From: a virus
Reading direction: 5' to 3' (one strand)
IMG/VR virus record: IMGVR_UViG_3300021185_001399
Coordinates: 1-48,822 of that record
Length of the DNA: 48,822 nt
Shown: positions 1 through 48,822 of the stretch, in pieces
How the letters are laid out: every line of letters starts with the position of its first letter
Numbering within the stretch: position 1 is the first letter of the stretch
Notes under the pieces: generated by a model
Databases searched by the model: none
What the model was told of the DNA's origin: nothing
The model's input: only the letters and a program-made list of their open reading frames with translations
Made by a program: the position numbers and the translations under genes

Positions 1-1223
1 AAGGTATTCAAGGTGTTAAGGGAGATACAGGATCACAAGGTATACAAGGTATACGTGGATTAACTGGATCAGCTGGTGCAAAAGGTGATACAGGTGATAC
101 AGGAGCTACAGGAGCAAGAGGACCTGCAGGAGCCGCTGGAGCTGCGGGTGCCAAGGGTGACACTGGAGACAGAGGTCCTCAAGGTTTACAAGGTATTCAA
201 GGTAATCCGGGAGCCGCAGGAGCTAAGGGAGATACTGGAGCAAGAGGTCCAGCGGGTGCAGCTGGTGCAGCCGGAGCAAAGGGGGATACTGGTGCACAAG
301 GTCCAAAAGGTGATACTGGTTCACAAGGTCCAGCCGGACCAAATGGTGGGACATATCATTATACTAATTCAGGTGATAACCCAAGTAAATATAGATTTTG
401 GGGTACCTCATCTACTTATGGTATAGGAATGCAATCTGGTCAAAGCTATGGTTATTTGAATGACTACGCTACAGTATTTCAAATGAATAATGACGCAGAC
501 CGTGGATGGGTTTGGAAATATGAAGGTCAGTCAAATACTGATGGAGCTATGTCTTTAACTACTTCAGGTAACTTAAAACTTAAAGGAGTTGCAGATGTAG
601 GATACGTTAGAATAAATGGTAGTGATGTAATTAATACTAAAGGTGAATGGGTTGGTCAACCAACTGGATTACAAGGACCTAAAGGGGACACTGGATCTCA
701 AGGTATTCAGGGTATACAAGGTGCTACTGGTGCCCAGGGACCAGCTGGAGCTAAAGGAAATACAGGTGCTCAAGGACCGGCAGGAACTAATGGTACTGAT
801 GGTAATGATGGAGCACGGGGTGCAACTGGTCCTACTGGACCTAAAGGTGCAACCGGAGCAGCTGGAGCCACAGGTAGCCAAGGCCCGCAAGGTCCACAAG
901 GTGATAAAGGACCAACTGGTAGTCAAGGACCAACTGGTGCTAGAGGACCTACTGGTAATACTGGAGCAACAGGAAGTCAAGGGCCACAGGGAATACAAGG
1001 CCCTGCTGGACCAAAGGGTAGTACAGGTGCTACAGGTCCAACTGGACCGCAGGGGCCAAAAGGTGATGATGGTGCAAGTTTTCCAGTTTCACTTGACTTT
1101 AAAACTAGTGCAATTAACAGAATGGACTTTTTTGTGGAAGGACAAAAATTTCCTATTATGCAGATAACATTAGAAGATGGAACAACTCTTTGTTTTAGTG
1201 CAGTAGACTGCCCTAGATTTTAA
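1..1223 (+). CDS. Collagen-repeat fibre protein (5' end outside window)
   Basis: The reading frame is open from the first bases of the window (GGT codon at 3-5) without a stop to TAA at 1221-1223, so the gene starts upstream; the ATG at 429 is internal. Two long Gly-X-Y collagen tracts are visible, about 3-344 and 666-1077, rich in GAKGDTG, GPAG and GPQG. Between them is a non-collagen domain with [20 protein letters not shown] and [13 protein letters not shown], which resembles globular domains of marine and other phage tail fibres. The C-terminal 48 residues are a compact non-collagen cap ending in FSAVDCPRF. Collagen-like triple helices in phages form trimeric fibres, so a head or tail fibre is the likely role. 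It is followed after 17 bases by the next gene. Fibre assignment is good; which fibre and what it binds cannot be seen. Confidence 0.85.
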
Positions 1224-1240
1224 TATTTAAACTAACTATT

Positions 1241-1690
1241 ATGGCAAAAAAGAAAAAAACATCAAGCAAAAAAGTAATTAAAAAACCTACTAAGAAAAAA
1301 GTAGTAAAAAAGAAGGCTATTAAAAAAGTAGAGGCACCTGTAGTTAAAGAGCACTTATCTCAAAGATTTTATTTTGATATTGAGTCTTTAGTTACAGATG
1401 GTAATTCTTTAATAAAGGAGATAGTATTTACTTATACAGGTTCATTAGTAATACCCAAGTCATTAAAATCAACATATGAAAAAAAGAGTGTTACTGTACA
1501 CGGATCATACATTGTAAAAGATACTGATGAAGGAGTTGTAACAGAACGAGATTATAAATCATTATCTAAAAATGATGTAAAAACATTTTTAGTAAAGTAT
1601 TTACGGGATGATTATATAAAAGGAATGCAGAATATAATTAAGAAAGATTTATTACCTGATACAAATTTAGTTGTTGATCTTCCTTGGTAG
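1241..1690 (+). CDS. Small protein with lysine-rich, histone-tail-like N-terminus
   Basis: 149 aa. About the first 30 residues are almost entirely Lys with Ser, Thr and Val (MAKKKKTSSKKVIKKPTKKK and onwards), like the basic tails of histone H1-type proteins. The rest is a mixed folded-looking domain with FYFDIESLVTDGN and a C-terminal helix-rich part. I do not recognise the domain. The basic tail suggests binding to DNA or another polyanion, for example the packaged genome or the cell surface, but that is inference. It starts 17 bases after the collagen fibre gene behind an A/T-rich leader, so it is probably cotranscribed with it. The last codons contain the TTG of a promoter for the next gene. 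Confidence 0.75.
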   Translation: MAKKKKTSSKKVIKKPTKKKVVKKKAIKKVEAPVVKEHLSQRFYFDIESLVTDGNSLIKEIVFTYTGSLVIPKSLKSTYEKKSVTVHGSYIVKDTDEGVVTERDYKSLSKNDVKTFLVKYLRDDYIKGMQNIIKKDLLPDTNLVVDLPW

Positions 1691-1713
1691 TTTAGAAAAT
1701 ATTATTATCTTTG
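1684..1713 (+). promoter_or_regulatory. Bacteroidota-type promoter (TTG-N19-TATCTTTG)
   Basis: TTG at 1684-1686 is followed after 19 bases by TATCTTTG at 1706-1713. This matches the known Bacteroidota primary sigma consensus (-33 TTG, -7 TAnnTTTG) in sequence and spacing. It lies across the end of the 149-aa gene and 33 bases before the ATG at 1746, leaving a leader of roughly 25 bases. It suggests the host polymerase can transcribe the small coiled-coil gene separately. Confidence 0.6.
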
Positions 1714-1745
1714 AAGAGTATACAAATTTTTAAAAACCAATTATA

Positions 1746-2006
1746 ATGGCAAAATCAAAAAAGATTTCTAAAAAGGAATTGAATGAAGTAAAAGAGCTTC
1801 AAAATCAAATTAATACATTACTAATGAATATTGGTAATGCTGAATTAGTTAAGAACCAATTAGTATCTAGACATGCAGAATTACAAGTTGAGTGGAAGAC
1901 TGTAAGTGAATCTTTAGAGAAAAAATATGGTTCAGTAAACATTAGTCTTGAAGATGGGACTATATCTGATATTGAAAAAGAAGAAGCTACTTTAGAAAAA
2001 GCTTAA
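1746..2006 (+). CDS. Small coiled-coil protein, crAss-like phage type
   Basis: 86 aa, highly charged and almost wholly helical. Residues about 8-60 (KKELNEVKELQNQINTLLMN and onwards) have heptad-like spacing of Leu, Ile and Val, with a short tail ending VNISLEDGTISDIEKEE. Similar short MAKKK...ELxxVxxLxxx...YG..xINLxxGxI proteins are common near the structural genes of crAss-like and other Bacteroidota phages. Their function is not known to me; a scaffold or virion accessory role would be a guess. It has its own Bacteroidota-type promoter just upstream and is followed by a 129-base gap holding a long inverted repeat. Confidence 0.75.
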   Translation: MAKSKKISKKELNEVKELQNQINTLLMNIGNAELVKNQLVSRHAELQVEWKTVSESLEKKYGSVNISLEDGTISDIEKEEATLEKA

Positions 2007-2028
2007 ATTTACTTTTCATAACTGTTTG

Positions 2029-2077
2029 CAAAATTTTTTAAAACTGGCATTAACTTGTTTGGTTTTAAAAAATTTTG
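2029..2077. repeat. Perfect 16-base inverted repeat, AT-rich hairpin
   Basis: CAAAATTTTTTAAAAC at 2029-2044 is perfectly complementary to GTTTTAAAAAATTTTG at 2062-2077, with a 17-base spacer. Each arm is nearly self-palindromic. It lies in the 129-base gap between the 86-aa and 740-aa genes. It could be a weak terminator, a stabilising 3' hairpin or an operator. Its right arm overlaps the first bases of the AT-rich promoter-like element at 2074-2090. Confidence 0.75.
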
Positions 2078-2090
2078 TATATTATAAATG
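2074..2090 (+). promoter_or_regulatory. Recurrent AT element upstream of FN3-vWA gene (copy 1)
   Basis: TTTGTATATTATAAATG. Closely similar stretches occur before the genes at 6327, 19054 and 24698. The distance to the ATG at 2136 is 62 bases. A TATAAAT core resembling a -10 box is present, but the Bacteroidota TAnnTTTG consensus is not obvious, so a phage-specific promoter is possible. Confidence 0.4.
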
Positions 2091-2135
2091 TATAGTTTAC
2101 AAGACGGCAGTACATTATAGTAAAATAAAACATTT

Positions 2136-4358
2136 ATGATCCCAACAAACTCAAGCGGCACCACAAATGGATGTGATAGCATATCTTCTAATTGTGTAGT
2201 ATGGCAAGGACCAGATATATCTTGCATAGATTTATGTAATGGAGATACTATTTCAGAAGTAGTATTTAAATTAGCTACTAAATTATGTGACCTTATTGAA
2301 AGTGGTGTTCAAGCAAATCCTGATTTAGCAGGTTTAGATTTATCATGTTTAGATTTACCTGGTACTGATCCAACAGAGATAGTACCTGTACTACAAGCTA
2401 TGGTAGTACAAATATGTGCTAATGCTAATCCAGCAACTAGAAGAGCACAATCAATTGATTTACCTATAATGACATTGCAGCAATGTTTAGTAGTAGATGA
2501 TAGAAACGGTAATCCAATAACTCAACTTCCTTTAGATGAGTACGCTACTTTAATAGCTCAAAAAGTCTGTGACAATGTTCAAGAAATAAATGATGCTAAA
2601 GCACAGATAGCTAATATAAATACAAGACTTACTAGGATAGAAAATTGTGTATTTGTTGGTGATGTATGTCAAGTTGGTTTATCAACTGAAGAACAAATTA
2701 TTCCAACATGTGTAAGTACAGTTGGTCAATTGACTGATGTATCAGTTGTAGTTTTAGCACTTGAGAGTGCTTTTTGTTCTTTAAGAGATGCTGTAGGTAC
2801 TCCTGCATTAATTAGTAATGCTGTGGCACAAACAGTAATCATTGGTTCAACATCAATGTTAGGAACAGAAAATGCTACATATAATTCAATAGCAGGATAT
2901 AATACATCTCCATCTACATTAGCTCAATCAGTGCAAAATGCTTGGATAGTTATAGATGACATGTATAATGCTATACAAAGTATACAAACTAATTGTTGTC
3001 CTGGTGGATGTGATTCAGTTGTATTTGATTACTCTACATCAAGACAAACTAATACAGTAGGTGTAATAAACTTAATTAACTTTGATTTTACCGGATCAAC
3101 AATACCTGTTGGTTTTGATGATACATCTGGTCATTCAATTATTACATTGACTGATGCAAACGGTAGTTCACTTAGCTCAGTAGTAAATGTAGCTTCATTG
3201 CAAAATAATGCATCTGGAGTAAACATTTCTACCGGCTCATTAAATGTATTTCAAGATATAAGTATAACAGTTGATTTTGCAGTATCAAATGGTAGTGATA
3301 CATGTGAATCAAGAATAACAAGTGTATCCGATGGAATTGTACCATGCCCTACTGTTTTGATAGATAATATAGGATCAACAGAAGTAAGTCTGTCTTTTAT
3401 AAATAATTTAGGAATAACAGCACAATATACACTAGACTTAGTACAATCAGGAACTGTAGTAGATACAGAAGTATTTAATAATCCTGGTGGCTCAATAGCT
3501 CATACATTTACAGGTTTAACACCTAATACAGCATATGAAGCTAAATTAAAAATAGTTATTGATGGTGCTACAAAAGAATGTCCGTTTGTTACAAGTTTTA
3601 CAACTGTAGCAGGATCTGCTCCTTGTAGTGAAGGAATGGATGTAGCATTTGTTTTAGACTATACATCAAGTATGAGTCCAATCATTAATAATGTAAAAGC
3701 AGGTGTAGCGTCTCTTGTTAATACAATAGATACAGCATCAGGTTCTAATGATTATAGATTAGCATTAGTTACTGCAGATGAATCAAGTAGTGATTTTACA
3801 CCATATGATGGTTGTGTAGACTATACTGGTTTACCAAATAATCAAAAAGTAAGAAATCTAGGAACAGGTGGTAAATATCAAATTATAACATCTTGGGAAC
3901 AATTTTCTACTAACAATGGAACAACGTTTACATCACAACTAGATAAACTAAACGGGGGTGTTGATGGAACATGTGTTAATATAGGTTCTGGGATTAATGG
4001 TCCTGAGCCATGTGATTATGCTTCACAACTAGTTGTTGGAGCTGCTGCATTAAGTGGAACCTTTAGAAGCAATGTAGCTAAGTATGTTATTATTGTAACT
4101 GACAATTTACCAGGAGGAACGTCAGATGCATTTGACGCAACTACATGGGCTGGTATTCAGTCAATGATAGCTTTTGCAAATGATAACGGAATTAAATATA
4201 ATGTTTGTGGACCTGGTGTAAATTTAAGTCAAACATTGTCTGGTATGACATCTCCGATATATCCTTGGAGAGAATTGGCAACACAAACTGGAGGTGTATA
4301 TAATTCATCAGCAGATGCTTCTCAAATTAGTGCGGACATAGTAGCAGGTTGCTCATAA
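2136..4358 (+). CDS. FN3 and von Willebrand factor A domain protein, probable virion adhesin/decoration
   Basis: 740 aa. Residues 1-290 are a Cys-rich, mainly helical region with no fold I recognise. About 290-395 looks beta-rich. About 400-490 reads as a fibronectin type III domain (VSLSFINNL ... FTGLTPNTAYEAKLKIVIDG ... TSFTTVAG). About 498-740 is a vWA domain: after hydrophobic strand MDVAFVL comes D508-Y-T510-S-S512-M, a D-x-T-x-S variant of the DxSxS metal-ion (MIDAS) motif, and later IIVTDN gives the second acidic site. The protein ends in GCS. No signal peptide is visible, so display on the virion is more likely than secretion. It follows the AT-rich promoter-like element and precedes a Cys-rich FN3 protein by 15 bases. 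Virion location is inferred from context only. Confidence 0.8.
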   Translation: MIPTNSSGTTNGCDSISSNCVVWQGPDISCIDLCNGDTISEVVFKLATKLCDLIESGVQANPDLAGLDLSCLDLPGTDPTEIVPVLQAMVVQICANANPATRRAQSIDLPIMTLQQCLVVDDRNGNPITQLPLDEYATLIAQKVCDNVQEINDAKAQIANINTRLTRIENCVFVGDVCQVGLSTEEQIIPTCVSTVGQLTDVSVVVLALESAFCSLRDAVGTPALISNAVAQTVIIGSTSMLGTENATYNSIAGYNTSPSTLAQSVQNAWIVIDDMYNAIQSIQTNCCPGGCDSVVFDYSTSRQTNTVGVINLINFDFTGSTIPVGFDDTSGHSIITLTDANGSSLSSVVNVASLQNNASGVNISTGSLNVFQDISITVDFAVSNGSDTCESRITSVSDGIVPCPTVLIDNIGSTEVSLSFINNLGITAQYTLDLVQSGTVVDTEVFNNPGGSIAHTFTGLTPNTAYEAKLKIVIDGATKECPFVTSFTTVAGSAPCSEGMDVAFVLDYTSSMSPIINNVKAGVASLVNTIDTASGSNDYRLALVTADESSSDFTPYDGCVDYTGLPNNQKVRNLGTGGKYQIITSWEQFSTNNGTTFTSQLDKLNGGVDGTCVNIGSGINGPEPCDYASQLVVGAAALSGTFRSNVAKYVIIVTDNLPGGTSDAFDATTWAGIQSMIAFANDNGIKYNVCGPGVNLSQTLSGMTSPIYPWRELATQTGGVYNSSADASQISADIVAGCS

Positions 4359-4373
4359 AATAAAAAATAAAAA

Positions 4374-4934
4374 ATGGCTTGTAATTGTACAAAATGTAAT
4401 AAAAATTGTAGTTGCGCTGACACAGCAATAACTAATGCATGTACTTATACTGATTGCAGTGTAGGTAGCGAAAGATGTGATGATGTTCAATGTGCATCAT
4501 GTGTAAGCTACTGTGGTACATCATTTCAAATTGGTGAAACTGGTAGCAAAATAGTTATAACTTCTGGTGAAAGATTAGACTCTATTATACAAAAGTTTTC
4601 TATGATCTTGGCAAACGGCTTGGGTGCATGTACATCAGATGATGTTCAGCATGATCCATATAATGTTTATGCTGGAGTAGTAACTAAAAATTCAGTTGAA
4701 GTACTTTGGAATGGTGTATGGAGTAATAGCACTGGATTAAATGTTTATTATCAAACTCAAATAGGAGCGGGTAGTTGGACATTAGCAAATGCAACACCAA
4801 TACAGCCAACTATAAATAATTTTAAAATAACAAATCTAGTACCTAATACACAATATAAAATTAAAGTTGTGGATGAGGGAATAGGGGCTTCATGTAAACC
4901 AATTGAAATTTTAATTTCTACAGGAGCACAATAA
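4374..4934 (+). CDS. Cys-rich N-terminus plus FN3-like domain protein
   Basis: 186 aa. The first 47 residues hold 11 cysteines (3, 5, 8, 12, 14, 23, 28, 35, 40, 43, 47), including CxCxxC and CxC spacings that could bind zinc or form disulphides. Residues about 48-85 contain FQIGETGSKIVITSGERLDS and a helix. Residues about 100-186 look like an FN3 domain (SVEVLWNGV ... ITNLVPNTQYKIKVVDEG ... ISTGAQ), resembling the FN3 of the upstream 740-aa protein (LTPNTAYEAKLKIVIDG). The pair is 15 bases apart and presumably made together. A minor virion protein, perhaps a partner of the vWA protein, is plausible but unproven. A strong terminator lies 46 bases downstream. Confidence 0.75.
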   Translation: MACNCTKCNKNCSCADTAITNACTYTDCSVGSERCDDVQCASCVSYCGTSFQIGETGSKIVITSGERLDSIIQKFSMILANGLGACTSDDVQHDPYNVYAGVVTKNSVEVLWNGVWSNSTGLNVYYQTQIGAGSWTLANATPIQPTINNFKITNLVPNTQYKIKVVDEGIGASCKPIEILISTGAQ

Positions 4935-4980
4935 AAAACAACAAGTGGTGGTTTGTTGGTTTTCTACTACAAACGTTGGA

Positions 4981-5015
4981 AGAGGCTGGATTTATTCCAG
5001 TCTCTTTTTTTTTTA
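4981..5015 (+). terminator. Rho-independent terminator
   Basis: AGAGGCTGGA (4981-4990), 5-base loop, TCCAGTCTCT (4996-5005), forming a 10-pair stem with one G-U, followed by a run of nine Ts (5006-5014). It ends the FN3/vWA transcription unit before the metallophosphoesterase gene. Confidence 0.85.
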
Positions 5016-5023
5016 TATCTTTA
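5016..5023 (+). promoter_or_regulatory. Possible -7 element (TATCTTTA)
   Basis: TATCTTTA follows the terminator T-run and is one base off the Bacteroidota -7 consensus TAnnTTTG. No TTG is present at the right distance upstream. It is 28 bases from the ATG at 5044 and would restart transcription after the terminator. Confidence 0.3.
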
Positions 5024-5043
5024 CAATAATCAAAAAAATTTTT

Positions 5044-6267
5044 ATGGACAATTTAAAACAAAGAGTATTAGAATCATTAAAGTGGAAAAAACACCCTTCA
5101 ATTAGTAGTGAAAGACTTGGTATAACTGAGAAACAATACAGAAAAATTAAAAAAGAATTACTAGCTGAGAGGAAGAATAAAAAAAAGAAATCAATATTTT
5201 TCAGCAAAGCAGCAGAAAATGCTCAGGTTGTGGAAGCAATTGATTTAGAAAAAGGGGAAGGTAAGATATCAGGAACTTTTGATCATGAACCTAAAAGTGC
5301 AGAAGAAATAATTGAGTTACTAAAAATAGATACTGACAGATGGAAACTATCTCAGTATTGGAATAAACAAATGGGTGATCACTGGAGAGTGTCAGCATTA
5401 ATATCTCAAATTAAAAACCCAGAAGAAAAGCTTTTTAAAGAGTTATTGGAAAACTGGAAACCTAAGACTTATAAATTACCTAAAGTAAATCTAAAGAATA
5501 TTGTCTCAAATGATCCTGTGTGTGGTGTAATATCATTACAAGATATTCATTTTGGGAAAGAAGGTAATGATACCATAGATAAAGATTTTGAAGATACAGT
5601 TACTTACTTAATACAAAAGGCAGCTCCAGTTAATTATATAGAGAGAATGTACTTTGTTGTAGGAGGTGATTTAATCAACATGGATACATTTGATGGTACT
5701 ACCACTAGCGGAACAGGATTAGATAACTGTATGCCTGCTACAAAAGCTTATATGCAAGCATTTGATGCAATGCATTGGGCTATAAATTATATCAAAGCAT
5801 ATTGTAAAGAATTAGTTGTTGTATATGTTCCAGGTAATCATGATAGATTATCTTCTTTTCATTTAGTTCATGCTTTATCTAAGTCTATTATTAGTGATGA
5901 GATAGTTTGGGATACTAAATATGAAGAAAGAAAAGTTCACGTTTGGCATAATAACTTTAATGCTTTTGAGCATGGTGATAAACGCAGCAAAAATAATCCT
6001 TTAATCTATGCATCAGAGTATCCTAAACAATGGGGTGCTACAACAAACAGAACGTTATTTAAAGGTCATATACATACAGACAGAAAGGTAGAGTATATGA
6101 CATCCAATGAGACAGCAGGTTTTATTGAAAAGACGCTGCCAAGTTTAGGAAAGACAGATTACTATCATTATAGCAATAAATATGTTGGTAATAGAAGATC
6201 TGGTAAACTTGAATTACAACACCCTACAATGGGTAATATATGTGAATTAACATATCAAGCATTGTAA
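5044..6267 (+). CDS. Calcineurin-like metallophosphoesterase with N-terminal helix-turn-helix
   Basis: 407 aa from ATG 5044. An upstream in-frame GTG (4945) would run through the terminator and was rejected. Residues about 5-40 (SISSERLGITEKQYRKIKKE) look like a helix-turn-helix followed by a Lys-rich linker. The catalytic domain shows the full calcineurin-type metal-ligand set in order: D167-x-H169 (LQDIHFGK), G-G-D209 with N212, G-N265-H266-D267, H310 in EHGD and G-H342-I-H344. Such enzymes cleave phosphomono- or diesters with two metal ions; the substrate could be nucleotides or nucleic acid ends. Metallophosphatases have been noted in crAss-like genomes near the tail genes. The HTH suggests DNA targeting (inference). 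It is flanked by terminators on both sides, so it is probably its own transcription unit. Confidence 0.88.
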   Translation: MDNLKQRVLESLKWKKHPSISSERLGITEKQYRKIKKELLAERKNKKKKSIFFSKAAENAQVVEAIDLEKGEGKISGTFDHEPKSAEEIIELLKIDTDRWKLSQYWNKQMGDHWRVSALISQIKNPEEKLFKELLENWKPKTYKLPKVNLKNIVSNDPVCGVISLQDIHFGKEGNDTIDKDFEDTVTYLIQKAAPVNYIERMYFVVGGDLINMDTFDGTTTSGTGLDNCMPATKAYMQAFDAMHWAINYIKAYCKELVVVYVPGNHDRLSSFHLVHALSKSIISDEIVWDTKYEERKVHVWHNNFNAFEHGDKRSKNNPLIYASEYPKQWGATTNRTLFKGHIHTDRKVEYMTSNETAGFIEKTLPSLGKTDYYHYSNKYVGNRRSGKLELQHPTMGNICELTYQAL

Positions 6268-6269
6268 AG

Positions 6270-6305
6270 ACCTCACTTTTAATTTCATTAAGTGGGGTTT
6301 TTTTT
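6270..6305 (+). terminator. Rho-independent terminator
   Basis: ACCTCACTT (6270-6278) pairs with AAGTGGGGT (6290-6298), one G-U, 11-base loop, then eight Ts (6298-6305). It starts three bases after the metallophosphoesterase stop. The T-run merges directly into the next promoter-like element. Confidence 0.9.
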
Positions 6306-6320
6306 GTAAATTATAAATAT
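6303..6320 (+). promoter_or_regulatory. Recurrent AT element upstream of 188-aa gene (copy 2)
   Basis: TTTGTAAATTATAAATAT, nearly the same as the copy at 2074-2090. It begins inside the terminator T-run and is only 24 bases before the ATG at 6327; if TATAAAT is a -10 box the mRNA would be almost leaderless. Its place right after a strong terminator supports a promoter role for the whole tail block. Confidence 0.45.
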
Positions 6321-6326
6321 AACTGT

Positions 6327-6893
6327 ATGATCAACAATTTTAAAAAACCCAATTTAAATGCTCCTAGATATAGAGAGAAAAGACTTGGGTTATTAAATGA
6401 AGAAACATTTAAGGAGTTTAAAGATAAAAAACCTTTATACTCTGACATAGATAACGTTAAATTAAAAAAGATAATTAAATTATATAATGTTAAACTTTGG
6501 AATACTGTAGTAGATAATAGAGATGGAGTAGAATTGCCTGATTCATTAGGTTATTTGTTTATTGGAACATGTCCTTCATCTAAATCAATTAATACTAATT
6601 ATGCATTATCAAAACAATATGGTAAAGTTTTACAAAATAAAAACTGGGAAACAGATGGCAATTTAGGAAAAATATTTTATACAAATTACTCAACTAAATA
6701 TAGATTCAAAAATAGAGAGTTATGGAGATTTGTAGCATGCAGAGAATTTAAAAGAAGCGTGGCAAAAAATTACCCTGTCAACTGGACCAAGTATTTAGTT
6801 ATGAAGAACAAATATAAGGTGGCTCATCTTTATGATGAAAACCCTGAAGAAACCAGCAAAGCATTAAAGTACTATAATGAATTTGAAAAATAA
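6327..6893 (+). CDS. Conserved crAss-like phage protein of unknown function
   Basis: 188 aa. Conserved-looking stretches are NNFKKPNLNAPRYR at the N-terminus, VVDNRDGVELPDSLGYLFIG (73-92 region), KNWETDGNLGKIFYTNY and WRFVACREFKRSVAKNYP. I recognise this pattern as a protein repeatedly found just before the ring/tail genes of crAss-like phages, but I know of no assigned activity. It is basic, without membrane segments or signal peptide. It is first in the transcription unit that continues, with 5-base and 10-base gaps, into the two ring-type proteins, so a role in tail or head-tail assembly is plausible but not shown. Confidence 0.75.
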   Translation: MINNFKKPNLNAPRYREKRLGLLNEETFKEFKDKKPLYSDIDNVKLKKIIKLYNVKLWNTVVDNRDGVELPDSLGYLFIGTCPSSKSINTNYALSKQYGKVLQNKNWETDGNLGKIFYTNYSTKYRFKNRELWRFVACREFKRSVAKNYPVNWTKYLVMKNKYKVAHLYDENPEETSKALKYYNEFEK

Positions 6894-6898
6894 AAAAC

Positions 6899-7573
6899 AT
6901 GGCAACAATAGCAGAAACAATATCTAGAATTAGAGGCCAAGTAAAAGCGGAGGTTCAAGATGCCTTTACTACTGATAGATATATTTATAGCTTAATTGAA
7001 AAGTATGCTCAGGTTTTAATGAGAAGGCAAGATTACGCAAACAAATTATTAAAATTTAATTCAGTCTGGAAAACATTACCTTATGTAGAATTAATTGACG
7101 TAGATAAAGTTGAAGCTCATTGTGCAGGTATACAAAGCGGTTGTACTATAAAGCGTACAAAACATAGACTGCCTTCAATGTTTGAAGGATACTGGGGACC
7201 ATTAATCCGTACTATTAGTTCAATAGATGGATCTCAAGAATTACAAGGCACACAGCCGGGTACTTATACCTCTTTAACTAAAAGTACATCTTTTAAATAT
7301 AATAAAACTCTTTATTTTTGGTGGCTTGATGGATATATCTATTGTCCAAATATAGCTTGGGATGCAATTAAAGTAGAAGGGGTTTTTGATTCAGACATTA
7401 CAAAATGGAATTGTGATACTGAAGATGATTGTACACCTAGATATGAACAAGAAATATATATACCTGAAGCATTGTTTGCTGAAATAGAAAGTCAAGTAAT
7501 ACAGACTATGGTGGGTACATTAAAAATACCGTCTGAAGATTCAGATAATAAACGTAACCTAGCAAGAACATAA
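6899..7573 (+). CDS. Putative ring/collar (tail-connector) protein of crAss-like type
   Basis: 224 aa. It begins MATIAETISRIRGQVKAEVQ and DAFTTDRYIYSLIEKYAQVL, the helical start typical of small connector proteins in Bacteroidota phages. A beta-rich middle follows (FNSVWKTLPYVELIDVDKVE ... KRTKHRLPSMFEGYWGPLIR), then FKYNKTLYFWWLDGYIYCPN and an acidic segment with several Cys. The C-terminal helix contains EALFAEIESQVIQTM. Similar proteins are annotated as stabilization or ring proteins between portal and muzzle in crAss-like phages; the exact ring position is not determinable here. It is 5 bases after the conserved 188-aa gene and 10 bases before the next ring-type gene. Confidence 0.65.
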   Translation: MATIAETISRIRGQVKAEVQDAFTTDRYIYSLIEKYAQVLMRRQDYANKLLKFNSVWKTLPYVELIDVDKVEAHCAGIQSGCTIKRTKHRLPSMFEGYWGPLIRTISSIDGSQELQGTQPGTYTSLTKSTSFKYNKTLYFWWLDGYIYCPNIAWDAIKVEGVFDSDITKWNCDTEDDCTPRYEQEIYIPEALFAEIESQVIQTMVGTLKIPSEDSDNKRNLART

Positions 7574-7583
7574 AATTATAACA

Positions 7584-8528
7584 ATGGGGGTATCACAAAA
7601 ATATAGAACATTTAGTCAATTAATGGAAGACGTATCTATTGATTTTTCTAACTATGCGTTAGAAGGAATGATAGAACCTGCACAATTGATTAAAGTTGCA
7701 CAAAGAGTAAATTATGATTTGGGTTTACGTATACATAGAACTAAAGAAGTTATTATAGATATAGAACATGGTAAAGGTCAATTGCCTTCTGATTTTCAAT
7801 ATTTAAATTATGCATTTAGATGTGGTTCATATACAGTAAACAATTCTATGCCATCAGGCACACACGTAGAAACATATAATGATGTACCATATATACCAGC
7901 ACCAGATGATGCTGCACCATGTGAAGATGGAGAAGCTTGTAAGGACGTATGTGTAGTTAAGACTTGTAATGATAAAAATCAATATCAATTAGTTCAAAGA
8001 ATAGGGGGAGGTCAGTTTAGAACATTTACAGATTGGACTGAACTAAGGATAAAAAATGTTAATGATAAAGTTTGTTATTGTCCTAGTTTAGGTGCTCAAG
8101 CTATAGATATAGCAGAAATTAAAGACGGATTTTTAATTACAACATTCCGTACAGGTAAAGTCTATTTAAGTTTTCAAGGAGCAATGGAAAATGCTGAAGG
8201 AGATTTGCTAGTATTAGATCAACCATATTGCAATGAATATTATGAGTATGCAATAAAACAAAGAATATTAGAAAACATGGTTTGGAATGGTGAAAATGTA
8301 TCACAACAATTAGGGTTAGTAGAAACTAGATTGAGAGCAGCAAGAAATAATGCACTTGGTTTTGTTAATACACCTAATTTCCAAGAGATGAGAAAAGTAT
8401 GGACAATGAATAGAAGAGCACAATATCATAATTATTATAATATGTTTTTAAGTTATGCTCCTGCAAATCCAAGAGTTGTTACAGCACCGTCTGTTTCAGG
8501 ATCATCAGCATCATGTCCAACTTGTTAA
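7584..8528 (+). CDS. Putative ring/tail tubular protein of crAss-like type
   Basis: 314 aa. The N-terminus (YRTFSQLMEDVSIDF ... MIEPAQLIKVAQRVNYDLGL, then HRTKEVIIDIEHGKGQLPSD) is typical of crAss-like ring proteins, in which a helical connector domain precedes a beta domain. A Cys-rich insert (CEDGEACKDVCVVKTC, around residues 111-130) is notable. The second half has FRTGKVYLSFQGAMENAEGD, QPYCNEYYEYAIKQRILENM and long helices with repeated Arg. The family resembles P22 gp4/T7 tail-tubular-A-like connectors, which sit below the portal. The immediate downstream gene is the muzzle-type protein, as expected for this block. I am fairly sure of the class, not of the ring number. Confidence 0.65.
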   Translation: MGVSQKYRTFSQLMEDVSIDFSNYALEGMIEPAQLIKVAQRVNYDLGLRIHRTKEVIIDIEHGKGQLPSDFQYLNYAFRCGSYTVNNSMPSGTHVETYNDVPYIPAPDDAAPCEDGEACKDVCVVKTCNDKNQYQLVQRIGGGQFRTFTDWTELRIKNVNDKVCYCPSLGAQAIDIAEIKDGFLITTFRTGKVYLSFQGAMENAEGDLLVLDQPYCNEYYEYAIKQRILENMVWNGENVSQQLGLVETRLRAARNNALGFVNTPNFQEMRKVWTMNRRAQYHNYYNMFLSYAPANPRVVTAPSVSGSSASCPTC

Positions 8529-8542
8529 AGAAGTAATATATT

Positions 8543-11500
8543 ATGGCAAAAAAGAAATCTTCTTCTCCACGTGCAGCTGCACAAGGAACATCTTCAGTAA
8601 ACACAAATTCATTTACTAAAGGTATGAATAAAGATGTTGCTCCTTCTTTTGAAGGTAAGCAATCATGGTGGCATGCACGTAATGCAGCAAATAATTCTGA
8701 AGATGGAGATTTAGGTATGATAGGAAATGAGCCATCAAATTTAATGTGTGGTGTTATACCCTATACAGTTATAGGTGCAATACATAGATATGGAGATGAA
8801 TGGGTTATTTATTCTACAGATGATATAAACTCTGAGATAGGTACATTTGATGATAGTGAATGTACATACACAACATTAGTGAATGATCAGTGTTTAAATT
8901 TTAATAAAAAGTTTTTAATTACTGGAGCTGCTAAAGAAAATTTTGATTGTACATGGCAAGTATATTGGGATGATGGTAATAACCCATCAAGAACATTAAA
9001 TATAGATAAAATTCCATGGAATCAAATACAGGTTACAGGTCCAGATATTGATGGGTCTGATTGTGTTGAATATGAAGATATTATTCCTAGAACATTAAAT
9101 TGTGAAAAAATAAGATTAGCACCATTAGTTGATACACCTTGTATTAATTTATCTCAGTCAGTTGATTCAGGTATGATTTCTAATGGATCTTATCAAGCAT
9201 TTATAGCTTATACAGAAAATGAGCAAAAGGTTGGTGACTACATAGGTATATCAAATATTCAAACAATATTTGATCATTTAGGTACTAGTGGATCATTAGA
9301 TATTGAAGTTTCTAATTTAGATGAAAAATATGAATACTATGAATTAGTAATACTCAGGAGAAATCAAGGTCAAACATCTGCAAAGAAAATAGGATTATAT
9401 AGCACTCAACAAAAGAAAATTAACATTGATTATATTGATGAAGCGCTTCCTCCAGTAGACTTAATTCAAATACCTTTAATGAGTCCTGCTTATGAAAAGT
9501 CTGAATCAATGTTTGTTGTAAATGACTGGCTTATAAGACAAGGACCCGTTGAACAATTTGACTTTAACTATCAACCACTAGCAAATAACATAAAGGTTGA
9601 ATGGGTTACCAATTCTTTACCTTCTAACTATTACCATAAGGGAGGTAATAAATATAATTTTTTGCGTGATGAGCAGTATGCTTTTTTTATAAGATGGATA
9701 TATAATACAGGGGAAAGATCTTCTTCATATCACATACCCGGTAGGGCTCCAGAATTGTATAATGTTGTAACTAGACAAATTACAAATGTACCAGGTCCTG
9801 ATGTTTATAATGAAGATGAATTTTTTAATGGAGCTAATGTATTAAATACAACAGACGGGGAAAAATTATTTAAAGTATATAATACAGCATCTGTTGAAAG
9901 TACTGCTGTCTCACAGTTACCTGATGGATCTACAATAACATCTAGAGGTAACATGGGTTATTGGGAGTCAACAGAAAGATATCCAAATGAACCAGATATA
10001 TGGGGTGATTTATGTGGTAAACCAATAAGACATCATAAAATGCCAACTGAAGAAGTTGGACCTACTGTTGCATTGTCAAATACTGGAATAGATTTAATAA
10101 ACATTTTAGGAGTTCAATTTAATAACATTGAAAGACCTAAATATAATGATGGTACATATATACCAAATGTTGTAGGGTATGAACTTCTAAGAGGTTCAAG
10201 ACTAGGAGCTAAATCTATATTAGGAAAGGGCTTGTTTAGAAACATGAGAGAATATACTGTGCCTAATCCTGAAGATTTGATAGGAGGTGAAACTGTTCAA
10301 GGTTTATATCCTAATCATCCTTATAATGATTTAAGACCTGATGTGTATTTTCAAGATGGTGTTAATGATAAATTAACTGAAGGATGTAATAAATTTGGAG
10401 AATCTATAGATGATTTTGCTCCTTTAGATGGATATTCAAAATCAGTTTTTACATTTTCATCTCCTGACTTAATGTTTAAGCAGCCTTTTTTAAATGCATA
10501 TGAGACACGTTTATATGGTGAATTATCAGGAAGATCATCAGGATACTTTATACCATCAGAAGATCACCCTCAACAAAAAATAATAAGAGGGATTGCTGCA
10601 TTTGCCTCAGCTATAATTGGATTTGGTTATGCTTTGCATCAGTTAAGAGGTACTACTGGTAGAAATGCTACAAGTAATAGTACTAACCTATCTAGTACAA
10701 CAGTTAAAGGAGAAGAAATAAAAGGTAAAGCGCAAAGGGGTAACAATGGATTTGTTACGTTAACTGTACCACCTGGTGTTGCTACGGTAAACTGGACTCC
10801 AAGAAGTGGGGGTGAAATTTCTGGTGGTGATTTTCAAGGACCATGGGATGATAGATTTAATGATTATATTGATGCTGCAAGAGATCAAGCTGTTGCATCA
10901 GCTGAAGCTGCAGGAGGAAATGAAAACGCAGCAGGAATAGATTTTGATCTTAACGCTACAAACCTTATTGATGCACTTGCAGGGATAGGTGATTTATATA
11001 TTGGTGGTAATTCTGCACGAAATGCAGAAGATTATAACGCTGAAAAAGACCAACAGGATGGTGCAATTCCGGGAATTCAAACTGGTAAGGTAGAAAGAAC
11101 ACGTAGTAATGATACAAATGTATCAAACTTACCACAGTTTCTTAAGATTGCCACAAACTTATTGAGTACTCAAACAAACATAGCTATTGCAGGTAATGAA
11201 ATTATTGATGCATTTTATAATTCTACTGATTACAGAGACTACATGTGGAAGTATAATTCTGATGGTCAGTTTACAGATTTTACACCAATTAACAATGGTT
11301 TATGGAGAATTAAAAATGAAGACTCTAATTATTTAGGATCTTCTTTTCAAACATTTGATAGTGGAAAATATAAAATAAACAATTTATTTAGACCAACAAC
11401 TGTAGCAGTATCATTGAGTGAAGAAATTGCAAATCCTACTGTTCAAGATAATTCAAGATTTGTAGTAGGTGGTTCTGTTAATGCTGATGGTACAGAGAAT

Positions 11501-14500
11501 GTTCACAGTGATGATTATTTTGTATCTCCAGGAAAAGATAATCCACGTGGTTCAGATATATCAGCACACTATGGTGCATTAAAATTTAATTTTGATAATC
11601 AATATGGACAGCTTTCAGGTATTAAACAAATACCTATGAGAGGCTGTGTTGAACTATTAGATCCAGAAAAGCCATTAGGTTATTTATATTCATCAGCACC
11701 TAGTTTTGCTGGTGATACGTTTGTTGGAAGATACACAGAAAAAACCATAATGCCTATTTTTACCAGGTACTTGCTTGGAGAACCAGATGGTTTTACATTT
11801 GATTATGCCTTATATGTAAACATACCTTATCCAAGATATTGGATGAACTCACAAAGATTTGATATAACTAATTTAGCTAGAGCAGTATCAAGTTTAGGTC
11901 TCACAGGTCTTATTGGTGGTTGGGATGATATAGTTCCAAATGATCTATATTATTTAGATAGAGGAGAAAACTCATGTGGAGGTGCATTTGATAGTTCAAC
12001 ATGGAATGGTAGTGACCCTAATGGGTTTTTTGAAATGAGATATGCATATGGTTATACGCATACTAATGGTATATTAGATTTTTATGTTGAATCAGATGTA
12101 AATTTAGCACACAGAGATTGGGAAGATGAACCACAAAAAAGAATATATGAGCCTTATGATTATAATGATGTAGATGCATTATTTCATGCAAGGATTGAAA
12201 AGGCAGATAACTTTTATAAATATGATGAGTCATTAAGCCCTAGTAAGTTTCCTACACAAATGACATCTTTTGGTCTTGTTCAACCTTTAGACTATGATCC
12301 AATAACTGCAGAGGAATGTTTTGTAAATTATCCAAAAAGATTAATCTACTCATTACAAGCACAGGAAGAATCTAAGAAAGATTTTTGGAGAGTCTTTTTG
12401 CAAAACAATTATAAAGACTTTAAAAATGATGTTAGTGTAATAAAACCAATAAATAAAAGTGGAGCATTAATATTCTTTCCTCACTTATCACCTCAAATGT
12501 TCCAAGGTCTTGATACTTTAAGAACACAGTTAGATACTAAACTTACTATAGGTGACGGAGGATTGTTTAGCCAACCATTTCAAAATGTTGCTAATGCAGA
12601 TTTATCAAATGAATATGGTTCATCAGAAAGTTTAAGAGGAGTTATAAATACACCTTTAGGTTTATTTTTTATATCTCAAGCTCAAGGTAAAATATTTCAG
12701 TATGGAGGTAAAGGTTTAGATCCTATTTCTAATAATGGAATGAAATGGTGGTTTGCAAAATACTTACCTTCTAAATTTGTAAAACAGTTTCCAGAATCAG
12801 AGAATTCTGTTTGGTCAGATAACCCTGTTGCAGGAGTTGGGTGTCATGTCATTTATGATTCAGTAGATGATATAGTATACTTTATGAAAAAGGATTATCA
12901 ACTTAAATCACAATATATAGCAACAGCTGAATTTACTGATAGCATAGCTAAACCAATTACTATTACTTTAGGAGCTAATAGTATTCCTGTAGATATAGGA
13001 GATCCACTATATTTTGATGACTGCTCATGGACTGTTAGTTATGATCCAAAAGCTAAAGCATGGATATCATTTCATGATTGGCATCCGGGATTAGCGTTAC
13101 CAAGCATAAATCATTTTTTTACTACTAATGCTTTTGAAGATTTAAACAATCCATCTTGTCCTCCAGGATATACATTTAACCCAGTAAATGGTTTATGTGA
13201 AATAAGTATAAATGAGGTAGAAGATTCTGAAGTAACTGTTACTAATATAGCAGCTGATATTACAGGTGGAGCAACTAATTGTTTATTAGATATTGTTATT
13301 GCAATGGATGTATCTGGAAGTACTACACCTAGTGGACCTCCTAATTATACTCCTATGGTATTTGATGCTGCTGGAAATTTAGTTCCTGGTACAGGAGTTA
13401 TGGGTAATACAGATAATGGTACAGCACAATTACGTTGGTTAGATGTATTTATGAATAGCACAGAAGTAACTGATGCTTTAGCTGCAGGAACAATGCAAAT
13501 AGGTACTACAATGTGGGCAGGTGCTAGCACTCAATTACTTCAGGGTGGTTTGAGTATGAACTCTAATGCAACAGGTGTATCATTATGTAATCTATATACT
13601 GCAAATTGGCCAGCTGGTGGTGGAACTAGTGCTAATAATGCTATTTTTGGTACTGGTGGAATCAATAATCCTTTAACAGGTAATGGGGGATTAGCAATGT
13701 TAAATAATAAGTCTGCATCAAGTTTTAGTGCACAATATCCTGGTAGAACACAAGATCCTAGTTTTAGACAAGTATTGATTGTTGTCACAGATGGAACACA
13801 GGGTACTAATGCTAATAGTACAGCAAATGGTGTACCTCAGTATCAGGATTCTGCTATAATTGCTACGGGTAGACCTAATGCTAATACAGGTAATTGGGCA
13901 GCAGGAGCAAATCAATCAGCAGACATAGATTTACAAGATGAGCATAAACAAGAAATATTTGCTGTTTATTGTGGGGCTACTAATCCAGTTCCTGGTGTAA
14001 CTGCTTTATTAGACAGTATAAGTAATACAACATATGATGTTCCTAATTCAACACCAGGTCCAAATCAATATACAATGGCTGCTAATAATAATCAATCATT
14101 ATTAGATTCAGCAACTGCAATAGCTGGTGATGTTTGTTCTATACCTTTTGTATGTGAATGTCCTACAGGTTATACACTAGTTTATCCTGACCCAAGTACA
14201 TCAACATATAGTTCATCTACTGGTACATGTAGTGATGATCCAAACTTAGCACCTATATGTAGAAAGGTAGAATGTGAATGTCCACCTATTACAGTGCCAG
14301 GTACTGTTGTAACAGAACTAGGAACATGTCCAGATAGTGCACCATTAATTTATCAAATTGGTGATCCTAACTTTATACAACCTGATCCTGCTAGATGTAA
14401 CTATTTTTATTATATAAGTACACAAGCTAATTATGTGTATGGAGGTATTTGGAGACACAATGTACGTTGTGATTCATTTGCTAATTTTTATAATGTGGAT

Positions 14501-15058
14501 TATCCTTGGGAAATAGATTTAATATCTAATACAGGACAAGCTGTAAATACAATTAGAAGTTTTGAATACCAACTTGAAACATATGTTTATAAAGGAGATC
14601 CTCAATATAATATGTGTGGGGGTGATAAATGGGAAGATTTAGATTTTAATTTTGATGCATCTATTATTTATAACAATGATCAAACATCAGGCTTACTTGA
14701 ATTAAACCCACAACCAGTTAATAGTCCGTGGGCTAATTTAAATTATCCAATAGTAAATTTAAATAGTATAGATATATTAGTATCTAAAGTTGAACACAAG
14801 TTTAGATTTAATCAATTTTGGGATATTACAAGAGACAGAGGTGAGTTTACTAATGTTGAGCAGTCTATATTTAACACAGAATCAAATGGATATATAAGAC
14901 CATTAAATACAATTAACCTTAATTATCAAAAATCTCCAACTGAACGCAAGAAGTTTAGACATTATTCTAATAACTTAATTTTACGTAGAAATGTATCAGG
15001 AAACAGAAAAATGCTATTGAGGTTAAATAATACTAAACTTTTACTATCACAAAGATAA
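8543..15058 (+). CDS. Muzzle-type tail protein with an inserted von Willebrand A domain
   Basis: 2171 aa, very large for this family. The start (TNSFTKGMNKDVAPSFEGKQ, then HARNAANNSEDGDLGMIGNE) and the C-terminal part (GGIWRHNVRCDSFANFYNVD ... NQFWDITRDRGEF ... LRLNNTKLLLSQR) have the pattern of crAss-like muzzle (tail nozzle) proteins, which close the tail channel. Residues about 1565-1865 are a vWA domain: strand LLDIVIAMD with D1589-x-S1591-x-S1593-T (MIDAS) and VVTDGTQG with D1750. The insert is flanked by two similar Cys modules, C1539-PPGYT and C1873-PTGYT. It falls between the SFHDWHP segment and the WRHN segment, which are close together in ordinary muzzle proteins as I remember them. 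Residues about 680-850 also hold a low-complexity, partly helical stretch. Stop and next start overlap (TAATG). Confidence 0.75.
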   Translation: MAKKKSSSPRAAAQGTSSVNTNSFTKGMNKDVAPSFEGKQSWWHARNAANNSEDGDLGMIGNEPSNLMCGVIPYTVIGAIHRYGDEWVIYSTDDINSEIGTFDDSECTYTTLVNDQCLNFNKKFLITGAAKENFDCTWQVYWDDGNNPSRTLNIDKIPWNQIQVTGPDIDGSDCVEYEDIIPRTLNCEKIRLAPLVDTPCINLSQSVDSGMISNGSYQAFIAYTENEQKVGDYIGISNIQTIFDHLGTSGSLDIEVSNLDEKYEYYELVILRRNQGQTSAKKIGLYSTQQKKINIDYIDEALPPVDLIQIPLMSPAYEKSESMFVVNDWLIRQGPVEQFDFNYQPLANNIKVEWVTNSLPSNYYHKGGNKYNFLRDEQYAFFIRWIYNTGERSSSYHIPGRAPELYNVVTRQITNVPGPDVYNEDEFFNGANVLNTTDGEKLFKVYNTASVESTAVSQLPDGSTITSRGNMGYWESTERYPNEPDIWGDLCGKPIRHHKMPTEEVGPTVALSNTGIDLINILGVQFNNIERPKYNDGTYIPNVVGYELLRGSRLGAKSILGKGLFRNMREYTVPNPEDLIGGETVQGLYPNHPYNDLRPDVYFQDGVNDKLTEGCNKFGESIDDFAPLDGYSKSVFTFSSPDLMFKQPFLNAYETRLYGELSGRSSGYFIPSEDHPQQKIIRGIAAFASAIIGFGYALHQLRGTTGRNATSNSTNLSSTTVKGEEIKGKAQRGNNGFVTLTVPPGVATVNWTPRSGGEISGGDFQGPWDDRFNDYIDAARDQAVASAEAAGGNENAAGIDFDLNATNLIDALAGIGDLYIGGNSARNAEDYNAEKDQQDGAIPGIQTGKVERTRSNDTNVSNLPQFLKIATNLLSTQTNIAIAGNEIIDAFYNSTDYRDYMWKYNSDGQFTDFTPINNGLWRIKNEDSNYLGSSFQTFDSGKYKINNLFRPTTVAVSLSEEIANPTVQDNSRFVVGGSVNADGTENVHSDDYFVSPGKDNPRGSDISAHYGALKFNFDNQYGQLSGIKQIPMRGCVELLDPEKPLGYLYSSAPSFAGDTFVGRYTEKTIMPIFTRYLLGEPDGFTFDYALYVNIPYPRYWMNSQRFDITNLARAVSSLGLTGLIGGWDDIVPNDLYYLDRGENSCGGAFDSSTWNGSDPNGFFEMRYAYGYTHTNGILDFYVESDVNLAHRDWEDEPQKRIYEPYDYNDVDALFHARIEKADNFYKYDESLSPSKFPTQMTSFGLVQPLDYDPITAEECFVNYPKRLIYSLQAQEESKKDFWRVFLQNNYKDFKNDVSVIKPINKSGALIFFPHLSPQMFQGLDTLRTQLDTKLTIGDGGLFSQPFQNVANADLSNEYGSSESLRGVINTPLGLFFISQAQGKIFQYGGKGLDPISNNGMKWWFAKYLPSKFVKQFPESENSVWSDNPVAGVGCHVIYDSVDDIVYFMKKDYQLKSQYIATAEFTDSIAKPITITLGANSIPVDIGDPLYFDDCSWTVSYDPKAKAWISFHDWHPGLALPSINHFFTTNAFEDLNNPSCPPGYTFNPVNGLCEISINEVEDSEVTVTNIAADITGGATNCLLDIVIAMDVSGSTTPSGPPNYTPMVFDAAGNLVPGTGVMGNTDNGTAQLRWLDVFMNSTEVTDALAAGTMQIGTTMWAGASTQLLQGGLSMNSNATGVSLCNLYTANWPAGGGTSANNAIFGTGGINNPLTGNGGLAMLNNKSASSFSAQYPGRTQDPSFRQVLIVVTDGTQGTNANSTANGVPQYQDSAIIATGRPNANTGNWAAGANQSADIDLQDEHKQEIFAVYCGATNPVPGVTALLDSISNTTYDVPNSTPGPNQYTMAANNNQSLLDSATAIAGDVCSIPFVCECPTGYTLVYPDPSTSTYSSSTGTCSDDPNLAPICRKVECECPPITVPGTVVTELGTCPDSAPLIYQIGDPNFIQPDPARCNYFYYISTQANYVYGGIWRHNVRCDSFANFYNVDYPWEIDLISNTGQAVNTIRSFEYQLETYVYKGDPQYNMCGGDKWEDLDFNFDASIIYNNDQTSGLLELNPQPVNSPWANLNYPIVNLNSIDILVSKVEHKFRFNQFWDITRDRGEFTNVEQSIFNTESNGYIRPLNTINLNYQKSPTERKKFRHYSNNLILRRNVSGNRKMLLRLNNTKLLLSQR

Positions 15059-18000
15059 TGGCAAATAAAAAAAGCATAGGATTACCAGGCGGACCAAATG
15101 AATACATAACACATGTATCAGAAATGTTTAGTACAGAAGGATATAAAAGAAATAGCCCTGATGTAAATAACCCTTTTAACATTATACCATCATCAGATAT
15201 TACTATGGAGGGTGTAGATTTTCCAGTTAGAGGATATGGTAATAATGGCATTGTTCAAGATATGATACCCGGAAAAGAAAATTATAACTATGGTGATGCA
15301 GATTATGTTGTTGAAATACCTATGGCTCAAAGTGGTAAAGAACAACCAACCATATCTCAATATGAAGAACAATCATGGTATGAAAAAGCTGCTGATATAA
15401 TGGCTAATCCTATGACAGCATTTGGCTTTAGTGCACGTGGTCAAGATATTCCTGATAGATTAAATGTAAATAATTCTAAAAGAAATGCTTTTGATTCAAT
15501 AATAGATATGGTTAATCCTTTTGCATGGAAACAATATGCAGAAAATGCCAATCAAAATATAGAAGAAGGAGATTATGTAGATGCAACTTTTGATGCATTA
15601 GGTGCTATACCTGTTGTACCTGCATGGATGAGTAAAGGTAAAAACTTTAAAGAACCAGTCAAAAAAACAATTAAAAAAATAAAAGAAGTACTAAAACCAA
15701 CTGATGACATGGTAGAAGTATTTACTTCAGATGGTTCTAAAAAACTTATGAAGAAAACAGATGCTGTAAGATTAAATAGAATTGAAGATGCAAATGTAAA
15801 CAATAAAACATTTACAAACTATGAAGATGGTAATTGGTTTAGTGATGATATTCAACCTTTTTATTTAAACAATGCAAAGAATACTTTGAAGGGTGGTTTA
15901 TTAAATCCTGCAGATCCTAAAAGAGTTATGTCAGCATATTTAGATCCTGCAGATGCAAAACTTTTTGATGTTAGTTCACAAGGTACATCAATTGCTAGAA
16001 GTATGAGCGGGGGTGTGGGTAACGCACCTATGCGGGGTGAATACGTTTTACCACCAGCTTTAGTTAAAATTATGAGAGAAGGTACCAGTGGTCCAGGATT
16101 TAATACTATGATAGGTAATTCTGAATCAATTATGAAAAACCTAGATGCTTTCTATAAAAAGCTTGGTGGTAGAGTTTATCAAGATGGTGGACAACCCGCA
16201 CAACCTGAAACATGGCAAGATACAATTAAGTATATTGATCAAGAAAAATTAAAAAGAGCAATTGCTCAGGCAGAAAGTTTAAATGGTAAACTTATGAAAA
16301 ATCCTGATTCAACGGCTTCTGGATTATATGGACAACGTTTTTCTGAATTACAAAAAGGAAAATTATATGATGGAACAAGAGATGAGTTTATAGCTGATAT
16401 AGATGCACAAAATAGAATATTTGGTATAAGACTTAATGAAGGTTTAAAATCAAATAATACAACTCCTTTATTAAAAGATGCATTTGATTTGATGAACGAG
16501 TATAAGCCACAAATAGAAGGCTTTAATTTTTCTTATGAGGATATTATAGCTTTATCAAATTTTTTAGGTAGACAAGGCACAAGAGAGTATTTTGGTAATG
16601 TTATTAGAGATGGTAAAACTTTAGCTGATGTTTATCCTAACCTATATGGAAAAACTATTAAACAAGCTAATAAGACACCAACTGAATATTTAGATATAAC
16701 AAGACCATATTATAAAAAACAATATGGTAATGGTGAAGAAAGATATACTATACCACAAGATAATACCAGAGTTGTTAGACCCAGACTTGATATATTACCT
16801 GATTTAAATTTTGAACCAAGTACACCATTACAAGACTTTTTAAATTTCCCTGACCCAACTCAACTTAATGATGATTATGGAAGAGACAGGGTAATTGCAC
16901 AAGATAATACAGCCGTAAACATTCCTAATTTTAACAAACAGCGTATACTTAATCCAGAGAGTATGGCTAAGGGTGATTATGAAAAGTTAATGCAAGATAT
17001 ATCTGAAGAAGAAAAATTAATGACACCATATGATAGTCCTAATTTAATTGCTGATTTTATTAGAAAATCTAATGAATACTCAAGGGGTTGGAAAGATATG
17101 AGTAATGCTAGTGAAACAGAAATTAAAGATTTACAAGAAGTTTTGCTAAGTAAAGGATATAACATTGGTTATACTGGAGTAGATGGTATATATGGACGCA
17201 ATACATATGCTGCTCATCAGGCTATGGTAGATGATTTAAATTTAAATCCTACATCAATATCTAGATATCATAAAAAATATTCTTCAGATACTAAACAAGA
17301 AGTAATGGGTATTCAACAAAAACTTGTTGATGAAGGTTATCTTTCTCCTACCTTACCTAATAAAAACACAAGTAGTATTGATGGAAAGTTTGGTGACCAA
17401 ACTAAAGAAGCATTAGATGCATATAACACTGCTAATACTGAAGAAGATCCTCAAGCTCTTGTGTTTGATTTTATACCAAGCAGTTTAGAAGAAACAAGAT
17501 GTGCGGCTGGTATGTGTACTATACTTGAGGGAAATGAAGTAATGACAGATGCGTTGGGTGTTAAATATAAAGATGCCTGGGACATATATGAAAATATGGA
17601 CAGAACTAAAAACAGTAATACTATTTTTAATATATATGATGATGCCGCATTTAAAAATGTTAATTCAGTAGAAGATTTAAAAAGAATTACTAAACAAATA
17701 AAAAAGAAAAAACAAACAAAAGCATCAGATTATAAAATAGGTGATATAGTTGGTTTATATTGGGATGGATCAAGTCATCATGAAGAAACATTAAAGTCAA
17801 AAACACATAACACTCATAGTGGATTTGTATCAAATATAATTGATGGTGTTCCAATTATTACGCATAATGTAAATGGTTCTGTTAGACAACAACCATATAA
17901 TGAATTAACTACAGCATGGATCAGGAGACCTAATGAAAATCTTGATATTAAATCAAAGTATAATGTTGATGGAATAGAGGATATTCAAGTAAATGATAAT

Positions 18001-18993
18001 GCAATACAAAATTTAGCATTTAGATATTCAGGCTCTCAAGAAGATAAAGTTGTTTATGAAGGGGAAAGACTTGAACAACTTCAGAATATATTTAAAAGAG
18101 CAAAATATAATTCTTTAAAAATACCCAAGATATTAAATTCTTCTGTGAATCCTGATTGGCTTGAGTCAACTGTTATTGGTATAACAGGTGTTGAAACAGG
18201 AGTTGGTAGTAATGTACCAAGATCAAGAGATGATGTTTCTTTTGTTAAAGGAGTAGTATATGATCTTAAAGGAAAAAAGGATAAAGATATTTCATTAGGT
18301 ATTGGTAAAACTAAACTTGCATCATTAGATAGTTTTGCAAAAGAATATTTTGATATTAATAGTGTAGAAGACTTTAAAGATGACAATAAAGGTTTAGATG
18401 CAATAACATATATGATAACTAAAAACTATGAGCTTTTTAAAGACTATGCAAAAGAATATCCTTCATTAGGTTTGACAGAAACTGATATAAGAAACATGGC
18501 AATTTTAGCATATAATCAAGGATCTAATAGATTATTAAAAACAGGACGTGTAGATGATAATAGAACTTCACAAGAAGAGGTGCAAGCTTTAAGAGAATTG
18601 TACGATGCTACATTAGCAGATATAAGTTCAACTAACTATAAGCATATTCCTGGAGTAGGTCAGCAAGTGTTTGAGATTGCTCAAGCAGTTGGATTAGAAA
18701 AACCTGCTGACTCTTATATTAAAAAAGTAAATAAATATAGATCAGATTTATTTCCTGAAAGATTTGCTTCTGTAGACCAAGATCCATCACCTTTTGAAAT
18801 GTCATCTATGGCACAAGGAGGAGAGTACGGTGTATACAATAACTTTATATCTGGTAAATATGATGGAACATATAGAGAAAAAAGTGCAACAGAATTATAT
18901 AATAAACTTAATGCAAAACATTATCAAGAAGCTAAACAAAGAGGTATGAGTGTTCCAAATTTCATAATGACAGAACTTATTAAAGATTCTTAA
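15058..18993 (+). CDS. Multidomain virion-associated peptidoglycan lysin
   Basis: 1311 aa. Residues about 395-530 resemble a lytic transglycosylase (AQAE406SLNGK ... ASGLYGQRFSEL). About 685-795 contains two peptidoglycan-binding repeats, each with a DG-x-[YF]-G core (D709, D775). About 810-960 looks like a papain-fold NlpC/P60- or CHAP-type peptidase: C815 in RCAAGMC, KIGDIVGLYW, H920 in THSGFV and H936 in ITHNVNG; the 16-residue spacing of the two His fits the C-H-H triad. About 1020-1235 has a second glycosidase-like part (GITGVETGVGSN ... AILAYNQGSNRLL). It would cut glycan and peptide bonds during infection. The gene overlaps the muzzle-type gene by one base, which supports a tail or cargo location. 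The peptidase C-to-H distance is longer than usual; individual activities are inferred. Confidence 0.7.
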   Translation: MANKKSIGLPGGPNEYITHVSEMFSTEGYKRNSPDVNNPFNIIPSSDITMEGVDFPVRGYGNNGIVQDMIPGKENYNYGDADYVVEIPMAQSGKEQPTISQYEEQSWYEKAADIMANPMTAFGFSARGQDIPDRLNVNNSKRNAFDSIIDMVNPFAWKQYAENANQNIEEGDYVDATFDALGAIPVVPAWMSKGKNFKEPVKKTIKKIKEVLKPTDDMVEVFTSDGSKKLMKKTDAVRLNRIEDANVNNKTFTNYEDGNWFSDDIQPFYLNNAKNTLKGGLLNPADPKRVMSAYLDPADAKLFDVSSQGTSIARSMSGGVGNAPMRGEYVLPPALVKIMREGTSGPGFNTMIGNSESIMKNLDAFYKKLGGRVYQDGGQPAQPETWQDTIKYIDQEKLKRAIAQAESLNGKLMKNPDSTASGLYGQRFSELQKGKLYDGTRDEFIADIDAQNRIFGIRLNEGLKSNNTTPLLKDAFDLMNEYKPQIEGFNFSYEDIIALSNFLGRQGTREYFGNVIRDGKTLADVYPNLYGKTIKQANKTPTEYLDITRPYYKKQYGNGEERYTIPQDNTRVVRPRLDILPDLNFEPSTPLQDFLNFPDPTQLNDDYGRDRVIAQDNTAVNIPNFNKQRILNPESMAKGDYEKLMQDISEEEKLMTPYDSPNLIADFIRKSNEYSRGWKDMSNASETEIKDLQEVLLSKGYNIGYTGVDGIYGRNTYAAHQAMVDDLNLNPTSISRYHKKYSSDTKQEVMGIQQKLVDEGYLSPTLPNKNTSSIDGKFGDQTKEALDAYNTANTEEDPQALVFDFIPSSLEETRCAAGMCTILEGNEVMTDALGVKYKDAWDIYENMDRTKNSNTIFNIYDDAAFKNVNSVEDLKRITKQIKKKKQTKASDYKIGDIVGLYWDGSSHHEETLKSKTHNTHSGFVSNIIDGVPIITHNVNGSVRQQPYNELTTAWIRRPNENLDIKSKYNVDGIEDIQVNDNAIQNLAFRYSGSQEDKVVYEGERLEQLQNIFKRAKYNSLKIPKILNSSVNPDWLESTVIGITGVETGVGSNVPRSRDDVSFVKGVVYDLKGKKDKDISLGIGKTKLASLDSFAKEYFDINSVEDFKDDNKGLDAITYMITKNYELFKDYAKEYPSLGLTETDIRNMAILAYNQGSNRLLKTGRVDDNRTSQEEVQALRELYDATLADISSTNYKHIPGVGQQVFEIAQAVGLEKPADSYIKKVNKYRSDLFPERFASVDQDPSPFEMSSMAQGGEYGVYNNFISGKYDGTYREKSATELYNKLNAKHYQEAKQRGMSVPNFIMTELIKDS

Positions 18994-19023
18994 ACCCTAA
19001 AGATTAGTGAATCTCCTTAATTA

Positions 19024-19041
19024 TTTGTATATTAATAATAT
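19024..19041 (+). promoter_or_regulatory. Recurrent AT element upstream of 862-aa gene (copy 3)
   Basis: TTTGTATATTAATAATAT, matching the copies at 2074 and 6303 in the first 11 bases. It lies in the 60-base gap after the lysin gene, 30 bases before the GTG at 19054 and 72 before the ATG at 19096. Confidence 0.4.
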
Positions 19042-19053
19042 AATATTATCAAC

Positions 19054-21642
19054 GTGGATTTAAACAAAAAAAGTGTAAAACAGCAAGGAGGAGCAATGAT
19101 ACCTCAACAACCAGGTATGCAACAACAACCTATGGGAATGCAACAGCAACCTCAAGTTGATCCTCAAGTTATGCAGATAACTGAGGTTTTTTCTCAGTCA
19201 ATGAATCAAGGACAGCAACCACAAGAGATAGTAATGAACTTGATGGCACAAGATGTTGATCAAAACCTTATAGGTCAAGCACTTATGACTATGGGTTATG
19301 AACAAGATATGGTGTTAGAATTATTTAAACAAATAGAGCAGTCTCAAAGACAACAAGAACCTAGCCCTCAAGAAATAACAAACAACCCACAACAATTAGC
19401 AAGGGCAGAATCAATGCAAGAAGATGCACCAGCTATGGATATGAATATTGATCCAATCAATATGGCCAAGTCAGGTATTGAAATAGATCCTAAAAATGAA
19501 GGTAAGTTTACAGCATGGGCTAAATCACGTGGTATGACTGTTAAGCAAGCTTATAACAAAGTTATGTCAAATACTAAAGCTTATCCACCAAGTGTAGTTA
19601 AGATGGCTAATTTTGCTAAGAATGCTGCTGGATGGAAGAAGGAAGAAGGTGGTGAATTTGAGCCACACTTTATGTATAAAGGTGATAGAAAGATCAGAGC
19701 AAGAGATCATGAAGCACATCTTAGACTAAAGAAAGCAGGATATACTCATGATGCACCTAAAGCACAAGATGGTGGAGAAGGTATTTATGATACACCTGTA
19801 TCTAATAGAACGCCTGGTTCTTATATAAAAGAAATGAATGTGGGTGGTTATGTCCCAATTGGTTTTAACCCTGATCCCCAAGCACAATCTAAATTAGAAC
19901 AAAAGTTTGCCAATGATCCAACAGTAAATCAGTTATCTGATTTTATAAATATAGCTTCTAAATCTAATAAAAATAAAGTTATACAAAATAAAGATAATGG
20001 TTATTTAGCGCCTAACCCAATGTATTTAAATCCTGCAGCTTTTGGAGATCAAAGCATTAATATAAATGATATAATAAATACTACTGCAAGTGTAGCTAGT
20101 GATTTCTTTGGTGAAGATGGTGCTATTAGTAACTTTAAGCAAAACAGGGTTGATGATAAATTAACTAAGTTAAAAAATTCAGAGTATAAGATTAAATTTG
20201 ATGTAACTGAAGAAAATCAAAAAGCCTTTGATGATTATGTTACACAATGGAAATATGAAAACCCTGAAAAAGATATATTAGGAAATCTTGTTCAAGAGTC
20301 AGAAAAAATAGCAAATGAAATTTCTACAGAAAACATTGATGTTAATGATCCTGAAATTAAGAAGTTTCTTAATATGAATATAGATAATTTGTCTGAGAAA
20401 GGTAAGCAGTTATATGAAAATTTAAAAGGTAAGTTTTTTCCTAATGGTGAATCTAAAAGATATGGTGGTTCTAATTTACCAAAAGCACAGTTCAATATTC
20501 CAGATTTTATGTATGGTAAACAAGAATCTGAATTTGATTTGACTGGAGGAGGATTTAATCCTTATACAGATGATTTAGCAGATTTTATGAAAAATGCTGG
20601 TCAAACAAATTATATGCAAGATACTGAGTTAGTAAAGAGAGCAGCTATTGATGATGGGACATATGGTAATAGAACAGAAGAGTCAGAACAATCAAATAGT
20701 AATTTTCTTGATGAAGATGGTGACGGTATACCTGATTACATAGATATAGATGGAGGTGATGGTACAGGGGAAGGAACACCAGGTACAGCAGGAAGCCCAT
20801 CTGCAGATGAATTAAGAAGTAGGATAAATAAACCTACAGTTAAAAGAAAAAGAGATCCTTTGTTTGCTATGGAAGATTTTCCTAATACTGCAATGGGTCA
20901 ACTTTATAGTAAAGGATCAAATGCAGTTTATCAAGGTTTTAGAATTTCCAATGATATTAAAGAAGCAAAAAGTAATAAACAAGCAGAAAAAGATTTAAAA
21001 ACTGTAGATACTATAGCTGATAATACTTTTGGTGTTATGTATGATATGAATTTCAAACGTGGTAAGGGAGAGCTAGTGAATCCAGGTGGATTTGGTAGTG
21101 AAGGAGATAGAACTACAGGCCTATATATGAATGTTGCTAAAGAAGGTGGTGGAGTTAATAATGAAGGGTTTAAAGCACTTCCTGATTATGTACAACACAA
21201 TATACTTAAGAATATGCAAATAGGTGGTGGTACCGCAGTTGTTGATACAGCTGCAATACTATCAGGTTTACCGAAAGATTTTATGGAATCAAAAATGGGA
21301 CAGCAACTTTTGGGAATTCAACCAAACACTGCAACAAATCTTATGGATATTTATGATCAAGCTAAAAATATTTCTAGTGTAGGAGAAGGTTTAGATTTCT
21401 TTACAGGTGTTAAAAAGAAAGATCTTAAAGCATTAATGCAAGAAGCAGGGATAGATAAACAACAAGTAAGAGACTATGTTTATGATCAAGATTTTTATGA
21501 TGATGCTAGTTGGGCTACTCAACAAGGTATAAAACTAGCAATGAAAACTAAAGGTTTGAAACAAGGTGGAGAAACTCTAGAAGTAGATTCAAGAATGTTA
21601 GCAAAGTTAATTGCAGCCGGAGCTGATATAGAAAAATTATAA
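19054..21642 (+). CDS. Putative cargo/ejection protein, Gln-rich N-terminus
   Basis: 862 aa from GTG 19054. An ATG at 19096 (848 aa) is an alternative: AAGGAGGAG lies just before it, but no neighbouring gene uses a Shine-Dalgarno sequence, so that may be chance coding of QQGGAM. Residues about 15-110 are Gln/Met/Pro-rich low complexity. Later come KFTAWAKSRGMTVKQAYNKV, a helical middle, and an Asp/Gly-rich stretch DEDGDGIPDYIDIDGGDG near 552-569, which resembles a calcium-binding dockerin/thrombospondin type 3 loop. Short motifs AKSG (138), AQDGG (237), KAQF (478) and KQGG (837) recur. No enzymatic domain is recognised. Position between the lysin and the virion polymerase gene suggests a capsid cargo protein. 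It ends 2 bases before the next ATG. Confidence 0.65.
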   Translation: MDLNKKSVKQQGGAMIPQQPGMQQQPMGMQQQPQVDPQVMQITEVFSQSMNQGQQPQEIVMNLMAQDVDQNLIGQALMTMGYEQDMVLELFKQIEQSQRQQEPSPQEITNNPQQLARAESMQEDAPAMDMNIDPINMAKSGIEIDPKNEGKFTAWAKSRGMTVKQAYNKVMSNTKAYPPSVVKMANFAKNAAGWKKEEGGEFEPHFMYKGDRKIRARDHEAHLRLKKAGYTHDAPKAQDGGEGIYDTPVSNRTPGSYIKEMNVGGYVPIGFNPDPQAQSKLEQKFANDPTVNQLSDFINIASKSNKNKVIQNKDNGYLAPNPMYLNPAAFGDQSININDIINTTASVASDFFGEDGAISNFKQNRVDDKLTKLKNSEYKIKFDVTEENQKAFDDYVTQWKYENPEKDILGNLVQESEKIANEISTENIDVNDPEIKKFLNMNIDNLSEKGKQLYENLKGKFFPNGESKRYGGSNLPKAQFNIPDFMYGKQESEFDLTGGGFNPYTDDLADFMKNAGQTNYMQDTELVKRAAIDDGTYGNRTEESEQSNSNFLDEDGDGIPDYIDIDGGDGTGEGTPGTAGSPSADELRSRINKPTVKRKRDPLFAMEDFPNTAMGQLYSKGSNAVYQGFRISNDIKEAKSNKQAEKDLKTVDTIADNTFGVMYDMNFKRGKGELVNPGGFGSEGDRTTGLYMNVAKEGGGVNNEGFKALPDYVQHNILKNMQIGGGTAVVDTAAILSGLPKDFMESKMGQQLLGIQPNTATNLMDIYDQAKNISSVGEGLDFFTGVKKKDLKALMQEAGIDKQQVRDYVYDQDFYDDASWATQQGIKLAMKTKGLKQGGETLEVDSRMLAKLIAAGADIEKL

Positions 21643-21644
21643 TT

Positions 21645-24638
21645 ATGGCAAAAATTAAAATAAATAAACTACCTGAAGGATTTGCTATACGCAATGGTAA
21701 AGTTGTAGAAGATACTAAATCTATGAGAGATGGTGGTATGACAACAGGTGATCAAGCTGATTATGGTTTGGTTACAACTCCACAGGCATACTATGGAAAC
21801 ACTAATTTTAATGATTCACAAGATGAATCAGTTAGATATAGTTTATCAAGTGTACCAAGAGAAGATGCTAATTTAGAAGCAGAAGGTGGAGAAACAGTTT
21901 TGACTGATTTAAATAATGATGGGACATTTGGTTTATATGATATAACAGGTCCTAGACATACAAGTGGTGGTGTACCAATGTTTTTGCCAGAGCAATCTTT
22001 TGTTTTTTCTGATACACGTAAATTAAAACTATCAAAAGATGAGATGTCAGAATTTGATATGGGTGGAGCTAAAAAAACTCCAGCTAAAGTGTCAAAGAAA
22101 TTTGGCTTACAAGAATATTATGGCGAGTTAAACTCACAATACTCTGATAACATATCTGCAACAAGTGCTGAATTAATGTTAAAGAAAAACATGAATGATC
22201 TTTCTAGGTTAGCATTTATGCAAGAAGCAAAGAAAGAATTTTCTGATGGTGTACCATTAGCATCTCATCCTTACTTAGTGTCTATTGGAGAAGATCCAAT
22301 TGAGTTTACAGCTAAGGTTGAGGAAATATCAAGAAGAGAAGCACAACAAAAAGCATTAGCTGCTTTACCTCCTGAGCAACAACAACAAATAATGATGTTG
22401 CAACAATTTTTAGCTCAGCAAGATCAACAGCAAATGGCACCTCAAGGTAATCAACAAATGATGCCTTCTCAGCAAATGCAACAGCCTATGGGTGCAGATC
22501 CACTGGCTATGGCTTTGGGGGATGAAGGAGCATTAACTACTGCTAAATTTGGTACAGAGTTAGGAGACTTTATAAAGAAAGCACAAGAGGGTAATGGTGA
22601 GAAAAAAAGTACTTATACTTTAAATGGCCAACCAGCTACTAGAGCAGAATATTATGATTATTTTATTAGACATAATTTACATAGAGAATTTGATGGTTCT
22701 ATAAATCCTAAATTTTTAGATCAGTTAACTGTGGGAGAAAAGTATTTATATGGTAAAGCATTAACTCCTATTGATAACTATGATCCAATGACTTTAGCAA
22801 AATCTAATGACGGTGATCTTTCACTTACTGAAGAAGAATTTGCTGTACAGTTTCCTGAAGATGTAGAAGGCTTTGTAGGTCCTAAACAAACTAATGTACA
22901 AAAAAGACAAAACGAAGAGGTTTCTGACACAGAAATACCAGTAACAAAAAAAGAAGAAGCTAAAGTAGAAGGAAATAAAAATCCTTTTAAAGCAGGAACT
23001 AAAGAACATAATGAGTTTAATTTAAATATTAAAGAAGGATACTCTCCTGTTGTAGTTACTATAGATGGTAAAAAACAACTAAAGTTTATTAAACCTGCGT
23101 CAGATGAAAGAAAAGATACTAGAGTTAGACAAAAAGGAGAAGCAACAGAAGCTGATATAGTAGGTAGTGGAAATAGATCTGATGTATATACAGATGAGGT
23201 ACAAGAACAACAAAAGATAACAGATGCATCTGGAATAGCATCTTTTATACCTGGTATGTATGATAATGTAAAATTACCTGATGAACAAGCTACAGCTGAT
23301 GAATTTGGTTATGGTTCTTCTTTATTTTCTTCAGAAGAAGCTGAAGAAGATTTTAGATTTAGAAATCAATCTATCATTGATGAGTTAGGACCAAATTGGA
23401 AATATAATTTTCCTAGATCAGACAGAGAAGGTTATGATAAAAACTGGAGATCATTTCAAAATAAATATGAAGAAAAAAGAAGGGAGTATTTTAAAAAGAA
23501 AGATCTTCCTTATATACCATATTTCTTTACTGATGAATCTTTAGCAGCAGCATTTAAAGATGATCCAAAAACCTATGATGAAGATGGTGATGGTAAAATA
23601 GATAGAAAATGGAAGAAAAGAAGATTTGATGGTGCAAGAGGTGGATATACATATAATGCTCCAGGGTTTGATATAGACTATAGTCCTGAAGATATTAGAA
23701 TGATGGATTTACCAGAGCCGGATAAAGAAATAATAACAACAGATGTTAAAGAATATGAGGGCCCAGATAAATTATGGTGGGCTCAAGACATTAATAATCT
23801 TAATACTGTTGGAGCTATAAAAGATACTTTACGTTTACCATATGCACCTGTATTAGAAGATCAAAAAATAGATTATGTACTTGATGATTATACAGGTAGA
23901 GTAAATGCTAATACTTCTGCATTAAATACTATGGTTAATGCACTAGGTGCATATGGTCCACAGGCTATTTCAAGAAGTAATGTTTTTGGTAAAACTTTAG
24001 ATGCTAATGCAAAAGCAATTAATCAAGTTAATCAAAATAATGTTAGAACCATGAATCAAGTTGGAGTTATGCAACCTCAACTTAATATGAAAGTAGATCA
24101 GTTAAACAATGCAACTAATAAGCAGCTTTATGATGATACTATAACCGCTCTCCAGCAGAAGGACAACTTTACTAATTGGAGAACAGGAAAGTATAATGAA
24201 CTGTTTAATGCAGGCTTAACTAATTTGGCTAATACATATAACTTAAATACAATTAATCCAAATTTCAATACTAACCCAAATCAGTTTGGTATAATTGAAT
24301 TTACTGAAGATGGTAGAAAATTTACAGAAGAAGGAAAATATGATCAGGCATATCAAAGAGCTAAAGATTTTGAAAGAGCTCAAAAACTAATAGGAGAAGA
24401 TAATGAGGGTGTACAAAGACCAGTAACAAAAGAATATCTTGAGTTTTTATATCCTGGTTATTATTCTCAAACTACAAGTAAAAATAGTAGATTGAATAAT
24501 GCACAAAGAGATTTGTCCTCCAATGGATTACCCCCAGGTTATGTACAAAAAGGTAAAAAGGGTCTGGAGACAAAAGAGAATAAAAAGCGTTTATCAAAGT
24601 GGGCAGTACCATTTTACAGTGGTAAGATGGGAATGTAA
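21645..24638 (+). CDS. Putative crAss-like cargo/virion protein
   Basis: 997 aa. The N-terminal 160 residues contain EGGETVLTDLNNDGTFGLYD and GPRHTSGGVPMFLPEQSFVF, a segment I recognise as conserved in cargo proteins of crAss-like phages. About 235-290 is Gln/Met-rich low complexity (PPEQQQQIMMLQQFLAQQDQ). AKFG (300) and KKAQEG (313) follow, similar to motifs in the two preceding proteins. About 640-655 has an Asp-rich DEDGDGKID loop like the EF-hand/thrombospondin type, and the C-terminal third is Asn/Gln-rich helix (ANAKAINQVNQNNVRTMNQV). No enzyme domain is seen. It probably fills the capsid or ejection apparatus; its Gln-rich regions may be unfolded to pass the tail channel (inference). 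Confidence 0.7.
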   Translation: MAKIKINKLPEGFAIRNGKVVEDTKSMRDGGMTTGDQADYGLVTTPQAYYGNTNFNDSQDESVRYSLSSVPREDANLEAEGGETVLTDLNNDGTFGLYDITGPRHTSGGVPMFLPEQSFVFSDTRKLKLSKDEMSEFDMGGAKKTPAKVSKKFGLQEYYGELNSQYSDNISATSAELMLKKNMNDLSRLAFMQEAKKEFSDGVPLASHPYLVSIGEDPIEFTAKVEEISRREAQQKALAALPPEQQQQIMMLQQFLAQQDQQQMAPQGNQQMMPSQQMQQPMGADPLAMALGDEGALTTAKFGTELGDFIKKAQEGNGEKKSTYTLNGQPATRAEYYDYFIRHNLHREFDGSINPKFLDQLTVGEKYLYGKALTPIDNYDPMTLAKSNDGDLSLTEEEFAVQFPEDVEGFVGPKQTNVQKRQNEEVSDTEIPVTKKEEAKVEGNKNPFKAGTKEHNEFNLNIKEGYSPVVVTIDGKKQLKFIKPASDERKDTRVRQKGEATEADIVGSGNRSDVYTDEVQEQQKITDASGIASFIPGMYDNVKLPDEQATADEFGYGSSLFSSEEAEEDFRFRNQSIIDELGPNWKYNFPRSDREGYDKNWRSFQNKYEEKRREYFKKKDLPYIPYFFTDESLAAAFKDDPKTYDEDGDGKIDRKWKKRRFDGARGGYTYNAPGFDIDYSPEDIRMMDLPEPDKEIITTDVKEYEGPDKLWWAQDINNLNTVGAIKDTLRLPYAPVLEDQKIDYVLDDYTGRVNANTSALNTMVNALGAYGPQAISRSNVFGKTLDANAKAINQVNQNNVRTMNQVGVMQPQLNMKVDQLNNATNKQLYDDTITALQQKDNFTNWRTGKYNELFNAGLTNLANTYNLNTINPNFNTNPNQFGIIEFTEDGRKFTEEGKYDQAYQRAKDFERAQKLIGEDNEGVQRPVTKEYLEFLYPGYYSQTTSKNSRLNNAQRDLSSNGLPPGYVQKGKKGLETKENKKRLSKWAVPFYSGKMGM

Positions 24639-24647
24639 ACTTAAAGG

Positions 24648-24671
24648 GTTTATACAAAACACTTTGTAAAC
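24648..24671. repeat. Imperfect inverted repeat before 1094-aa gene
   Basis: GTTTA-TA-CAAA-ACAC-TTTG-TAAAC: nine pairs with a two-base bulge and a four-base loop. It lies 10 bases after the 997-aa stop and overlaps the recurrent AT element, so it may be a regulator site or an mRNA end hairpin. There is no T-run, so classical termination is unlikely. Confidence 0.45.
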
Positions 24672-24681
24672 TTATATAATT
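24663..24681 (+). promoter_or_regulatory. Recurrent AT element upstream of 1094-aa gene (copy 4)
   Basis: TTTGTAAACTTATATAATT, most like the copy at 6303. It is 35 bases before the ATG at 24698 in a 59-base gap. The first bases form the right arm of the inverted repeat at 24648-24671. Confidence 0.4.
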
Positions 24682-24697
24682 ATATTAATTTTACATT

Positions 24698-27600
24698 ATG
24701 GCAACATACATAAAAGGAGCAGATACATACTTACCGGATATTAAACCGTTTACACCGGATTATAAATTCTTGTCTGCTGTATTGGAGACAAGACAAGATA
24801 AGTATGATACTAATTTTAAAGCTACTAATGAATTATATAATAAAGTAGTTTATGCTGATTTGTCAAGAGAAGATACTAAAGAAAGAAGAGATCAGTACGC
24901 AGAACAAATTGCACCACAGATTGAAAAAATATCTGGTATGGATTTATCATTACAACAAAATGTCAATGCAGCTAGGGACGTGTTTGCCCCATTCTATGAA
25001 GATGATATTACTGTAAAAGATGTTTTGTTTACTTCTAGATATAGAGAAGAAATGAAAACAGCAAATTTATTGCTGAATTCACCTGATAGAAGTGTACAAA
25101 GTAAATATTGGAAAACAGGAGAAAGAGCAATGCAATATCAAATGGATGCATTTATTAATGCTAGTCCTGATAAAGCTATGCAAATGGCTCTTCCAAAATA
25201 TGTTCCTGATGCTAACTTATTTGAAATGGGTCAGCAACTATTAGAGAACATGGACCCACCTTTAAAAATGAAAAGAGATAGGTTTGCTAAAAAACCTAAT
25301 CCTAAATATAATCCTAATAAGCCTATATCTGCAACTAACCCAAAAGAAATTATAAATTCTGATTGGATAATTACTGAACAAAATGGTGCTCAAGTAACTG
25401 GTGCTGCATTACAGCAAATCAGAAATAGACTTATGGAACATCCAAGAGTACAAGCTGCATATCAAACAGAAGCATATGTAAAAGGTATGGATTGGGCAAC
25501 AGCTGCAGTTAAAGAAGGTAGAGCAGCTAACTTAGAGCAAGGACAAGAGCTTTGGGCTTCTGAAACAATTAGAAGAATTGAAGGTATTAATGAACTTAGA
25601 ATAGCTCAAGATATGCAAGCTTTAGCTAAAGCAGAAAAAGCTAATGTTTCTTGGGCAAACTATAAAGGTGCTAATGGTATAATAGAAGGCTCACAACTTG
25701 ATAATGCTAATACAGAACAATTATCAAGAACAGAACAATTTAAAGCAGCACTAGAAGCTAAAAAAAGAATTAGAGAAGAAGCAGCTTTACCTAGTAAAAC
25801 ATTAAATAATACTTTAAATAAAGCATATAGTATGCTTATGCAGAATAATATCATGAATGATATGAGAGAATCTGCACAAGCATTTAGCGCAAGAGACTAT
25901 GAATATGAAATGAATGCCAACCCATATGCTTTAAAAGAAAAACAGTTCAAGTATGACATGAGCAAGATTAGAGCTAATGCTGCTAATGCTCTCAACCTAG
26001 AGAAAGTTAAACAACAAAACAGACTTGACCTTGAAAAATATAAAAGTGACTTAGAAGGTACTGGTATAAACAGTCCGCTTGGTGATGCACTATCTTCTGG
26101 CTATACAACATTGGGTGATGGTAATACAATAGATTTAGCCACTAATAAAAAAAATGAGGTTACCCAGAATACTGACATGATTGAAAGGACTAAAACTCAA
26201 TTTCAAGAAGCTGATACTAAATTAGCTGCTAATCAAGTAAATGATATTGTTAGCATGATGAGTTTGATGAATCCTAGAGGTGACAATGAAAGTGAGGATC
26301 AAACTTATGGTATTACTGTAACAGGAGAAAATGGAGAACAAAAAGAATTTAGAGGATCTATATCAGAAATAAAAACAAAACTATTAGAACAAACTACTAA
26401 TGAAGACGGGGAATCTACTGGTTATGTTAATAGAGATTTGATTAATAAAATATATAGTGACAAAAATGAACAGTTTTCAAACACTAGACAGCAGGCTTTA
26501 GATAATCCAAATATGGTATTATCAAAAGATCAAAGAAATCAGTATGATGCGTTGTATCAAAAAATGAATGGTATTAATGGTACTAACACTCAGATAAAAG
26601 GTGTAGAACAATTTGTAACAACAGCATATGAAAAATTTGATGAAGCAAATAATATTACTACTGTTAATGTTAAAAAACAAAATAAGCATGTTAAAAACTT
26701 AATGGATAATGGTAATTTCCCAAACATTTTTAAAGACGGTATACCTTTAAATAAAACTGAGTATATTGCTTTGGTTAAGAAAGGTGTTGAGGATGGTACA
26801 ATTACCAATGTTGATTTAAATTGGAAAGTAGATGTTGGAACTAATAATAAAGATTATATGGTACCTGCTTATGATTTACAAATTAACCCTGCGTCCAAAA
26901 CAAGTGGTGTTACGAAAATTCCAAGATATAATAAGGATGGTTCTAGAGCAATGATGATGGATAATACCGCAATTGAATCAGAAGCAAGTATGGTATATGA
27001 TGCAATTAAAAAAGGATTAAACAAAAGACTTACAGGTCAGTTAGATGCTAATGTAAATTCAGGAGATTTTAATTCTGCTAGATATGGTATTGATGGAAGC
27101 TTTACTGATGTTGTAAGTAATCCTACATATAACTATGCTATTAATCCTTTAGCAAGAAATGCTGACAATGAGCAAGAAATGGCTAACATGATTAATCAAA
27201 TTAAAACTTTACAAGCTAACAACTCTACATTTGGAATGGGTGTTGGTACATTAGGTAAGGATAGTGAGTTAGAACAAAAAAATGATTTAGCATTAAAAGT
27301 CTATAATTTGTGGATAGAAGATTTAAATACGTGGATTAATAATCCTAAGAGATCTAACACAGATGCCATAGCTCCAATAGGGACATTAGCTTATATGCCT
27401 GTGTATGACAAAGCTAAAGTAGGAGATAAAACTCATGCAGGATATGAGCTTAAGTTTAGTCCAGAATGGCTAGCATCTAAAGTTAAAGGGCCAAAAGATT
27501 CACAGTATGGTTCATTAACAACAGAAGACATAAAGAAATTAAAAGGTGTTGGTACAGACAACAATGAGAGTGGTATATTCTTAGTTTATGATCAACAAGA

Positions 27601-27982
27601 TGATATGAACGTTAAAGCTAAAAAGAATGATTATTATTCTTCAACAGAAATAGATATATTAGGTGGAGATAATAATAACTATCATGACTATACAATTCCT
27701 AATGATAATGGTATAACTAATACTGCAGAGTATAGAGTTATAAAAAATGGAACTGGTGATTATAATTTTAGTTATAATGTAAATTATTATAATCCTTATG
27801 ATCCTGATGCAGAAAATTATACTGAGTATACTACAGATTCAGGTACTATACAAATGGATTTTAGAAATGGTTTAATGGGTATTGATCAGCAGATGATGGC
27901 TATGAAAGCTCAGTATGAAGAGATAAGAAGAAATAACCAAGCTTTGAGAGAAAAGGATCAGGCTATTTATGGTAAAAAATAA
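24698..27982 (+). CDS. Conserved crAss-like cargo/structural protein
   Basis: 1094 aa. The N-terminus (MATYIKGADTYLPDIKPFTP, then YKFLSAVLETRQDKYDTNF) is the pattern of a family present in most crAss-like phages directly before the polymerase-containing genes. Residues 40-460 are mainly helical and charged with repeated QxxxAxxAK spacing, consistent with long helices. About 470-620 is more polar with a Glu/Asn/Gly-rich part (TVTGENGEQKEFRGSISEIK). The C-terminal third is beta-like and Tyr/Asn-rich (NYHDYTIPNDNGITNTAEYR), ending in a charged helix. No catalytic motif is seen. It is followed after 11 bases by the giant polymerase gene, suggesting coexpression and co-packaging. The role is inferred from position. 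Confidence 0.7.
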   Translation: MATYIKGADTYLPDIKPFTPDYKFLSAVLETRQDKYDTNFKATNELYNKVVYADLSREDTKERRDQYAEQIAPQIEKISGMDLSLQQNVNAARDVFAPFYEDDITVKDVLFTSRYREEMKTANLLLNSPDRSVQSKYWKTGERAMQYQMDAFINASPDKAMQMALPKYVPDANLFEMGQQLLENMDPPLKMKRDRFAKKPNPKYNPNKPISATNPKEIINSDWIITEQNGAQVTGAALQQIRNRLMEHPRVQAAYQTEAYVKGMDWATAAVKEGRAANLEQGQELWASETIRRIEGINELRIAQDMQALAKAEKANVSWANYKGANGIIEGSQLDNANTEQLSRTEQFKAALEAKKRIREEAALPSKTLNNTLNKAYSMLMQNNIMNDMRESAQAFSARDYEYEMNANPYALKEKQFKYDMSKIRANAANALNLEKVKQQNRLDLEKYKSDLEGTGINSPLGDALSSGYTTLGDGNTIDLATNKKNEVTQNTDMIERTKTQFQEADTKLAANQVNDIVSMMSLMNPRGDNESEDQTYGITVTGENGEQKEFRGSISEIKTKLLEQTTNEDGESTGYVNRDLINKIYSDKNEQFSNTRQQALDNPNMVLSKDQRNQYDALYQKMNGINGTNTQIKGVEQFVTTAYEKFDEANNITTVNVKKQNKHVKNLMDNGNFPNIFKDGIPLNKTEYIALVKKGVEDGTITNVDLNWKVDVGTNNKDYMVPAYDLQINPASKTSGVTKIPRYNKDGSRAMMMDNTAIESEASMVYDAIKKGLNKRLTGQLDANVNSGDFNSARYGIDGSFTDVVSNPTYNYAINPLARNADNEQEMANMINQIKTLQANNSTFGMGVGTLGKDSELEQKNDLALKVYNLWIEDLNTWINNPKRSNTDAIAPIGTLAYMPVYDKAKVGDKTHAGYELKFSPEWLASKVKGPKDSQYGSLTTEDIKKLKGVGTDNNESGIFLVYDQQDDMNVKAKKNDYYSSTEIDILGGDNNNYHDYTIPNDNGITNTAEYRVIKNGTGDYNFSYNVNYYNPYDPDAENYTEYTTDSGTIQMDFRNGLMGIDQQMMAMKAQYEEIRRNNQALREKDQAIYGKK

Positions 27983-27993
27983 AGCATAAGTAA

Positions 27994-30900
27994 ATGGAAA
28001 ACGAATCTAAAACACCATTACAACAACTTAATAGAGAAGCTGAAAGACCTGCCCCAAGTGTAATACCTGATGGGCAGTTCCGTTTTGAACCTATTGAAGA
28101 ATTATTTGAAACTCCAGAAGAGAATTTTAATAATTATGCTATGAGCGGTGATTTAGCAGCTGATGATATATCAGGTGTTAATGAATACACAGCAGCAATA
28201 GATAAGTATGGTGTGGGTGCTATGGCAAGTTTAGGTATAGCTGATCCCGGTCCTGCTACTGATACATATAATCCTGTTACTCAAAGCAGACCTGATAATA
28301 CTGAGAACACCTTTTCAATGACGAAGAGGTTATTGACTTTAAATGATACACCTGTATCAGAAAAAAAAGTTGCCCCTGCATTTACAGGAATGAGGCAAAC
28401 TCAGTTTATGAGATATTTTGAACATCCTGAGTTTGATAAGTTAGGATATTCTCCATATTCTAATATGGAAAGTTTTTATAATGCAAATTCTACAATTTAT
28501 GATGACTTTTCCAGAATGAGAGGTAATTGGTGGTCATTAGTTGGTACAGGATTAAGTTCTGTATATGGATCTATGTTTAGTGGTTCTGATTATCTTGAGC
28601 CAGATCTTGACTCAGCTACAGCTTTTGAAGACAAGATGGGTATAATGAATTCTACCAGAGGAGGTTTTGGTGGGTTTATGAATAACCTAGCAGCTAACTC
28701 TGCATATACAGGAGGTATACTTATATCTATTGCTGCAGAAGAGCTAGTGTTAGCAGGTGTTACAGCACTTTCAGGAGGTACAGCAGCACCAGTTACTATA
28801 GTTAAGACAGGTGCAAACGTTGTTAAAGGTGTTAAAGGCTTTTTTAGTTTCACAAAAATGTACGAACGTACAAGAGATATATTAAAGCAAGCTAAAGCAA
28901 TTGAAAATGCTAGAGATTTCTGGGTTGCTGCTAAAGGCGGTGAAAGATTAAAAGCTGCAGGAAATTTACTTGGTAGAGGTTTTACACCTAATACAGTAAA
29001 AGCATTTAGAGATATTAAGACTGCAAAAAATGCTGGTCAAAATATGAGTAATCTTGCTAAGATGAATGCAAAGTTTGGTGGTTTTTATAGAGATATGAGA
29101 GCTGTTAATTTAGCTATGGCTGAGAGCAAGTTAGAAGCTGGTATGGCATATAATCAAGTACTTAAAAATGGTATGAATAACTACGCTGCTGCTAATGGTG
29201 GTCAGGGTGTTGATGAATATGAGATGGCTAGAATAAATAATGCTGCTGATCAAGCTGCATTTAAAACAATGATGGCCAATGCACCAATAATATATGCAAG
29301 TAACTGGTTAGTTCTTGGCAATGCATTAGGTGGTTTCCAAAGAGGTATTCAGCGTACAATAGGTTCAGCATTTGGTAAAGGGATTGCTAAAAATGTAATA
29401 AATACAGCAGGTAAAAAAGTAGTTGATGCTGCGGGTAAAGTAATTAAAAACCCTTTTAAATATTTAGGAGGAAAAGAAAAAGGTTTCTTAGGTCTTAAAA
29501 GACTAGGTGCAAAAATTAAAGCTGCGGGTGGATGGAAAAGTGTTGCTGGTAGTGGTGGTATAGTTATGTTAGATTACTTTGCAGCTAATGTTGCTGAAGG
29601 TATTCAAGAGGTTTCTCAAGAAGCAATATCTGCAGCTACTGTTGGTTATTATACAGAAATACTACAAAATCCAGCACAAGGTGGTGTTGCATTACAGAAT
29701 CAAATGATACTATCTGCAATGGGTGATCAGTTTTCTGGTGAAGGATTTAATGTATTTATGTCTGGTTTTTTAATGGGTGGTCTTGTACAGCCTGTACAAA
29801 GAGCTTTTATGCAGGGTGTGCCTTCTATATATAAGTATGGATTGCAAGAAGCTGGTATTGGTTTAGCTACGGCAAAACAAAAAGAAACATTTGCTGAGTT
29901 TAGAAAAACAAGAGATGAAATGATTGAAAAAATTGTTGACTCTTATAATAAATCATGGAATGAGCAAGCTATAGATCCATCAGAGTTGTTTGATGTCAAC
30001 AGATTGAATTTTATGATTCAAAAGGAAATGGCTGAAAAAATGAAGAAGTCTGCTTATCAACAAGATTTCTTTGGATTTAAAGATGCTGAAGATGCAGCTA
30101 AGTTTCAACAGTTTTTTACAATGTTTGAAACAAATGGAACAAGACACTTTAGAGATCAGTTATTAGGTTTCTTAGATATGACTGATACTGAATTAGCTGA
30201 TGCATTCCCTGGTGTTAGTAATAAAGATAAAAAGGATGGCAAGTTAAGAAAGCGTATAAATGAAACCATTATCCAAATGGATAAGATGGAAGAAAATTAT
30301 AATAAGCTTAAAGATAAATATGTAAATCCTTTTGATGAAAATAAATTCAACCGTAAGACACAAGAGAAAGAATATATAAATGAGTTAGTTGCAAGGGCTG
30401 GATATGATCATGCACGTTATTTATACATGTTTACTAATGAAAGTTTTATGTCTGCAGTTAGTAGAGCTGATGGGATATACTCAAAGCTTGAAGCAGAACC
30501 TTTGTTTGCAAAAATGGCTGCAAGTGATATTACTACTTTACTTGACCCAGAATCAATTGAGAGGGAGATTGTAATCCTTCAAGAAGAAATAGATGCATTT
30601 GAGGGAGCTAGTGTAAAAGGTGCGCCAACTGCATCATCACCAAAGCAAGAAAAAATTACAAGACTTAAAGCTATTCAAAAGATTGTTACTGATAAAAAGA
30701 ATAGATTTAAGAATGGTACATTTAAAAGAAACAAAGCATTAAAAGATAGCTTAAGAAATGAGTTTAAAAATTACGTAAGATTTTTGGCTAAAGAGCAAGG
30801 CTCATTTGTAAATGAAGATAACATTGATGCTGCACTAGTTGATATAGTTGATTACTATGCTTTAGATAATAGAGCAAAAGTATATGACAAAGCTATTGAG

Positions 30901-33900
30901 TTTATGAATAACCCTGAAAAGTTTGCTGAGATGGTAGAAAGATCTCAAGCATTATCTAAGAATAGACTAGAGGGAAGAGCAAAAGAAATGAAAGCAGCTC
31001 TAGAGAAATATACTGATATTACTTTAGCAAATCAACTAATAAATGATTTAGCTAAAGATCCAGTTGGTGCATATGCAGATGAAGCACAGATGGTACTTTT
31101 TTTACAGACAGGGAATGCAGACTTTCTTATAGACTTTTATGATGAAAACGGTAAAGTTGTTGAGGGTGTTCATGATATAAAATTTAAAATGATACAGTCT
31201 CTGATAAATGTTTATAAATCTACAAAAACAGATCAGACTAGTGAAGAAGAAATAACTCAAGAAGAAAAGGATGAAGCAAAAAGACAAGATGTTGATGAGC
31301 AGAAATCCGATTTAGATGTAATGCTTGAGAATGCAGGTATTAAATTAACTGTTGATACAATAACTATAAGTCCTTATCTTGATGAGGTACTGAGGAGATC
31401 TTATAGAAGTTATAAATCAAGAATGGCTGCAGCAGGTAAAACAAGTTTATCTGTACAAGAGTGGAAAAACTCTGCTGAAGCGCAGGAGCTAAAGAATGTA
31501 TTTAATGCTATAAAGCAAGTATGGGCTGCAGGTACAATGACAAAAAATGCAGCTGGTGAAACTGTATATACAAGCCCTATAGAGCAATCACTTGTTGATT
31601 CTGACACAGGGTTTCAAGACTTTTTATCTACACCCAAACAAGAATTACTAGCAGAAAACCCACTAATTACTTCTATATTAAATCAAACAACTGTTAAGTT
31701 AGATGATATATATGAGCAGCCTGATGTTGCTGATAATATTGAGGTTACTGAAAAACCTTTAAAGGAAGGTGTTATAGCAGACTTATATAAAAGAGTAGTA
31801 AAAGTTCCTGGACAGGAGCCTATAACTATTTATGAGTTGCTAGATAAAAAAGGAAACAAGTTAAGTTCAGATTTATTAGATTTTGTTGATCAACAATTTG
31901 AATCAACAAGAGGTACGTTTAATGAAAATGCTGCTGCTACAGCTTATGATGCTTTGTCTGCTCTTGATGATCAAGCTCCTGATTCAACAACTTTTGAGTT
32001 TGATGGTGTTAGTGGTTTGTTTTATGGAATGTCTATTTACAAAGGAAGTGAGAAGTATATTATAATTCAAAAACCCAACAGCTCAAAGAAATTTGGTAAA
32101 AATCAAAAGCTTAGAGTAATTAAAGAATCTAATAATGTTGGGCCTATATCAACAAGAAAATTTGAATATATAAAACAAGGAGAGTTTAAGAATGTTTTTT
32201 CTGTTGAAGAAATAACAATGGATGTATTAGATGACTCAGTTAGTAAGTTAGACATTCAATCATTATTGTCTCCTTATGCACATGCAAATAGATCTGACAA
32301 GAAAGGTTTATCAGATGAGCAAATAGCACAAGCTTTAACATATGAAAATGCCGAAGGCAAAGAAAGACTTAAAGCTATACTAAAAGAGTTGACACCAGCT
32401 GAAAGAGAACAGTTAGAGTTTGTTGTATATAGAAATCCAAATCCACAGACTGTAAAAGAGTATTCTGTTCAGAATATGTCTGGTTATCAATATAAAAGCT
32501 CAAACCCATTAATTAAAAGATATAGTAGTGAATATGTTGTGGGTATTAGAATTAATAATACTGTAACACAAGATAGGATAAATCAAAAACTATTAGAAAA
32601 GAAAATACAACCTTCTGATTCACCAGATGGAATATTTGCATATATGAACAATGCTTCATTTTTAATTAAAGATCAACTAACAGGAGCTAATGTAGATCCT
32701 AGATCAATGAATCTAAGACAAGCTCAGAATGTAATGTATACTCCATTTGGTAAAAGTATAACTACCGAAGAACAGTTAAAAGAAATTCAAAAAGCATTTA
32801 CATTAAACTCTATGCTTACTACAACATTTAATAATCTTGGAGTAGCAGAAGAGAAACAATACTTTAGTATAAAAGATCTACCTTTTAATATAAAGCTTGA
32901 TTCAAAAGGAGGAAGGATTGTATATAGTAAAGGTAACCCTGTTTATATGCCTGCATTAGATTATCAATATGCAGATGAAAATAATAACTACTTTATATTT
33001 GATTTAAAGTATGATAAAAAACAAGGTGGTAGAATATTTAACTATACCACATCTGCTACTGATGAAGTTGATTTAAAGAATAAAGTACTAAATCAATTAG
33101 AAAAACAAGGAATTACTAGAGATAGTTTGCTAGCAGGAACAGATAGATATCTTGCTGCAGTTAAGCTACCAAATGGTACTTATGCTTTAGTTAATCTTAA
33201 AGCAGTGACATATACAAAAGAAGAAAAAGAAGCTCTTTTTGTAGAGATTGTTGATAAAGCTAAAGAAATTCAAGCAATAAAAGATGATCTCAAAAGAAAT
33301 GCTGCGGCTGTTAAATACAATGAAGAATTATCAGATAAATTATTTTTAAGTAGTTATCCTGGAAATCTTCTTGATTTAAAAGTTGGGCAAGATGGAAGTA
33401 TATTTATTCAATTGGATCAACAAAAAGGAGAAGAGATAGTCAATATAGAATCTGTAAGCATTGACTTTCCTGTTGTTAATTCAGATACAAGTGCCGTTAA
33501 AATAATAGAAAGTTTAATTACTAAGTATAATAAATTAGAAAAAGTTGCTGCAAATAATGCACAAGTAAGAGACAAAAATATAAGAAAGTCTTTTGCATCA
33601 GGTGCCCCTGCTCAAGATATAGTAGATAAGAGTACAACTGAAGTTGGAATTGAAGTAGTAACAGACAACTCATTAGTTCTTTCTGCTGAGTCAGATGCAA
33701 TACTAGCACAACAAGCTGTGGCATTTGCAAGTGTTAGACCTAAGAATGAGGATAAGAGAATTGAAGAAGAAGTAGCACTACCTGAGATATCTGAAGAGTC
33801 TGATGACAGTGTTCTTGATATGTCAGAGGAAGAATTAATATCTAGAATTGATAATGATTTTCAAGGTCATCCTGTAGGCATTGAGCATATAATAAATAAA

Positions 33901-36900
33901 ATGCTTAGAGGAGAGCCTCTAAATGAAGCAGAAGAAAAAATGATGAATAACCCTGTTATTTCTAATGGGGTTAATTTACGTGTTGCTGCTGCAGGTGGCA
34001 TAGGAAGTCTTAAACCACAAGAAAAAACAAAGGAGACAACACTAGATAAAGAAAAAGCTAAACTTAAAGAACTAAAAGCTACACTAACAGAAGGATTAAA
34101 AGGTGCAGCTAAAATTGATGCATTAGATGAAAGCAAAGAATATCAAAAACAACTTGCAATAGTTAAAAAACTTTCTAAGACAGCAAACAAATTAGTTGAA
34201 GCAACTACTGAAGTAGAGAGAATAGAAGACTACAATGAGTTTTTAGATTGGGCAAATGAATCATTACCATCTATAATAGGTATAGAAGATGTACTTACTC
34301 TAGCAGATAATGGCATAACTAAAGGTTATAAAAGAGTTGGTGCTTTTGTTTTAGATATACATAAGATAGCAGGAGGGGTAAGTGTAAACGGTACTGTATA
34401 TGTTGGTGCTAATAATCCTTTTAAATATCATGAAGCATTTCATGGTGTCTTTAGAATGCTACTTACACAAGAACAAATAGATAGATATAGAAAACTTGGT
34501 AAGTCAGAATTAAAAAGCAAGTATGGTTCAAAGTATAAAGCTGAATTAGAAAAATTTAGAACAACCGCAAAACAATATGAAGATCTTTCTGATATTGAAT
34601 TAGAGAATGAGTTTATAGAAGAATACTTGGCTGATGAGTTTGAAGCATTTAAAAAGGACCCAAGAAGTACTAAGACTAACACAGAGATTAAATCATTCTT
34701 TACTAAGATAATTGAGTGGATTAAAGGTGTGTTATCTAAGTATACCCCTAATGAATTACAAACATTGTATGAAAATATTGATGCTGGTAAATTTAAAAGT
34801 GCAACTGTACAATTAAATGAATTCACATCAGATGCTGGAATTACTGTTGCAAATGCATTGGTAAGACACGATGTGGTATCTAAAGATGAGAATGTATCAG
34901 GGTTTTTATATGTTGATTCAATGGTAATTGATCCATTAATTAGATCAATGGCCGGTATGTTTATAACTAGAGTTAATAACTTAGAAGAAGAAAGCTATAA
35001 CCCTGAAGATGTTTATAAGAGTATTGCACGTGACTTTAGAATTTTACTTGATCCAGAAGATGCTAGCAATAAAATTTTAGGAGCAGGAAAAATAAAACAA
35101 CTTGAAGAATTAGAGGATGCATTTACTAATTACCCTGAAGATATAAAGAAAGAGGTTTTTGGTTTAATTAATATAATATCAGATCAAGATAATGAGAGTG
35201 AATTTAAATCAGAAGCAGAAGAAGATTCAACTGGATTAAGAAAAGCAGATGAATTTGACAAAGATGCATCTGAGATAGGAGGGTTTAATTCATTAACTAA
35301 AAAGGTGAGGTCTTACATTGCTACTTCAACAATGAAAGATGTAGACTTTTTTGGTAAGACAGAATTAACGGAAGGAGAACCATTAATTGTTCCTGTTAAA
35401 TTTAATGAAGCATATAATGGTTTACTAAAAGCTGTATCTAATATAAGTGATCAGGCTGTTATGCTTAGACGTATGTATTCATACTCTAGGTTAAATCCTA
35501 ATATGGCAGCAGTAGTTGACAAATTATTTAATGATGCAAATCTAGATATAAAGTCTTTGTCTTCTGAATCACCTTTTATAAATGTTACCAATGCTAGTCT
35601 ATTGCAGTCAATAGTTAAAGGTTTTGAAAACTATAAAGTAGATTATATATTTAATGAAAGAGATGGTGCAGGAAACATATTAATATACACTGCCTCAGAA
35701 CGTGATGATATTAACTCACAATTAGATGAGTGGTCACAAGCTTATATAACTAAGAGGAAAGAAATGAATTTAGATGAGTCTGGTCAAAAAATTGATGACT
35801 TGCTTGACTTAGTTAAAAACATGTCTCTTGTTTTAGGTGACAAAACCAAATACTTAACTAGTGAAAAGAGTGATGAGAAAGCTAGAGAGCATTCTCAAAA
35901 ATTATTTGATCTAACAGGTATAAGGTTAAGTCCAATGTATTTAAACTATAGTTACATTAAGACTTTTGATTATGCTAAATTAGATCCAGAGCAAAAAATA
36001 TTATATAACGCTTACTCTATTGAGCCTATATCTGAGCAGTTTTTAGTAACTCTATATGATCTTATGTATAGAGATGATAATATTTTCTCTAAGAAATCAG
36101 ATGGTATGGCATCTAGACTTACTTATATAAGTTTAAATAATGCAATCTTTGATGAATCAATTGGTGCATCATCATTTATTAATCCAAATGGTGATTTAGT
36201 TTATGGTCATCAACTTCCAACTTATCATTTAAAAGCAATATCTGCATTAAATAATCCAAAAAAAATAGATCAACTATCAAATGATGAATATCTAAGCAAT
36301 AATTATTTATTAAATAATGAGGCATTTAGAAATTTATCATCTCAAGGTAGAATAAAAGTAACTAGAATTGCGGGTAGCAAAATTAAATCTATTGTTACAA
36401 CAGATCTTAATGATAGCGTTGCAGAAGATATATTAAATACATCTTTAGAAGATAGTAAGTCTACACAAAGCTTTGGGGAGTTTACACCAAAAGAGTTTGC
36501 TGTATCATTAATTAATAATTATGTATCTAATTTTAACAGAAGAACAGGTAAAGTAGATTCAGTAGAAGGTGTTGGAAAGCTACCTATAGCAACAGCACCT
36601 GTATTTTTAAGAGTAATGGAAGCAGCTAATACTGGAGACTTAACAAGTTTGCCTGTAATAAAAGCTGTAACTATGAAAGGTGAAAACGTTGAGCTTACTC
36701 CTCAACTAGTAAATGCGTTTATAGATAGAATAGCTTCAGAGTTTGAAAGGATAAATAGAGAAGCTATTGCTTTTGGTGAGCTTGGTGGTGATATTCAAGG
36801 ATATAATGACTCCATGCAAGGTAGAGCATTTAGTTTTGCAAACACAGGATTATTGTTAGATCCTATTACTCAACAAACACTAGCTAATGTAGCTATTAAT

Positions 36901-39900
36901 GCAGGTAAGCAAAAACAAGTAATGACTTTTGATCAAGGTGTTAAGCTAGCTATAGGTGTGTCAAGATCAACTATAAAAAATGAAGTTACTTCAAGTTTGA
37001 ATGGAGCATTTGAAGAGTTTAATGAATTAATTACAAAACTAAAAGTAAAAGATAATTTATCAACTCAAGTTAGACAAGGATTGACTATAGGTCAAGGAGT
37101 TGCTAGAACTATGGTTGATTTAGCTGGTAGTCAATTAAACTTAAACACCAATGAATCTCATAACCTACAACAGATATTTTTTAATAACTGGATTAACTCA
37201 GCTTCTATTAATGACCTTTTACTAGGTGATCAAGCAATGACACTGCAAAGTATGGTTGATAAAGTTAAAAGAGCTAAGTTAAATAATGCCGCATACTATA
37301 GTGCATACAGTGTATTGTCTGCACCTGAACTTGGAATAAATCATGCAAGTACAAACTTTGATATGTTTGTATTTGATGAAATAACAGAGCAATCATCTTT
37401 AACAGGTAATGATATTGATAGTGCAGATGCACAAGCATATATTACAACTAAAGGATCAAGGTATGCTACATTTGGTTTTGGTAGGTTAAGTCCTTCTATG
37501 GCTAGCATGTATGATACACTTGACATTGGACAAGCACCAAACAGTGATGCTATATTTGGAACTGAAGACAAACCTATAGGTCTTGCAAAAAAACAAGAAC
37601 TTATAAATTCTAAAAAGTATGTTTACATGGATGGTAAAACAGCAGTTAAAATGTCTGTTACTGTCTTAACAAAAGAGTATACATCTAATTATAATGCTGA
37701 GTTAGGTAAGTGGGAACCTAAACCAACTAAAGAGCAGCTTCATTATTTACGTGAGCAAATGGAAGCCAATGAGGAAGCCAATAAAAACTTTGCTATGGCT
37801 GCCCCATTATCAGCTGTAAAGATGATGAAGAATACTGTAAACAAATTAAATGATGACTCAAGCGGTTTTGATTTAAGTCAGAATTTAAAATCTACTAAAT
37901 TAAGTACAGAGTACTTGGGGCTTCAAGTTATTCAGCCATCCAATAAGATGGAAATTACTGACATGACTCAGATTAAGGATATAATTACATCTGAACAAGA
38001 TGATACAGTTAAAATACCTGGACTGGGTTTAAATGAAAAAGGTGAAACAATGAACGTTGGTGATGTTAGAAGATTATATAATGCTGCAACATCACAAAGA
38101 GTAATATTAAAATATAAAAATAAAAGAAACCTAGTATTTACTTTTGATACAGCACTAGATGAATTTAAATTATCTAAAAAGAAAGGTGCTATAACACCTA
38201 ATCTTGGAGCATTTTTAGACTATGCACAAAATTCTTTAAAGGCATCTGGCTCAGCATCAAATTTATTAGAGTTTTTTACATCAGATAAAAATGAACAAAA
38301 GTTTAATCTTAATAATCCTTTTACAGCTAAGAAGTATGAACAACTATTTCTTTCATATTTTAGTAAAGGTACATTAAGAGAAAAAGTTCCTGGTACAGCG
38401 CTAGCTTTAGTATCATCTTTTGGTACTAGATATTATAGAAAAGTATATGAAGTTAAAAATGGTATACCTGTAAGATCTGAAATATTAAGAGAAAGTCAAT
38501 ACAAAGGAGACTTTGCAGATAGAGTTCCAGGAGATGGTGTTTATCCAGAAGGTATAGTTATTCTAGATGTTTTAAGAACAGGGCTAATGGGTTATACTAA
38601 TCCTGCTGATGCATCTACTAAAACTGGTGAAAGATATAGTGAAGTTGTTATGCCGGCAATGGATAAGAATGTAATGGATTTAATTGCTAATACAGATGCT
38701 AAAATTCCTGATGCTATATCTAAGATGTTTGGTGTACGTATACCAACTCAAGATAAACACTCTGCTGTAAACATAAAGATTGTAGATTTTCTACCTGCTT
38801 ATTATGGCTCTTCTGCTATATTTCCTAAAGAAATAGTTGAAGTATCAGGTGCAGATTTTGATATAGATAAAGTATATGCAAAAATTAAAGAATATTATTT
38901 AGATGATAATAATAATTTTATAGAGTTTGGTCAAGGTGATCCATATACAGAGTATGTTAAAAATATAAATAACCTAACAGCTAAACCAGATACAGTTTAT
39001 AATAAAGCTGCATCAATGTTTAATAATGATCAGCTTGCTATTAGAATGGATAATGCTTTATCACCGCAAGAAATGAATAGATTGACTGATCAAGAAGGTG
39101 AGAATAAATTTAATGAAGATTCTTTAAGAGCTGCTTTAATGCTTGGCTTACCAGCAACAAAAAAACAGTTTACTGACTATGTTGAAAAGCATGGCAACCC
39201 TAATGAGGCAGTATTAAATAATAAAATTTTAGATTATAATTATGCACTTGCTGGTAATGAAGGTATGACAGGCACAGAGTTACTTCAACAAGATCTTAAA
39301 AAAGATTTACCTATTGCATATCAAGCGGCAGATATAGAAGTATTAAAGACTGCATTTAATAACCTTGTAGCTAATCCAGACATACAACTTTTTAAGGATA
39401 GACAAGATTCTCCTGTTGATGTAGACTCACTGACTGGTATGATTAAATCTTTTGAAGCAAACAAAGGAGCAGCTATTGGTGCTGTAGTATTACCTAACGT
39501 ATATCTTAATTTATTAACTGAATACAATATTGATCTATTTAAACCTTTTAAACTAGGCAATGTTCCCTATAATGGTTTTGGAGGCAAGATTATAAACGGT
39601 GAAAGAAAGCAAGATATAATTTCTTCTTTAGTTACAATGGAAACAGATAACGCTAAAGAAAGGTTCATATCTAAGTTAGGATTAAATATACATGCTGTAG
39701 GTATGGCTGCTAATATGATTTCATTGGGTATACCTTTAGAAACAACATTGCTTTTATTAAACTCTGCTGAAGTTAGAGATTTATATGACTTATCTCAGAA
39801 CAAAGTTGATAATACATCTCCAAATTTAAAAATGTTACTTGATAGTAGAATAGCATCTCTAAAAGCAAAAGTAACAGAAGAAAAAAATAAAAATGGAAAA

Positions 39901-41766
39901 GTAAAGTTTGCCCAAGTAAATAAAGATTTACTAGTAAAAGCTGTAGATAGTACTAAGGATTTAAGTGATAATGAGAGATTACAAATCTTATATGCTTTTA
40001 GTAGGTTAAACAAAATAAAAAACTGGACTGCAAAAATGAGACCCGCAGTTGTGTTATCACAAGGGTTGCCTCAAAATGTTCCAACTACTAAGAAGAACAT
40101 TAAAGACTTACAAGAGCTGTTTGGAAAAGATGCTCAAGCTGATGTTACTTCAATTTTTAAAAGCAAAACATGGCAAAGTACTAACCTTAAAGTCTTTAGT
40201 CAGATTTACCAAGATTTATTACCAAATGTTCTTTTAACAATGTCTCCAGAGTTTGCAGAAATATTAAGTCCGGTTAATGATAATCTAGATATTGATAATA
40301 ATAAATTTGGATTTGATACTGCAGCAAAGGTAGAACAAGATTTACTTTCTTACTTAACAATAAAGAGCTATAAACATTTGCTAAACAATAGTTCTAGCAA
40401 TGCAGCACCGGTTACAAATAATTTAATTTATCCTGGTCCAATAAATGAAGCAGACTTATCTATTGTTAAAATGATAAGAGATGAAAAAACAAGAAGGTCA
40501 GAGAACAATGAAGAAAGTAATTTCTTTTTAGATTCATTTGTAGGAACTGAGTATGCAACAGACAATGGAAATACTACAGGATTAAACATAGCTACTTCAA
40601 ATACTTGGAGAAGATTAAATGCAGCAAACTTGATTGACCTTCAAACCTCCTTTGCAAAATTATATGGTGGATTGGAAACAAGAGATTTAGCAATATCTAT
40701 TCTTCATTATATGATGGTTAAAGACGGCTTGCAATTAAAGTATGGTTCTTTATTAAAAGCAATGAGTCCTTTTGTTATGGAAAAGTATCTTAATAATGTA
40801 AATACAGTTGAACTAGCATTAAAAGGAATTATACCTTATGAGAAAGCATTTGGTATAACAAAAGAAGAACTTATAAAAGAATTTAAAGAGGGTTACCTAG
40901 AATCTAATCCAACAGGACCTATACTACGCAACTATAAGACAAGCGATGTTGAGTATCTTCCTGTTGAAGAAGTAGTCTATATCAAAGATGAAATGGAAGA
41001 CAATGGTAAAATGATTGATTACTTTAGATTAGACCTTAGTGATGCTATGTCTAAAACATATAAACTCTTTAAACGTGATGAGGAAGCAGATGTTGTAGAT
41101 GGAAAAGTTGTATATAGATTAGTTCCATCAATGGGATCTAACCAGCAATTTGCTGCCGGTTTTGTAGGTGGTCCAAGATTAACATATATTCAGACAAGAA
41201 ATATTAATAGTAATACTCCAGTTAATGATGTTATTAGATCAGAACAACCAATACAACAAACTGATGAAGCTGGTGCAAGCGTTGGTGTTAGTGCTGTAGA
41301 AACACAACAAAAACAAGATATATTAAGAACTCCAGGTGCAATTATTGAAGTTACAAATAACAGTGTAGAGGTAAAAGAAAATGATGAACAAGCTAATACT
41401 AATATAGCAGACACAGCAAAAGCACTTGAAGCCTTGTCAGATTTGACAGCAAGTGGTACCTTTGATGAAGTAGCTAATGCTGAAATGGAGAATAACTCAC
41501 AGACCTTAGATACTAGGACTGAAGAACAACAAAGTCAAGAAAACCAATTAAAGCTAGATTTAGCTGAGTCAGAAGAAATGAGTGAGGTTGTAAGTCTTGA
41601 GAAATGGTGGTCTGATAATGTTGCTGGTAATACAGAAGCAGAAAAGAAAATGAGTGAACAAGGTATAAACTCTTTGCAAGATGCTATGTTTGCATATGGA
41701 GATTTGTTTTCACAAACAGAGCTTGGAGAACAAGAACTAATAGATAGACTTAAATGTTTACTATAA
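27994..41766 (+). CDS. Giant virion RNA polymerase fusion (membrane-active N-terminus, zincin protease, RNAP)
   Basis: 4590 aa. About 240-275 and 523-610 are Gly/Ala-rich hydrophobic helices (YTGGILISIAAEELVLAGVT; MSGFLMGGLVQPVQRAF) that could insert into membranes. About 620-1300 is charged helix. H2146-E-A-F-H2150 is a zincin HExxH site, with a candidate third ligand in ENEFIEEY (2204-2211). Around 3580-3630 the segment RIPTQDKHSAVNIKIVDFLP ... GADFDIDKVYAKI carries D3621-F-D3623-I-D3625, the DFDID signature of crAss-like virion RNA polymerase (phi14:2 gp66 type), equivalent to DFDGD of cellular RNAP. The C-terminal 250 residues are Glu/Gln/Asn-rich. The stand-alone phi14:2 enzyme is about 2180 aa, so this is roughly twice as long. 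It should be packaged, injected and used for early transcription; protease and membrane roles are inferred. Confidence 0.85.
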   Translation: MENESKTPLQQLNREAERPAPSVIPDGQFRFEPIEELFETPEENFNNYAMSGDLAADDISGVNEYTAAIDKYGVGAMASLGIADPGPATDTYNPVTQSRPDNTENTFSMTKRLLTLNDTPVSEKKVAPAFTGMRQTQFMRYFEHPEFDKLGYSPYSNMESFYNANSTIYDDFSRMRGNWWSLVGTGLSSVYGSMFSGSDYLEPDLDSATAFEDKMGIMNSTRGGFGGFMNNLAANSAYTGGILISIAAEELVLAGVTALSGGTAAPVTIVKTGANVVKGVKGFFSFTKMYERTRDILKQAKAIENARDFWVAAKGGERLKAAGNLLGRGFTPNTVKAFRDIKTAKNAGQNMSNLAKMNAKFGGFYRDMRAVNLAMAESKLEAGMAYNQVLKNGMNNYAAANGGQGVDEYEMARINNAADQAAFKTMMANAPIIYASNWLVLGNALGGFQRGIQRTIGSAFGKGIAKNVINTAGKKVVDAAGKVIKNPFKYLGGKEKGFLGLKRLGAKIKAAGGWKSVAGSGGIVMLDYFAANVAEGIQEVSQEAISAATVGYYTEILQNPAQGGVALQNQMILSAMGDQFSGEGFNVFMSGFLMGGLVQPVQRAFMQGVPSIYKYGLQEAGIGLATAKQKETFAEFRKTRDEMIEKIVDSYNKSWNEQAIDPSELFDVNRLNFMIQKEMAEKMKKSAYQQDFFGFKDAEDAAKFQQFFTMFETNGTRHFRDQLLGFLDMTDTELADAFPGVSNKDKKDGKLRKRINETIIQMDKMEENYNKLKDKYVNPFDENKFNRKTQEKEYINELVARAGYDHARYLYMFTNESFMSAVSRADGIYSKLEAEPLFAKMAASDITTLLDPESIEREIVILQEEIDAFEGASVKGAPTASSPKQEKITRLKAIQKIVTDKKNRFKNGTFKRNKALKDSLRNEFKNYVRFLAKEQGSFVNEDNIDAALVDIVDYYALDNRAKVYDKAIEFMNNPEKFAEMVERSQALSKNRLEGRAKEMKAALEKYTDITLANQLINDLAKDPVGAYADEAQMVLFLQTGNADFLIDFYDENGKVVEGVHDIKFKMIQSLINVYKSTKTDQTSEEEITQEEKDEAKRQDVDEQKSDLDVMLENAGIKLTVDTITISPYLDEVLRRSYRSYKSRMAAAGKTSLSVQEWKNSAEAQELKNVFNAIKQVWAAGTMTKNAAGETVYTSPIEQSLVDSDTGFQDFLSTPKQELLAENPLITSILNQTTVKLDDIYEQPDVADNIEVTEKPLKEGVIADLYKRVVKVPGQEPITIYELLDKKGNKLSSDLLDFVDQQFESTRGTFNENAAATAYDALSALDDQAPDSTTFEFDGVSGLFYGMSIYKGSEKYIIIQKPNSSKKFGKNQKLRVIKESNNVGPISTRKFEYIKQGEFKNVFSVEEITMDVLDDSVSKLDIQSLLSPYAHANRSDKKGLSDEQIAQALTYENAEGKERLKAILKELTPAEREQLEFVVYRNPNPQTVKEYSVQNMSGYQYKSSNPLIKRYSSEYVVGIRINNTVTQDRINQKLLEKKIQPSDSPDGIFAYMNNASFLIKDQLTGANVDPRSMNLRQAQNVMYTPFGKSITTEEQLKEIQKAFTLNSMLTTTFNNLGVAEEKQYFSIKDLPFNIKLDSKGGRIVYSKGNPVYMPALDYQYADENNNYFIFDLKYDKKQGGRIFNYTTSATDEVDLKNKVLNQLEKQGITRDSLLAGTDRYLAAVKLPNGTYALVNLKAVTYTKEEKEALFVEIVDKAKEIQAIKDDLKRNAAAVKYNEELSDKLFLSSYPGNLLDLKVGQDGSIFIQLDQQKGEEIVNIESVSIDFPVVNSDTSAVKIIESLITKYNKLEKVAANNAQVRDKNIRKSFASGAPAQDIVDKSTTEVGIEVVTDNSLVLSAESDAILAQQAVAFASVRPKNEDKRIEEEVALPEISEESDDSVLDMSEEELISRIDNDFQGHPVGIEHIINKMLRGEPLNEAEEKMMNNPVISNGVNLRVAAAGGIGSLKPQEKTKETTLDKEKAKLKELKATLTEGLKGAAKIDALDESKEYQKQLAIVKKLSKTANKLVEATTEVERIEDYNEFLDWANESLPSIIGIEDVLTLADNGITKGYKRVGAFVLDIHKIAGGVSVNGTVYVGANNPFKYHEAFHGVFRMLLTQEQIDRYRKLGKSELKSKYGSKYKAELEKFRTTAKQYEDLSDIELENEFIEEYLADEFEAFKKDPRSTKTNTEIKSFFTKIIEWIKGVLSKYTPNELQTLYENIDAGKFKSATVQLNEFTSDAGITVANALVRHDVVSKDENVSGFLYVDSMVIDPLIRSMAGMFITRVNNLEEESYNPEDVYKSIARDFRILLDPEDASNKILGAGKIKQLEELEDAFTNYPEDIKKEVFGLINIISDQDNESEFKSEAEEDSTGLRKADEFDKDASEIGGFNSLTKKVRSYIATSTMKDVDFFGKTELTEGEPLIVPVKFNEAYNGLLKAVSNISDQAVMLRRMYSYSRLNPNMAAVVDKLFNDANLDIKSLSSESPFINVTNASLLQSIVKGFENYKVDYIFNERDGAGNILIYTASERDDINSQLDEWSQAYITKRKEMNLDESGQKIDDLLDLVKNMSLVLGDKTKYLTSEKSDEKAREHSQKLFDLTGIRLSPMYLNYSYIKTFDYAKLDPEQKILYNAYSIEPISEQFLVTLYDLMYRDDNIFSKKSDGMASRLTYISLNNAIFDESIGASSFINPNGDLVYGHQLPTYHLKAISALNNPKKIDQLSNDEYLSNNYLLNNEAFRNLSSQGRIKVTRIAGSKIKSIVTTDLNDSVAEDILNTSLEDSKSTQSFGEFTPKEFAVSLINNYVSNFNRRTGKVDSVEGVGKLPIATAPVFLRVMEAANTGDLTSLPVIKAVTMKGENVELTPQLVNAFIDRIASEFERINREAIAFGELGGDIQGYNDSMQGRAFSFANTGLLLDPITQQTLANVAINAGKQKQVMTFDQGVKLAIGVSRSTIKNEVTSSLNGAFEEFNELITKLKVKDNLSTQVRQGLTIGQGVARTMVDLAGSQLNLNTNESHNLQQIFFNNWINSASINDLLLGDQAMTLQSMVDKVKRAKLNNAAYYSAYSVLSAPELGINHASTNFDMFVFDEITEQSSLTGNDIDSADAQAYITTKGSRYATFGFGRLSPSMASMYDTLDIGQAPNSDAIFGTEDKPIGLAKKQELINSKKYVYMDGKTAVKMSVTVLTKEYTSNYNAELGKWEPKPTKEQLHYLREQMEANEEANKNFAMAAPLSAVKMMKNTVNKLNDDSSGFDLSQNLKSTKLSTEYLGLQVIQPSNKMEITDMTQIKDIITSEQDDTVKIPGLGLNEKGETMNVGDVRRLYNAATSQRVILKYKNKRNLVFTFDTALDEFKLSKKKGAITPNLGAFLDYAQNSLKASGSASNLLEFFTSDKNEQKFNLNNPFTAKKYEQLFLSYFSKGTLREKVPGTALALVSSFGTRYYRKVYEVKNGIPVRSEILRESQYKGDFADRVPGDGVYPEGIVILDVLRTGLMGYTNPADASTKTGERYSEVVMPAMDKNVMDLIANTDAKIPDAISKMFGVRIPTQDKHSAVNIKIVDFLPAYYGSSAIFPKEIVEVSGADFDIDKVYAKIKEYYLDDNNNFIEFGQGDPYTEYVKNINNLTAKPDTVYNKAASMFNNDQLAIRMDNALSPQEMNRLTDQEGENKFNEDSLRAALMLGLPATKKQFTDYVEKHGNPNEAVLNNKILDYNYALAGNEGMTGTELLQQDLKKDLPIAYQAADIEVLKTAFNNLVANPDIQLFKDRQDSPVDVDSLTGMIKSFEANKGAAIGAVVLPNVYLNLLTEYNIDLFKPFKLGNVPYNGFGGKIINGERKQDIISSLVTMETDNAKERFISKLGLNIHAVGMAANMISLGIPLETTLLLLNSAEVRDLYDLSQNKVDNTSPNLKMLLDSRIASLKAKVTEEKNKNGKVKFAQVNKDLLVKAVDSTKDLSDNERLQILYAFSRLNKIKNWTAKMRPAVVLSQGLPQNVPTTKKNIKDLQELFGKDAQADVTSIFKSKTWQSTNLKVFSQIYQDLLPNVLLTMSPEFAEILSPVNDNLDIDNNKFGFDTAAKVEQDLLSYLTIKSYKHLLNNSSSNAAPVTNNLIYPGPINEADLSIVKMIRDEKTRRSENNEESNFFLDSFVGTEYATDNGNTTGLNIATSNTWRRLNAANLIDLQTSFAKLYGGLETRDLAISILHYMMVKDGLQLKYGSLLKAMSPFVMEKYLNNVNTVELALKGIIPYEKAFGITKEELIKEFKEGYLESNPTGPILRNYKTSDVEYLPVEEVVYIKDEMEDNGKMIDYFRLDLSDAMSKTYKLFKRDEEADVVDGKVVYRLVPSMGSNQQFAAGFVGGPRLTYIQTRNINSNTPVNDVIRSEQPIQQTDEAGASVGVSAVETQQKQDILRTPGAIIEVTNNSVEVKENDEQANTNIADTAKALEALSDLTASGTFDEVANAEMENNSQTLDTRTEEQQSQENQLKLDLAESEEMSEVVSLEKWWSDNVAGNTEAEKKMSEQGINSLQDAMFAYGDLFSQTELGEQELIDRLKCLL

Positions 41767-41780
41767 TAAAAAGATAAGAA

Positions 41781-44700
41781 ATGGCTAAATGTTATAATAG
41801 AAATGATCCGGGATATCAAGCATTAAAAGATGTTTATAAGTCTGATTTACGTACTTCTCAAGTTATTAGTAATTGGCAAGAAGTAAATGAATCTGATATT
41901 TTTCCAAGTCCTGTTCAAGCTAAAGCAATGGTTTCTGATCAAAAGATTGCATTTAGTTTACAACAAAAAGATTTTGGTAAAGCTGTGCTTGATAATATAA
42001 GAAGGGAAAAAATTGGAAGCAGGTTGGCGGGACAGTTTCTTATAAACAATTCTAATCCTGATACCTTACTATATGATGAGTCTTTTTTGCAAAATAATTT
42101 AAAAAGATTTTATAGGTATTTAGAAATTAATAATATACCTGAGTCAGCTTTTAGTGTAACCAGAACAAAACAAAGCTATAAAATAGAAGCAATTGATAGT
42201 GTATTTACTAGAAGAGATTTATTAGAAAAATCAAGATCATGGGATACAAATAGATCAAGAGCTGTAGTGATGCATTTAAAAAGAATGTTTCCACAGGTTA
42301 ATGTAAAAATGATATCAGTTGCACAAGCTAGAGTATTATTAGAAAGCTTACCAAAGTACAATACCAAAGATATAGGATTTAAAAATGTTAAGTCTTTTTA
42401 TTATAATGGAGTAGCATACTTAATTAAAGGTAGGGTTACTGATGAAATAGCAATTGAAGAAATGTTGCATCCTTTTATAGATGCAGTAAAAATGGAAAAT
42501 GAACAACTGTTTAATAATTTATTAGATGAAGCAGTAACTAATTTTCCTGAACTATCTGAGCAAATTAAAGATGCATACAATAATCAATCTAGAAATTTTA
42601 GTGAAACTGAAAGAGACCTAGAAATTGTAACGCAAGCTTTAGCCAGACACTTCAAAAAAGAATATGAAAGCAAACCAACAAAAGGTTTCTTAAATGCAAT
42701 TGGTGAATTATTAGAGTGGTTTAAAAGTGTTATAGAGAACTTAAGCATTTATCTGACAGGTAAACCTTTACCTGTGTCAGCTATAGTAGCTAGTACATCT
42801 ATGAGTGATATTGCAAAACTGCTAAATACAGAAGGTATACAATTTAAGTTAGAGAAAAGGGTAAATGGAAATGTAAGGTATAGCTTATCAAAAGAAAAAG
42901 CATCTGAATTAAAAGCAATAAGAGCTAAAGCAAACCCTCTTCAAAGACCAATAGTAGATCAAATATTTAATTTAGCTCAGCTTTACGATGAACAAGTGCA
43001 TCAGTTTTCTGCTTCTGAAAAAAATGCTGCTGCTGGTGATACACTGGTAATATTAAATGAAGAAGATCATGTATACTATAATCCAAATAAAACTAAGGAT
43101 GTATATACATCAGCTACAACAGCTATCAAAGGAGTATTATCTCCAACTAAAGTAGTTGAACACAGGCTGAATCTTGAAATTGGTAATGAGGTAGATACTT
43201 TATTAGAAGGGGTTATTGGAAATTTAAAATTTAATGCTGCATATAAAAACCTAAAGACTAATAATATATCTAAGGAAAAAGCAAAAGAAGTATATGATAC
43301 ATTAGATTCTATAATAGAAAACTACCGTGAGACAGGATCACTTATTTTATCACAAGTAGTATTGTTTGATGAAGAATCAAAAATAGCAGGTATGGCTGAT
43401 ATTTTTATTATTGATGCAAAGGGTAAGGTTAGAATTTTTGACTTAAAGACAAGCAAGAATAACCTAGATGATGTAAATGATGATGGTATTAAAAAATATA
43501 ATTTTCCATATTCATTAGGTAATGACAGTAAACTGATAGAACACGGTGTAACTAAGTTGTCTACAAGAGCACAACATAATCTACAAGTAGCTTTATACAG
43601 AAGAATGACTGAGAATATGGGCTATGAAGTTGCATATGATGAGTTTGCTATGGCAACCATACACTTCCATGTAGGTGTTGATGGAAAAGGTGTTGATCAA
43701 GTATTTAATGGTGAAATAAATTATGATAGAATTGAGCCACATCCAATAAGCACACAGTTAGATAAAGTAAACAAATTAATACCTATATCAAGAAATTCTG
43801 CTAAGAAAGATTCTTTGTCCAAAAAACAACGTGATGCATACAATGCAAGGTGGGATGGTAAAAATGAAAAGACAGAAACAACAGAGCAAGATAAAAAGGA
43901 TGCAGAAGGCTATACAGAATATAATATTCATGCTGGTCTACTAGAAGACTATATGGGTAAACTAATTGCTAAGAGAGATCTTATACCTTTAGTAAAGAAT
44001 AGTATTTACATTCAGTCTACACAGCAGAAAGAGATTGATCAGATATCAAAGACCATTGCATATATTGCAATTGCATTGTCTGAAGATGCCGGAAAACAAT
44101 CAGTTGTTTTATCTGAAGTATTACAGGATGCATTACAACAAATAAAAGAATTTAGGGCATATATGGAAGACCCTAACAACATTGATAAGCCTGAGTATTT
44201 ATCATATGCATTACACTTTGAAAAATATCTAGAAACATTTAAAGGTCTATATGAGTTAACAGATTTAATTGGTTTAAATAATACACAGAAAAATTTAATT
44301 TTATCATTACAAACTCAGCTTAATGCACTAAGTGGGTCTAAATCAAACAGAGGTATTGTTGACAATGCGTTATATGATTACGTTCAAGAGCAAGTAAGAC
44401 AAAAGTCCAGTAATAATTATGGTGGTGAAGGAAGTTACTTTACTAAAGAGGATCTTGATTTGGTCATGGAATTTGCTGCAGATATTGATGGAGTAGAGTA
44501 TCAGACTAGAGACATGGATACATCTGGAGATGTTTTACTTGGTGTCATGGCTAAAATTAGAAAGATACAAACACAAAAATTATTAGATAAGGTATCACAA
44601 AGAGAAAGTATAATTAGAGCTGCAGGGCAAAAACTAGTTAAACTTAATCCTGGTATAGATTTAAAGGATCTTTATAATTTTATGCTTGAGTTTGTAGAAA

Positions 44701-47552
44701 TTGATGGAGAACAAGTGTTTAGTGGACAGTATGTAAAAGCATTAAGTCAAAAATATAATATAAAACAAGATAAATTAAGATCTGTTTTATCAGATAATGA
44801 AGGTACTTGGTATGAGTATAGACCGGTATTTAATTTAGAAGAAGCCCTAAAAACAAAGCAGGGCAGAGAAGATCTTAAGTATAACATAGACTTAGCTAAT
44901 AAGAAAAGAGCATACAGTGATTTTTTTCAAGCAGAAGATAAAGATGAAAATGATAAGTTAATTGATGGGATGTACCATAAGTATACTCAAGAATTTAAAA
45001 ATGCAAGAGCTAAATATGAAGTTTGGAATCCTGGAACTGAAGCAGCTACAAGGGGTTATTGGCAAAAAAGAGAAAACGTTCCACATGCAGAATGGATTAC
45101 ATACCGTGCTAGGTACTTTGATAGAAAACCTTATACAAAGGCAAACAGGGTAAACGGTACACCGGATGGTACAATTCAGATTGTGGGAGAAGAGTTTGAT
45201 GCTGTAAGACCAGAGTATGTAGAAGCAGTACTGGAGCCAAGAAACGGTGACAGCATGACTAATCCAAAATACAAAGCTATTATGGATCCTAGTAAAACAG
45301 ATGCGTTATCTATTGCACAAAGAGAGTTTTATGAAATGTATGTAAGTATGTTTGAAGAAGACCTTCTTAAAAAAATACCTATTGGTATAGCAGCTGACAT
45401 GTTAGGAAGAGCACCTTTAGTAATGAATAGGTTATTAGATCAAGTGTCTAATAAAGGAACGTTATATAGTAAGATGTACGCTAAGGCTGCCCGTACTAAG
45501 GCCTGGAATATGTTTAAAACAACTCAGCAGCAAAAAAACATACAAGTAGATAATCAGGGTTATATAATAAATCAACTTCCAATATACTATACAGGTAAAC
45601 CAAGAACAGATGAAGAAAGAGCTAGTGTTCAAAAAGATATTGATATATTAAAAGGTCAATACAAAAAGAACAAAATAACAAGAGATCAATACAAAGCTGA
45701 TATTGCTATTTTAAATGGTAAGATGTCTAAGCTTATGTCTACTCCGGCATTGGGTCAAATAGATACAGATATGGCTTCTAGTTTACTTAAGTTTAGTGCA
45801 ATGGCAGAGAACTTTGAAACAATGGGTCAAATTGATGATACATTAAATGCTTTTGTTAAAGTTATTGAAGAGAGAACATATACACCTGCTCCGTCAGCTG
45901 GATTAAACTTAGTTAGTAGAACAGCTAATAAGGTAATATCTAACATAGGTACTAAAGTTAATAGAACAGAACAACAAAAGAATGTTGTAAGAAGAGCTAA
46001 AAAGTTTATGTCAATGGTTCATTATGATAATGAATTAGTAACTAAAGGTGCATTTGATAAAATAGCTGATGGTATTATTCAGTTTTCTTCTTTATCATAT
46101 GTAGCATTTAACCCGTTTGGTAACTTTAATAACTACTTAATTGGTAGACTAAACAATAATGTAGAAGCATTAGGGGGTAGATTCTATTCTCAAAGTGCAT
46201 TTAAAAGAGCAACGTGGGAATTTAATAAAAGAGCCCTGCCCGCATTAGTACAAAGAACATCACACGGAGGTGCAGAAGATTTACTTGACGTAGTTACATT
46301 AGGAGTAATACCCGGATTAGCTAAGGCAGATTATAATAAAAAATTGCCTAATAATAAATATGAGGCTTTTGTTGACAGATTTAGAATGATGGATAACATG
46401 GCTGATCTACGTGAACAAAGTTCTGCTACTGATGGAGGTAAAAGCTGGTTTGATAGAGCAACTGAATGGGGTTATATAATGCAGGATGCTGCCGAGTATA
46501 ACTCTCAAACTAAAGTTGGAATGGCTATTTTAATGGATTACATGATAGAAGATGAGGGAGGTAATGCTTTATCTTTATATGATGCTTTTGAATATGATAC
46601 AAAAACTCACAGCAACATTTTAAAACCAGGATATAAGTTTCTTATTAAAAGAGATGGTACAAAGGTTGAATGGAATGATGATATGAGATATGAGATAAGA
46701 AATGAAATTAGAGAAGTCAACAAGCAAATTCACGGTAACTATGCTAAAGACGATAGAATGGTTTTACAATCTCATACTTTAGGAAATCTTGCTGTTCAGT
46801 TTAAAAAGTGGGTAGCTCCTGCAATTAGAGCAAGATATCAAAGAGAATATTTTGATCAAAACTTAGGATGGATGGAAGGTAGATATAGATCTGCTTTATC
46901 ATTTATAAATTATGCAATGAAAGAAGTTTTTGTAAATCAGAATACTCATTTTAAAACAATGGGTAAAGATTATATGGATGCTCAAGTAAACTTTTATAGT
47001 AATGAAAAGTATGGTGTAGATAGAAAGTATGGAGAAGGAGGTAACATGGATCAAAGAGCTAAGAATAAACTATTTGGTTTTTATAGAACTATGGGTGAAT
47101 TAGGAATAATGTTTAGTGTTATGTTTACCTCAATGATACTTGATAAAATTTTAAGAGGAGATGACGATGATACTGATTTTGAAAAAAGACTTAAGAACTT
47201 AACAAGATACCAGGCAGATAGAGCTTATAAAGAACTAGTATTATTTATGCCTTCTTTTGCTGGTGCTAAGCAGATTGATCAAATGGCAAACTCTCCTATT
47301 GCTTCTGCTAGGTCTGTAACAGAAATGTCAGAATTTTTAGAAATGTTTATTGTTGGAAATGCTAGATATGGTTTATCAAAATTAACCGGTAATGAAGAAG
47401 AGTTTTTATCTAATTCTACATATGTATATCAAAGAGGTGATAGAAAAGGAGAATTTAAAGTTCACAAAAACTTTAGAGATGTATTTCCAATAGTTTATTC
47501 AATACAAAAATGGAAATCATATATTAAAAATGCTGATTTCTATATTAAATAA
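41781..47552 (+). CDS. Large virion protein with zincin-like motif and PD-(D/E)XK nuclease
   Basis: 1923 aa. E226-E-M-L-H230 followed by ERDLEIVTQALARHF resembles a degenerate zincin (first His of HExxH replaced by Glu). About 400-640 is a RecB/Cas4-like PD-(D/E)XK nuclease: IAGMAD540 with FDLK556 (D554-L-K556-T) and a preceding helical region. The remainder is long charged helices. About 1680-1770 has KKWVAPAIRARYQREYFDQN and GWMEGRYRSALSF, and about 1765-1800 a hydrophobic stretch (ELGIMFSVMFTSMILDKIL) that may be a membrane helix. It follows the polymerase gene after 14 bases, so it is likely another ejected cargo protein; the nuclease could trim or degrade DNA in the host (inference). The zincin may be inactive. 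Confidence 0.75.
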   Translation: MAKCYNRNDPGYQALKDVYKSDLRTSQVISNWQEVNESDIFPSPVQAKAMVSDQKIAFSLQQKDFGKAVLDNIRREKIGSRLAGQFLINNSNPDTLLYDESFLQNNLKRFYRYLEINNIPESAFSVTRTKQSYKIEAIDSVFTRRDLLEKSRSWDTNRSRAVVMHLKRMFPQVNVKMISVAQARVLLESLPKYNTKDIGFKNVKSFYYNGVAYLIKGRVTDEIAIEEMLHPFIDAVKMENEQLFNNLLDEAVTNFPELSEQIKDAYNNQSRNFSETERDLEIVTQALARHFKKEYESKPTKGFLNAIGELLEWFKSVIENLSIYLTGKPLPVSAIVASTSMSDIAKLLNTEGIQFKLEKRVNGNVRYSLSKEKASELKAIRAKANPLQRPIVDQIFNLAQLYDEQVHQFSASEKNAAAGDTLVILNEEDHVYYNPNKTKDVYTSATTAIKGVLSPTKVVEHRLNLEIGNEVDTLLEGVIGNLKFNAAYKNLKTNNISKEKAKEVYDTLDSIIENYRETGSLILSQVVLFDEESKIAGMADIFIIDAKGKVRIFDLKTSKNNLDDVNDDGIKKYNFPYSLGNDSKLIEHGVTKLSTRAQHNLQVALYRRMTENMGYEVAYDEFAMATIHFHVGVDGKGVDQVFNGEINYDRIEPHPISTQLDKVNKLIPISRNSAKKDSLSKKQRDAYNARWDGKNEKTETTEQDKKDAEGYTEYNIHAGLLEDYMGKLIAKRDLIPLVKNSIYIQSTQQKEIDQISKTIAYIAIALSEDAGKQSVVLSEVLQDALQQIKEFRAYMEDPNNIDKPEYLSYALHFEKYLETFKGLYELTDLIGLNNTQKNLILSLQTQLNALSGSKSNRGIVDNALYDYVQEQVRQKSSNNYGGEGSYFTKEDLDLVMEFAADIDGVEYQTRDMDTSGDVLLGVMAKIRKIQTQKLLDKVSQRESIIRAAGQKLVKLNPGIDLKDLYNFMLEFVEIDGEQVFSGQYVKALSQKYNIKQDKLRSVLSDNEGTWYEYRPVFNLEEALKTKQGREDLKYNIDLANKKRAYSDFFQAEDKDENDKLIDGMYHKYTQEFKNARAKYEVWNPGTEAATRGYWQKRENVPHAEWITYRARYFDRKPYTKANRVNGTPDGTIQIVGEEFDAVRPEYVEAVLEPRNGDSMTNPKYKAIMDPSKTDALSIAQREFYEMYVSMFEEDLLKKIPIGIAADMLGRAPLVMNRLLDQVSNKGTLYSKMYAKAARTKAWNMFKTTQQQKNIQVDNQGYIINQLPIYYTGKPRTDEERASVQKDIDILKGQYKKNKITRDQYKADIAILNGKMSKLMSTPALGQIDTDMASSLLKFSAMAENFETMGQIDDTLNAFVKVIEERTYTPAPSAGLNLVSRTANKVISNIGTKVNRTEQQKNVVRRAKKFMSMVHYDNELVTKGAFDKIADGIIQFSSLSYVAFNPFGNFNNYLIGRLNNNVEALGGRFYSQSAFKRATWEFNKRALPALVQRTSHGGAEDLLDVVTLGVIPGLAKADYNKKLPNNKYEAFVDRFRMMDNMADLREQSSATDGGKSWFDRATEWGYIMQDAAEYNSQTKVGMAILMDYMIEDEGGNALSLYDAFEYDTKTHSNILKPGYKFLIKRDGTKVEWNDDMRYEIRNEIREVNKQIHGNYAKDDRMVLQSHTLGNLAVQFKKWVAPAIRARYQREYFDQNLGWMEGRYRSALSFINYAMKEVFVNQNTHFKTMGKDYMDAQVNFYSNEKYGVDRKYGEGGNMDQRAKNKLFGFYRTMGELGIMFSVMFTSMILDKILRGDDDDTDFEKRLKNLTRYQADRAYKELVLFMPSFAGAKQIDQMANSPIASARSVTEMSEFLEMFIVGNARYGLSKLTGNEEEFLSNSTYVYQRGDRKGEFKVHKNFRDVFPIVYSIQKWKSYIKNADFYIK

Positions 47553-47590
47553 GACAAATTAACAGGTTTAAATCTGATAGATGACATATA

Positions 47591-47612
47591 ATTTACTTAT
47601 ATTATAGTATAC
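47591..47612 (+). promoter_or_regulatory. Possible AT promoter before lysis genes
   Basis: ATTTACTTATATTATAGTATAC shares ACTTATAT-A/T-T with the element at 24663 but lacks TTTG. It lies in the 84-base gap 46 bases before the lipoprotein ATG. The following ATGTATAGT (47621-47629) also occurs at 2088-2096 behind copy 1 of the AT element. Confidence 0.3.
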
Positions 47613-47636
47613 AGGCTAAGATGTATAGTGTAAACT

Positions 47637-48011
47637 ATGAAAAGATTATTATTATTATTAATGTTAGGAATGGTTTCATCTTGTGGAACATATAATATAT
47701 CCACAACATATAAAATTAAAAGTATTTTAACTATAACAGAAAAAGGAGATACTCTTGCTGTTCCTGTTAGAGACTTTAAATTTAGAATATTGCGTCAAGA
47801 TGATCCTTTTAGATATCAGTATAGACAAGAATGGCAATATAGAAATTGGAGTAGATATTATATTCCAAACATTAATGTGAGAAATACATACAGTCCTCCT
47901 GTAATGCACACGAGACCGGTAACAATACCAATAATTAAACCAGTAAAGCCAGTAAAAGTTGTTGCACCCATAAGAGTACAAAAGAAAATTAAATTTAACA
48001 ATGACAACTAA
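47637..48011 (+). CDS. Small lipoprotein, possible lysis accessory
   Basis: 124 aa. The N-terminus MKRLLLLLMLGMVSSCG is a lipoprotein signal peptide with lipobox V-S-S-C (Cys16). The mature part has a basic, aromatic segment (FRYQYRQEWQYRNWSRYY) and ends in a Pro/Lys/Val-rich tail (IIKPVKPVKVVAPIRVQKK). The last 11 bases overlap the holin start, so the two are translationally coupled. Lipoproteins next to holins are often outer-membrane spanins; the Pro-rich tail fits loosely with Rz1-like proteins, but no inner-membrane partner is visible, so this is a hypothesis. An outer-membrane or superinfection-exclusion role is also possible. Confidence 0.7.
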   Translation: MKRLLLLLMLGMVSSCGTYNISTTYKIKSILTITEKGDTLAVPVRDFKFRILRQDDPFRYQYRQEWQYRNWSRYYIPNINVRNTYSPPVMHTRPVTIPIIKPVKPVKVVAPIRVQKKIKFNNDN

Positions 48012-48414
48012 ACTATTCATAGTGAGCATAACAGCATTCTGCACGTACTTATGTACGTACTTTTTTGATTTATCAATGGAAAACATGGAACAATACCTGG
48101 CGGTTTGTTCAGTATTATGGTTAGATGGAATCTTTGGGGTTTGGGCAGGCTGTAAAAGAGAAGGCTTTAAAACATACAAAGCATTAAGAATTACCAGAAA
48201 CACTTTTGTTTGGGTAGCTATCCTGACAGTAGTCCTTATGGTAGAGAAAGGATTTAATGGTACAGGTTGGTTATCAGAAGTAATTGTAGTTCCTTTTATG
48301 ATCTTACAACTTATAAGTGCTTTGAAGAATGCTTCAATGGCAGGCTTAATAAAAACAGAAGAACTCAATAAAATTCTAGATAGAATTGATAATCACAAAG
48401 GACTTAGAAAATAG
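48001..48414 (+). CDS. Phage holin (holin_4_1/toxin-secretion type)
   Basis: 137 aa with four hydrophobic segments at about 3-22, 32-52, 68-85 and 90-108. The second contains LWLDGIFGVWAGCKREGFKT, matching the conserved D-x-x-x-G-x-x-x-A pattern of the PF05105-type holin family, and the C-terminus is a charged helix (EELNKILDRIDNHKG). It would form pores in the inner membrane at the end of the lytic cycle. Start ATG 48001 overlaps the lipoprotein gene. No stand-alone endolysin lies next to it in the window; the 1311-aa lysin or a gene elsewhere may serve. The stop codon lies in the loop of the terminator. Confidence 0.85.
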   Translation: MTTKLFIVSITAFCTYLCTYFFDLSMENMEQYLAVCSVLWLDGIFGVWAGCKREGFKTYKALRITRNTFVWVAILTVVLMVEKGFNGTGWLSEVIVVPFMILQLISALKNASMAGLIKTEELNKILDRIDNHKGLRK

Positions 48415-48425
48415 AGTCCTTTTTT
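48397..48425. terminator. Shared terminator hairpin between convergent genes
   Basis: AAAGGACT (48397-48404) pairs perfectly with AGTCCTTT (48415-48422), 10-base loop, then a T-run to 48425 on the + strand. It lies across the last codons of the holin and near the end of the minus-strand lipoprotein gene. The minus strand has only three Ts after the stem, so termination is probably stronger for + transcripts. Confidence 0.8.
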
Positions 48426-48598
48426 AATGAGTCAATATATTTAGCTCTATCATATTCATCTTGTATTGAATCTTGCTTAGTATAGATAATAAGTTTTCCT
48501 TCATCAACATACCAGTCTAATACATCCGGGTCTTTATCAGGATTATACTGTGGCTTGCAACCTAGGCAAACCAACAGTAATAATAACCTAACCTTCAC
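48404..48598 (-). CDS. Very small lipoprotein downstream of nrdA
   Basis: 64 aa on the minus strand from GTG at 48598. The signal peptide MKVRLLLLLVCLGC contains a lipobox (V-C-L-G-C, Cys14), followed by a short, highly charged mature chain (QYNPDKDPDVLDWYVDEGKL ... AKYIDSLKKDSIF). The start overlaps the last 11 bases of the nrdA coding end, a coupling typical of real phage genes. The 3' end overlaps the holin 3' end by 11 bases. No function is recognised; with the other small lipoprotein across the convergent junction it could be part of lysis or of host-envelope modification. Other starts cannot be excluded. Confidence 0.6.
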   Translation of the reverse strand: MKVRLLLLLVCLGCKPQYNPDKDPDVLDWYVDEGKLIIYTKQDSIQDEYDRAKYIDSLKKDSIF

Positions 48599-48822
48599 AA
48601 CTACTACATTCTAAAATGTTTCTTGCAAAATCTTGTGCACTACTCTTACTAAATTGATAGTATAAAGTTTTGACACCTTCTTCCCAGGCGTACATGTATA
48701 GTTGATTGATGTGCTTGGCAGACACAGATGGATCAATCATTAAATTTAATGACTGTGACTGATCAATATACTTTTGTCTCTGTGCTGCTTGTAATACAAT
48801 CTCTTTTGGTGATATCTCAACA
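48588..48822 (-). CDS. nrdA: Class I ribonucleoside-diphosphate reductase alpha subunit, C-terminal part
   Basis: Reading the minus strand from the window edge gives 77 residues ending in TAG (48588-48590). QRQKYIDQSQSLNLMI and the following HINQLYMYAWEEGVKTLYYQ are the characteristic C-terminal region of NrdA, and the protein ends ECSSCEG, with the C-x-x-C pair that shuttles electrons from thioredoxin or glutaredoxin to the active site. The enzyme reduces ribonucleotides to deoxyribonucleotides for phage DNA synthesis. The start and active site lie outside the window. It marks the oppositely transcribed nucleotide-metabolism module. Class I is judged from this tail only. Confidence 0.92.
   Translation of the reverse strand, partial: VEISPKEIVLQAAQRQKYIDQSQSLNLMIDPSVSAKHINQLYMYAWEEGVKTLYYQFSKSSAQDFARNILECSSCEG

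Follow-up and report, generated by a model that had tools for sequence, protein, structure and literature searches.

The locus and its genes

The window analysed here is a stretch of viral DNA of 48,822 nucleotides, and its positions 27994..41766 (plus strand) form one frame of 4590 aa with one stop in the ORF translation. HEAFH at residues 2146-2150 is the sole HExxH of this protein and DFDID at residues 3621-3625 its sole DxDxD; the uninterrupted frame with both motifs that the first-pass annotation had described is exact in coordinates and motifs. For a protein of the same composition, the chance expectation is 0.008 for HExxH, 1.4 for DxDxD and 0.06 for DFDxD, so that DxDxD alone carries little weight. 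When the same bases were shuffled 200 times, the longest stop-free run was 139 codons. Viral matches to the protein were found at 10 loci on 9 contigs, with 74-100% identity and full length in 5 of the 10, and a collection of 65 closed frames of 4491-5515 aa (including the window's, several contigs being near-identical) could be made. Because the same protein recurs in viral loci and in closed frames, the frame is no assembly accident. Twelve families of direct repeats occur within the gene; every one is short, most have copies 65-79% alike, and none amounts to a modular duplication. Searches of the whole protein against Pfam, NCBIfam and PHROGs gave no family, one PHROG appearing at E 0.39, and a pattern scan of bacterial and archaeal genome contigs matched 13 stretches, of which none was a relative, and found no provirus.

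Three other genes of the window, all on the plus strand, have crAss-like counterparts. A homologue of the crass muzzle protein at 8543..15058 marks the virion block. An 862-aa protein at 19054..21642 is related by gene order and by a short match (blastp over 61 aa, 46%, E 2.6e-11) to a cr128_1 gene at the gp45 position, and at 41781..47552 lies a gp49-like RNA-polymerase-associated protein of 1923 aa, which matches the 'putative RNA-polymerase subunit' of cr128_1 by blastp at E 3.4e-28. In a test of 9 contigs, the terminase and portal of phi14:2 each match 8 at 24-32%, including the divergent contig of locus L119. For the terminase of one clade member, the 25 top matches all belong to crAss-like phages and to the FPSV/FpV phages of Flavobacterium, with 25-27% identity. 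Terminase family PF17289 was found on 0 of 9 contigs.

The gp47-like half and its hydrophobic stretches

Residues 1-2040 (27994..34113, plus strand) make up a gp47-like N-terminal region recognised by hhalign. Its first 1100 residues match cr128_1 gp51 (95.4%), a 1552-aa protein of a Leptolyngbya phage (97.6%) and a 2208-aa protein of csAssE-Sib (96.2%), with a weak match to phiCrAss001 gp47 (51%); residues 1100-2040 match the Leptolyngbya protein only, at 50%. Profile comparison thus marks the N-terminal half, which ends in a zincin-like domain, as homologous to the crassvirus gp47-type protein; in phiCrAss001 this is a virion 'RNA-polymerase subunit' in its own right.

Two hydrophobic helices had been proposed in this region by the first-pass annotation, at residues 240-275 and 523-610, and hydropathy upholds the first alone. 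The stretch at residues 238-275 (28705..28818, plus strand), a possible membrane segment, reaches a 19-residue mean of 1.84 at residue 241, and 21 of 41 representatives reach at least 1.6 there; it is borderline, and an acidic pair lies within 240-275 in 7 of the 9 representatives inspected. Residues 523-610 peak at 1.14, with 0 of 41 representatives reaching 1.6, and hydropathy gave no support for a membrane helix there. For comparison, the window's muzzle protein, which is not known as a membrane protein, peaks at 1.74 and the gp47-type protein of cr85_1 at 0.72. Residues 224-278 of the N4 polymerase are reported to enter membranes (PMC12633501), yet their peak on this scale is just 1.29; hydropathy therefore cannot decide the membrane role of either stretch.

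The zincin-like domain

The zincin-like domain spans residues 2041-2300 (34114..34893, plus strand) and holds HEAFH at 34429-34443, Glu2209 and Glu2210 at 34618-34623, and Asp2214. This region matches phiCrAss001 gp47 (hhalign 97.5%, E 6e-12) and cr128_1 (96.8%). The two histidines and the glutamate of HExxH and the two downstream glutamates are kept in 74 of the 74 loci where the region is present, and make up five of only 10 invariant columns among 251 (56 distinct sequences, median pairwise identity 38%). Their invariance among so few fixed columns points to catalysis, and the HExxH motif with a downstream glutamate, the putative zinc ligand, fits a gluzincin-like metallopeptidase. The best PDB profile match of the region is a zincin, the Pro-Pro endopeptidase 6fpc, which aligns over the active site at E 0.0034; with shallower alignments the zincin match has E 0.034 and 0.6. 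The zincin protease of the first-pass annotation is thus borne out at the level of sequence, and the domain is probably an active zinc peptidase.

Could HExxH have arisen by chance in a helical region that is no zincin? The zincin region has no Pfam family above cut-off and no NCBIfam family, and the model of residues 1700-2330 (631 residues) is weak, with a mean pLDDT of 66.9 and values under 50 for the strands that precede the HExxH helix. Fold searches with this model gave unrelated helical or mixed folds, with no zincin among the matches listed. We nevertheless hold a chance motif to be very improbable, given the low chance expectation for HExxH, the EExxxD motif conserved 59-60 residues downstream and the zincin profile match over the active site; in addition, a GenBank record of the crAss-like phage cr110_1 describes the product encoded ahead of its polymerase as 'fused to zincin protease'. 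A different possibility is that the domain helps to package or fold the giant chain, with no need for proteolysis. The region of the HExxH domain in the N4 polymerase is reported to be needed for encapsidation while the protein stays uncut (PMC5512222), but a role of this kind leaves the invariant active-site residues, with their indication of catalysis, unaccounted for, and we regard it as improbable.

The RNA polymerase half

The C-terminal half begins with residues 2301-2999 (34894..36990, plus strand), which lie between the zincin-like domain and the polymerase core and have about the length of the N-terminal part of gp66 of phage phi14:2, with homology only near their end: the profile of residues 2300-4400 matches gp66 687-1006, and hhalign with residues 2300-3000 alone found nothing above 20%. 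The two-barrel RNA polymerase core follows at residues 3000-4190 (36991..40563, plus strand), with DFDID at 38854-38868. A search of the PDB with residues 2270-4590 as a single sequence gave no match, and the PDB matches came from profiles only; the half matches phi14:2 gp66 (6vr4) at a profile E of 2.7e-19 and by hhalign at 99.5%. The predicted structure of residues 3000-4190 resembles 6vr4 residues 801-1867 (VIA Z 20.4, 878 aligned, rmsd 3.6; Foldseek E 2.4e-30), and the model also aligned with QDE-1 across model residues 92-1081. The catalytic block reads RIP...HS ... GADFDID, with DFDID in 40 of the 41 full-length representatives and DHDGD in one. The C-terminal region, residues 4191-4590 (40564..41763, plus strand), completes the protein; beyond about residue 4300 it is among the least conserved parts and has insertions in relatives, for instance a DUF7831 insertion at locus L036.

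The crAss-like RNA polymerase segment of the first-pass annotation is thus supported by sequence profiles, by profile-profile comparison and by the predicted structure. A lack of double-psi beta barrels around residue 3621 had been named as an outcome that would refute the annotation; as far as the overall fold matches of the model to 6vr4 and QDE-1 can tell, this outcome did not occur, two such barrels being described for phi14:2 gp66 (PMC7886860). Homology and predicted fold place this half with the two-barrel RNA polymerases phi14:2 gp66 and phiCrAss001 gp50. By analogy with these relatives, it probably travels in the virion.

Spread of the fusion

Judged by its homologues, the 4590-aa protein is an in-frame fusion of two known crassvirus cargo proteins, one gp47-like and one gp50/gp66-like. 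Loci L020-L099 were fetched mainly by the pattern [KV]YHEAFH (the best 80 of 164 relatives), and HEAFH is present there by construction; L100-L178 were fetched by G[AS]DFDID or the RIP block (79 loci from the best 80 of at least 455), and DFDID is there nearly by construction. Each motif was counted in the set of loci fetched by the other. HExxH lies in frame at 72 of the 79 loci fetched through the polymerase alone, and the catalytic polymerase motif at 74 of the 80 fetched through the zincin alone, several contigs being common to both sets and some near-identical. The sets of 65 closed frames and 41 representatives were deliberately chosen without cut and frame-broken ones. The N-terminal part, the zincin-like domain and the polymerase are co-inherited (Mantel r 0.91-0.95, the highest of 999 permutations being 0.26). 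On these counts, the fusion is widespread in a large clade of uncultured crAss-like phages. The contig of L119 has a polymerase core but no gp47-like half and, if real, implies that the fusion is not obligatory. A literature keyword search found no description of the clade or the fusion, and an earlier description is possible.

The same counts bear on whether the frame yields two proteins, for example by internal initiation, with the joint mostly not translated through. Other crassviruses do encode both parts as separate genes, but separate products would not need the open joint that is kept at so many loci of both sets, and we give this reading very little credence.

Proposed delivery of the polymerase and role of the zincin

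Packaging, ejection and early transcription are proposed by analogy with relatives: the related proteins gp47, gp49 and gp50 have been detected in virions by mass spectrometry (PMC10172136, PMC6235969). The account that we favour, and consider likely as a whole, is a single-chain fusion that is packaged and ejected as an envelope-tethered polymerase, with the zincin acting on another substrate; tethering and the zincin's target are its most conjectural parts. The chain, about half a megadalton as estimated from its length, would be packed in the capsid, would thread the tail in an at least partly unfolded state and would refold on arrival. Its N-terminal part may remain on the cell envelope or within it as the polymerase, tethered at the entry site, transcribes early genes of the entering genome. 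The main substrate of the zincin would be a protein of the host or the phage that is encountered on entry, not the fusion joint, and fusion would ensure equal numbers and joint delivery of both parts.

The first-pass annotation had instead suggested a polyprotein that may cut itself. The zincin would then cut at or near the joint (about residues 2300-2400), either within the capsid or following entry, to free the polymerase. Its location at the border of the gp47-like and polymerase parts suits such a cut, as do the active-site residues kept at every locus with the region; self-cleavage by zincins has been suggested in polyvalent phage proteins, the N4 virion RNA polymerase (vRNAP) among them, and DdrB of P1 is reported to be processed before packaging (both PMC5512222). 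However, in phiCrAss001, cr128_1 and cr85_1 the protein that bears HEAFH lacks the polymerase motif. Since phiCrAss001 bears the zincin on gp47, apart from its polymerase gp50, the zincin has a job other than polymerase release. N4 vRNAP is itself reported to be packaged unprocessed (PMC5512222), and the recombinant protein to show 'no evidence of degradation'. In addition, gp47 is named among the high-molecular-weight virion proteins of phiCrAss001, whose virion gel has bands at 270 and >300 kDa (PMC6235969; the band holding gp47 is not assigned here), and the joint had no obvious common motif in the 14 of 41 representatives inspected. Self-cutting at the joint is thus doubtful, and the uncut, possibly tethered chain remains our preferred reading.

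Comparison with known systems

A close parallel is phiCrAss001, whose gp47 and gp50 are homologous to the two halves of the fusion, directly or via cr128_1 and phi14:2. HEAFH lies near the end of gp47 (2157 of 2341), gp50 has DFDVD, and a gp49-type protein is encoded nearby in both phages. In phiCrAss001, however, gp47 and gp50 are separate genes on opposite strands. The better-known crAss-like phages likewise make the two parts as separate proteins; here they form one chain. In phi14:2, gp66 is likewise a two-barrel virion RNA polymerase, the window's being known from sequence and model, but it has about 2180 aa and begins about where the window's polymerase half starts, and its neighbour gp67 has no HExxH and no profile match. 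In cr110_1 (Intestiviridae), the polymerase, encoded by a gene of 4417 aa, comes immediately after a 'putative RNAP associated protein fused to zincin protease' and matches the window's polymerase at 98.5% (hhalign). This polymerase differs in carrying a gp49-like part, and the zincin-annotated protein reaches at most 20% against the window's zincin or N-terminal profiles (hhalign). Flavobacterium phage FPSV-S29 has a 4419-aa 'structural protein' in the same gene order, with a polymerase region matching at 97.5% (hhalign), but its only HExxH is at 4197, off the zincin position, and no gp47-like half was detected. Besides gp67 and the cr110_1 protein, hhalign gave no match above 20% for three phi4:1 proteins, the 2748-aa Leptolyngbya protein, the 1596-aa FPSV protein, the 1885-aa csAssE-Sib protein and three muzzle controls. 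A further two-barrel virion polymerase, gp96 of Thermus phage P23-45, matches the fold of the window's polymerase model (Z 9.7) and is also described as fused to a giant virion protein, which in that phage is the tape measure protein.

Coliphage N4 offers the nearest functional parallel. Its gp50, the vRNAP, is described as one ejected chain with a membrane-associated N-terminal domain, which is reported to have been put into nanodiscs, a polymerase and an HExxH domain (HELVH at 2228). The polymerase of N4 is T7-like and is followed by the HExxH domain, whereas that of the window is two-barrel and is preceded by the zincin. Five window regions compared by hhalign with four parts of N4 gp50 reached at most 0.8%, so that no sequence homology was detectable in the regions compared; the predicted fold is two-barrel. 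One could go further and see in the fusion an independent second one-chain ejection machine of envelope part, zinc peptidase and polymerase, with an RNA-interference-type two-barrel polymerase instead of a T7-like one and a zincin that cuts the chain after entry to free or activate the polymerase; in this full form, including the cut, we think the idea unlikely.

The fusion joins two puzzles of virion proteins, namely how polymerases of several hundred kDa pass through a narrow tail and why zincin-like domains accompany them. If ejected polymerases share a need for a peptidase at entry, a change of the HExxH glutamate would be expected to stop infection no later than early transcription. The comparisons made here show no relationship between polymerases of the N4 type and the crass type, yet each type is associated with an HExxH domain, and across this large environmental clade the link is covalent. 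The fusion protein is apparently a convergent counterpart of N4 vRNAP, built on another polymerase fold.

The polymerase half

ORF reading bears out the uninterrupted 4590-aa frame at 27994-41766 described in the first-pass annotation, and HEAFH at 2146-2150 and DFDID at 3621-3625 are the sole HExxH and DxDxD of this giant protein (0.008 and 1.4, respectively, expected by chance from its composition). A scan of viral contigs with the giant gave 10 loci at 74-100% identity, half of which cover the full span. Two of these loci, L001 and L008, are opposite ends of a single 115,836-base contig, where the window's giant is found at 100% identity but split across the ends, suggesting a circular genome of 115,836 bases.

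The same annotation proposed a crAss-like RNA polymerase resembling phi14:2 gp66, and this can now be considered well founded. In the PDB, a 30-sequence profile of residues 3000-4190 picked out the phi14:2 enzyme (6vr4) at E 2.7e-19, followed by matches at E 0.71 and 0.84. The AlphaFold2 model of these residues is good (pLDDT 79.7, pTM 0.79); Foldseek matched it to 6vr4 at E 2.4e-30, the sole match below 0.001, and VIA-align gave Z 20.4 over 878 residues (rmsd 3.6), followed by QDE-1 (16.6), plant RDR2 (16.1 at most), P23-45 gp96 (9.7) and cellular polymerases (about 7 or less). The model matches gp66 over residues 801-1867 of the latter, a protein that contains two barrels (PMC7886860). By tblastn, residues 1803-4590 match 101 phage records, most of which belong to crAss-like phages, either uncultured or of Bacteroides; 8 of the 20 matches listed are annotated as RNA polymerase or a subunit, including phi14:2 g066, and the others carry hypothetical, structural or other names. 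The conserved block around the motif, RIP...HS ... GADFDID, resembles the beta' motif NRAPTLHR ... NADFDGD. Among 41 representatives chosen from closed giant frames, one (L079) has DHDGD, still a DxDxD, in place of DFDID near residue ~3600 of its giant. The block around it is less conserved.

The gp47-like half and the zincin-like domain

Residues 1-2269 retrieved two records by tblastn, both from the crAss-like phage cr128_1 (E 0.05, over the HEAFH region), whose matching gene encodes a 2387-aa 'putative RNA-polymerase subunit'. HEAFH lies at 2146 in this protein, at 1719 in its cr85_1 counterpart and at 2157 of 2341 in gp47, a cargo protein of phiCrAss001. In profile-profile comparison the zincin region matches phiCrAss001 gp47 2101-2295 (97.5%, E 6e-12) and cr128_1 (96.8%), while residues 1-1100 match a Leptolyngbya phage protein (97.6%), a csAssE-Sib protein (96.2%), cr128_1 (95.4%) and phiCrAss001 gp47 (51%). 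For residues 1100-2040 the sole match is the Leptolyngbya protein, at 50%; none of three muzzle-protein controls exceeded 20%. A zincin is already linked to crass polymerases in public annotation, since in cr110_1 the gene for a 'putative RNAP associated protein fused to zincin protease' immediately precedes a 4417-aa gene that contains the polymerase. That protein has no match above 20% to the giant's profiles in the same kind of comparison, so its zincin cannot be claimed to be the giant's.

The zincin region is present in 74 of the 79 loci fetched with the polymerase, and H2146, E2147, H2150, E2209 and E2210 are kept in every one of these 74. A set of 56 sequences made distinct at 90%, with a median pairwise identity of 38%, has no more than 10 invariant columns out of 251, these five included, and Asp2214 is kept in 54 of the 56. 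Gluzincins carry an E-x-x-x-D helix downstream of HExxH. Among PDB entries, the top profile match over the HEAFH stretch is Pro-Pro endopeptidase 6fpc, at E 0.0034 when 30 diverse sequences restricted to the domain are used, 0.034 with nine diverse sequences and 0.6 with a longer 30-sequence alignment; after the first of these come a ribosomal protein (E 0.69) and FtsH protease (E 1.2). Structure prediction for residues 1700-2330 gave a weak model (pLDDT 66.9, below 50 in the strands preceding the active-site helix), and no zincin is among the fold matches listed for it.

Of the two hydrophobic stretches first reported (240-275 and 523-610), the first, taken here as residues 238-275, has a hydropathy peak of 1.84, and the second gets no higher than 1.14. 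The same calculation gives 1.47 for a polymerase-core stretch, 1.74 for the window's muzzle protein, 1.72 for phi14:2 gp67, 1.56 for cr128_1 gp51, just 0.72 for the cr85_1 gp47-type protein and just 1.29 for N4 residues 200-300. Set against these values, the peak makes a membrane role for residues 238-275 plausible, though unproven.

Spread of the fusion

An HExxH lies upstream in the same frame in 72 of the 79 polymerase-fetched loci (from the best 80 of at least 455), 1200-2300 residues from the polymerase motif in 71 of them and 2715 in L143. The latter distance is due to an insertion of ~1180 aa (5072-8602) that separates the zincin side from the polymerase core and in which no Pfam family is found at E 0.001. 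Elsewhere the contig ends before HExxH (L120, L122, L137, L165), the frame breaks between the two motifs (L112, L151) or the N-terminal half is unrelated (L119). Conversely, the catalytic polymerase motif is in frame in 74 of the 80 zincin-fetched loci (best 80 of 164; 73 by pattern, plus L079), with L065, L082, L085 and L093 cut off and L039 and L070 frame-broken. The two sets have contigs in common, L070 and L112 being the same one; the breaks in L112/L070, L151 and L039 may be sequencing errors or real. Across the 41 representatives the N part, the zincin and the polymerase show correlated distances (r 0.91-0.95), so the three travel together.

In L119 (IMGVR_UViG_3300024221_000011, 3653-13519) a polymerase core 76-80% identical to clade members follows an N-terminal part of ~1640 aa that is unrelated and contains a DUF7831 domain; the terminase of this contig resembles that of phi14:2 much more closely (E 3e-85) than the clade's does. 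L119 is either a recombinant phage or a chimeric assembly. The Pfam matches to DUF7831 (E 7e-36 at L036 14469-15221; E 9e-37 at L119 6950-8812) fall near the giant's C-end in L036 and in the N-half in L119, and this seems to be an accessory domain moving between giants.

Neighbourhood and relatives

By its genes, the window appears to be a crass virion block. It contains a muzzle homologue (8543-15058), a 1311-aa protein (15058-18993) whose endolysin-like stretch at ~680-795 (PHROG lysis families, E ~1e-5) possibly makes it a tail lysozyme, an 862-aa protein matching the cr128_1 gene at the gp45 position over a short stretch, two further large proteins, the giant itself and a gp49-like protein of 1923 aa (41781-47552). 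Residues 473-612 of the last match the cr128_1 gp47-type protein at 1702-1836 (E 5e-7), so gp49-like and gp47-type cargo proteins may have a common domain. Inside the block, a gene at 4945-6267 matches PHROG 704 (DNA repair exonucleases, E 1e-43); the phi14:2 virion block has a metallophosphatase gene (g075).

The phi14:2 terminase and portal match eight of nine contigs tested at 24-32%, and among the best 25 matches listed for one member's terminase the nearest are crAss-like and Flavobacterium FPSV/FpV phages (25-27%). We take the clade to be crass-related and probably undescribed. In Flavobacterium phage FPSV-S29, which has a named host, a 4419-aa protein annotated only as 'structural protein' (23971-37230) contains a polymerase of crass type (hhalign 97.5%) and lacks HExxH at the position of the zincin. 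Leptolyngbya phage Lbo-JY46, assigned to a cyanobacterial host, has at 12354-37808 a muzzle of crass type, an N region resembling gp47 and a 2748-aa protein that matches the gp49-like protein of the window; this 2748-aa protein has HEFMH at 1177, and all three are annotated hypothetical.

Possible self-cleavage and delivery, and the N4 parallel

That the giant is a polyprotein whose zincin cuts its own chain, as initially suggested, appears unlikely. The arguments are indirect: some crassviruses carry the zincin without an attached polymerase, recombinant N4 virion polymerase (vRNAP), its own HExxH domain included, is described as showing 'no evidence of degradation' (preprint PMC12633501), and phiCrAss001 virion gels have bands at 270 and >300 kDa, with gp47 named among the high-molecular-weight proteins (PMC6235969). 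P1 DdrB, reportedly processed before packaging (PMC5512222), is a counter-example favouring self-processing. We prefer a single chain of gp47-like, zincin-like and polymerase parts with the zincin's target probably elsewhere. In phiCrAss001, gp47, gp49 and gp50 are virion proteins (PMC10172136, PMC6235969), and crass cargo is believed to leave by way of the tail in a partly unfolded state (PMC10172136); most simply, the fused giant would be virion cargo that leaves in this way as one chain.

These results identify the polymerase's partner, a gp47-type protein with a zincin-like domain, show fusion to be the rule across a large clade, and work out the N4 parallel for a crass-type polymerase fusion. 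N4-like polymerases are described as always, or in another place of the same paper almost always, fused to a zincin, and N4 vRNAP is reported to be packaged unprocessed, with autoproteolysis in the head or cell proposed (PMC5512222). The N-terminal domain of N4 vRNAP is reported to enter nanodiscs and is followed by the polymerase and a C1 domain with HExxH; the chain is proposed to pass a narrow channel like beads on a string (preprint PMC12633501). Five regions of the giant gave no match to N4 gp50 (0.8% at most), so the likeness, as far as these comparisons show, would be one of function and composition and not of descent. The order also differs, N4 having membrane part, polymerase and HExxH domain where the giant has membrane-like part, zincin and polymerase; N4 vRNAP is a close functional parallel of the giant.
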